Position numbers and translations under genes: made by a program. Below are positions 1 through 32,888 of a DNA stretch of 32,888 nucleotides, piece by piece. Location of the stretch: positions 1-32,888 of the forward strand of contig CACXDP010000179.1 in assembly GCA_902766445.1 (NCBI GenBank), read 5' to 3'. Source of the DNA: an uncultured Coriobacteriaceae bacterium (lineage in GTDB: Bacteria > Actinomycetota > Coriobacteriia > Coriobacteriales > Atopobiaceae). The notes beneath the pieces were generated by a model. The model did not search any database. It saw only the letters and a program-made list of their open reading frames with translations, and was not told where the DNA came from. Numbering within the stretch: the first letter of the stretch is position 1; each line of letters opens with the position of its first letter.

Positions 1-35
1 ACCCCGTGAAGGTTCAAGTCCTTTCGCCCGCACCA
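1..35 (+). tRNA. tRNA-Leu, 3' end only
   Basis: The window starts inside a tRNA gene. The T-arm is visible: stem 8-12 pairs with 20-24 around the loop TTCAAGT at 13-19. The 3' acceptor strand CGCCCGC (25-31), discriminator A32 and an encoded CCA (33-35) follow. The anticodon lies outside the window. The acceptor sequence, the A discriminator and the CCCGTGA remnant of a long variable arm just before the T-stem fit a class II tRNA-Leu; the amino acid is an inference. Confidence 0.8.
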
Positions 36-45
36 CTAAAAGACG

Positions 46-81
46 AAATCCTCGCAGGCAGAGAGCTTACGAGGATTTTTT
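46..81 (+). terminator. Intrinsic terminator of the tRNA gene
   Basis: Perfect 9-bp inverted repeat AAATCCTCG (46-54) / CGAGGATTT (70-78) with a 15-nt loop, continuing into a T run to 81. It lies 10 nt after the tRNA CCA end, so it is the natural end of the tRNA transcript. Confidence 0.85.
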
Positions 82-148
82 CATGTGCTGACGAGCATGT
101 ACCCCGTGTTGGGGGAAATCGGGGAACGGTTCCCTTATCAGCTTTCCG

Positions 149-1855
149 TCACCCCTCGATGCCGTTCTCTGTAAAGGCTAGCACTCGGTCGCAGATGTCA
201 AGGGCGGCCGGTCGGTGTGTGACGATGACGACGGTCTTGCTCGTCATGGCGCGTAAATTCTGCAGGACTTGCCTCTCCGTCGCCGCGTCGAGGGCGCTTG
301 TGGCTTCGTCGAGCAGCAGGATTGGGCTTCCGCAAAATACCGCCCGCGCGATTGCAAGACGCTGCATCTGGCCCTCAGAGAGGCCGCATCCCCGCTCGCC
401 CAGCAAGGTATCGGGCCCGTCCTCGAGCTCATTCACGAACTCCTCAGCACAGGCAACGCGCAGCGCGTGGGTCAGCCGCTCTTCGTCGTGCGCGGCCTCT
501 GGCGTTGCCATGGTCACGACCTCGCGAATGGTGCCGCTCATGAGCGCGTTGCCCTGTGGCACGTAGGCAAACAACCGGCGATGCTTTGCGAGCAGGGGCG
601 CCCGCTCGCCGTCTCTGCGCACGTAGTAGCGCTCGCCGTCGTCCGGCTGGTAGACGCACATCAAGAGCTTGAGCGCGGTCGATTTGCCGCAGCCGCTGTG
701 ACCGGTGAAGGCCACATACTCTCCTTGACCGATCTCAAGGGAGAGACCGTCGAGAACGATGGGCATTTCGTCCTTGTCCGCCTCGTCCGCGCCTGATGAG
801 GCCGGGAGGTACGAGAAGCTCGCGCCGCGCAGGCCTATGGCTGCGAGATCTTTGCGGTAGAACGTCTCCAACTCCGAGAGGGGCTTGGGGGGCGTCGACT
901 CACTCTCGAAGGACTCTGCCTCCATGAGTCGCTCGGCACTGGCGATCATTGCGAAGTAACGGGGTACGTAGCCGGTCACGTTGGCCAAGGGCATCTGAAT
1001 CTGGGAGATGAGCTGGGTGATGGCTGTCAGCGTACCGAAGGTAATGGTCCCCTCTAGGATGCCATAGCCGCACCACGCTATGCCCAGCAGGTACATGCCG
1101 TTCATGGCTGCAGCGAATCCGATGTTACATACGTTGGTGAAGTAGTTTCTGCGCATGCGCGCGGCCTTGTGCTCGCGCATGAGATCCTCCACACGGCCTT
1201 GCTCTTGTTCCTCTACGGCGAATGAGCGAACTACGAGCAGGCTCCCCATGCACTCCTGGAGGAGGATGCGCAGCCTGCCGTCAGCCTCTTGCACGTCTTT
1301 GTGCATTCGCTTGAGCAGCTTGCGAAAAAGCCAGGTAAAGATAATGAGCAGCGTTCCGCCAGGAATGAGGACGCCGGCGAACTGTGGTTGCAGCGCGATG
1401 ATCATGATAAGGGCGCCTACGAGCTTCACCACCATCTCGGCAAGCCCCGGAACGATGTCCGTGTAACCGTTGGCCACGACTACCGTGTCGTTGGTCAGGC
1501 GGTTGAGCCACTCGGCGGAGTGAACGGCACTCACGCGCAGGTAGTCTCCGTGGAGAAGCGTACGCGAGAGCCGTGCCTTGAAGGCGTTCTCGAAATTGGA
1601 TTTGGCGAGTTCGGTGATCCAGCGTACGATGGCGCGCAAGGTCATTTGTGCCAGCATGAGTAGTGCCACTGAGAGTACGGCCTGCCAGAAGCCTGCGCGA
1701 TCGCCGTCAACCGCCGTGTCCACTACTTGGCGCAAGAACAGCGCGTATACCACGCCGGAAGCCCCGAGGAGGGCGTGCGTAATGATGAGCGCAAGAACGA
1801 GCAGCTTATGCTTGCCGGGGACGACGAGGAGCCAGCGAATCGTGGAGTTCCTCAT
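149..1855 (-). CDS. ABC exporter, fused membrane and ATPase domains
   Basis: A 568-aa half-transporter of the exporter type. The N-terminal half (about residues 15-300) is the membrane domain with several hydrophobic helices. The ATPase domain follows: Walker A GHSGCGKST (385-393), a signature with Glu in place of the second Gly (LSEGQ, 492-496), Walker B ILLLDE (512-517) and the switch His547. There is no N-terminal C39 peptidase domain. The start at 1855 is chosen because its ATG overlaps the TGA of the upstream peptidase gene (ATGA), implying translational coupling; a longer frame to 1924 would run into that gene. Together with the peptidase it forms a two-gene operon divergent from precursor A, so it probably exports that peptide or gives self-protection. 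The exporter class is secure; the substrate is inferred. Confidence 0.85.
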   Translation of the reverse strand: MRNSTIRWLLVVPGKHKLLVLALIITHALLGASGVVYALFLRQVVDTAVDGDRAGFWQAVLSVALLMLAQMTLRAIVRWITELAKSNFENAFKARLSRTLLHGDYLRVSAVHSAEWLNRLTNDTVVVANGYTDIVPGLAEMVVKLVGALIMIIALQPQFAGVLIPGGTLLIIFTWLFRKLLKRMHKDVQEADGRLRILLQECMGSLLVVRSFAVEEQEQGRVEDLMREHKAARMRRNYFTNVCNIGFAAAMNGMYLLGIAWCGYGILEGTITFGTLTAITQLISQIQMPLANVTGYVPRYFAMIASAERLMEAESFESESTPPKPLSELETFYRKDLAAIGLRGASFSYLPASSGADEADKDEMPIVLDGLSLEIGQGEYVAFTGHSGCGKSTALKLLMCVYQPDDGERYYVRRDGERAPLLAKHRRLFAYVPQGNALMSGTIREVVTMATPEAAHDEERLTHALRVACAEEFVNELEDGPDTLLGERGCGLSEGQMQRLAIARAVFCGSPILLLDEATSALDAATERQVLQNLRAMTSKTVVIVTHRPAALDICDRVLAFTENGIEG

Positions 1856-2322
1856 GCGCGAGCCCGCCTCTTGCTCAGCTTCCCTTTGAGCAGGCGTTTC
1901 AGCCGCCCCTTCGCCAGCTTGCAAAACACGCGTGGCCTGATGGTGTGGAGTACGAGGAACGTGTAAGCCCGGTATCCTGGCTCCGACACCTCGTGCTGCC
2001 TCCCGTCACGTACGAAGTCCGTCATGACGCCGAGGATGTCTTCGTCGCGAACACCACGCTCCTGATTGACGCAGTTGTCGCCCATGATCACGTAGTCGTC
2101 GGGTCGCACCTCGATCACCCGATGCAGGACGTACGAGCTTGGGGGGCGACGAAAGAGCACCACATCGCCGCGCTCGCAGCGCTCCGGGCCCTTGCGACGC
2201 ACGGTAAACAAGTCCTTCCCCTGACGCAACAGGGGGAGCATGCTCACCCCTACGTTCGTATAGGTGAGGCTGTCGTAACGCTCTAGGTATTCTTCGTACG
2301 AGATGCTCGCGTCGGATTCCAT
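1852..2322 (-). CDS. S24/S26-type signal-peptidase-like serine protease
   Basis: A 156-aa protein with the signal peptidase I signature VGVSMLP, giving catalytic Ser27. The second conserved box, RGDVVLFRR (51-59), leads to LHRVIE with His67, and a GDN motif lies at 81-83. Bacterial LepB uses Lys as general base; the His here resembles the SipW/ER-type Ser-His peptidases. No clear N-terminal membrane anchor is visible. The tail (about 135-156) is strongly basic. The start at 2322 is supported by AAAGGA nine bases upstream; an in-frame ATG at 2355 lacks this. It overlaps the ABC exporter gene by 4 nt. In RiPP loci such small peptidases are thought to take part in leader or tail processing; that role is inferred here. 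Confidence 0.75.
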   Translation of the reverse strand: MESDASISYEEYLERYDSLTYTNVGVSMLPLLRQGKDLFTVRRKGPERCERGDVVLFRRPPSSYVLHRVIEVRPDDYVIMGDNCVNQERGVRDEDILGVMTDFVRDGRQHEVSEPGYRAYTFLVLHTIRPRVFCKLAKGRLKRLLKGKLSKRRARA

Positions 2323-2355
2323 CGGTATAGGTCCTTTCGTTGTTGAGCGCGTCAC

Positions 2356-2383
2356 AGTATAGAACGCAGCGGGGTTCGCTGCG
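2356..2383 (-). promoter_or_regulatory. Possible promoter/operator for peptidase-exporter operon
   Basis: On the minus strand TATACT (2361-2356) is a good -10 box 34 nt upstream of the peptidase start. Immediately upstream lies a 7-bp inverted repeat CGCAGCG/CGCTGCG (2365-2371 and 2377-2383) in the place of the -35/-10 spacer, where an operator could sit. No convincing -35 box is visible. Confidence 0.35.
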
Positions 2384-2541
2384 CCCCTTCACTAGAAATG
2401 GGCATATGTCGGTAGCTGTGTTGTAGAACTACTCACGGAACAACCAACAGAGTCGGCGGTACTGTCGTGCTATCCCCGTTTGTCGCGAAATCACTTCAGC
2501 TGACAGAATCGTGAATGGCAGTTCCACTGAGGATATCACGG

Positions 2542-2586
2542 TAATATGATAGAACACGCTTATCTATTCATACCGCTAAGAGGAGA
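2542..2586 (+). promoter_or_regulatory. -10 region and ribosome binding site of precursor A
   Basis: TAATAT (2542-2547) and overlapping TATGAT (2545-2550) are candidate -10 boxes about 45 nt upstream of the precursor A start; no clear -35 box is seen. The ribosome binding site AAGAGGAGAA (2578-2587) precedes the ATG at 2593. The rest of the 270-nt divergent intergenic region shows no gene. Confidence 0.4.
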
Positions 2587-2592
2587 ACAATT

Positions 2593-3027
2593 ATGGCGGT
2601 CAGTGCGGAGATGATGCGCTTCAAGGCGGACATGGAGGCAGACGAGTCGTTGCGAGCCAAGTACGAAGAAGCCATCGAACGCATCGTAGAGGCAAAGGAT
2701 GCGACGAGCGATGGTGACGCCATGTGTAAGGCGGCTGCGGAGCTTGGCTATCAGATTTCCGTTGCGGAGCTCGAGCGCGCTCGGGCTGACAGTCTCGAGG
2801 ACGTCGATGAGGAGGAACTGGACGAGGTCGCAGGTGGCCTCTGCTGGGAGGACTACGCGTGTGACTTCGCGTATCACACCAAACAAGAAAAGATGGATCT
2901 GCCCAAATGGTGTATGGAAATATACAGCTGCCTGACCGTCTTGATGCATGCTGACACTGGCGAGGACTCCGCCTGTTTCTCAAAATATAAATGCGCCCCG
3001 GTTTTTCGGCATCCCGACGGATTTTAA
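2593..3027 (+). CDS. Precursor A: Nif11-type leader peptide with Cys-rich core
   Basis: A 144-aa RiPP precursor. Residues 1-82 are a charged, helical Nif11-like leader ending in EELDEVAGG, a double-glycine site for a C39 peptidase. The predicted core (83-144, 62 aa) has six cysteines in three evenly built pairs: C84/C90, C107/C113 and C128/C134, each Cys-X5-Cys. Each pair reads C-[W/M/F]-x-x-Y-x-C (CWEDYAC, CMEIYSC, CFSKYKC). The leader differs from the B-E family, so it probably belongs to radical SAM 1 in the same operon (next genes start 54 and 1116 nt downstream of its stop). Repeated Cys motifs next to a SPASM enzyme suggest sactipeptide or ranthipeptide-type thioethers; the chemistry is inferred. 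Confidence 0.85.
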   Translation: MAVSAEMMRFKADMEADESLRAKYEEAIERIVEAKDATSDGDAMCKAAAELGYQISVAELERARADSLEDVDEEELDEVAGGLCWEDYACDFAYHTKQEKMDLPKWCMEIYSCLTVLMHADTGEDSACFSKYKCAPVFRHPDGF

Positions 3028-3081
3028 GCACTGGCTTTACCGGCCCACATTTGCCACCCTGTCGAGACGGAGGCGAGGCTC

Positions 3082-4101
3082 GTGCAGACAAAGGCGCGCA
3101 TGGTCACGCTGGAGCGGGCGTGGGAAAGAATCTCTGATGGGGGCAGGGGTGAGGCGCTTCTTGGCGAAGGGCCCGGGCGACTGACCGCGGCCTACGCAAA
3201 TTTCATAGTGGACAGGACATGGCCCTCGGCGCTCCTCGAGTTTCCATTGCGGGGAGCGCCGACTTATGACGTGCTGGTGGGCGGCTATGGAGGTGCGCTC
3301 AGGTCGGGTGCCCGCATCTCGGCCAAGGGACAGGACACGGCCCAGCGTGCGGTGGACTGGCTCGTGGCGCGTGGGTCTGCGGGCCTCGATCTCTTCTTTG
3401 AGCTTGACGCGATCGCGGCGGACGGGCAGAGCGCAGGTATCCACTGCAAGCACGACGGGAGACCCGATGACGTGAGGGGGTTCTTTGAGGCAATTGGGAT
3501 TCCCGCGTATGCGCTGACGTATCAGCGCATGTGGGACAGGCTGCCCGAAGGGTGGGACCCCTTCTACGCGGCCGTCTTTCCGGGGCGGGTGGATGCACCC
3601 GCTCGTATGGAGCTGCTGCTCGACGAGCGGGTGCGACTCGAGGCCTCGCGTGACCCCTCCGTCCTCGCGCGAGGTTTCGGTGCGATTGGCTTCGACGCGT
3701 ATGACGACGCGATGCTGGAGACGTGCTCGCGTCTGCTGGCGTTGGGGAGGGTCGCGGGGCTGCAGCTTGACCTCATGCCGGACGGCAGCGTGGGCGACAC
3801 CGTCTCCTTGCCCTTCTACCTAGAGGAATACGGCGGCGATCCGACACCCGACTTCATGGGGCGACCCGAGGTGCACAGAATGATGTGCGAGCTCGTTCGA
3901 TTGGGCCTTTCCGATGGGCGGCATGAGCTCATCGGGGGCGCGCTCTTTGCGGGCGAGAGGCTCGCGCGAAGTAGGGTCGGCAGGGTCTATGTGATCGGCA
4001 CATGCGTGACCGCGACCTGCGCGAAGATTAAATGGCGTGGTGGACGCCCAGACCCTGCAAAGTTCTACCTGACAATCTCAAAGAAGGTTTATCCGCTCTG
4101 A
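3082..4101 (+). CDS. Unrecognised 339-aa protein of the precursor A operon
   Basis: I do not recognise a named family. The start is a GTG at 3082 with GGAGG at 3069-3073, eight bases away. The protein is soluble-looking, with no signal peptide or membrane segment. Notable stretches are LEFPLRGAPTYDVLVGGYGG near residue 51, FFELDAIAADG with GIHCKH near residue 107, IGFDAYDDAML mid-protein, LQLDLMPDGSVGD, and a C-terminal block KIKWRGGRPDPAKFYLTISK. The alternating acidic strands and the closing Lys/Arg/Tyr-rich block suggest one globular beta-rich enzyme or scaffold. It lies between precursor A and radical SAM 1, 42 nt from the latter, with no counterpart beside radical SAM 2 or 3. A tailoring or substrate-handling role specific to precursor A is inferred from position only. 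Confidence 0.7.
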   Translation: MQTKARMVTLERAWERISDGGRGEALLGEGPGRLTAAYANFIVDRTWPSALLEFPLRGAPTYDVLVGGYGGALRSGARISAKGQDTAQRAVDWLVARGSAGLDLFFELDAIAADGQSAGIHCKHDGRPDDVRGFFEAIGIPAYALTYQRMWDRLPEGWDPFYAAVFPGRVDAPARMELLLDERVRLEASRDPSVLARGFGAIGFDAYDDAMLETCSRLLALGRVAGLQLDLMPDGSVGDTVSLPFYLEEYGGDPTPDFMGRPEVHRMMCELVRLGLSDGRHELIGGALFAGERLARSRVGRVYVIGTCVTATCAKIKWRGGRPDPAKFYLTISKKVYPL

Positions 4102-4143
4102 TATGATAGCGTCCATTGCCATCCAGACGCGCGAAGGAGACAT

Positions 4144-5571
4144 ATGTACTACCGACTCAAAGAGCCTTGGGCGTTCAGGGGATGGGGGCGCTCGCCCTTT
4201 GCGCTACAGGCACAGTATGGCGAAACGAAGCACGATAGGCCGAATTTCCTGTCCAAGGAACCGTTCCTCGAGCTGCTTTATTGCAACGGCGAGGAGGGCG
4301 TGGACATTGATGCATTCAGTGAGAGGGGACAAAGAGTCATCCGCGAACTGCTCGCGCATGAGGGCATGGAAGAGTCGGTCGAGCCCATGGAACCGCTCAA
4401 GCCCTGGCAGCGATATCACGTCTATCCCTCGTGCTATGCGGAGAACGTTCATTGGTCCATCACAGGCAAGTGCAACTTCAACTGTCGCCACTGCCTTGTG
4501 TCGGCGCCCGACGCGCATCACCCACAGCTGCCGCTCGATGACTGTCTACGCATCGTGGACGAGATGGCTATGTGTGGCATCAAGCGCACGGACATCACGG
4601 GCGGGGAGCCGCTGACACGCAAAGACTTCGAGGAGATCGTCAAGGCACTCTCGGAACGCGGCATCGATATCGGCGTCCTCTTCACCAACGCGTCGTTGCT
4701 TACGGCCGACACCCTCGACATGCTCGAGAGGTATCATCAGTATCCGACGTACCAACTGAGCTTCGATGGGCTGGGACACCACGACTGGCTGCGTGGCGTC
4801 CCCGGAGCGGAGGAGCAGGCGGACGCCGCGTTCCGCTTGCTTCGTGATCGCGGTCTTCCCGTCATCGTCGCCATGTGCATCCATCGGGGCAACAAAGACT
4901 CCCTTCGCGCGACAGCCAACTATCTGGCTTCCTACGACGTGCGCGCGCTGCGGCTCAACGCACCGCAGGAGCTGGGCGTGTGGAAACGCTACGCCGAGGA
5001 GTACGCTCTCAGTGAGGACGAGGCGTGGGAGGTCTACAGTGCCTACATCACGGATTATTTCGCAGATGGCATGCCGCTCGATATCGAGCTTGACGGCTAT
5101 TTCAGCTGCAAGAAGGGCGAGACGGACTACAAGGTGAGCTACGTGCACCACGCACGCCCCGACTCGGACTGGAGCAAGATTCCCTACTGCGAGAGCATGC
5201 GCTACAACATCTATATCGGACCCGAAGGGAGGCTGGCACCTTGCATGGGCTTCTCCGACACGGCGCTGGGGGAGCGCTTCCCCAGCGTGCTGGAGCACCA
5301 TTTGGGTGAGCTCACACTCAAGGGATACTACTTCGACGTGGTGCAGACCAAGATTGCCGACCTCTTGGCGCGAAATCCCGAATGCGCCGCGTGCGAGTAT
5401 CTGCCCGTCTGCTGCGGCGGCTGCATGGTGCAAGGCATCACCGATGATGGCGACTACCTCATCCCCGACACGCGTTGCTGCTACTTCCACAAGCACATCG
5501 GAGAGGCGGCTGTGCGCGAGGTGGCCGACGCCGCGATTGCTGCGGCGGGCCTCGCGAAGGCGGGAGAGTAG
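4144..5571 (+). CDS. Radical SAM/SPASM peptide maturase 1
   Basis: A 475-aa enzyme expected to modify precursor A using S-adenosylmethionine. The [4Fe-4S] motif CNFNCRHC gives C110, C114 and C117, followed by ITGGEPL (GGEP 153-156). The C-terminal SPASM region for auxiliary clusters carries CESM, APCMGF, NPECAACEYLPVCCGGC and DTRCCYF. The first 100 residues (start MYYRLKEPWAFRGWG) match the N-termini of radical SAM 2 and 3 in layout and may serve precursor recognition. The start is supported by AAGGAGA five bases upstream. It is more divergent than enzymes 2 and 3 are from each other, in line with its different precursor. The gene is followed after 3 nt by the frameshifted HlyD-like gene, so an export operon originally continued here. 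Confidence 0.92.
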   Translation: MYYRLKEPWAFRGWGRSPFALQAQYGETKHDRPNFLSKEPFLELLYCNGEEGVDIDAFSERGQRVIRELLAHEGMEESVEPMEPLKPWQRYHVYPSCYAENVHWSITGKCNFNCRHCLVSAPDAHHPQLPLDDCLRIVDEMAMCGIKRTDITGGEPLTRKDFEEIVKALSERGIDIGVLFTNASLLTADTLDMLERYHQYPTYQLSFDGLGHHDWLRGVPGAEEQADAAFRLLRDRGLPVIVAMCIHRGNKDSLRATANYLASYDVRALRLNAPQELGVWKRYAEEYALSEDEAWEVYSAYITDYFADGMPLDIELDGYFSCKKGETDYKVSYVHHARPDSDWSKIPYCESMRYNIYIGPEGRLAPCMGFSDTALGERFPSVLEHHLGELTLKGYYFDVVQTKIADLLARNPECAACEYLPVCCGGCMVQGITDDGDYLIPDTRCCYFHKHIGEAAVREVADAAIAAAGLAKAGE

Positions 5572-5574
5572 GCC

Positions 5575-6080
5575 ATGCTCGTGAATCGCGCCAGGCAGTC
5601 TGCGGGCAAGCCTTCCGCACAGCTGCGAAACCCCGACGACCTTGACCGGTACGTTCAGGTGGCCGCCCGGGCGTCTGGATGCTCCTCGCCGCCGCCATCG
5701 CATTGCTGGTGGGCCTCCTCGCATGGGGCGTCTTTGGCTCAGTATCCACGAGGGTGTCTGCTACGGCCGTGCGAGACCGCGACAGCATCCGCTGTTTCCT
5801 TGCCCCCTCCGACGTCGCGCGCGTACGCCCGGGAAATATGGCATACGTGGGCAACGAACAGATGGAGGTCGCCGGGGTTGACGTGACCCCCTATAGCCGT
5901 GAGGAGGTTTCCGAGCTGCTGGGGCGCGACTATCTTACGGATGCCGTCATGCGAGAGGACTGGACCTACCTCGTGGTGCTCAAGGGCGACGGCGACTATG
6001 ACTTCATTGAGGGTGTGCCGCTCTCCGTCGCCATCACCACCGATCGCGTCGCCCCCATCACACTCGTTCTGGACAGGTAG
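5575..6080 (+). pseudogene. Frameshifted short HlyD-like secretion protein
   Basis: Two frames together encode a homologue of the 140-aa protein at 16564-16986. From 5575 the first frame gives ...NPDDLDRYVQV, matching SPQELSDYLHV. The reading then has to shift at about 5662-5669 to give PGVWMLLAAAIALLVGLLAW (a membrane helix), matching PGAWVVFVAVALALVGLLAW. Between the Val and Pro codons there are five bases where the intact copy has six, so one base is missing. The downstream frame runs to TAG at 6080 and ends ...VAPITLVLDR, parallel to VAPIEFLFESR in the intact copy. It is either a true inactivating deletion or a base-calling error. Confidence 0.8.
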
Positions 6081-6106
6081 TCGCTATACCGAGGGGAATC
6101 GCGAAG

Positions 6107-6721
6107 GTGCCGCAGGTCATGCAGATGGAGGCGCTGGAGTGCGGCGCCGCCTGCTTGGCTATGATTCTCGCATACTATGGCCGCTGGGAGCCACTCGAAA
6201 AGGTTCGCGTCAGCTGCGGTGTTTCGCGTGGCGGCTCCAAGGCAAAGAATATCCTGCGCGCGGCGCGCTCGTATGGGCTTTCGGCCAAAGGCGTGCGCGG
6301 GAACGCCGAGGCGCTGCGCAGGGACGGGTCGTTCCCCTGCATCGCGCACTGGAATCACGGCCACTTCGTGGTTGTTGACGGTTTCAGGGGAAGATATGCC
6401 TACATCAACGACCCCTCCGGTGGCGAGTTGCGCATCACGATGGAGGAGTTCGAGTTGCGCTATACGGGCATCGCGCTCATGTTTGAACGCTCGGATGCCT
6501 TTAAGCCGGGAGGGTCGAAGCCCGACACCGTCGCCTACGCGCGCAAGCGTTTGCGGGGCATGGGTAAGCCCATCTTCTTTGTGATGCTCACGGCGACCAT
6601 CGTGTCCCTCACAGGCATACTCAACATGCCGCGGCCATATGGCTCTGTGAGGGCGGCACGCTGCACATGCATGGCGGCAGCATCACGGGCTGCAGGTCTG
6701 CGAATGGTGCCGTGCAAGTGA
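6107..6721 (+). pseudogene. Truncated C39 peptidase-ABC transporter (N-terminal part)
   Basis: The GTG start at 6107 has GAGGGG upstream. Residues 1-170 match the N-terminus of the intact transporter at 16991-19168: catalytic Cys12 in ALECGAACLAM, His86 in HWNHGHFVVVDG and Asp102 in YINDPSGG are all kept. Similarity stops inside the first transmembrane helix at about 6626-6634 (ATIVSLTGILN, against AISYLFGIVN). The frame then runs on through unrelated DNA to 6721. All remaining membrane helices and the whole ATPase are absent. The peptidase domain itself looks intact, so a 204-aa membrane-tethered protease could still be made. Precursor A is the nearest possible substrate. Confidence 0.75.
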
Positions 6722-8700
6722 GTGGTGCGGTTGTCGAGGAATCAGGCTACAAGAAGTCTATGCTCTACGTGTACGACGCGACCGTCATCAGTGACAACAC
6801 GAAGTACAGCGTCGCGACCGCGCGCAACGTGTATCTGGAAAACAGCGCTAAGCCCATAGGGGTGTGCGAGGCGCTGCGCGAGGGCACGCGTATCGGCGTG
6901 ACCCACGCTTTGGGGGACATGGTGGCCATCTCGGACGGGTGGTCTACGCACAATCCGGATGCCGACCCTGTGGACGTCTTCTTCTCTGACGTGGCGAAGA
7001 ATGACAGTACGGGGAACGCCCTCTGCATCGGGCTTCAGAACGGCGAGGCCGCGATCCTGCAGCATGAGCACGACTGGAGCCTGAGCGTGGATCCCGACGA
7101 CCCATCGATCGCCGTGGCGAAGTGCGCCAACGAGGGCTGCCCCTTCGGCAAGGATGCGCACACGGTCACCCTCAACGCCGAGGACGCGGACTACGACGGG
7201 GAGCGGCATGCGGCGACGATCGCCTTCGGTGACGAGTGGCTGCCGGGATATAATGACTCCGCCTCGGTCCCGGTGACCGCATACACTGGCGACATCAAGT
7301 ACTACAGCGGCGAAGATTGGACGCATACCGCGCCCGAGTACCCCGGCGAGTACGTGGCGAGGCTCAACGTGGACCTCAGGGAGACCAGCCAGTGGCAAGT
7401 CGAGAAGACCGTGACCATAGAGAAGCCCTTCGCCATAAGAAGCGTCCCGCTGGCCGTCACGGCGACGCCCGCGGCGGGCCTGGTGTACAGCGGCGAGCCG
7501 CAGCAGCTGGTGAGCTTCTCGGGCGAGCAATGGGGCAATCCGGTCTCGGGCGTCTACTACAAGGTGGACGACGCCACGGAGTACACGTACCTCACGGCCA
7601 GCCCCGCCCAACCGGGATTCTACGACACGCCGCCCATGGCGACCGAGGCGGGCACGCACACGGTGTCCTACTACTACTACGTCTACAACGAAAGCATCTA
7701 CACCGGCGTCGGCACCGCCGAGGAGCCGAGCACGGTCGAGGTGGCCATCGACCCGGCAGGCGAGCCCGCGTTCATGAAGCAGAGCCTCGTGCTCTCCGGC
7801 TAGGTCGGGCTCACGGCCTACCTGTACCTGCCCGAGGGGGCGGGGGTCGACTGAGCCCAGAGCCACGTCATCTTCGACGTGGGCGGCAGGAACGCGCGTT
7901 CCGTGGACGTCGCCTTCGACGCGAACAACACGGACTCCACGGGCAGGTACTACGGCTTCACGGTGCCGCTCTCCTCGGTGGAGATGGCCCAGCCCGTGAC
8001 GGCGACCCTGCACTACGGCGACGGGCTGTCCCTCGAGGCCGGCAAGGCGATTTCGGCCAAGGGCTACGTCGAGGGCTTCGACAAGGTGGCCTCCTCCTAC
8101 GACGGCGAGACCGTCGCGCTGGTGCACGCCCTGGCCGACTACGGCCACTGGGTGCAGCCCTTCCTCTCGGCGGCGAACGGGTGGTCGCTGGGCGACGGCG
8201 ACGGCCAGTACGCGGAGATGGACAGGTTCTACGCGGGGCCCTACGACGGGGCCGCCGCCAGGGCCGCCCTCGCTGGCTACGTGATGTCCAAGGACGTCGG
8301 CGGGTCGGCCGTCGAGAAGGCCAGCGCGAGCCTCTCGCTCGAGTCCGAGACCACCCTCGAGGTCGTGCTCACCGTCGCCGAGGGCGTCACGCCCACCGTC
8401 GCCTCCGCCACGCTCGGCGGCAGGGCCGTCGACGTCGCCGCGCCGGCCAGGCTCGGCAAGGCCTCCGGCGGCGGGATCCGGTGGCGCGTGCGCGTCCCGG
8501 GCATCCGCGCCTGGCAGCTCGGCGAAGAGGTCGTCGTCACGGGCGACGCGGACGGCGGCTTCTCCGTCTCCGCCTCCGGCCTCGCCTACGCGGGCGCCAT
8601 GCTCGGCGTCGACTCCTACGCCGGGAACGGCGGCCACGACGCGATGTGCGCCCTCTACGCCTTCCACCAGGCCGAGGTCGCCTACCGCAGCACCCACTAG
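6634..8700 (+). pseudogene. Decayed surface/adhesin protein gene, 5' end missing
   Basis: One reading frame from about 6634 to the TAG at 8700 encodes a secreted repeat protein without its start. It begins in a beta-helix-like segment (EGGTLHMHGGSITG), continues through Ig/MBG-like beta-rich modules rich in Tyr, Thr and Asp, and ends ...AEVAYRSTH. Two in-frame stops break it: TAG at 7801-7803 (probably from CAG) and TGA at 7852-7854 (probably from TGG, before AQSHVIFDVGG). There is no signal peptide, ribosome site or C-terminal sorting signal. GC and codon bias after about 7300 are higher than in the flanking genes, consistent with separate origin. Its 5' edge coincides with the break in the C39-ABC gene, so one deletion or recombination created both truncations. 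Confidence 0.75.
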
Positions 8701-8766
8701 CGGACGGCCGGGAGGTCGGTCGGCTCCTTGGGCTTAGGGCCGGTCGTCAGCACCTGAGATAAGTGG

Positions 8767-8807
8767 GCGGGCGTCGTGCACGGGAGGATTCCATGCACGA
8801 CGCCCGC
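8767..8807. terminator. Strong hairpin after the surface-protein pseudogene
   Basis: Perfect 14-bp GC-rich inverted repeat, arms 8767-8780 and 8794-8807, 13-nt loop, followed only by ATTTG. It is placed to end plus-strand transcription, although it lacks a real U tract. Confidence 0.55.
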
Positions 8808-8906
8808 ATTTGTGGCACACGGTATCTGGTGTTGCCATTCGCGGCTTGGCCAGCACACGTTCTCAAAAGTCGACATCTCACGAAGCGTCGGCCCGGCGGC
8901 GGGTTT

Positions 8907-8977
8907 CCCGCATGCCGTTGCCCGCAAAACGAGCAATATGTACCAATAGGGATTGGCGTAGGACGGGATGCCAGACA
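8907..8977 (+). other. Relic of a STAS-gene promoter region
   Basis: This stretch aligns over about 70 nt with 21387-21462, the region just upstream of the STAS gene. Shared blocks include CATGCC, CGCA.AAACG, AATAT, CAATA, ATTGGC, GGAC, GGG and TGCCAGAC. Similarity ends where the STAS start codon would be, and a hairpin follows instead. It is best read as the remains of a lost second STAS gene. The rest of the 349-nt gap 8701-9049 holds only the two hairpins listed separately. Confidence 0.6.
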
Positions 8978-8978
8978 G

Positions 8979-9019
8979 AAGGTTCTGCCAGCTGAGCTGG
9001 GCTCAGCTGGCAGAACCTT
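8979..9019 (-). terminator. 18-bp hairpin downstream of precursor B
   Basis: Perfect 18-bp inverted repeat (8979-8996 and 9002-9019) with a 5-nt loop, 30 nt beyond the precursor B stop. On the minus strand only a weak T-rich tail (TTCTGTCT) follows. It may terminate or protect the 3' end of the precursor mRNA. Confidence 0.6.
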
Positions 9020-9049
9020 CCGGCATTGCTTCGTTGGATGCGGGCCGAG

Positions 9050-9508
9050 TTAGCTTATGCGTATGGACGGGTTGTACTCGCCGTAGCCATGGTAGAATTC
9101 GGCCCCGCATTTGGCGCACTTCTTCTTCCTGGTCGCGAAGAATTTATTGTGGTTGAGCATATACAGTTGCCCTCCGCAGTTCGGGCACTTGACTCTCGTC
9201 GGCGGGTTGTCGTAGGTCACGGATGCCGCGTAACATTCGTCGTTGGACCAGCACCAGCTGCCCGGTTCCACCGTGGCCGCGCAGCCCTGCGTGAGCCAGT
9301 CGCGGTCCGAACCGCCTGCGACTGCCGCGAGCTCGTCGGCGGAGAGCTCCTCGTCCTCCACCTTCGTACGTGCCTTTACCTCGGACAGCGCCTTCTGCGC
9401 CTCCTCCTCGGTGGCCTCGATGCCGCCCGCTGCCAGTGCCGTCGCAGCCTCCTGTGCGGTAGTCGCTGCCATCAGAGCTTCCCTTACCTTCTCGCTCAGC
9501 TCTGCCAT
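9050..9508 (-). CDS. Precursor B: Nif11-type leader, seven-Cys core
   Basis: A 152-aa RiPP precursor. The leader (1-66, MAELSEKVREAL...) ends LSADELAAVAGG with the double-Gly cleavage site at 65-66. The 86-aa core starts SDRDWLTQGCAATV and has cysteines at 76, 86, 92, 108, 111, 131 and 134: C-X9-C-X5-C-X15-CXXC-X19-CXXC. The first three lie in the family block GCAATVEPGSWCWSNDEC. The last four form CPNCGGQLY and CAKCGAEFY, which look like a zinc ribbon. The start at 9508 has GAGAGGAGAA in front. It is the last gene on this minus-strand run, 119 nt after the phosphatase, with its own promoter. Likely modified by radical SAM 2 and/or 3 and exported by the C39-ABC transporter (inferred). Confidence 0.88.
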   Translation of the reverse strand: MAELSEKVREALMAATTAQEAATALAAGGIEATEEEAQKALSEVKARTKVEDEELSADELAAVAGGSDRDWLTQGCAATVEPGSWCWSNDECYAASVTYDNPPTRVKCPNCGGQLYMLNHNKFFATRKKKCAKCGAEFYHGYGEYNPSIRIS

Positions 9509-9569
9509 GCCGTTCTCCTCTCGTTCGGGACTCCTGCGCCGCTTCCGCACGGCGTATTACATTAGGTGA

Positions 9570-9615
9570 ATGTTGCCTTCCCCCTCGCGCCCCTGTCAAG
9601 GGGAAATCGGCGTGC
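9570..9615 (-). promoter_or_regulatory. Promoter of precursor B
   Basis: Minus-strand TTGACA (9599-9594), an 18-nt spacer and CAACAT (9575-9570). The same boxes with the same spacer occur before precursor E. The 22 nt at 9594-9615, including the -35 box, differ at a single base from 12377-12398 before precursor C, suggesting a shared activator or operator site next to the -35 box. Confidence 0.65.
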
Positions 9616-9627
9616 AGCTTCGAGGAG

Positions 9628-11793
9628 TTATCCGGTGGGGACGCCGTACTCCACGGCCAAGATCGTCACGTCGTCCGACTGCGCGATGCCCTCGGCCCAC
9701 GCTGCGACGTTTGCGCGGATGCCGCGCACGACGGCCTCCGGGCGTTCGTCGGGGTGGTCGGCGAGAAAGGCCTCGAGCCGGTCGATGCCGTACTCCTCCA
9801 CCTCGGCGTTCGTCGCCTCGCTTACGCCGTCGGTGTAGAGGACGAGCTCGTCTCCCGGCACAAGTGTCATCGTCCTCTGCTCGTACGTCATCGTGTCGAA
9901 TCCTCCCAGGACGAAGTTGCAGCCCTCGCTCAGCCAACGCCAGGTGCCGCCGCGCCCGTGTCGCAGCAGCGGGAAGTTGTGCCCTGCATTGACGTAGGTC
10001 AGAAGTCCGGACTGCCAGTCGAGCGTCGCGATCCACGCCGTGACGAACATGTCCGCCTCGTTGTTGTCGCACAGGTAGACGTTCGTCGCGGCTACGGCAT
10101 CGGCGGGCCTCATGCCCGAGGAGAGGTGGTTTTGAATCTCGGTCTTTGCGGCCATCATAAAGAGCGCCGCTGGTATTCCCTTGCCGCTCACGTCTGCGAC
10201 GAGAAAGGCGACCGTGTGGTCGTCCAGCTCAAAGAAGTCGTAGAAGTCGCCGCCCACCTCCTTGGCAGCATCCATCAAAGCGTAGAGGCTCACGGTCTCC
10301 ACGCCGGGGAAGGCCGGAAAGCTCCTGGGCAGCATTCCCTCCTGTATGGCCTTAGCGGTGACAAGCTCCGCCTCCATCTGGCGCCTCGCCGCGCCGATCC
10401 AGCCCTTGAGGGCGTCGACCGTGATGTTGATGCCCGCCGATAGCATCGCGAACTCGACGACATCTACCTCGCGTACGACCGTGTCGAGCCTCCCCTTGGT
10501 TATCTCGGCGAGTGAGGCGTTCACGCTATCGATCGGACTGCCCACGACCCTTCGCAACAAGAACGACGTGGCGACGAAGACGACTCCGAGTATGGCAAGC
10601 GAGGCGATGGACATCCAGAGCATCGGCTTGCCACGGTCCTCATACACCATGGAATACGGCATTTCCATGACGGCGTACGCGTCTGTCGTGCCGATGCGTG
10701 AGGCCGCCAAATACGCCAAATCAAGGCGCTGGTTGTCGGCGTGGTATATGGTCTCGTGCAACGCTCCGTCGCGTGCCGCTTCTTTCACGAGCAGCATGAG
10801 GGCCTTGTCAAAAGACCCGTCCGCAACTAGTGCGGGGTTATCGGACGCGAGAACGGAATCGCCGACAAGGATTGCCACGGTGCCGTCCTCCAGATCGTAG
10901 CCCGACACGAGGTGTGTGGCGAGCAGCTCGTCGGACAGTGCGGATTTGACCTTGTCGGACAAGCTTTCGTATGCGGGGTCTCCCTGCAATTCGTCGAGCA
11001 CCGTCCATCCGTTCGCAATGTGCGTCGTCAAGAACTCCAGCTCCCTGCGCATGTGTTCGTGGGCGGTCCGCCGCTCTCCCTCGGAAATCACGTTGAAGCC
11101 GAGGGCACAGACAAGCGCGTACACGAGCGCGAGCATGAGCAGCATATTCAGGCGAAGGATGACGTTCAGTTTGATATGGGCTCTCGTGTCGCGAAGGCGC
11201 AAGACGAGAAGGTCACACGCGATACTTGCGGCAGCCATGAGGACCGCATCCCCCGCCCCTTGGAGAGGTGCGAGTCCCAGGAAAAGGACGGACCTGGATG
11301 TCTGCTGTGCTACGATGAACGGCGCAAAGAACAGCAGGCTTGCAAGCGAGGAGACCAGAACGCACGAGACTGCCATGGTGGCATGCCTACGTGCGCCCTC
11401 TAAGCCTAGGTGCGACACACGCGCGAAGGATAGGCCGAGCGCGAGGCCAGTGAGGCCAAGGGGCAGTATTGAGTTTGACGGGAGCACAAAGTACTCGGTG
11501 ACGCTGAACGGTTGCAGCGCGACACGCGCATAGAGCAGGACGCCGCCAATCAAGCCCAAGGCGCACCCCAGGCGCCATCCCAGGAGTAGTGCTGCGATGG
11601 CCACGGGTACGAGAATCCCCATAAGGCACGTTGCGATGGCATCGTTTGCGATGATTTCGATTATGCCGAGGCGCGTGGCCACCATTGCGGCGCATACAAT
11701 CAGCAGGGCAGAGAACGTGGCCCCCCTCATCTCGTCTCGAGTGTCGGCGAGGAGTCCCCGACCCGCGCGTCCCATGAGAATGTCCTCGCTCAT
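9628..11793 (-). CDS. Membrane SpoIIE/PP2C serine phosphatase with sensor domain
   Basis: A 721-aa protein. The first 235 residues hold about six or seven hydrophobic helices. A presumed extracytoplasmic sensor region follows (about 235-400), then another membrane helix (LWMSIASLAILGVVFVA), a HAMP-like linker, and a C-terminal PP2C domain of the SpoIIE/RsbU class. The PP2C motifs are EVGGDFYDFF, LVADVSGKGIPAALFMM, YVNAGHNFPLL, ELVLYTDGVSEATN and QSDDVTILAVEY; their Asp residues bind the catalytic metals. The start at 11793 has AGGAAGGA upstream. The gene sits between precursors C and B on the same strand. Phosphatases of this class dephosphorylate STAS antagonists such as the one at 21464, releasing an anti-sigma kinase's target; that it acts on this one is inferred. 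Confidence 0.88.
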   Translation of the reverse strand: MSEDILMGRAGRGLLADTRDEMRGATFSALLIVCAAMVATRLGIIEIIANDAIATCLMGILVPVAIAALLLGWRLGCALGLIGGVLLYARVALQPFSVTEYFVLPSNSILPLGLTGLALGLSFARVSHLGLEGARRHATMAVSCVLVSSLASLLFFAPFIVAQQTSRSVLFLGLAPLQGAGDAVLMAAASIACDLLVLRLRDTRAHIKLNVILRLNMLLMLALVYALVCALGFNVISEGERRTAHEHMRRELEFLTTHIANGWTVLDELQGDPAYESLSDKVKSALSDELLATHLVSGYDLEDGTVAILVGDSVLASDNPALVADGSFDKALMLLVKEAARDGALHETIYHADNQRLDLAYLAASRIGTTDAYAVMEMPYSMVYEDRGKPMLWMSIASLAILGVVFVATSFLLRRVVGSPIDSVNASLAEITKGRLDTVVREVDVVEFAMLSAGINITVDALKGWIGAARRQMEAELVTAKAIQEGMLPRSFPAFPGVETVSLYALMDAAKEVGGDFYDFFELDDHTVAFLVADVSGKGIPAALFMMAAKTEIQNHLSSGMRPADAVAATNVYLCDNNEADMFVTAWIATLDWQSGLLTYVNAGHNFPLLRHGRGGTWRWLSEGCNFVLGGFDTMTYEQRTMTLVPGDELVLYTDGVSEATNAEVEEYGIDRLEAFLADHPDERPEAVVRGIRANVAAWAEGIAQSDDVTILAVEYGVPTG

Positions 11794-11830
11794 CGCCACG
11801 TCCTTCCTGACGACAATTATCGCGACAGAA

Positions 11831-11866
11831 CGGGCCATTCGTCGAGCGTGCACGACGAATGGCCCG
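11831..11866 (-). terminator. 14-bp hairpin downstream of precursor C
   Basis: Perfect inverted repeat CGGGCCATTCGTCG (11831-11844) / CGACGAATGGCCCG (11853-11866), 8-nt loop, 22 nt after the precursor C stop and before the phosphatase start. There is no U tract, so partial read-through into the phosphatase is plausible. Confidence 0.6.
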
Positions 11867-11888
11867 CCTCATGCTTGGGAAAAGCCCA

Positions 11889-12311
11889 TCAATCGCCGAG
11901 GGCCTCGTATACTGCTCCGCACGAGATGCACTTCGCAAAGAGCCCCTTCGGCTCGCGATGCGTATAGAGGACCCCCCAGCACTTCCAACAGCGTTGCTTC
12001 TTGGGCTCATGGCTGTACCTAACGTCAATCATGGCGCAGGAGTCTTCGGACCAACACCAGCTGCCCCCCTCCACCGTGGCCGCGCAGCCCTCCGTGAGCC
12101 AGTCGCGTTCCGCGCCGCCCGCGAAGGCCGCGAGCTCGTCTACGGACAGCTCCTCGTCCGCACCCTTTGCACGCGCCTTTGCCTCGCGCAACGCCCTCTC
12201 CGCATTCTCGGTGGTGGCCTCGATTCCTGCGGCCGCGAGCGCTGCGGCGGCCTCCTCCGTAGTGGCCGATGCGAGCAGCGCCTCCTGCGTGTTCTCGCTC
12301 AGCTCCGCCAT
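11889..12311 (-). CDS. Precursor C: Nif11-type leader, seven-Cys core
   Basis: A 140-aa RiPP precursor of the same family as B, D and E. The leader (1-66) ends LSVDELAAFAGG. The 74-aa core starts AERDWLTEGCAATV and has cysteines at 76, 86, 92, 108, 111, 128 and 131, with the same C-X9-C-X5-C-X15-CXXC spacing and a shorter X16 before the last CXXC. The zinc-ribbon-like part reads CWKCWGVLY and CISCGAVY. The start has AAAGGAGG upstream. It is divergent from radical SAM 2 (157 nt between starts), an arrangement repeated for precursor E and radical SAM 3. This pairing suggests C is the main substrate of enzyme 2, which is an inference. Confidence 0.88.
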   Translation of the reverse strand: MAELSENTQEALLASATTEEAAAALAAAGIEATTENAERALREAKARAKGADEELSVDELAAFAGGAERDWLTEGCAATVEGGSWCWSEDSCAMIDVRYSHEPKKQRCWKCWGVLYTHREPKGLFAKCISCGAVYEALGD

Positions 12312-12376
12312 GTCCGCCTCCTTTCGTCTGGGTCAATGAAACACACACATTTGACGGTTCCCAATCCCTTTGGTCT

Positions 12377-12398
12377 TGTCAAGGGGCAATCGGCGTGC
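12377..12398 (-). promoter_or_regulatory. -35 region of precursor C promoter
   Basis: Minus-strand TTGACA (12382-12377) with the upstream sequence GCACGCCGATTGCCCC, identical but for one base to the region before precursor B. A -10 box matching CAACAT is not present at 18 nt; the -10 is uncertain. Confidence 0.5.
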
Positions 12399-12404
12399 GG
12401 GGCG

Positions 12405-12433
12405 TTGTCTGCGCGCTCTGCGTGGGCTATACT
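12405..12433 (+). promoter_or_regulatory. Promoter of radical SAM 2
   Basis: TTGTCT (12405-12410), a 17-nt spacer and TATACT (12428-12433), a near-consensus housekeeping promoter 35 nt before the ATG. It lies back to back with the precursor C -35 region, 7 nt from the conserved 22-nt block. Confidence 0.65.
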
Positions 12434-12468
12434 TTTGCGGCGATTTACGATAGGGGAGAGGAGCGAGC

Positions 12469-13887
12469 ATGGTTGACGTGGCGAGCGGGGGGCAGGCGCG
12501 ACACTACATCCTCACGCCTTGGTGGTCGCTGCGCGGGTGGAAGCTTCTACCCTATGCGATACAGCATCTGTCATACCCCCACACGGAGTTCTTCCGTGAG
12601 GACGTGTTTCGTCTCTTGGAGGCGTGCGACGGGCGAACCGAGGTGCGCTGGGACGGACTTGACGACAGGCAGAGGGCTCGCTACGACCACTGGGAGCAAA
12701 ACGGCTTCATTCGCCGCTGCGGCCCCGATGAGAGCTTGCGACCGGAGCAGGAGTACCGCTTCTATCCCGTGCGGTTCAAAGAATCCGTGCAGTGGTCAAT
12801 CACGGGCCGGTGCAACTTCCGCTGCAGGCACTGCTTCATGTCCGCGCCGCACGCCGCGCAGGGCGAGCCGAGCTGGGATCAGCTCATGGCGATGCTCGAC
12901 GCATTCGAGCGCTGTGGCATCAAGGTCATGAACCTCACGGGCGGGGAGCCCATGGTGCGGGCGGACTTCTGGGAGCTGGTGGACGAGATTCTGCGCCGCG
13001 GCATGTGCGTGTCGACCATCTACTCCAATGGCCTGCTCGTCACGGACGAGTTCCTGGACGGGCTGGAGGCGCGTGGGTTGCAGCCGGCCATACAGTTCAG
13101 CTTCGACGGGGTTGGCTGGCACGACTGGATGCGCGGCGTCCCGGGCGCCGAGCGGATTGTGGTGGACGCCATGAGGCGCTGCCGGGAGCGGGGGGTGCCC
13201 ACTACCGCATCCATGGTCATCTGCCGCGAGAGCGTCGGCACCATACGCGAGTCGGTCAACCTACTGGCGTCGCTCGGTTGTCGCATGCTCAAGGTGGGCA
13301 ACGCCTCGCCGCAGGGCGAGTGGCTCGACCAGCCCGAGCACTACCTCACGCAGGAGGAGACCTACGAGGCGTTCCTGGAGTACATACCGCGCTTCTTCGA
13401 GGACGGGGCACCCATCACGCTGGGCCTAGAGGGGTTCTTTACCTACGACCGTCAGCGGGGTGAGATCGGCTCGCCCCAGGAGAAGCGGGTGGACGAGGGG
13501 AACTTCGCACGGGCCCTCATGTGCGGCCACGTGCGCCGAGAGATGTACGTCAGTCCCAAGGGCAACGTGCTGCCCTGCATGTCCATGGTCGGAGGCCCCA
13601 TCGAGGAGAAGTTCCCAAACATGCTCGAGGTGCCGCTGGAGCAGATTCTGGACGACGGGTCGCTGTACATGGACATCACGAACCTCCGTGTGAGCGACTT
13701 CATGGCGCACAACCCCGATTGTGCCGCGTGCGAGTGGCGCACGCAATGCTGCGGTGGCTGCCGTGCCGTCGCGGTGAGGGACGGAAGCACGAACTACCTC
13801 GCGAAGGACATGATTACCTGCGAGTACTACAGGGGCGGCTGGAAGACCCGCAAGGACGAGCTGCTGAGCGGCCTGGGGCTTCTTTAG
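12469..13887 (+). CDS. Radical SAM/SPASM peptide maturase 2
   Basis: A 472-aa enzyme. After about 100 N-terminal residues (HYILTPWWSLRGWKLLPYAIQ...) comes the cluster motif CNFRCRHC (C115, C119, C122), then LTGGEPM. The SPASM part carries LMCGHVRREMYVSPKGNVLPCMS, NPDCAACEWRTQCCGGC and MITCEYYRGGW. The ribosome site GAGAGGAG precedes the ATG. It is nearly the same length as and highly similar to radical SAM 3, including at DNA level, so the two are a recent duplicate pair. Substrates are expected among precursors B-E. Its stop codon overlaps the stop of the convergent precursor D gene by 4 nt. Candidate products are Cys thioethers, as SPASM maturases of Cys-rich Nif11 peptides commonly make; not shown here. 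Confidence 0.92.
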   Translation: MVDVASGGQARHYILTPWWSLRGWKLLPYAIQHLSYPHTEFFREDVFRLLEACDGRTEVRWDGLDDRQRARYDHWEQNGFIRRCGPDESLRPEQEYRFYPVRFKESVQWSITGRCNFRCRHCFMSAPHAAQGEPSWDQLMAMLDAFERCGIKVMNLTGGEPMVRADFWELVDEILRRGMCVSTIYSNGLLVTDEFLDGLEARGLQPAIQFSFDGVGWHDWMRGVPGAERIVVDAMRRCRERGVPTTASMVICRESVGTIRESVNLLASLGCRMLKVGNASPQGEWLDQPEHYLTQEETYEAFLEYIPRFFEDGAPITLGLEGFFTYDRQRGEIGSPQEKRVDEGNFARALMCGHVRREMYVSPKGNVLPCMSMVGGPIEEKFPNMLEVPLEQILDDGSLYMDITNLRVSDFMAHNPDCAACEWRTQCCGGCRAVAVRDGSTNYLAKDMITCEYYRGGWKTRKDELLSGLGLL

Positions 13888-14309
13888 AGCCCGTATGCCG
13901 GATTGTACATGTAGTACCCGCATCCAGGACATGCCAGGTACTTGGCCAGTCGTATGTCGGAGTTGCTTGGGACCATGCCCGCGCCGCATTTGGGGCAGGG
14001 GTAGGTGGCGCGGTGGTTGTAGTACACGACATCCCATGAGTGGCAGCTGTCGTTGGACCAGCACCAGCTTCCCGACTCCACCGTGGCCGCGCAGCCGTCC
14101 CTCCCGAAGTCGCGACGCGTGCCTCCGCCAACAGCCGCGAGCTCGTCGACGGAAAGCTCGTCCTCGCCGCGTCGTGCGCACGCCTCCCTCCATATGCGTC
14201 TGGCCATCTCGTCGTCGGCGTCGATGCCCTCGGCTGCGAGCGTCGCCGCCACGTCCTGCGCGCTGGCTGCGGACAGTAGCGCCTCCCTGGCCTTTTCGCT
14301 CAGTTCCAT
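13884..14309 (-). CDS. Precursor D: Nif11-type leader, seven-Cys core
   Basis: A 141-aa RiPP precursor, the most divergent of the B-E set. The leader (1-63) ends LSVDELAAVGGG, with Gly replacing the Ala of VAGG. The 78-aa core starts TRRDFGRDGCAATV (the DWLT of the others is changed to DFGR) and keeps cysteines at 73, 83, 89, 105, 108, 127 and 130 with the common spacing. The ribbon part is CPKCGAGMV and CPGCGYYMY. The start at 14309 has AGGAGG 12 nt upstream; an ATG at 14321 abuts the AGGAGG and is unlikely. It follows precursor E on the same strand and shows no promoter of its own, so it is probably co-transcribed through the hairpin at 14335-14371. Its 3' end overlaps radical SAM 2 convergently. 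Confidence 0.85.
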   Translation of the reverse strand: MELSEKAREALLSAASAQDVAATLAAEGIDADDEMARRIWREACARRGEDELSVDELAAVGGGTRRDFGRDGCAATVESGSWCWSNDSCHSWDVVYYNHRATYPCPKCGAGMVPSNSDIRLAKYLACPGCGYYMYNPAYGL

Positions 14310-14334
14310 GGGTCCCACCATCCTCCTATGCGCG

Positions 14335-14371
14335 GGCGGGATGCGAGGCAGTGCTAGCCCCGCATCCCGCC
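14335..14371 (-). terminator. Hairpin between precursors E and D
   Basis: Perfect 11-bp inverted repeat GGCGGGATGCG (14335-14345) / CGCATCCCGCC (14361-14371), 15-nt loop, in the 85-nt gap between two co-directional precursor genes. No U tract; likely a partial terminator or RNA-stability hairpin setting the E:D ratio. Confidence 0.5.
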
Positions 14372-14394
14372 TGACTGTCATTGCCTGGTCGCTA

Positions 14395-14868
14395 TCAGTA
14401 GAAAGAAACCTGCGTGTTGGAGTTAGGGGACGTGCCTGAGCTCTGGTATGCTCCGCACCGGCGGCAGCGACTGTACCGATACGATGCCCATGATGGGCCC
14501 TCATAGTAGAGCGTCCCTCCGCACTCCTTGCACTGGCCCTTTGCCGGCGCGTTGTCGTACGTGACATCCGCAACCGAGCAGGCGTCGTCGGACCAGCACC
14601 AGCTGCCCGGTTCCACCGTGGCCGCGCAGCCCTGCGTGAGCCAGTCGAGGTCCCCGCCGCCCGCAACGGCAGCGAGTTCGTCGGGGGATAGCTCGGCGTC
14701 GCCCTCCCCTGCGTTCGCCCTCGCTGCGCGTGTCCTCGCCTCGTTCAGAGCCTTCTCCGCCTCTGCCTCGCTGAGCTGGATACCATCCTCCGCGAGCGCC
14801 GCCGTGGCCTCCTCTGCGGTGGTCGCCGCGAGCAGTGCCTCCTGTACCTTCTTGCTCAGATCCGCCAT
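14395..14868 (-). CDS. Precursor E: Nif11-type leader, seven-Cys core
   Basis: A 157-aa RiPP precursor. The leader (1-71) is slightly longer than in B and C because of an Ala/Gly/Glu-rich insertion (about 48-57) and ends LSPDELAAVAGG. The 86-aa core starts GDLDWLTQGCAATV and has cysteines at 81, 91, 97, 113, 116, 135 and 138 (X9, X5, X15, X2, X18, X2). The ribbon part is CKECGGTLYY and CRRCGAYQ, with a Ser/Asn-rich tail. The start has GAGAGGAGA upstream. It is divergent from radical SAM 3, with 236 nt between starts, and its 5' untranslated region resembles that of precursor B. Likely the partner substrate of radical SAM 3 (inferred). Confidence 0.88.
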   Translation of the reverse strand: MADLSKKVQEALLAATTAEEATAALAEDGIQLSEAEAEKALNEARTRAARANAGEGDAELSPDELAAVAGGGDLDWLTQGCAATVEPGSWCWSDDACSVADVTYDNAPAKGQCKECGGTLYYEGPSWASYRYSRCRRCGAYQSSGTSPNSNTQVSFY

Positions 14869-14929
14869 GCCTGCCTCTCCTCTCTGTGGGCTTTCCTGCG
14901 TCGCGCCAGCGCCGCATCACTCTGGACTT

Positions 14930-14959
14930 ATGTTGCCCCCTCCATGGCGATTCTGTCAA
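14930..14959 (-). promoter_or_regulatory. Promoter of precursor E
   Basis: Minus-strand TTGACA (14959-14954), 18-nt spacer and CAACAT (14935-14930), identical in boxes and spacing to the precursor B promoter. The sequence upstream of the -35 box is not shared with B and C. Confidence 0.65.
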
Positions 14960-15104
14960 GGGAGTGTGTCGCGGGTCCGCAGACGGCAACGCCGTATCGG
15001 CTGCGGCACAACTATCTGTGTCACCGCCTCCCTCGTTTCGTGCGGGACATAGTGCTAGGATGGATGCATCTCGGGAGAACCTGTGGTTCGTAGGGGGTCG
15101 TCAC

Positions 15105-16523
15105 ATGGGCGCCGCGGCGGATGCCACCGATACTCGATATTACGTGCTCCTGCCATGGTGGTCGTTGCGCGGCTGGAAACTCCTGCCCTACGCGCTGCGG
15201 CATCGTGCGCGGCGACGCACGGAGTTCTTCTACGGATGGGAGTGGGAGCTCATCAGGGCGTGCGACGGCCAGACCGAGGTGCGCTGGGACGAGCTCGGCG
15301 ACGGGCAGCGTGCCTGCTACGACCGCTGGGAGCGGGAGGGCATCATCCGCCGCTGTCCTCCGGGCCAGCGGCTGCGCCCCGAGCAGGAGTACCGCCTTTA
15401 CCCGGCACGCTTCAAGGAGTCCGTACACTGGTCCATTACAGGCCGGTGCAACTTTCGCTGTAGGCACTGCTTCATGTCCGCACCGCACGCCGCCCAGGGC
15501 GAGCCGAGCTGGGACCAGCTCATGGCGATGCTCGACGCCTTCGAGCGCTGCGGCATCCAGTGCCTCAGCCTGACGGGTGGGGAGCCTCTGATCCGGACGG
15601 ACTTCTGGGAGCTGGTGGACGAGATTCTGCGACGAGGCATGATCGTGACCAGCATCTTTACCAACGGCCTGCTCGTCACAGATAATTTCCTCGATGGGCT
15701 GGAAGCACGTGGCATGCGGCCGGCCATCCTGTTCAGCTTCGACGGGGTCGGCTGGCACGACTGGATGCGCGGCGTGCCAGGCGCGGAGCGGGCCGTGGTG
15801 GACGCCATGGGCCGCTGCCGGGAGCGGGGCGTGCCCACTACGGCGACCATGGTGATCTGTCGCGAGAACGTTGGCGTCCTGCGCGAGACGGTCAATCTCC
15901 TGGCGTCGCTCGGCTGCCGCTTGCTCAAGGTGGGCAGCGCCACACCGCAGGGTGAGTGGCTTGACCAGCCCGAGCACTACCTCACGCAAGGAGAGGCCTA
16001 CGAGGCGTTCCTGGAGTACATCCCGCACTTCTTCGAAGACGGGGTGCCTATCTCGCTGGAGCTCGAGGGATTCTTTGACTACAGCCGTCAGCGGGACGAG
16101 TTCGGCTCCTTCCTAGAGAAGCACACCGACGAGGGGAGCTTCGCACGGGTCCTCATGTGTGGCCACGTGCGTCGCGAGATGTACGTCAGTCCCAAGGGCA
16201 ACGTGCTGCCCTGCATGTCGATGGTCGGAGGCCCCATCGAGGAAATGTTTCCCAACATGCTGGGGACCCCGCTCGAGGAGATTCTGGACTCCAAGTCCCT
16301 CTACATGGACATCGCAGATCTCCGCGTGAGCGACTTCATGGCGCGTAACCCTGACTGCGCTGCGTGCGAGTGGCGTACGCAGTGCTGCGGCGGCTGCAGG
16401 GCCTTTGCGGTGATGGACGATGGCACGGACTACCTCGCGAAGGACATGGTCGCGTGCGAGTACTACAGGGGCGGCTGGAAGGACCGCAAGGACAAGCTGC
16501 TGCGCAGCCTGGGGAAGCTGTGA
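15105..16523 (+). CDS. Radical SAM/SPASM peptide maturase 3
   Basis: A 472-aa close paralogue of radical SAM 2, with cluster cysteines C115, C119 and C122 in the same positions (CNFRCRHC), then LTGGEPL. The SPASM part has VLPCMS, NPDCAACEWRTQCCGGC and MVACEYYRGGW. The start at 15105 is chosen because it aligns with the start of enzyme 2 and has AGGGGG seven bases upstream; an in-frame ATG at 15060 is possible but lacks a good ribosome site. It is the first gene of the run through the HlyD-like protein, both transporters, STAS and phosphatase. It may handle a broader range of the B-E precursors than enzyme 2, but nothing in the sequence decides this. Confidence 0.92.
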   Translation: MGAAADATDTRYYVLLPWWSLRGWKLLPYALRHRARRRTEFFYGWEWELIRACDGQTEVRWDELGDGQRACYDRWEREGIIRRCPPGQRLRPEQEYRLYPARFKESVHWSITGRCNFRCRHCFMSAPHAAQGEPSWDQLMAMLDAFERCGIQCLSLTGGEPLIRTDFWELVDEILRRGMIVTSIFTNGLLVTDNFLDGLEARGMRPAILFSFDGVGWHDWMRGVPGAERAVVDAMGRCRERGVPTTATMVICRENVGVLRETVNLLASLGCRLLKVGSATPQGEWLDQPEHYLTQGEAYEAFLEYIPHFFEDGVPISLELEGFFDYSRQRDEFGSFLEKHTDEGSFARVLMCGHVRREMYVSPKGNVLPCMSMVGGPIEEMFPNMLGTPLEEILDSKSLYMDIADLRVSDFMARNPDCAACEWRTQCCGGCRAFAVMDDGTDYLAKDMVACEYYRGGWKDRKDKLLRSLGKL

Positions 16524-16563
16524 GGGGCCTGACTGCGCAGAGGGGCGAACGGAGGTAACCGAC

Positions 16564-16986
16564 GTGGCGACGCAGAAGCAGATGTCGTCGGCAGAGGAAT
16601 ATCGCGAGAGGATCTCTTCCCCGCAGGAGCTCTCGGACTACCTGCACGTGTCGAGCCCGGGCGCCTGGGTGGTGTTCGTGGCCGTTGCCTTGGCCTTGGT
16701 CGGCCTGCTCGCGTGGTCCACGGTGGGCACGCTGGAGACGACGGTGGACGGCAAGGCCGTTGTCGAGGCAGGCGAGGCGGAGGTCGTCACCCTGAACGCG
16801 GAGTCCATCAAGGCCGGCATGCTGGTGAGGGTTGCGTCCTCGGAGTTCGTCATCGACTCCACCGAGGCGGACGAGTATGGCAGGACCCTGGGCTACGCCG
16901 ACGTCGACCTTCCGGATGGCAGGTACGACGCGATCGTGGTCGTAGAGACCGTCGCCCCCATCGAGTTCTTGTTTGAGAGCAGGTGA
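16564..16986 (+). CDS. Short HlyD-like membrane protein of the bacteriocin exporter
   Basis: A 140-aa protein with one membrane helix (about 34-52, GAWVVFVAVALALVGLLAW) and a small extracytoplasmic domain ending VAPIEFLFESR. The GTG start at 16564 has GGAGGT at 16551-16556. It sits 40 nt after radical SAM 3 and 4 nt before the C39-ABC transporter, the place of the NHLM-type HlyD accessory protein. At 140 aa it is much shorter than typical HlyD adaptors and lacks their long coiled coil, which fits a Gram-positive host with no outer membrane to bridge. An earlier in-frame ATG at 16420 lies inside the radical SAM gene and is rejected. A frameshifted homologue lies at 5575-6080. Confidence 0.75.
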   Translation: MATQKQMSSAEEYRERISSPQELSDYLHVSSPGAWVVFVAVALALVGLLAWSTVGTLETTVDGKAVVEAGEAEVVTLNAESIKAGMLVRVASSEFVIDSTEADEYGRTLGYADVDLPDGRYDAIVVVETVAPIEFLFESR

Positions 16987-16990
16987 TACC

Positions 16991-19168
16991 ATGGCGAGGA
17001 GGCGGGTGAGGCCTACACGCACGAGGGGAGTCGCCAAGGTACCGGTCGTGATGCAGCTCGAGGAGTTGGAGTGCGGGGCCGCGGCGCTTGCCATGCTCAT
17101 GGCGTACTACGGCAAGTGGGTGCCGCTCGAGCAGGTGCGCATCGACTGCGGCGTCTCCCGCGACGGCTCGACGGCAAAGAACATCTATCTGGCGGCGGAG
17201 CACTACGGTTTTGACGTCAAGGCCTATCGCCGCTCGCCCGAGACCATTCGCGAGAAAGGTCAGTACCCCTGCATCGTCCACTGGAACCACAACCACTTCG
17301 TCGTGCTCGACGGCTTTAGGGGCGATACGGCCTTCATCAACGACCCGGCGCGGGGCGTGGTGAAGGTGTCGCAGGAGCAGTTTGACAGGAGCTTCTCCGG
17401 CGTCGTCATTATCCCGGTCCCCTCGGAGGGCTTCGAGCCGAGCGGCAGACCCAAGAGCATGCTGGCCTTTGCCAGGAAGCGTCTCGTGGGGACGGGACCT
17501 GCCATCGCATTCGTGGTGCTGACGACGGCGATCTCGTACCTCTTTGGCATCGTGAACTCAGTCACGTCACGCGTATACCTGGACAGGATCCTCACCGGGC
17601 TCAACCCCGGCTGGCTTTACCCCTTCGCCTTGCTGCTCGCGGTCCTTGCGCTCATCCAGCTCGTCGTGGCATGGGCACAGGCCATCCTGTCGTTGAGGAT
17701 AGACGGCAAGATGTCTGTCGTCGGCAGCACGTCCTACATGTGGAAGGTCATGCACATGCCCATGCAGTTCTTTTCCCAGAGGCTCGTGGGCGACGTGCAG
17801 TCGCGGCTGGGGCTCAACGCCTCCATCTCGGGGACGCTGGTAAAGACGTTCGCGCCGCTCCTGCTCAATACCGTGATGATGGTGTTTTACCTGGTGCTCA
17901 TGGTCAGGCAGAGCGTGCTCTTCACGGCAGTCGGGCTAGCCACCCTGCTGGCAAACGTGGCCATTTCGCGCCTGGTCTCCGTCCGCCGCATGAACGTCGC
18001 GCGCGTGCAGATGCGCGACGCCGGCATGCTCGAGGCGACCACCGCGATGGGAATCGACATGATCGAGACCATCAAGGCGAGCGGCGCGGAGGGGGGGTTC
18101 TTTCGCAAGTGGGCGGGATACCAGGCGTCCGTGAACGCGCAGACCGTAAAGGCCAGACGCACGGATCAGTTCGTCGGCATGATACCGTCTTTTCTGACTT
18201 CGCTTAGCAACTACGTGGTGTTGCTGCTCGGTGTGTACCTCGCGATGCAGGGCAAGTTCACGCTCGGATCGGTGATGATGTTCCAGGGCTTCCTCGGATC
18301 GTTCATGTCGCCGGCCATGACGCTCGTGGAAGCGGGGCAGACCATCCAGGAGATGCGCACGCAGATGGAGCGCGTGGAGGACGTGATGGAGTATCCGGAG
18401 GACGAGGTCTTCGCGGTGGCCGACGCGGGCGACGGGACGGTTCGCGAGCTCAGGGGGGAGGTCGAGTTGCGCGGCGTGACCTTCGGGTACTCCCGACTCG
18501 ACAGGCCCATCATCAGCGACCTCTCGCTCCATGCTAGGCGGGGCGAGCGGATAGCGCTGGTCGGGGCCTCGGGATGCGGGAAGTCCACTGTCTCCAAGCT
18601 CGTCTCGGGACTCTACCGGCCGTGGTCCGGCGAGATACTCTTTGACGGGCGACCCCGCGAGGCGTACTCGCACGAGGCCATGGTCGCCGCGCTGGCGGTG
18701 GTGGACCAGGACATCACTATTTTTGAGGGGACGGTCGCCGACAACATCCGGATGTGGGACGAGACCATACTGGACTTCGAAGTGAACTTGGCGGCGCGCG
18801 ACGCCGGTCTGCACGACGATATCGTTGCCCTGCCAGGCGGATACCAGCACAAGCTGGAGAGCGGCGGCAGAAGTCTCTCCGGTGGGCAGAGGCAGCGCCT
18901 CGAGATTGCCCGCGCGCTCGCTCTGGACCCGGCGATTCTCATCTTGGACGAGGCGACCAGCGCCTTGGACGCACAGACGGAGCACGAGGTGGTGGAGGCC
19001 ATCGCCGCGCGAGGCGCGACCTGCATCGTCATCGCCCATCGTCTGTCTGCGGTAAGGGACTGCGACCAGATCATCGTGCTCGACGGGGGCAAGGTGGTGG
19101 AGCGCGGAACGCACGAGGAGCTCATGCGGCTCCGCGGCGCATACGCCGACCTTGTGTCGAGTGAGTAG
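16991..19168 (+). CDS. C39 peptidase-containing ABC exporter (NHLM ABC1 type)
   Basis: A 725-aa bifunctional transporter. Residues 15-140 are a C39 protease: catalytic Cys28 in LECGAAALAM, His102 in NHFVVLDG and Asp118 in INDPA. This domain cuts leaders after Gly-Gly, which all five precursors carry. The membrane domain spans about 165-450. The ATPase has Walker A GASGCGKS (525-532), LSGGQ (629-633) and Walker B ILILDE (649-654). ATG 16991, 4 nt after the HlyD-like stop, is preferred over an upstream TTG. It resembles the peptidase/permease/ATPase component of NHLM bacteriocin systems, which are known to accompany Nif11 and nitrile-hydratase leaders. It is the only intact C39 exporter here; the copy at 6107 is truncated. 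Confidence 0.92.
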   Translation: MARRRVRPTRTRGVAKVPVVMQLEELECGAAALAMLMAYYGKWVPLEQVRIDCGVSRDGSTAKNIYLAAEHYGFDVKAYRRSPETIREKGQYPCIVHWNHNHFVVLDGFRGDTAFINDPARGVVKVSQEQFDRSFSGVVIIPVPSEGFEPSGRPKSMLAFARKRLVGTGPAIAFVVLTTAISYLFGIVNSVTSRVYLDRILTGLNPGWLYPFALLLAVLALIQLVVAWAQAILSLRIDGKMSVVGSTSYMWKVMHMPMQFFSQRLVGDVQSRLGLNASISGTLVKTFAPLLLNTVMMVFYLVLMVRQSVLFTAVGLATLLANVAISRLVSVRRMNVARVQMRDAGMLEATTAMGIDMIETIKASGAEGGFFRKWAGYQASVNAQTVKARRTDQFVGMIPSFLTSLSNYVVLLLGVYLAMQGKFTLGSVMMFQGFLGSFMSPAMTLVEAGQTIQEMRTQMERVEDVMEYPEDEVFAVADAGDGTVRELRGEVELRGVTFGYSRLDRPIISDLSLHARRGERIALVGASGCGKSTVSKLVSGLYRPWSGEILFDGRPREAYSHEAMVAALAVVDQDITIFEGTVADNIRMWDETILDFEVNLAARDAGLHDDIVALPGGYQHKLESGGRSLSGGQRQRLEIARALALDPAILILDEATSALDAQTEHEVVEAIAARGATCIVIAHRLSAVRDCDQIIVLDGGKVVERGTHEELMRLRGAYADLVSSE

Positions 19169-19180
19169 GGGGTGGCGCTG

Positions 19181-21370
19181 ATGGGAGTGTTTGGCGATCA
19201 GATCGCGGAACGCCACGAGGCCGACCAGCAGGCACTGGAGGACGCGTTCGACCGCGTGGCCGGAGTCGTGCTCGGCGAGCGGAGGGCGACCAGCGTCCGA
19301 GACCATCGCATCGTGACGAAGCACGCCCTCGACAGGATCGTCAAGTACTATCACTGCAGGCCGACGGAGGCACCTGAGGACGTGAAGGACATGGAAGACC
19401 GTCTCGACCTCTGTCTGCGGCCCCACGGCATCATGCGCAGGTCGGTGCGGCTCACGCGTGGCTGGTACAAGGACTCGTACGGCCCCCTCCTCGGCTTCCT
19501 CAAGGAGGGCGGCGAGCCCGTCGCCCTCCTCCCCGGCGCGTTGGGCGGCTACTACTACGATGACGAGCGGACGGGCGAGCGCGTGAGGATTGGGGCCAGG
19601 ACGGCGGAGGGCATCGAGGAAGACGCGTACTGCTTCTACAGCCCGCTGCCCATGCGGCCCATCGGCATCCCCGACCTGCTGCTCTATATGAAGCGCTGCG
19701 TGTCCCTCTCAGACGTCGTGTTCGTCGCGGGGATTACGCTTGCGGTCACGCTCGTGGGCATGCTCATGCCGCGCATCACCAAGGCCCTGACGGGGCCGGT
19801 GCTGGCGAGCGGGCGGACGAGCGCCCTCGTGGGCATCGGCGTCTGCATCCTCTGCGTGTCGCTGTCGTCGCAGCTCATCAGCAGCGCGCAGGGGCTCATC
19901 ATGGGTCGGGTGGAGGCAAAGACCTCGCTGGGCGTCCAGGCGTCCATGATGATGCGCCTCATGTCGCTGCCGGCGGGCTTCTTTCGACAGTACAGCGCCG
20001 GTGAGCTGAAGAGTCGCGCGATGTCGGTGAACCAGCTCTGCTCCCTGCTCCTGGGCATGGTGATGAGCGCCGGCCTGTCGTCTGTGACCTCGCTGCTCTA
20101 CGTCACGCAGATATTTCGCTTCGCGCCGGCGCTGGTGGTGCCAGCGCTCGTGACCATCCTGGCGACGGTCGTCATCGGCGCCTCCACGACCCTCGCAAAG
20201 ACGAGGATCAGCAGGCGGCAGCGCGAGCTCGCGGCCAGCGAGTCCGGCATGTCGTATGCGATGATCTCGGGCGTGGAAAAGATTAAGCTTGCCGGGGCGG
20301 AGAAGAGGTTCTTTGCCCGGTGGCTCGACCTCTACGCGCAGGGCGCGCAGCTGACTTACAACCCGCCACTCTTCATAAAGGTCAACGGCGTGCTGAGCAC
20401 CGCGATCAGCTTGGTCTCGGGTATCGTGCTGTATGTCTTGGCCGCGAGGACCGGGGTGGACCCGTCGTCGTACTTCGCCTTTACCGCCGCCTATGGGGCC
20501 GTCATGGGTGCGTTCATGAACCTGTCGGGCACCGCTCTCACCGCAGCAGAGATACGACCGATACTGGAGATGGCGGAGCCCTTCCTCAAGGCCGAGCCCG
20601 AGAGCGCGGGCGGCAAGGAAGTCGTGACGAGGCTCTTTGGCGGGGTGGGACTGGAGCATGTCGACTTTCGCTACGACGAGTCGGGCCCGTACGTCCTGCG
20701 CGACCTCTCGCTAAAGATACGCGCTGGGGAGTACGTGGCGATAGTGGGCAAGACCGGGTGCGGCAAGTCGACGCTCATGAGGTTGTTGCTGGGCTTCGAG
20801 AAGCCTGAGCGCGGTGTCATATACTACGACGGAAGGGACATGGCCCGTCTCGACCTCGGGTCGTTGCGCCGAAGGATTGGCTCGGTAATGCAGTCGAGCG
20901 GGTTGTTTCAGGGAGATATATACTCAAACATCGTGATGTCTGCACCATGGCTCACCGTCGACGAAGCGTGGGAGGCTGCGGAGACGGCCGGAATCGCCGA
21001 TGACATCAGGGCCATGCCCATGGGCATGGACACCATCATATCCGAGGGACATGGCGGCATCTCGGGTGGACAGCGTCAGCGTCTGATGATCGCGCGGGCC
21101 ATCGCGCCGAAGCCGAGCATATTGCTCTTTGACGAGGCGACCAGCGCCTTGGACAACAAGACGCAGCGGCACGTGTCAGATGCGCTCGCACGGATGGGAT
21201 GCACCAGAGTGGTCATCGCCCATCGCCTTTCGACGATTCGCCATTGCGACCGCATACTCGTGCTCGAGGGGGGCAGGGTCATAGAAGAGGGCAGCTACGA
21301 GGAGCTGCTGGCGCGTGGCGGGTTTTTTGCCGAACTCGTGGAGCGCCAGCGCCTGGACGTCACGACGTGA
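19181..21370 (+). CDS. Second ABC exporter subunit (NHLM ABC2 type)
   Basis: A 729-aa protein, 12 nt after the C39 transporter. The N-terminal 170 residues are not a peptidase; they form a soluble region typical of the second transporter of NHLM systems, containing GWYKDSYGPLLGF and VALLPGALGGYYYDD. The membrane domain follows (from about 175), then an ATPase with GKTGCGKST, LSLKIRAGEYVAIVG, ISGGQRQRLMIARA and ILLFDEATSALDN. The ATG at 19181 has AGGGGG eight bases upstream; an in-frame GTG at 19172 overlaps that site and is less likely. It probably forms a heterodimer with the C39 transporter for export of the modified peptides. Confidence 0.88.
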   Translation: MGVFGDQIAERHEADQQALEDAFDRVAGVVLGERRATSVRDHRIVTKHALDRIVKYYHCRPTEAPEDVKDMEDRLDLCLRPHGIMRRSVRLTRGWYKDSYGPLLGFLKEGGEPVALLPGALGGYYYDDERTGERVRIGARTAEGIEEDAYCFYSPLPMRPIGIPDLLLYMKRCVSLSDVVFVAGITLAVTLVGMLMPRITKALTGPVLASGRTSALVGIGVCILCVSLSSQLISSAQGLIMGRVEAKTSLGVQASMMMRLMSLPAGFFRQYSAGELKSRAMSVNQLCSLLLGMVMSAGLSSVTSLLYVTQIFRFAPALVVPALVTILATVVIGASTTLAKTRISRRQRELAASESGMSYAMISGVEKIKLAGAEKRFFARWLDLYAQGAQLTYNPPLFIKVNGVLSTAISLVSGIVLYVLAARTGVDPSSYFAFTAAYGAVMGAFMNLSGTALTAAEIRPILEMAEPFLKAEPESAGGKEVVTRLFGGVGLEHVDFRYDESGPYVLRDLSLKIRAGEYVAIVGKTGCGKSTLMRLLLGFEKPERGVIYYDGRDMARLDLGSLRRRIGSVMQSSGLFQGDIYSNIVMSAPWLTVDEAWEAAETAGIADDIRAMPMGMDTIISEGHGGISGGQRQRLMIARAIAPKPSILLFDEATSALDNKTQRHVSDALARMGCTRVVIAHRLSTIRHCDRILVLEGGRVIEEGSYEELLARGGFFAELVERQRLDVTT

Positions 21371-21386
21371 TGTGCCGTCGGGACGA

Positions 21387-21463
21387 CCCACATGCCATCC
21401 GCCGCAGAAACGTGTAATATACGCAATACGCATTGGCATTGGACTGAGGGGGTGCCAGACGGC
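21387..21463 (+). promoter_or_regulatory. Conserved region upstream of the STAS gene
   Basis: The 93-nt gap between ABC2 and STAS is the largest in this operon. It contains TAATAT (21415-21420), a possible -10 box, and GAGGGGG before the STAS start. About 75 nt are conserved at 8907-8977 without a downstream gene, which suggests either an internal promoter worth conserving or simple common ancestry. No convincing -35 box is visible. Confidence 0.4.
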
Positions 21464-21763
21464 ATGCTGCGCATACGAAAGGACGTCACGGACGGAAGGG
21501 CCGAGATTAGCCTCGAGGGCAGGCTCGACGCGGTCTCGTATCTGGACCTGGAGGACGAGCTGAGGGAGGTCCTGCCGGGAGTGACCGAGCTGGTGCTCGA
21601 CTTCGGTGGCCTGGAGTACCTCTCCTCGGCCGGACTGCGCGTGCTGCTCTCGCTCCAAAAGACCATGAGCCGCCGGGGTCGGATGGTCGTCCGCAACGTC
21701 AGGGAGCCCATCATGGACCTCTTTGCGTTCACGAAGTTCCTGGACATCCTCACGATCGAGTAG
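21464..21763 (+). CDS. STAS-domain anti-sigma factor antagonist
   Basis: A 99-aa single-domain protein of the SpoIIAA/RsbV class. The motif EYLSSAGLRVLL (51-62) holds the phospho-acceptor: Ser55 aligns with the Ser of the DS(S/T)G motif, while the preceding Asp is replaced by Ser54, a common variant. In partner switching the unphosphorylated form binds an anti-sigma kinase and frees its sigma factor; PP2C phosphatases reactivate it. The ATG at 21464 has GAGGGGG 11 nt upstream; an in-frame GTG at 21452 overlaps that site. It lies 7 nt before the SpoIIE-type phosphatase gene, its likely partner. No HATPase kinase is present in the window. Confidence 0.88.
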   Translation: MLRIRKDVTDGRAEISLEGRLDAVSYLDLEDELREVLPGVTELVLDFGGLEYLSSAGLRVLLSLQKTMSRRGRMVVRNVREPIMDLFAFTKFLDILTIE

Positions 21764-21770
21764 GCGCCGT

Positions 21771-23389
21771 ATGAAGCGCCCGAGCGAGAGCATCGTCTTT
21801 AGGAGCCTGTGCGGCATCGTGCTCCTCTTGGCGGTGTTCGCAGTCGTGATCAACGCCATTGGGTACAAGGTGTTCACGGACGCTTTGCTTGCCCAATACG
21901 CCGATGGGGCTTTCCGCACGGCTGACACGGCGGCATATTACGTGGATTCGGACCGCATGGACGCCTATTGGGCGAGTGGCGGCGAGGGTGAGGAGTATGA
22001 GGTCGCCTGGGAGAACCTGAGCCGGCTTTGCAACTCCTCCGGCGCGACGTTCGTCTACGTCATCGAGCCCGACATCTCGGACTACCAGCACATCCGCTTC
22101 CTCTTTTCCACCATCAACGAAAACAGCCCGTATGACCTCTACGAATTCGGCTATTTGCGCGAGACGACCAATGAGGAATATGCCCAGAAGTACCGCAGCT
22201 CTGGGAGGGTGATTCGGTCGAGGAGCTGGTCATCCGTGACAAGGGCTACATCGAGACCGATCCCCATATCACCGCCATGCGTCCGCTCAGGGATACGAGC
22301 GGCCAGACCGTAGGCATCCTCTGCGTCCAACGGCAGATGGACGTCTTGGCCTCCGCGCGACGCAAGTATACGGGCACCGTTTCGGTGGCGCTTGTCGTCT
22401 ATGCTGTGCTCGTGCTCGTGGGTCAGGGATTGTATCTGCATCGGATGCTCCTGCATCCGATGAGCCTGATGGCCGACGAGGCGAGTCGCTTTGCGGTAGA
22501 GAACGTGCCCAGCGAGACGAGGCTTGCCGACACGATACGGAGCAAGACCGAGATAGGGACCCTCGCCCAGTCCATTGACCGTATGGAGGAGCAGGTCTGC
22601 AAGCATGTGGAGAACCTGACGCGGGCTACGGCCGAGAGGGAGCGCATCAGCACGGAGCTGAAACTTGCCACGCGCATCCAGGCTGACATGCTGCCAAACA
22701 TCTTTCCTGCATTCCCGGAGAGGGACGAGTTCGATATCCATGCCACGACGTTGCCCGCGCGCGAGGTGGGCGGAGACTTCTACGACTACTTCCTCGTGGA
22801 CGAAGACCACCTGTGCGTCTTTATCGCGGACGTCTCGGGCAAGGGGATTCCTGCGACGCTCTTTATGATGGCATCGATGATTCTGCTCGCGAATCTTGCC
22901 CAGGTTGGCAAGTCGCCTAGGGAAATCATGGAGTCCGCAAACGATACCATCTGCGCGAACAACCGAGAAGACATGTTCGTCACGGTGTGGCTCGGCATCC
23001 TGGAGATTTCTACCGGCAAGTTGCGCTGCGCCAACGCCGGGCACGAATACCCGATGGTGGCGGCTGCCGGAGGTCCATACGAGCGTATGAAGGACCCGCA
23101 TGGCTTCGTGTTGGGCGGCATAGCTGGCATACCGTACAAGGAGTATGAGCTCGAGTTGGAGCCTGGTGCACGCGTCTTTGTCAACACCGACGGTATCGTC
23201 GAGGCGACAAACGCCGAGGAGGAGCAGTTTGGCGTCGAGCGGCTGCTCGCGGTGCTTAACGACGAGTCGGATGGAAATGCCGAAGACATGACGAAGCGCG
23301 TTCTCTCTGGGGTAAGCGACTTCGTGGGCGATGCCGAGCAGTTCGACGACCTTACGATGGTAAGTTTGCAATACGTCAAGAGGGGCTAG
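21771..23389 (+). pseudogene. Frameshifted SpoIIE/PP2C phosphatase with sensor domain
   Basis: Two frames join to one protein of about 539 aa. The 5' frame encodes a membrane helix (about 10-30), then an extracytoplasmic sensor region up to ...EEYAQKYR. At about 22195-22200 the frame must change to give LWEGDSVEELVIRDKGYIETDPHITAM; one base is missing (CGCAGCTCTGG where CGCCAGCTCTGG would restore the frame). The 3' frame then encodes a second helix (about 22378-22440), a HAMP-like region and a complete PP2C domain: EVGGDFYDYF, FIADVSGKGIPATLFMM, CANAGHEYPMV, VFVNTDGIVEATN and EQFDDLTMVSLQY. The stop is TAG 23389. Either a recent inactivation or a base-calling error; everything else in the gene looks intact. 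An internal start near 22277 could still make the cytoplasmic half. Confidence 0.82.
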
Positions 23390-23501
23390 GCCTTAGGACG
23401 GTTTCTTACGTCGGCTTCAGCCTTGCGTGTGCCAACTGTGCTTGTGTATGCCCTCCAAGTTCTGCTGGTATCGTCGTGCTACACTTCGCCTTGTCGATGA
23501 T

Positions 23502-23524
23502 GGAGCCTTGTAGGGCTCCTTTTT
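23502..23524 (+). terminator. Intrinsic terminator upstream of the low-complexity protein
   Basis: GGAGCC (23502-23507), loop, GGCTCC (23514-23519) and TTTTT (23520-23524). It ends just 4 nt before the GAGAGGAGAA ribosome site of the next gene, so it either closes the phosphatase operon or attenuates the next transcript. TACACT (23480-23485) is a possible -10 box just before it. Confidence 0.6.
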
Positions 23525-23538
23525 GAGAGGAGAACCGC

Positions 23539-24183
23539 ATGGAGACAGACAAAAAGAAAATTGCGATTATCGCCGGATGCGTGGTGGCGCTCGTGGTGGC
23601 AATTGTGCTGGCCATGACGCTTGGTGGGGGCACGCAGGGTGGCGGGACGGGGGCCGCAGCGAAGGAGTCAACCCCAAATCCCGACACGGCTACGCCCGAG
23701 ATTGAGGTACCTGACACGGATACGTCAAAGAAGGACTCGAAGTCCGACAAGTCAAAGAAGGACGACAAGAAGGATTCGAAGTCCAGCAAGTCAGACAAGT
23801 CCACTGACAAATCCACTGGCAAGACAACCGACAAGGGCGATACAACCACCACCACTACCACCACTAAGGATGGCGGCAAGTCGTCTGGCGGGTCGAGTGC
23901 AAATGGAGGCGCGAAGGAAAGCTCGAGCACCGACAACAAGACAGAGAAGTCTGAGTCGGAGGCGACCAAAGACGACACCTCCTCTTCGGCGAAGCCGGCT
24001 GACGAGAGCAAGGATGGCTCAAAAGACGACGAGACGAAGCCTTCCGAAGAGGTGAAGCCTTCCGAAGAGAAGGACGATGAGGAGCAGGGAGACGAGACGC
24101 CCAGCGGCGAGACCCCCCACGATCCCAACGAAGCCTACGTTAACGAGGACGGTGATATCGTCCTTCCCGAAATCGAATTCTAA
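23539..24183 (+). CDS. Membrane-anchored Lys/Ser/Asp/Thr-rich protein ending in PEIEF
   Basis: A 214-aa protein, no recognised family. Residues 1-7 are charged and 8-28 form one membrane helix or uncleaved signal. Residues 60-190 are low complexity, made of Lys, Ser, Asp, Thr and Glu (SKKDSKSDKSKKDDKKD, then a TTTTTTTT run), as in surface stalks or disordered linkers. The motif PEIE occurs at 53-56 and the protein ends LPEIEF (209-214). The 38-aa peptide encoded 103 nt downstream also ends PEIEF. The RBS GAGAGGAGAA is strong. It is probably displayed outside the cell. It could be an anchor, carrier or second substrate for the radical SAM enzyme at 24539; this is speculative. Confidence 0.7.
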   Translation: METDKKKIAIIAGCVVALVVAIVLAMTLGGGTQGGGTGAAAKESTPNPDTATPEIEVPDTDTSKKDSKSDKSKKDDKKDSKSSKSDKSTDKSTGKTTDKGDTTTTTTTTKDGGKSSGGSSANGGAKESSSTDNKTEKSESEATKDDTSSSAKPADESKDGSKDDETKPSEEVKPSEEKDDEEQGDETPSGETPHDPNEAYVNEDGDIVLPEIEF

Positions 24184-24190
24184 AAAATGG

Positions 24191-24218
24191 TAGACAATCG
24201 AGACGTATATGGTAGCAT
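24191..24218 (+). promoter_or_regulatory. Possible promoter of the 38-aa peptide
   Basis: TAGACA (24191-24196), 16-nt spacer, TAGCAT (24213-24218), located just after the stop of the low-complexity gene and 67 nt before the peptide start. Moderate match to consensus. Confidence 0.35.
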
Positions 24219-24285
24219 GTCACTTGTGTTGCAAATAGTCTGGGTGACAGGCGACGATAGCGATAGTGTCGTGAAGGAGATTTAA

Positions 24286-24402
24286 ATGCAGGCATACGAG
24301 GCACTCGAGCTTGAGGTTGTGCAATTCGAGGCTACTGACGTGATTACTAGCAGCACCTGTCCGGAGGACTGCGATTCACATAGTCCGGAGATAGAGTTTT
24401 AA
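24286..24402 (+). CDS. 38-aa Cys-containing peptide, putative RiPP precursor
   Basis: A short gene with a strong ribosome site (AAGGAGA, 24273-24279) and ATG at 24286. The product starts MQAYEALELEVVQFEATDV and has ITSSTC and CPEDC (Cys25 and Cys29), ending SHSPEIEF. The Y-E-x-x-x-L-E-V-V-x-F-E-x-x-D-V-I-T-S pattern is one I recognise from many small peptides of gut anaerobes that lie next to radical SAM enzymes. There is no double-Gly site. It is followed by a terminator (24452-24487) and then a radical SAM/SPASM gene, so it is most likely that enzyme's substrate, with modification in the Ser/Thr/Cys-rich C-terminal half. Function after maturation is unknown. Confidence 0.7.
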   Translation: MQAYEALELEVVQFEATDVITSSTCPEDCDSHSPEIEF

Positions 24403-24451
24403 GCAGGTTGACGTTTACACCGATTAATCGAATGGAAGAAGACAGGCGGAG

Positions 24452-24487
24452 AAAACCGATGGTGTATGTGGGCGCCGTCGGTTTTTT
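24452..24487 (+). terminator. Terminator/attenuator between peptide and radical SAM 4
   Basis: AAAACCGA (24452-24459) pairs with TCGGTTTT (24478-24485), followed by two further T; loop 18 nt. It lies 50 nt after the peptide stop and 52 nt before the enzyme start, so read-through would give far more peptide than enzyme mRNA. Confidence 0.65.
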
Positions 24488-24538
24488 GTGCGCAGAAGAT
24501 GGCGTAAGCAGATTGGGACAGGACGGGGACGACGTTTA

Positions 24539-25900
24539 ATGCGGCTCATCAACGAAGGATATGAACGGGTGGTCAAGATAGCCCGAGAGAGAAGTCTCGG
24601 CCGAAGTGTGCGCTACCGTCTCTCTGGTTTCTGCGTTGTGCGCGAGGAGGACGATTGTCGTCTGCTGAGGAACACACTTACCGGCCAAGTCTACACTTTT
24701 GATGAGCGGGAGTGGGATACGATCTCCGGGCTCCGAAGTACGACTACGTCCTATGATGCCCTTGAGCGAGAGGGCCTTCTTGCGCTTGCCGAGGAACGCA
24801 GCATCGTGGAGGAGGACTATGACGAGTGTGGGGAGTACGTGTTTCTCCGGAATGTGCTGCTCTCTATGCGGAAGCCTGCGGATGGATACGTGAGCTATGT
24901 AATCTTTCCCACAACGGGTTGCAATGCTCGGTGTACCTACTGCTTCGAGAACGACTTTGTCGTGGCGACGATGACCGAGGAAACAGCCTTGGCGACGGTG
25001 GACTACATCGAGCGCACGCGAGGGGATGGTCCCATTCGCCTGAAGTGGTTCGGCGGGGAGCCGCTCGTGGCTGTGCCGCGCATCGACTTCATCTGCAGGA
25101 CGCTTGAAGAACGTGGCGTGGAGTTTACGTCGTCCATCACGACGAATGCGAGCCTCGTGACGCCAGGGTTGGCGGACCGGATGAGGGATTTGTGGCGGCT
25201 CAAAAAGGCCCAAGTCTCGCTGGATGGTGATCGCGCGGCCTATGAGGAGCGCAAGCGTTACCTGAATCCGCGTCTGCACAACTACGATGCGGCGATGCGC
25301 GGGATCCGCCTTTTGGCCGAGCGGGGCGTCAAGATACAGCTGCGCTGCAACTACGACGCGCACAACCTCGACGGACTCACCGCCTTTGTGGAAGACATGC
25401 ACAGGGAGCTTGGAGATCTTCCAAACGTGCGTCTTTATTTTGCGCAGCTCTTTCAGGTGCGAAGAGAGGCCGTAGCTCCGAATCTGATGCATGCGGTGCA
25501 AGAGGTCGAGGATTTGGTGGACTCCTTCGGACTCCTTGGCGAGCGCAAGCGAAATAAGAGCTCATTCCCGCTCAACTACTGCATGGCTGATAGCATGGAT
25601 CGCTGTGCGGTCATTGAGCCGGGAGGCCAGCTGCAGAACTGCGAGCACCTCTTTGATGAGAACCGCTTTGGTGACGTGTGGGATGGCGTGACGAATCGGG
25701 CGCGCTTCGACGAGCTTAAGCGCTCGTATGAGGTGGAGGATTGCTGCCGGACCTGTCCTTTCTTGCCCGAATGTACGCCTTTCCGTAGGCTGGGCTGTCC
25801 CGATGCGCAGTCCGACTACTGTCGCGAAACTGCCATGGCGGCGGCCCAGAATCACTTGCATCGCGTTGCCCGACGCCTTCGCGAGAAGTCGCAGGCGTAA
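24539..25900 (+). CDS. Radical SAM/SPASM peptide maturase 4
   Basis: A 453-aa enzyme unrelated in detail to enzymes 1-3. The N-terminal 100 residues (YRLSGFCVVREEDDCRLLRN, LTGQVYTFDEREW) look like a precursor-recognition domain. The cluster motif CNARCTYC gives C128, C132 and C135, followed by WFGGEPL. The SPASM region has NYCMADSMDRC, GGQLQNCEHLF, EDCCRTCPFLPEC and RLGC. The ATG at 24539 is preferred; an in-frame GTG at 24488 directly abuts the upstream terminator. Its organisation (long N-terminal domain, CX3CX2C, SPASM) fits maturases that act on short Cys peptides; the 38-aa peptide just upstream is the expected substrate. No exporter gene is adjacent, so export may rely on transporters elsewhere. 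Confidence 0.9.
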   Translation: MRLINEGYERVVKIARERSLGRSVRYRLSGFCVVREEDDCRLLRNTLTGQVYTFDEREWDTISGLRSTTTSYDALEREGLLALAEERSIVEEDYDECGEYVFLRNVLLSMRKPADGYVSYVIFPTTGCNARCTYCFENDFVVATMTEETALATVDYIERTRGDGPIRLKWFGGEPLVAVPRIDFICRTLEERGVEFTSSITTNASLVTPGLADRMRDLWRLKKAQVSLDGDRAAYEERKRYLNPRLHNYDAAMRGIRLLAERGVKIQLRCNYDAHNLDGLTAFVEDMHRELGDLPNVRLYFAQLFQVRREAVAPNLMHAVQEVEDLVDSFGLLGERKRNKSSFPLNYCMADSMDRCAVIEPGGQLQNCEHLFDENRFGDVWDGVTNRARFDELKRSYEVEDCCRTCPFLPECTPFRRLGCPDAQSDYCRETAMAAAQNHLHRVARRLREKSQA

Positions 25901-25938
25901 CTTCTTCCCGCATCCCTCCTGACCGTCACCTTGCTTCC

Positions 25939-26037
25939 CCAAGCTACACACGGTTTCTCTTGGGACTGAAATTTGGTCCGATATCCTTTCAGAATATGCT
26001 ATATAAGGATAATAAAGAGAAACCGTGTGTAGCTTGG
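25939..26037. repeat. 99-bp element with perfect 23-bp inverted arms
   Basis: Arms 25939-25961 and 26015-26037 are exact reverse complements, with a 53-nt AT-rich spacer that can itself fold (TATCCTT at 25982-25988 with AAGGATA at 26005-26011; CTGAAA at 25966-25971 with TTTCAG at 25987-25992). It lies between radical SAM 4 and galK. It may be a large bidirectional terminator, an operator pair or a small non-autonomous (MITE-like) element. A similar-sized element with different arms lies at 29149-29252, on the far side of the gal operon. Confidence 0.75.
25973..26000 (+). promoter_or_regulatory. Possible galK promoter inside the inverted repeat
   Basis: TTGGTC (25973-25978), 16-nt spacer and TATGCT (25995-26000) lie in the spacer of the inverted repeat. 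If used, transcription would start just before the right arm, placing that arm in the leader RNA. The 129 nt from 26038 to the galK start show no other feature. Confidence 0.35.
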
Positions 26038-26166
26038 AGAGAAGCGCGTTTGGGGATCGGGGATCGCTGATGCGGTGTATCGCGCATTCACCGGGAAGTC
26101 CGTTTCTGGAACCATGTGCCGTGGTACCGTTGAGGCGTTGATGGCGCTTGCGACGGAGGAGGACGC

Positions 26167-27372
26167 ATGGGAGCACACACGACAGGGACGAGCGCATTGC
26201 AGGCGGAACTTGCACAAACGTTCGAGGGGCGATATGGGGCGATGCCGACGCTGCTGGTCGTCGCGCCTGGTCGCACCGAAATCGCAGGCAATCATACCGA
26301 CCACGAGGGTGGCCACGTCATCGCGGGCGCCGTCGATCGGGCGGTGTATGCCATGGCACGGCTCAGTGGTGGCAGCTCAATCCGCCTCGATTCGCTGGGC
26401 TTCGGTGAGGTGGAGGTTGCGCTCGATGACCTTGTGCCGAGGGCAGACGAACGTGCCACTACGGCAGCCCTGGTTCGTGGTATGGCGGCGCTCTTCGTCG
26501 AGCGCGGCATCGCGGCTGTGGGTTTTGACATGGCCTGCGCGAGCGAGGTGCTCGGTGGGTCGGGCCTCTCGAGCTCGGCGGCCTTTGAGCTGACGCTCGC
26601 ACAAGCGATGAACGCTCTTTGGGCCGACGGCGCGCTACCTGCTGACGAGCTTGCCATGATGGCGCAGCGCTGCGAACGCGAGTGGTTCGGCAAGCCCTGC
26701 GGTCTCATGGACCAAGCGTCCGTAGCCTTGGGCGGCATCCAGCACATGGATTTCTCGGTGCCGGGGACGCTCGTGGCACATCCCATCGACTTCGACTTCG
26801 AGCAAGCGGGTTACGCAGTGTGCATCGTGGCCGTGGGGGCTGATCATGCAGCAAACACCGACGACTATGCGGCTGTTCCCGCCGAGATGCAGGCGGTGGC
26901 GCGCGAGCTGGGCGTCGAAGTATTGAGCCAGACGAGCGCGCAGGAGCTGCTTAAGGCGATGCCGCGCCTGCGTCAGAAGCTCGGCGATCGTGCAATTCTG
27001 CGCGCCCTGCACTATTTCCAAGAGGAGTATCTGGTGGAGCGGCGTTTCAAAGCCCTGCGAGTCGGCGATATGGATGTGTTCCTTGCCCTCACGCGTGAGA
27101 GTGGCGAGAGCTCGGCGATGTACCTGCAGAACGTCAGCATCGGGGGGTCGGCTGAACAGCCCTCCATGCTTGCCATTGCGCTGGCCGAGAGCCTGTTGTG
27201 CGGTCGTGGTGCCGTGCGCGTGCATGGCGGTGGCTTCGGTGGGACCATTCAGGCGTTCGTGCCGCTCGATGGGGTCGAGAAGTTCAGCGCCGGGATGAAT
27301 GCGGTCTTTGGCGATGGTGCGTGCGGCGTATACGGCATCGACCATGAGGGGGCGCGGTTCTCATGGCTGTAA
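26167..27372 (+). CDS. galK: Galactokinase
   Basis: A 401-aa GHMP kinase that phosphorylates galactose at C1 in the Leloir pathway, in the cytoplasm. The galactokinase signature is present as PGRTEIAGNHTDHEGG (34-49; usual form PGRVNLIGEHTDYN). The ATP-binding motif is LGGSGLSSSAAFEL and the third GHMP motif is VHGGGFGGTIQAF. Length is normal for the family. GGAGGA lies shortly before the ATG. galT overlaps its 3' end by 10 nt, so the two are translationally coupled. Confidence 0.92.
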   Translation: MGAHTTGTSALQAELAQTFEGRYGAMPTLLVVAPGRTEIAGNHTDHEGGHVIAGAVDRAVYAMARLSGGSSIRLDSLGFGEVEVALDDLVPRADERATTAALVRGMAALFVERGIAAVGFDMACASEVLGGSGLSSSAAFELTLAQAMNALWADGALPADELAMMAQRCEREWFGKPCGLMDQASVALGGIQHMDFSVPGTLVAHPIDFDFEQAGYAVCIVAVGADHAANTDDYAAVPAEMQAVARELGVEVLSQTSAQELLKAMPRLRQKLGDRAILRALHYFQEEYLVERRFKALRVGDMDVFLALTRESGESSAMYLQNVSIGGSAEQPSMLAIALAESLLCGRGAVRVHGGGFGGTIQAFVPLDGVEKFSAGMNAVFGDGACGVYGIDHEGARFSWL

Positions 27373-28781
27373 GGAATGGCATCGGCAGTGCCGCATCACG
27401 TCTCGTGTCATATGCCGTGTCACGAGGCATTGTGTCTGAGGTGGATCGTGTTTGGGCGTACAACCGTATCTTGGAGTGCGTAGGTGCCACTGGGCCATGC
27501 TCGGAGGCTTGTGGCGTTTCGGCGGGTTACGATTTCGAAGCCGACCTCGCGCTGCTTGCCGAGGCGGGTGTGTCTGCGGGCATGGCGGAGGACTCGGTCA
27601 CGGGGCGCGACCGCATCATGATGCGCGTCATGGGAGCGATAATGCCCCGTCCTTCTGAGGTGGCAGAGCGATTTGCCGCCTTGACTGCAACGGGTGGTTC
27701 CATGGCTGCCACCGACTGGTTCTATCGGCTATGCTGTGACGTGGGCTACGTACGCGAGTCGGCCATCGCTCGCAACGTCAAATGGCAGACCGACACACGC
27801 TGGGGCGAGCTTGAGATCACCATCAACAAGTCCAAGCCCGAGAAAGATCCACGTGACATTGCTGCGGCTGGTGCGGCACCCGCGGGGGAGAAGTACCCGG
27901 CGTGCCAGCTGTGCATGGAGAACGAGGGCTACGCAGGTCGTCCCGCAGCCGATGCACATGGCACTCATCCCGCACGGCAGAACTTGCGCATCGTCCCCAT
28001 CGAGTTGGGTGGAGAACGCTGGGGCTTCCAGTACAGTCCCTACGCCTACTTCGAGGAGCACTGCATCGCGATGAGCGCGGAGCATCGGCCCATGCATGTG
28101 GACCGTGCGGCTCTGGATTGCCTGCTCGACTTCGTGGACCTCTTTCCTCATTACTTCATCGGCTCGAATGCCGACCTTCCCATTGTGGGCGGATCGATTC
28201 TCTCACATGACCACTTCCAGGGTGGGCATCAGGAGTTCCCCATGGTGCGGGCTGAGGAACTGGACGCTTTCTCCATGTCGGCGTTTCCACGGGTCGAGGC
28301 GTGCGTGCTTCGTTGGCCTCTCACAGTATTGCGGCTTCGGTCAACCGATCGCGCTGCGTTGGTGGATGCGGCCTGCCACGTGCTCGGCCTCTGGCGCGTT
28401 TGGGATGCGCCTGAGGTTGGCGTGGTTTCGCGCGGCCCGGACGGTACGCCACACAACACGGTGACGCCCATCTGTCGTCGGCATGGTGATGCCTATGAGC
28501 TAGACCTTGCGCTTCGTTGCAACGTGACGAGCGACGAGCACCCGTTGGGCGTCTTTCACCCGCACGAGGACAAGTGGCATGTAAAGAAGGAGAACATCGG
28601 CTTGATAGAGGTCATGGGCTTGGCCATCCTGCCGCCGCGCCTGGAGGCGGAGCTTGATGCCGGACGGCTCACGCACGATGAGATCGGCCATGTGTTTGCC
28701 GCGGTGCTCGAGGACGCGGGCGTCTTTAAGTGGGACGAACCGGGCCGTGCCGCTCTCGCTCGCTTCGTGGCCGCGCTGTAG
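27363..28781 (+). CDS. galT: Galactose-1-phosphate uridylyltransferase (family 2)
   Basis: A 472-aa enzyme exchanging UMP between UDP-glucose and galactose-1-phosphate. The active-site motif SHDHFQGG (281-288, the HxHxQ type with the nucleophilic His) identifies the family; length and the INKSKPEKDPR segment fit the longer family 2 type found in Firmicutes and relatives rather than the E. coli type. The start overlaps galK by 10 nt. No epimerase (galE) gene is present in the window, so the operon covers only two Leloir steps. Confidence 0.92.
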   Translation: MAVRNGIGSAASRLVSYAVSRGIVSEVDRVWAYNRILECVGATGPCSEACGVSAGYDFEADLALLAEAGVSAGMAEDSVTGRDRIMMRVMGAIMPRPSEVAERFAALTATGGSMAATDWFYRLCCDVGYVRESAIARNVKWQTDTRWGELEITINKSKPEKDPRDIAAAGAAPAGEKYPACQLCMENEGYAGRPAADAHGTHPARQNLRIVPIELGGERWGFQYSPYAYFEEHCIAMSAEHRPMHVDRAALDCLLDFVDLFPHYFIGSNADLPIVGGSILSHDHFQGGHQEFPMVRAEELDAFSMSAFPRVEACVLRWPLTVLRLRSTDRAALVDAACHVLGLWRVWDAPEVGVVSRGPDGTPHNTVTPICRRHGDAYELDLALRCNVTSDEHPLGVFHPHEDKWHVKKENIGLIEVMGLAILPPRLEAELDAGRLTHDEIGHVFAAVLEDAGVFKWDEPGRAALARFVAAL

Positions 28782-28782
28782 G

Positions 28783-28812
28783 CGGGTTGCGCGCTGGTGG
28801 GCGCGCAACCCG
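28783..28812 (+). terminator. Terminator hairpin of galKT
   Basis: Perfect 12-bp stem CGGGTTGCGCGC (28783-28794) / GCGCGCAACCCG (28801-28812), 6-nt loop, starting 2 nt after the galT stop. Followed by ATAACGCATTCTTT, only weakly T-rich. Confidence 0.7.
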
Positions 28813-28930
28813 ATAACGCATTCTTTGGGCTTCGGACTTGAGGGGCAGCACAAGGCAGCCGCGTGGATGCTATCGCAAAGTGCTTTACGTTAGGTTCCGG
28901 TTGCGAGGTGCATGATGCAAAACAGTATAA

Positions 28931-29116
28931 ATGTATGTGTATGGGGGGTTCCGCTCTAGCGCGTTGAGTGGGCTTTCGTTTGGGCTTGCCGCTACCATGC
29001 TCGCGGGAGGTATGCCGACACCTGTCTCGGCTGAGATGACCGAAGATGTCATGGTCGCGCAAGGGGATGTTGTGCACGCGACGGACGCCGGCGGTTCTCT
29101 CATTGGACGACTGTAA
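28931..29116 (+). pseudogene. Probable 5' remnant of a secreted-protein gene
   Basis: A 61-codon frame encodes a typical signal peptide: short basic start, hydrophobic core SGLSFGLAATMLAGGM, and a likely cleavage site PVSA|EM, followed by only 27 residues and a stop. A TATAAA lies just upstream but no clear ribosome site is present. The mature part is far too short for a surface protein, so it is read as a truncated remnant. From here to 29587 there is no convincing intact gene. Confidence 0.4.
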
Positions 29117-29148
29117 CAAGGCCGTGTACGGCCACCACGACGTTTCAG

Positions 29149-29252
29149 CACCGCAAAAACCGGCTACCTATGGGATAATGTGCCCGTTTACATCCTCAGA
29201 TTATCAGGCAAAATATGAAGTGAAACTAGTTAGGTAGCCGGTTTTTGCGGTG
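29149..29252. repeat. 104-bp element with perfect 22-bp inverted arms
   Basis: Arms 29149-29170 and 29231-29252 are exact reverse complements around a 60-nt AT-rich spacer, in which GATAAT (29174-29179) can pair with ATTATC (29200-29205). The size and layout resemble the element at 25939-26037; both left arms are followed by TGGGA. It lies in the gene-poor region between galT and the ClpX-like gene. Confidence 0.7.
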
Positions 29253-29506
29253 CGATTTGCCTGTGGGGGACGAGACCGCCCCGCAAAAGCAGAGGTCAGA
29301 GGCACCGCAGTTTAGCCCATTGTTCGTCGGTCGATGAAACCGCACCCGATTTCATGCCCCTCTACCTGCGCTTTTGTTGGTGTGGTTTCCCCACCAGTGG
29401 GACACGGGCTCCGGTTGTGGGAAGCGATTAGAGCACGCCATCGAGGAAACGTGGGTGTTTACCTGCGCAAATGCCTCAGAGCCGCTCTGAGCCCCGTTTT
29501 GCTCGA
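29253..29506. other. Gene-poor stretch
   Basis: No coding frame with a ribosome site or recognisable product on either strand. A 61-codon minus-strand frame (29352-29537) shows no family resemblance and no ribosome site. Some short GCACCGCA-type words recur (for example near 29149 and 29309), possibly debris of the adjacent inverted-repeat element. Confidence 0.4.
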
Positions 29507-29548
29507 CAAAGGGCCCCCAGGTCGATTGTCTGGGCAAGCGGGCCTTTG
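29507..29548 (-). terminator. Hairpin downstream of the ClpX-like gene
   Basis: CAAAGGGCCC (29507-29516) pairs with GGGCCTTTG (29540-29548) with one bulged G; an inner CCCAG/CTGGG pair extends it. It lies 39 nt beyond the minus-strand stop at 29588 and is the likely end of that transcript. Confidence 0.55.
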
Positions 29549-29587
29549 AGGGCTTCTGGTTGGATCGATCGATTGCGGCGAGTCGCT

Positions 29588-31207
29588 CTACTCGTAGCGA
29601 ACTGCAAGGTCGGGTGTCACGACGACGCGATGAACCTCGGTCGTCCCTGGCAGCTCAAACATCGAGTCACGCAGGATGGACTCGCAGATGGAGCGCAGCC
29701 CGCGTGCGCCAGTCTGACGCTCGAGTGCCGTTTCGCCGATGGTGCGTAACGCCTTATCCTCAAAAACCAGCTCGATGCCGTCAAAAGCGAATAGTTCTTG
29801 GTATTGGCGCACGAGCGCATTTCGCGGCTCGGTAAGGATGCGCACCATCGCGTCCGCGGTGAGAGCTTTGGTGTAGGTGATCACGGGGATGCGCCCTACC
29901 AGTTCGGGAATAAGTCCGAAGCGGTAAAGGTCCTGCGGTTCGACCTGTGACAATACGTTGTCGTCGCTGAGCGTGACGCTGTCGTTTCTCGGCGCAGCGA
30001 AGCCGACACCGTGATTTGTCAGACGCTTGCGTACGATCTCGTCGAGTCCCACGAACGCACCGCCGCAGATGAAGAGGATGTTCGTCGTGTTGAGCTGGGT
30101 GTTCTTTTGAAAGAGGTTCGTGCGGCCGCCGAGTGGTGGCACCGAGGTCTCTGACCCTTCGAGCAGCTTGAGCAGGGCCTCCTGCACGCCCTCGCCTGAC
30201 GGGTCGCCGTGCGAGGCGGAGTCGTTGGCGTTTGCGCTGCGTGCGATCTTGTCGATTTCGTCGATGTAGACGATGCCTAGCTCGGCTGCCTCTGGGCTCT
30301 TTGCCTGCTGTATGAGGCGCGCGAGGACGGACTCCACGTCCTCTCCGACGTAGCCGGCGTCAGTGAGGGTGGTAGCGTCGGCGATGGCGAGAGGCACGTC
30401 TAGGATGCGTGCAAGGGTTTGCACCATGAGGGTCTTTCCTGTACCCGTGGGACCGAGAAGCATGATGTTTGACTTGGTGATCTCGACTTCGTCGGCGGGC
30501 TGCCAGTTAGCTAATGTACGCTTGTAGTGGTTGTAGACGGCGACGGCCAGCGTACGTCGCGCGTCCTCCTGGCCTATGACGTAGGCGCCCATCGCATCAA
30601 AGAGTTCGCGGGGGGTGGGCAGGCTACCGTCTGCCCGGAGCTGTGGCCCGACTTCGACCTGCGTGTCAAGCGCACGACCTGCCTTTGGCGCGGCGAAGAC
30701 CTTGCGTTTGGTGCCGCCCTTGTTGCTGCTCTTGGACGGACCCTTTGGTCGGGCCGTCCCTTGCGACCTGCTCTTGGAAGATTCGGCCTCCGCGCGTGAG
30801 TCCTTGGCGGTGTTGCCGCCGCGTGGGGCGGTTGGTACTGGCGATTCGTCCACGGGTACCATCTCGCCGAAGGAGTTGAGGCGTACCTTGCCACTCAGGT
30901 AATACTTGTCGTAATGCTCCTGCATTGAAGGCGCCGTGCCAAAAGGAGGGTCGTAGGCGTGGTCCTTGAAGTACGAGAAGTACCTGCGATAGTAGAAGAC
31001 GAGCGCAATGGCGCCCACTATCACGATTGCGGTCATCACCACCGTCATTACGGCATCGACGGTGAGACCAGCTGTCATGGCCTCGAGCGTGTCAGAGAAG
31101 GCGCGCGCCAAGACCAGCAGTAACACAAATACGCCAAGTATGATAGCTGTTCGGCGATTGCTGAGCGCGTCTGCAATCCTGGCAAAGATCTTGCGACCGT
31201 CTTCCAT
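29588..31207 (-). CDS. Membrane-anchored ClpX-like AAA+ unfoldase
   Basis: A 539-aa protein. Residues 195-539 are a ClpX AAA+ module: Walker A GPTGTGKT (252-259), pore loop GYVGED (285-290), Walker B VYIDEID (313-319), and VGF (401-403) in the place of the IGF loop that docks on ClpP. In place of the usual N-terminal four-Cys zinc domain there are two membrane helices (about 20-36 and 50-72) and a Ser/Lys/Arg/Gly-rich linker (about 125-170). It should therefore work at the membrane, probably delivering membrane or membrane-near substrates to ClpP. The ATG at 31207 has GGAGG five bases upstream; an in-frame GTG at 31213 overlaps that site. It is probably co-transcribed with the small membrane protein upstream (39-nt gap). 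Confidence 0.87.
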   Translation of the reverse strand: MEDGRKIFARIADALSNRRTAIILGVFVLLLVLARAFSDTLEAMTAGLTVDAVMTVVMTAIVIVGAIALVFYYRRYFSYFKDHAYDPPFGTAPSMQEHYDKYYLSGKVRLNSFGEMVPVDESPVPTAPRGGNTAKDSRAEAESSKSRSQGTARPKGPSKSSNKGGTKRKVFAAPKAGRALDTQVEVGPQLRADGSLPTPRELFDAMGAYVIGQEDARRTLAVAVYNHYKRTLANWQPADEVEITKSNIMLLGPTGTGKTLMVQTLARILDVPLAIADATTLTDAGYVGEDVESVLARLIQQAKSPEAAELGIVYIDEIDKIARSANANDSASHGDPSGEGVQEALLKLLEGSETSVPPLGGRTNLFQKNTQLNTTNILFICGGAFVGLDEIVRKRLTNHGVGFAAPRNDSVTLSDDNVLSQVEPQDLYRFGLIPELVGRIPVITYTKALTADAMVRILTEPRNALVRQYQELFAFDGIELVFEDKALRTIGETALERQTGARGLRSICESILRDSMFELPGTTEVHRVVVTPDLAVRYE

Positions 31208-31246
31208 GCCCACCTCCGGAATGCCGAGGATCAGCTCCTGGATGTG

Positions 31247-31435
31247 CTACTCCTCGTCGCTGTCAAAGAGGTCCCAATCGTCAGGGGCCTTCTGATGGTT
31301 GTAGTATTTCGCTCGTGTGCCCTTCTCGAGAAGCCACGAGAGGACGAGGAAGATAACGACGCCGCCCGCCATGAGCGCAAGTACGCCCATTTCGGTCCCA
31401 AACAGCCAGCCAAAGAATGCATTGATAGATTCCAC
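31247..31435 (-). CDS. Small single-helix membrane protein
   Basis: A 62-aa protein from a GTG start at 31435 with GAGAAAGG upstream. It has one membrane helix (about 12-36, [21 protein letters not shown]) and an acidic C-terminal tail ([11 protein letters not shown]) preceded by a basic patch ([13 protein letters not shown]). No named family recognised. It lies 39 nt upstream of the membrane-anchored ClpX-like gene on the same strand, so it may be an adaptor or partner of that ATPase; this is inferred from position. Confidence 0.6.
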
Positions 31436-31491
31436 CTGCGGCGCCTTTCTCCCAGACTTGCGTCTTGCCACACAACCTTGGTCCACAAGTA

Positions 31492-31538
31492 TATACTTAG
31501 CTCTGCTGCAACCGCACGAAAGGTGCCATACAGAAAGG
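31492..31538 (+). promoter_or_regulatory. -10 box and ribosome site of serS
   Basis: TATACT (31492-31497) is a good -10 box 47 nt before the serS start; TTGCCA at 31465-31470 is too far (21 nt) for a normal -35 box, so the upstream half is uncertain. The ribosome site is AAAGG (31534-31538). No T-box-like leader is visible. Confidence 0.4.
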
Positions 31539-31544
31539 TCGCCA

Positions 31545-32828
31545 ATGCTCGACATAACATTCGTACGCGAGAATCCCGACGCAGTGGATGCCTCCTGCGC
31601 CTCGCGACAAAACGCCCACTGGGACCGCCAGAAATTCTTTGAGCTCGACGAGTTGCGTCGCTCTACCATTGTAGAGGTCGAGCGGCTCCAGGCCGAGCGC
31701 AATGCCGCGTCCAAACAGATTGGCCAGCTCATGCGTGAGGGCAAGCGTGACGAGGCCGAGGAAGCCAAGGCCAAGGTCGCTGCCAGCAAGGGCACTATTG
31801 CCGAGCTGAACGAGCGCCGCAAGGAGGTTGAGCAGCGGCTCTATGACCTCGTAGCTGGAATCCCAAACATCCCCGACGAGTCCGTGCCCTATGGTACCGA
31901 CGATTCTGACAATCCCGAGGTGCGTCGCTGGGGTACGCCCCGCGAGTTCGACTTCGAAGCAAAGGCGCACTGGGACTTGGGGCCGGAGCTAGGCATCATC
32001 GACTTCGACCGCGGTGTCAAGCTCGCAGGTGCTCGTTTTTACGTGCTGGGTGGTCTGGGCGCTAGGCTCGAGCGTGCACTCATCAACTTCATGATCGACT
32101 GCCACAACGAGGCGGGATTCAAGGAGTGGTGGCCGCCCGTCATCACTAACGCGGCGTCGCTCTTTGGCACGGGCCAATTGCCGAAGTTTGATGAGGATCT
32201 CTATCACGTGAATCCCGACCTCTACCTCATTCCCACGGCTGAGGTTCAGCTTACGAACCTGCACCGCGACGAGGTGCTGGACGGTGACAAGCTTCCGTTG
32301 TGGTACTGTGCGTTCACGCCGTGCTTCCGAGAGGAGGCGGGCAGCGCCGGGCGTGATACGCGCGGCATCATCCGCGTCCACGAGTTCGACAAGGTCGAAA
32401 TGGTCAAGTTCGCGAAGCCTGAGGACTCCATGAACCAGCTCGAATCCATGACAGCCGAGGCCGAGCTCGTGTTGCAGAAGCTCGGGCTGCCGTACCGTGT
32501 GGTCACACTTTGCACGGGTGATATCGGATTCTCTGCCAAAAAGACCTATGACATCGAGGTCTGGCTGCCCAGCTACGGTGCATACAAGGAGATTTCAAGC
32601 TGCTCGAACTGCGGTGACTTCCAGGCGCGCCGGGCAAATATCAAGTATCGCGACCCGTCTGAGTTCAAGGGCACGCGCTTCGCCCACACGCTCAATGGAT
32701 CCGGCCTTGCTGTCGGACGTACGATGGCGGCTGTCATCGAGAACTACCAGAATGTGGACGGCACAATCACCGTGCCCGATGCGCTCGTGCCCTACATGGG
32801 CGGCGTAAAGACGATTACTGCCGAATAG
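31545..32828 (+). CDS. serS: Seryl-tRNA synthetase
   Basis: A 427-aa class II synthetase that charges tRNA-Ser, cytoplasmic and essential. The N-terminal residues 25-105 form the tRNA-binding coiled coil ([20 protein letters not shown] and on). The catalytic domain has GTGQLPKF, motif 2 [21 protein letters not shown] and motif 3 [20 protein letters not shown], with the Ser/ATP-site block [16 protein letters not shown]. Length is normal. The start at 31545 ([11 protein letters not shown]) is the usual SerRS N-terminus and has AAAGG six bases upstream. The last 60 nt of the window after the stop show nothing recognisable. Confidence 0.97.
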
Positions 32829-32888
32829 ACCCGCGCAAGGCTCGCGTCAAAGGTCCCCGTCGCATCCATGACACTAAGGCGAAGGATG

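Follow-up and report, generated by a model that had tools for sequence, protein, structure and literature searches.

The window, the whole stretch of 32,888 nucleotides analysed here, contains four neighbouring genes of a gut bacterium, precursors B to E, together with a related precursor A, radical SAM genes and exporter genes (Table 1). The sequence-only reading had described four cores with the motif GCAATVExGSWCWSxDxC and a common cysteine spacing. All four open frames are present, and their translations agree with this description: the motif is kept in each, the spacing C-X9-C-X5-C-X15-CXXC was counted in 4/4, and the gap between the two CXXC pairs is 19 residues in B, 16 in C, 18 in D and 18 in E. 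In the alignment of B to E, 45 columns do not vary; they include C76, C86, C92, C108, C111, C131, C134 and D90 (precursor B numbering). The three-Cys block of B, C76-X9-C86-X3-D90-X-C92-X6-Y99, is nearly fixed.

Table 1. Coordinates of the genes and features of the window.
Feature	Position	Strand	Remarks
Precursor A	2593..3027	+	related leader; three C-X5-C units in the core, zinc tail absent
rSAM1, radical SAM gene adjoining precursor A	4144..5571	+	35% / 37% identical to rSAM2 / rSAM3
Precursor B	9050..9508	-	open frame, translation, alignment, AlphaFold2 model
Precursor B leader (Nif11-like), residues 1-66	9311-9508	-	core = residues 67-152
Precursor B three-Cys block, C76-C92	9233..9283	-	translation, alignment
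Precursor B zinc-ribbon-like tail, C108-G135 (CPNCG ... CAKCG)	9104..9187	-	alignment, profile search, model
Precursor C	11889..12311	-	open frame, translation
Precursor C three-Cys block; CXXC pairs	12036-12086; 11919-11990	-	counted on translation
rSAM2, radical SAM/SPASM maturase	12469..13887	+	between precursors C and D
Precursor D	13884..14309	-	open frame, translation
Precursor D three-Cys block; CXXC pairs	14043-14093; 13920-13997	-	counted on translation
Precursor E	14395..14868	-	open frame, translation
Precursor E three-Cys block; CXXC pairs	14578-14628; 14455-14532	-	counted on translation
rSAM3, radical SAM/SPASM maturase	15060..16523	+	78% identical to rSAM2; start 15060 or 15105
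HlyD-like secretion partner, candidate	16420..16986	+	listed frame overlaps rSAM3 end
ABC1, NHLM exporter with peptidase	16973..19168	+	TIGR03796 862.8 bits, cut-off 853.3
ABC2, second ABC exporter subunit	19172..21370	+	ABC_tran and ABC_membrane above cut-off

The leaders end in a double glycine (G65 and G66, 4/4 in the alignment), and helices are predicted in precursor B at residues 6-14, 18-27, 34-52 and 57-63 (AlphaFold2). The family profile matches the Nif11 chain 9zn4 at 7.8e-4 in a profile search, and the helical, GG-ending leader of Nif11-leader precursors is found in B to E. NHLM export is represented within the cluster by ABC1, whose TIGR03796 score exceeds the cut-off; ABC2 is taken as its NHLM partner by position. 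The frame that precedes ABC1 has no Pfam match, similar frames recur directly before ABC1 in other loci, and it is probably a HlyD-like secretion partner, a name which is our own label. The arrangement resembles the Nif11-derived peptides (N11P) and their NHLM export system (Haft, Basu and Mitchell, 2010; PMC2887384) in the leader end (approximately ELSxDELxAVAGG, with a GG cleavage site), the peptidase-bearing ABC exporter above cut-off and the several precursors per cluster. It differs in that the TIGR03798 cut-off of 32.3 bits is missed by B (23.3), C (17.6) and E (21.8), as it is by A (29.5), with D not listed, in that the window maturase is of the radical SAM/SPASM type, a term absent from the main text of that paper, and in that the core of B has 86 residues with a predicted folded tail, compared with the 23-residue suffix tabulated there.

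rSAM2 scores 80.7 bits for PF04055 (cut-off 29.5) and 23.2 for the SPASM model PF13186 (cut-off 21.5). In 25 aligned rows the maturase CX3CX2C motif and seven further cysteines are invariant (C115, C119, C122, C352, C370, C418, C421, C427, C431, and C451), as expected of a radical SAM/SPASM enzyme. The folds nearest to the rSAM2 model are the solved structures of the radical SAM peptide maturases SkfB (E 5.7e-16) and SuiB (E 1.7e-15), yet the identity is 14-17% and likeness of reaction is not implied. In terms of enzyme family, the best 25 of 81 NCBIfam models all score rSAM2 far under their cut-offs. A likeness to the ranthipeptide system PapA/PapB is found in the Cys-X3-Asp unit of a radical SAM maturase substrate; PapB is described as forming thioethers at CX3D, six of them in PapA (freyrasin) (PMC9413430). 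Unlike PapA with its six CX3D units, the cores of B to E have one conserved CX3D in fixed surroundings, and the PapB-family model NF047865 (cut-off 340 bits) is outside the best 25 of 81 families for rSAM2 and of 82 for rSAM3, of which the lowest score about 52-53 bits. A fourth radical SAM gene scores 75.7 bits for NF047865.

The wider family was obtained by a contig search with an alignment built around CAATVE (pattern [GN]CAATVEx[GD]S). It gave 70 distinct cores in 54 loci, the hosts being Clostridia, Erysipelotrichia, and Coriobacteriia. The contig scan with precursor B alone as query gave zero relatives, none were found in viral contigs, plasmids (near mode) or phages, and PADLOC models gave no match bearing on the finding. 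Core hits numbered 79 and came from 53 loci, all but L095; three hits that lacked a CA[AST]TV[EG] match were dropped before counting. It is important to note that precursor B also served to confirm the candidates: the letters of the pattern are therefore conserved partly by selection, and tailed cores were possibly favoured; the conservation argument rests on letters outside the pattern. Two such features are C-X3-D-X1..2-C, present in 70/70 distinct cores, and a tyrosine seven residues after the third cysteine, present in 66/70. The Cys-X3-Asp/Glu unit of ranthipeptides is likewise found in all 70 cores and in the four window precursors.

The endings of the cores are more variable: 36 possess the paired CXXC, C..KAW closes another 25, five have other cysteines and four have no cysteine past the third. 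The seven-Cys layout had been regarded as invariant; this holds within the window and fails in the wider family, where about half of the cores (34/70) lack the CXXC pairs, the very kind of homologue that had been named beforehand as contrary evidence. Gap lengths among the 36 tailed cores are 9 without exception for the first, 5 or 6 for the second, 12-15 for the third and 12-26 for the last. Over 35 rows, the mean information is 3.59 bits for the three-Cys block, a value to which the search pattern contributes; the cysteine pairs, for which the rows were chosen, reach 3.07 and 3.05 bits and the tail loop 1.02.

Block and tail are also met apart. Three-Cys blocks without a tail occur in L040, adjoining a maturase 69% identical to rSAM2, and in L099 and L101, beside maturases that share a clade with those next to tailed cores. 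Nif11/GG leaders followed by zinc-ribbon cores without the block occur in the bacterial family to which the window belongs, its own genome among them; four-ligand cores without the block amount to 17/65, against about 1.1 expected by shuffling, and to 7/36 in a leader-only sample, against 0.13. One contig with such stand-alone ribbon cores, L151 (one core lies at L151:4181-4447), has no rSAM2-like gene. Because the block is seen without the tail and the tail without the block, the sequences show the three-Cys block and the zinc-ribbon-like tail to be separate modules.

These distributions bear on the role of the tail, which the sequence-only reading had proposed either to shape the peptide for the enzyme or to form part of the active product. 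According to the first idea, the metal-bound tail would be a maturation aid that holds the core so that the enzyme reaches the first three cysteines. Tail and enzyme do mostly co-occur in one clade, the largest of the maturase tree (15 rows, support 100/100), in which 14 rows are labelled as standing beside tailed precursors; however, the fifteenth is the tail-less L040, another clade mixes L077 and L091 with L099 and L101, L101 has both kinds of precursor beside one enzyme, and zinc-ribbon cores also occur alone. The tree labels were assigned manually according to what precursors each locus has: L092, one of these 14 rows, is labelled as zinc-type though its core shows a single CXXC, L075 likewise though a C..KAW core is also present, and L101 as other though both core kinds are present. 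The maturation-aid idea is thereby weakened and now seems unlikely, and it was set aside as the main reading in view of the tail-less cores beside related maturases. The second idea, a metal site in the product, is favoured because zinc-ribbon cores stand alone behind similar leaders, the metal itself being putative.

Regarding the nature of the tail, the AlphaFold2 model of precursor B (pTM 0.45) predicts a four-strand ribbon (103-107, 114-121, 126-131, and 137-141) and an unordered three-Cys block; the two CXXC pairs of a zinc ribbon are present in all four window precursors, with the strands predicted for B. In an alignment of 38 rows, glycine is the next residue after the pairs in 32 and 31 rows, respectively. 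This alignment comprises 33 of 34 tailed rows (L102, with a broken leader, was omitted), the four window precursors and L103, one of those left out of the tailed-row set for tails longer than 110 residues. RPB9 zinc-ribbon chains match profile positions 101-140 weakly (E 0.0016-0.014) and are the most frequent in the upper part of the match list, where other zinc-binding chains are also met. No window precursor reaches a Pfam zinc-ribbon cut-off, and Foldseek gave no match of the precursor model at E<=0.001, RNA polymerase II subunit chains being among the non-significant ones. CXXC-X8..30-CXXC arises by chance in 0.145-0.235% of 20,000 shuffles per tail, a test that is circular as regards the 34 rows from outside the window, selected for this pattern; the non-circular counts are the 36/70 paired cores, 17/65 with any four-ligand site and 7/36 in the leader-only sample. 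The folded tail that had been suggested is thus supported by the glycines, the predicted ribbon and the weak RPB9 matches, and the tails of B to E appear to be a small putative zinc-binding fold inside the predicted core. They resemble the zinc ribbons of RPB9 and HVO_2753 in CXXC pairs and strand layout, with weak profile and non-significant fold matches; unlike these cellular proteins, the ribbon ends a GG-leader precursor.

Alternatively, the four CXXC cysteines might bind no metal and be joined instead by enzyme-made crosslinks or, once the peptide is exported, by disulfides. Seven cysteines in a single core, the action of some radical SAM peptide maturases on several cysteines and a precursor model without significant fold match would suit this idea, but the zinc-knuckle-like glycines, the predicted ribbon and the stand-alone ribbon cores of L151 make it improbable. 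A rubredoxin-like iron site or other metal, with a redox peptide as product, is more doubtful still: CXXCG pairs also form the knuckle of rubredoxin and PF00301 matches 2/38 rows (best E 0.0022), but zinc-ribbon models match at least that many rows, RPB9 and Zn_ribbon_3 four each, and the upper profile matches are mostly RPB9 chains.

The reading preferred here, that B to E are precursors of exported two-module peptides with an enzyme-modified three-Cys block and a metal-folded tail, is considered somewhat probable. The leader would dock on the N-terminal domain of the adjoining radical SAM/SPASM enzyme, which would modify the three-Cys block; the simplest modification, a guess by analogy with PapB at CX3D, might be a thioether from C86 to D90. 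The NHLM exporter would then cleave past GG and export the product, while the tail would bind Zn(II) and form a small ribbon, whose widely varying loop may serve as a recognition surface beside the constant modified block. Several points stand against the two-module reading: the scores of the precursors and of rSAM2 under the family cut-offs; the precursor model, with its pTM of 0.45 and lack of a significant fold match; the 30/54 loci whose examined stretch, short in some cases, showed no maturase homologue; two genomes, G137 (98% complete), with an intact-looking zinc-tail precursor and no rSAM2-like gene at E<=1e-20, and G140, with two precursors and no such gene at E<=1e-30; and precursor A, which adjoins a related maturase and has tyrosine instead of aspartate at C+4, as do most units of its relatives. 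G137 and L151 would also suit unmodified, exported small zinc proteins, the maturases serving only other precursors of the cluster, but this is improbable given that three-Cys block and homologous maturase share a stretch in 24/54 loci. A maturase homologue was found at E<=1e-30 in 16 of the 17 genomes searched whole.

RiPP cores are usually pictured as short, unfolded substrates. A core in which an enzyme-modified block is joined to a metal-folded domain, each half also occurring by itself, would mean that leader-guided modification and export are usable on small folded proteins. Cores with the block, the tail or both also provide ready substrates for asking what the maturase requires. As a tentative proposal, at somewhat less than even odds, gut Coriobacteriia and Clostridia may use their Nif11/GG leaders and NHLM exporters to release a large, unrecognised class of small peptides folded around a metal (zinc ribbons, C2H2-like fingers); B to E would be hybrids whose fold carries a radical-SAM-modified warhead. 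Among the stand-alone zinc cores, the one at L047:5093-5560 scores 34.3 for TIGR03798, above the cut-off.

The four precursors B to E share a Nif11-like leader with a terminal GG and, in an alignment of the four, cores that read CAATVExGSWCWSxDxC (the three-Cys block) followed by two CXXC pairs (the tail). The TIGR03798 matches of B, C and E all lie under the cut-off of that model (32.3 bits), and the two radical SAM maturases of the cluster, rSAM2 and rSAM3, are 78% identical.

Precursors, maturases and exporter of the window, with two zinc-ribbon peptides from another contig stretch (L151) of the same genome
Feature	Location	Strand	Remark
Precursor A	2593-3027	plus	three C-X5-C units, Tyr at C+4
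rSAM1, radical SAM gene of precursor A	4144-5571		
Precursor B	9050-9508	minus	TIGR03798, 23.3 bits
Precursor C	11889-12311	minus	TIGR03798, 17.6 bits
rSAM2, radical SAM/SPASM	12469-13887	plus	
Precursor D	13884-14309	minus	absent from TIGR03798 matches listed
Precursor E	14395-14868	minus	TIGR03798, 21.8 bits
rSAM3, radical SAM/SPASM	about 15060-16523	plus	
NHLM exporter with peptidase (ABC1)	16973-19168		862.8 bits, cut-off 853.3
Nif11/GG-leader peptide, whole core a zinc ribbon	L151:4181-4447	minus	adjoins NHLM exporter
Nif11/GG-leader peptide, whole core a zinc ribbon	L151:6118-6366	minus	adjoins NHLM exporter

A family-wide search of 140 genomes gave a match at E<=0.01 in 31, in many cases to the leader or the tail only, and a contig scan with alignment A3 gave 54 loci; the relatives from both belong to Clostridia, Erysipelotrichaceae, Lachnospiraceae and Coriobacteriia. 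By script, the 54 loci yielded 79 hits, of which 76 were retained, with 70 distinct cores. C-X3-D-X1..2-C is kept in all 70, and a tyrosine lies at position +7 from the third cysteine in 66; CAATVE and S84 were set by the search pattern, while C86, D90, C92 and Y99 were free of it. Downstream of the third cysteine, 36 cores carry CXXC...CXXC and 25 end in C..KAW, usually preceded by an RNIY..G.FPN-like segment (an R/H-x-I/L-Y piece is present in 23 of the 25). The other nine have other cysteines (five) or none after the third (four). Among these nine, two (L099, L101) finish in a lysine-rich stretch, and L073 is cut off at a contig edge.

By sequence comparison, the three-Cys block and the zinc tail are separable modules. 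The block of locus L040 (genome G130) adjoins a maturase 69% identical to rSAM2, and no CXXC was seen in the three frames read directly downstream. At L101, one maturase is shared by two cores, one with a zinc tail and the other with a lysine tail, and the Coriobacterial L047 and L049 hold tandem three-Cys units with a spacing of about X9-X5, CXXC pairs being absent in that core. Precursor A and its relatives carry repeated C-X5-C units, with Tyr at C+4 in most; its matches occur in nine of the 140 family genomes including its own, that of G130 being the L040 core.

The tail is also found by itself. The 54 loci, the window and 11 additional loci supplied 65 GG-leader cores that lack the block; of these, CXXC...CXXC occurs in eight (shuffled mean 0.08) and a C..C...H..[HC] site in nine others (shuffled mean 1.06). 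One core, L093:4577-4783, has a match to PF13894, a C2H2 finger model (1.7e-5; 25.6 bits, under the cut-off of 27). Around NHLM exporters of the window's bacterial family, 20 stretches gave six GG-leader candidates by scan. Two of these have zinc-ribbon cores and belong to the genome of the window itself (L151, contig C192); one of the pair begins 67 bases past an exporter gene. The other four are without such a site, and two of the four seem to be spurious. The leader of L151:4181-4447 has matches in 37 of the 140 family genomes, its own included. With a leader-only query, CXXC...CXXC was present in seven of the 36 cores from the best-ranked 30 loci (shuffling expectation 0.13) and absent from 29. 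Runs of GG-leader genes also lie between exporter and maturase at L081:2410-4621, L093:2390-4783 and L096:3060-3745, with C2H2-like, C2HC-like or CXXC/CXXC cores.

The sequence-only reading had likened the last four cysteines to a zinc ribbon, and the profile of a 38-precursor alignment matches zinc-finger and zinc-ribbon chains (Aart, 5.6e-5; RPB9, 0.0016), as well as a Nif11 chain (7.8e-4). In the AlphaFold2 model built from these 38 precursors, whose overall pTM is just 0.45, the leader helices are well scored to residue 50 (blocks 86-96; 62-71 for 51-70), the three-Cys region is unordered (50-58 for 71-100, residues 87-94 below 50), and the tail is predicted as strands 103-107, 114-121, 126-131 and 137-141 (78-90 for 101-140). 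Foldseek returned nothing at E<=0.001 for this model; its top row (E 1.8) was a chain of 62 residues from an RNA polymerase II elongation complex whose title names ELOF1.

An rSAM2/3 homologue lies on the locus stretch at 24 of the 54 loci and was not seen at 30, some of them short contigs; whole-genome search found one at E<=1e-30 in 16 of 17 genomes. In a maturase tree of 33 rows, one clade of 15 (support 100/100) joins L040 to 14 rows whose label places them next to tailed precursors, and the remaining four zinc-labelled rows (two from L074, one each from L077 and L091) fall outside it, among maturases of other endings. Tailed precursors outnumber close maturases in some genomes, for example G144 (seven near-full profile matches; two maturases at 60-66% identity, one at 40%). 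A further core family, with DGHE..C and a later Cys, adjoins the same maturases at L075:11450, L077:727, L091:8493 and L099:8483; three of these cores have no CXXC pair. The window also holds a fourth radical SAM gene (24488-25900, plus), whose top NCBIfam model is the RiPP maturase TIGR04463 (115.4 bits, cut-off 525).

The predicted rSAM2 model (mean pLDDT 90.5) is closest in fold to SkfB and SuiB. The probable docking site of the leader is the N-terminal domain of rSAM2/3, which from its order of strand and helix we take to be a RiPP recognition element, and the enzyme would then modify the three-Cys block. The simplest guess for the modification is a C86-D90 thioether, by analogy with the CX3D links made by PapB (PMC9413430). 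Given the NHLM exporter, the product would be exported and cleaved at GG. Of the regions measured, the tail loop shows the lowest conservation (1.02 bits), which would be expected if a fixed scaffold carries a recognition surface there, and the product may be antibacterial or signalling. Among the papers listed by the literature search, none describes, by title or abstract start, a Nif11 or radical-SAM precursor with a zinc ribbon; this does not prove novelty because most subscription literature lay outside the search; among the matches listed for 'CAATVE', all were unrelated.

Some copies from the window's bacterial family are orphans. In the zinc-tail copies L041 (G135) and L042 (G131), and likewise in L043 (G080), whose first pair is damaged (CPAW), the leader lies in another frame or is mostly gone. 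G137 holds an intact-looking tailed copy and no rSAM2-like gene at E<=1e-20; by eye, its copy and that of G131 adjoin a gene resembling glutamate dehydrogenase. The orphan tailed precursors at L039 (8899-9402, plus) and L042 (near 10300, minus), from two genomes, are flanked by glutamate dehydrogenase-like and HAD-type phosphatase-like genes, identified by eye, and one of the two is without most of its leader. In the window, an apparently truncated N-terminal fragment of an NHLM peptidase exporter (6107-6721, plus) shares 53% identity with ABC1 across 173 residues. Two SpoIIE-type phosphatases and one STAS protein (9628-11853, minus; 21392-21763, plus; 22277-23389, plus) lie within or beside the cluster, and STAS or SpoIIE homologues occur at five of the 54 loci (L092, L093, L114, L122, L123).
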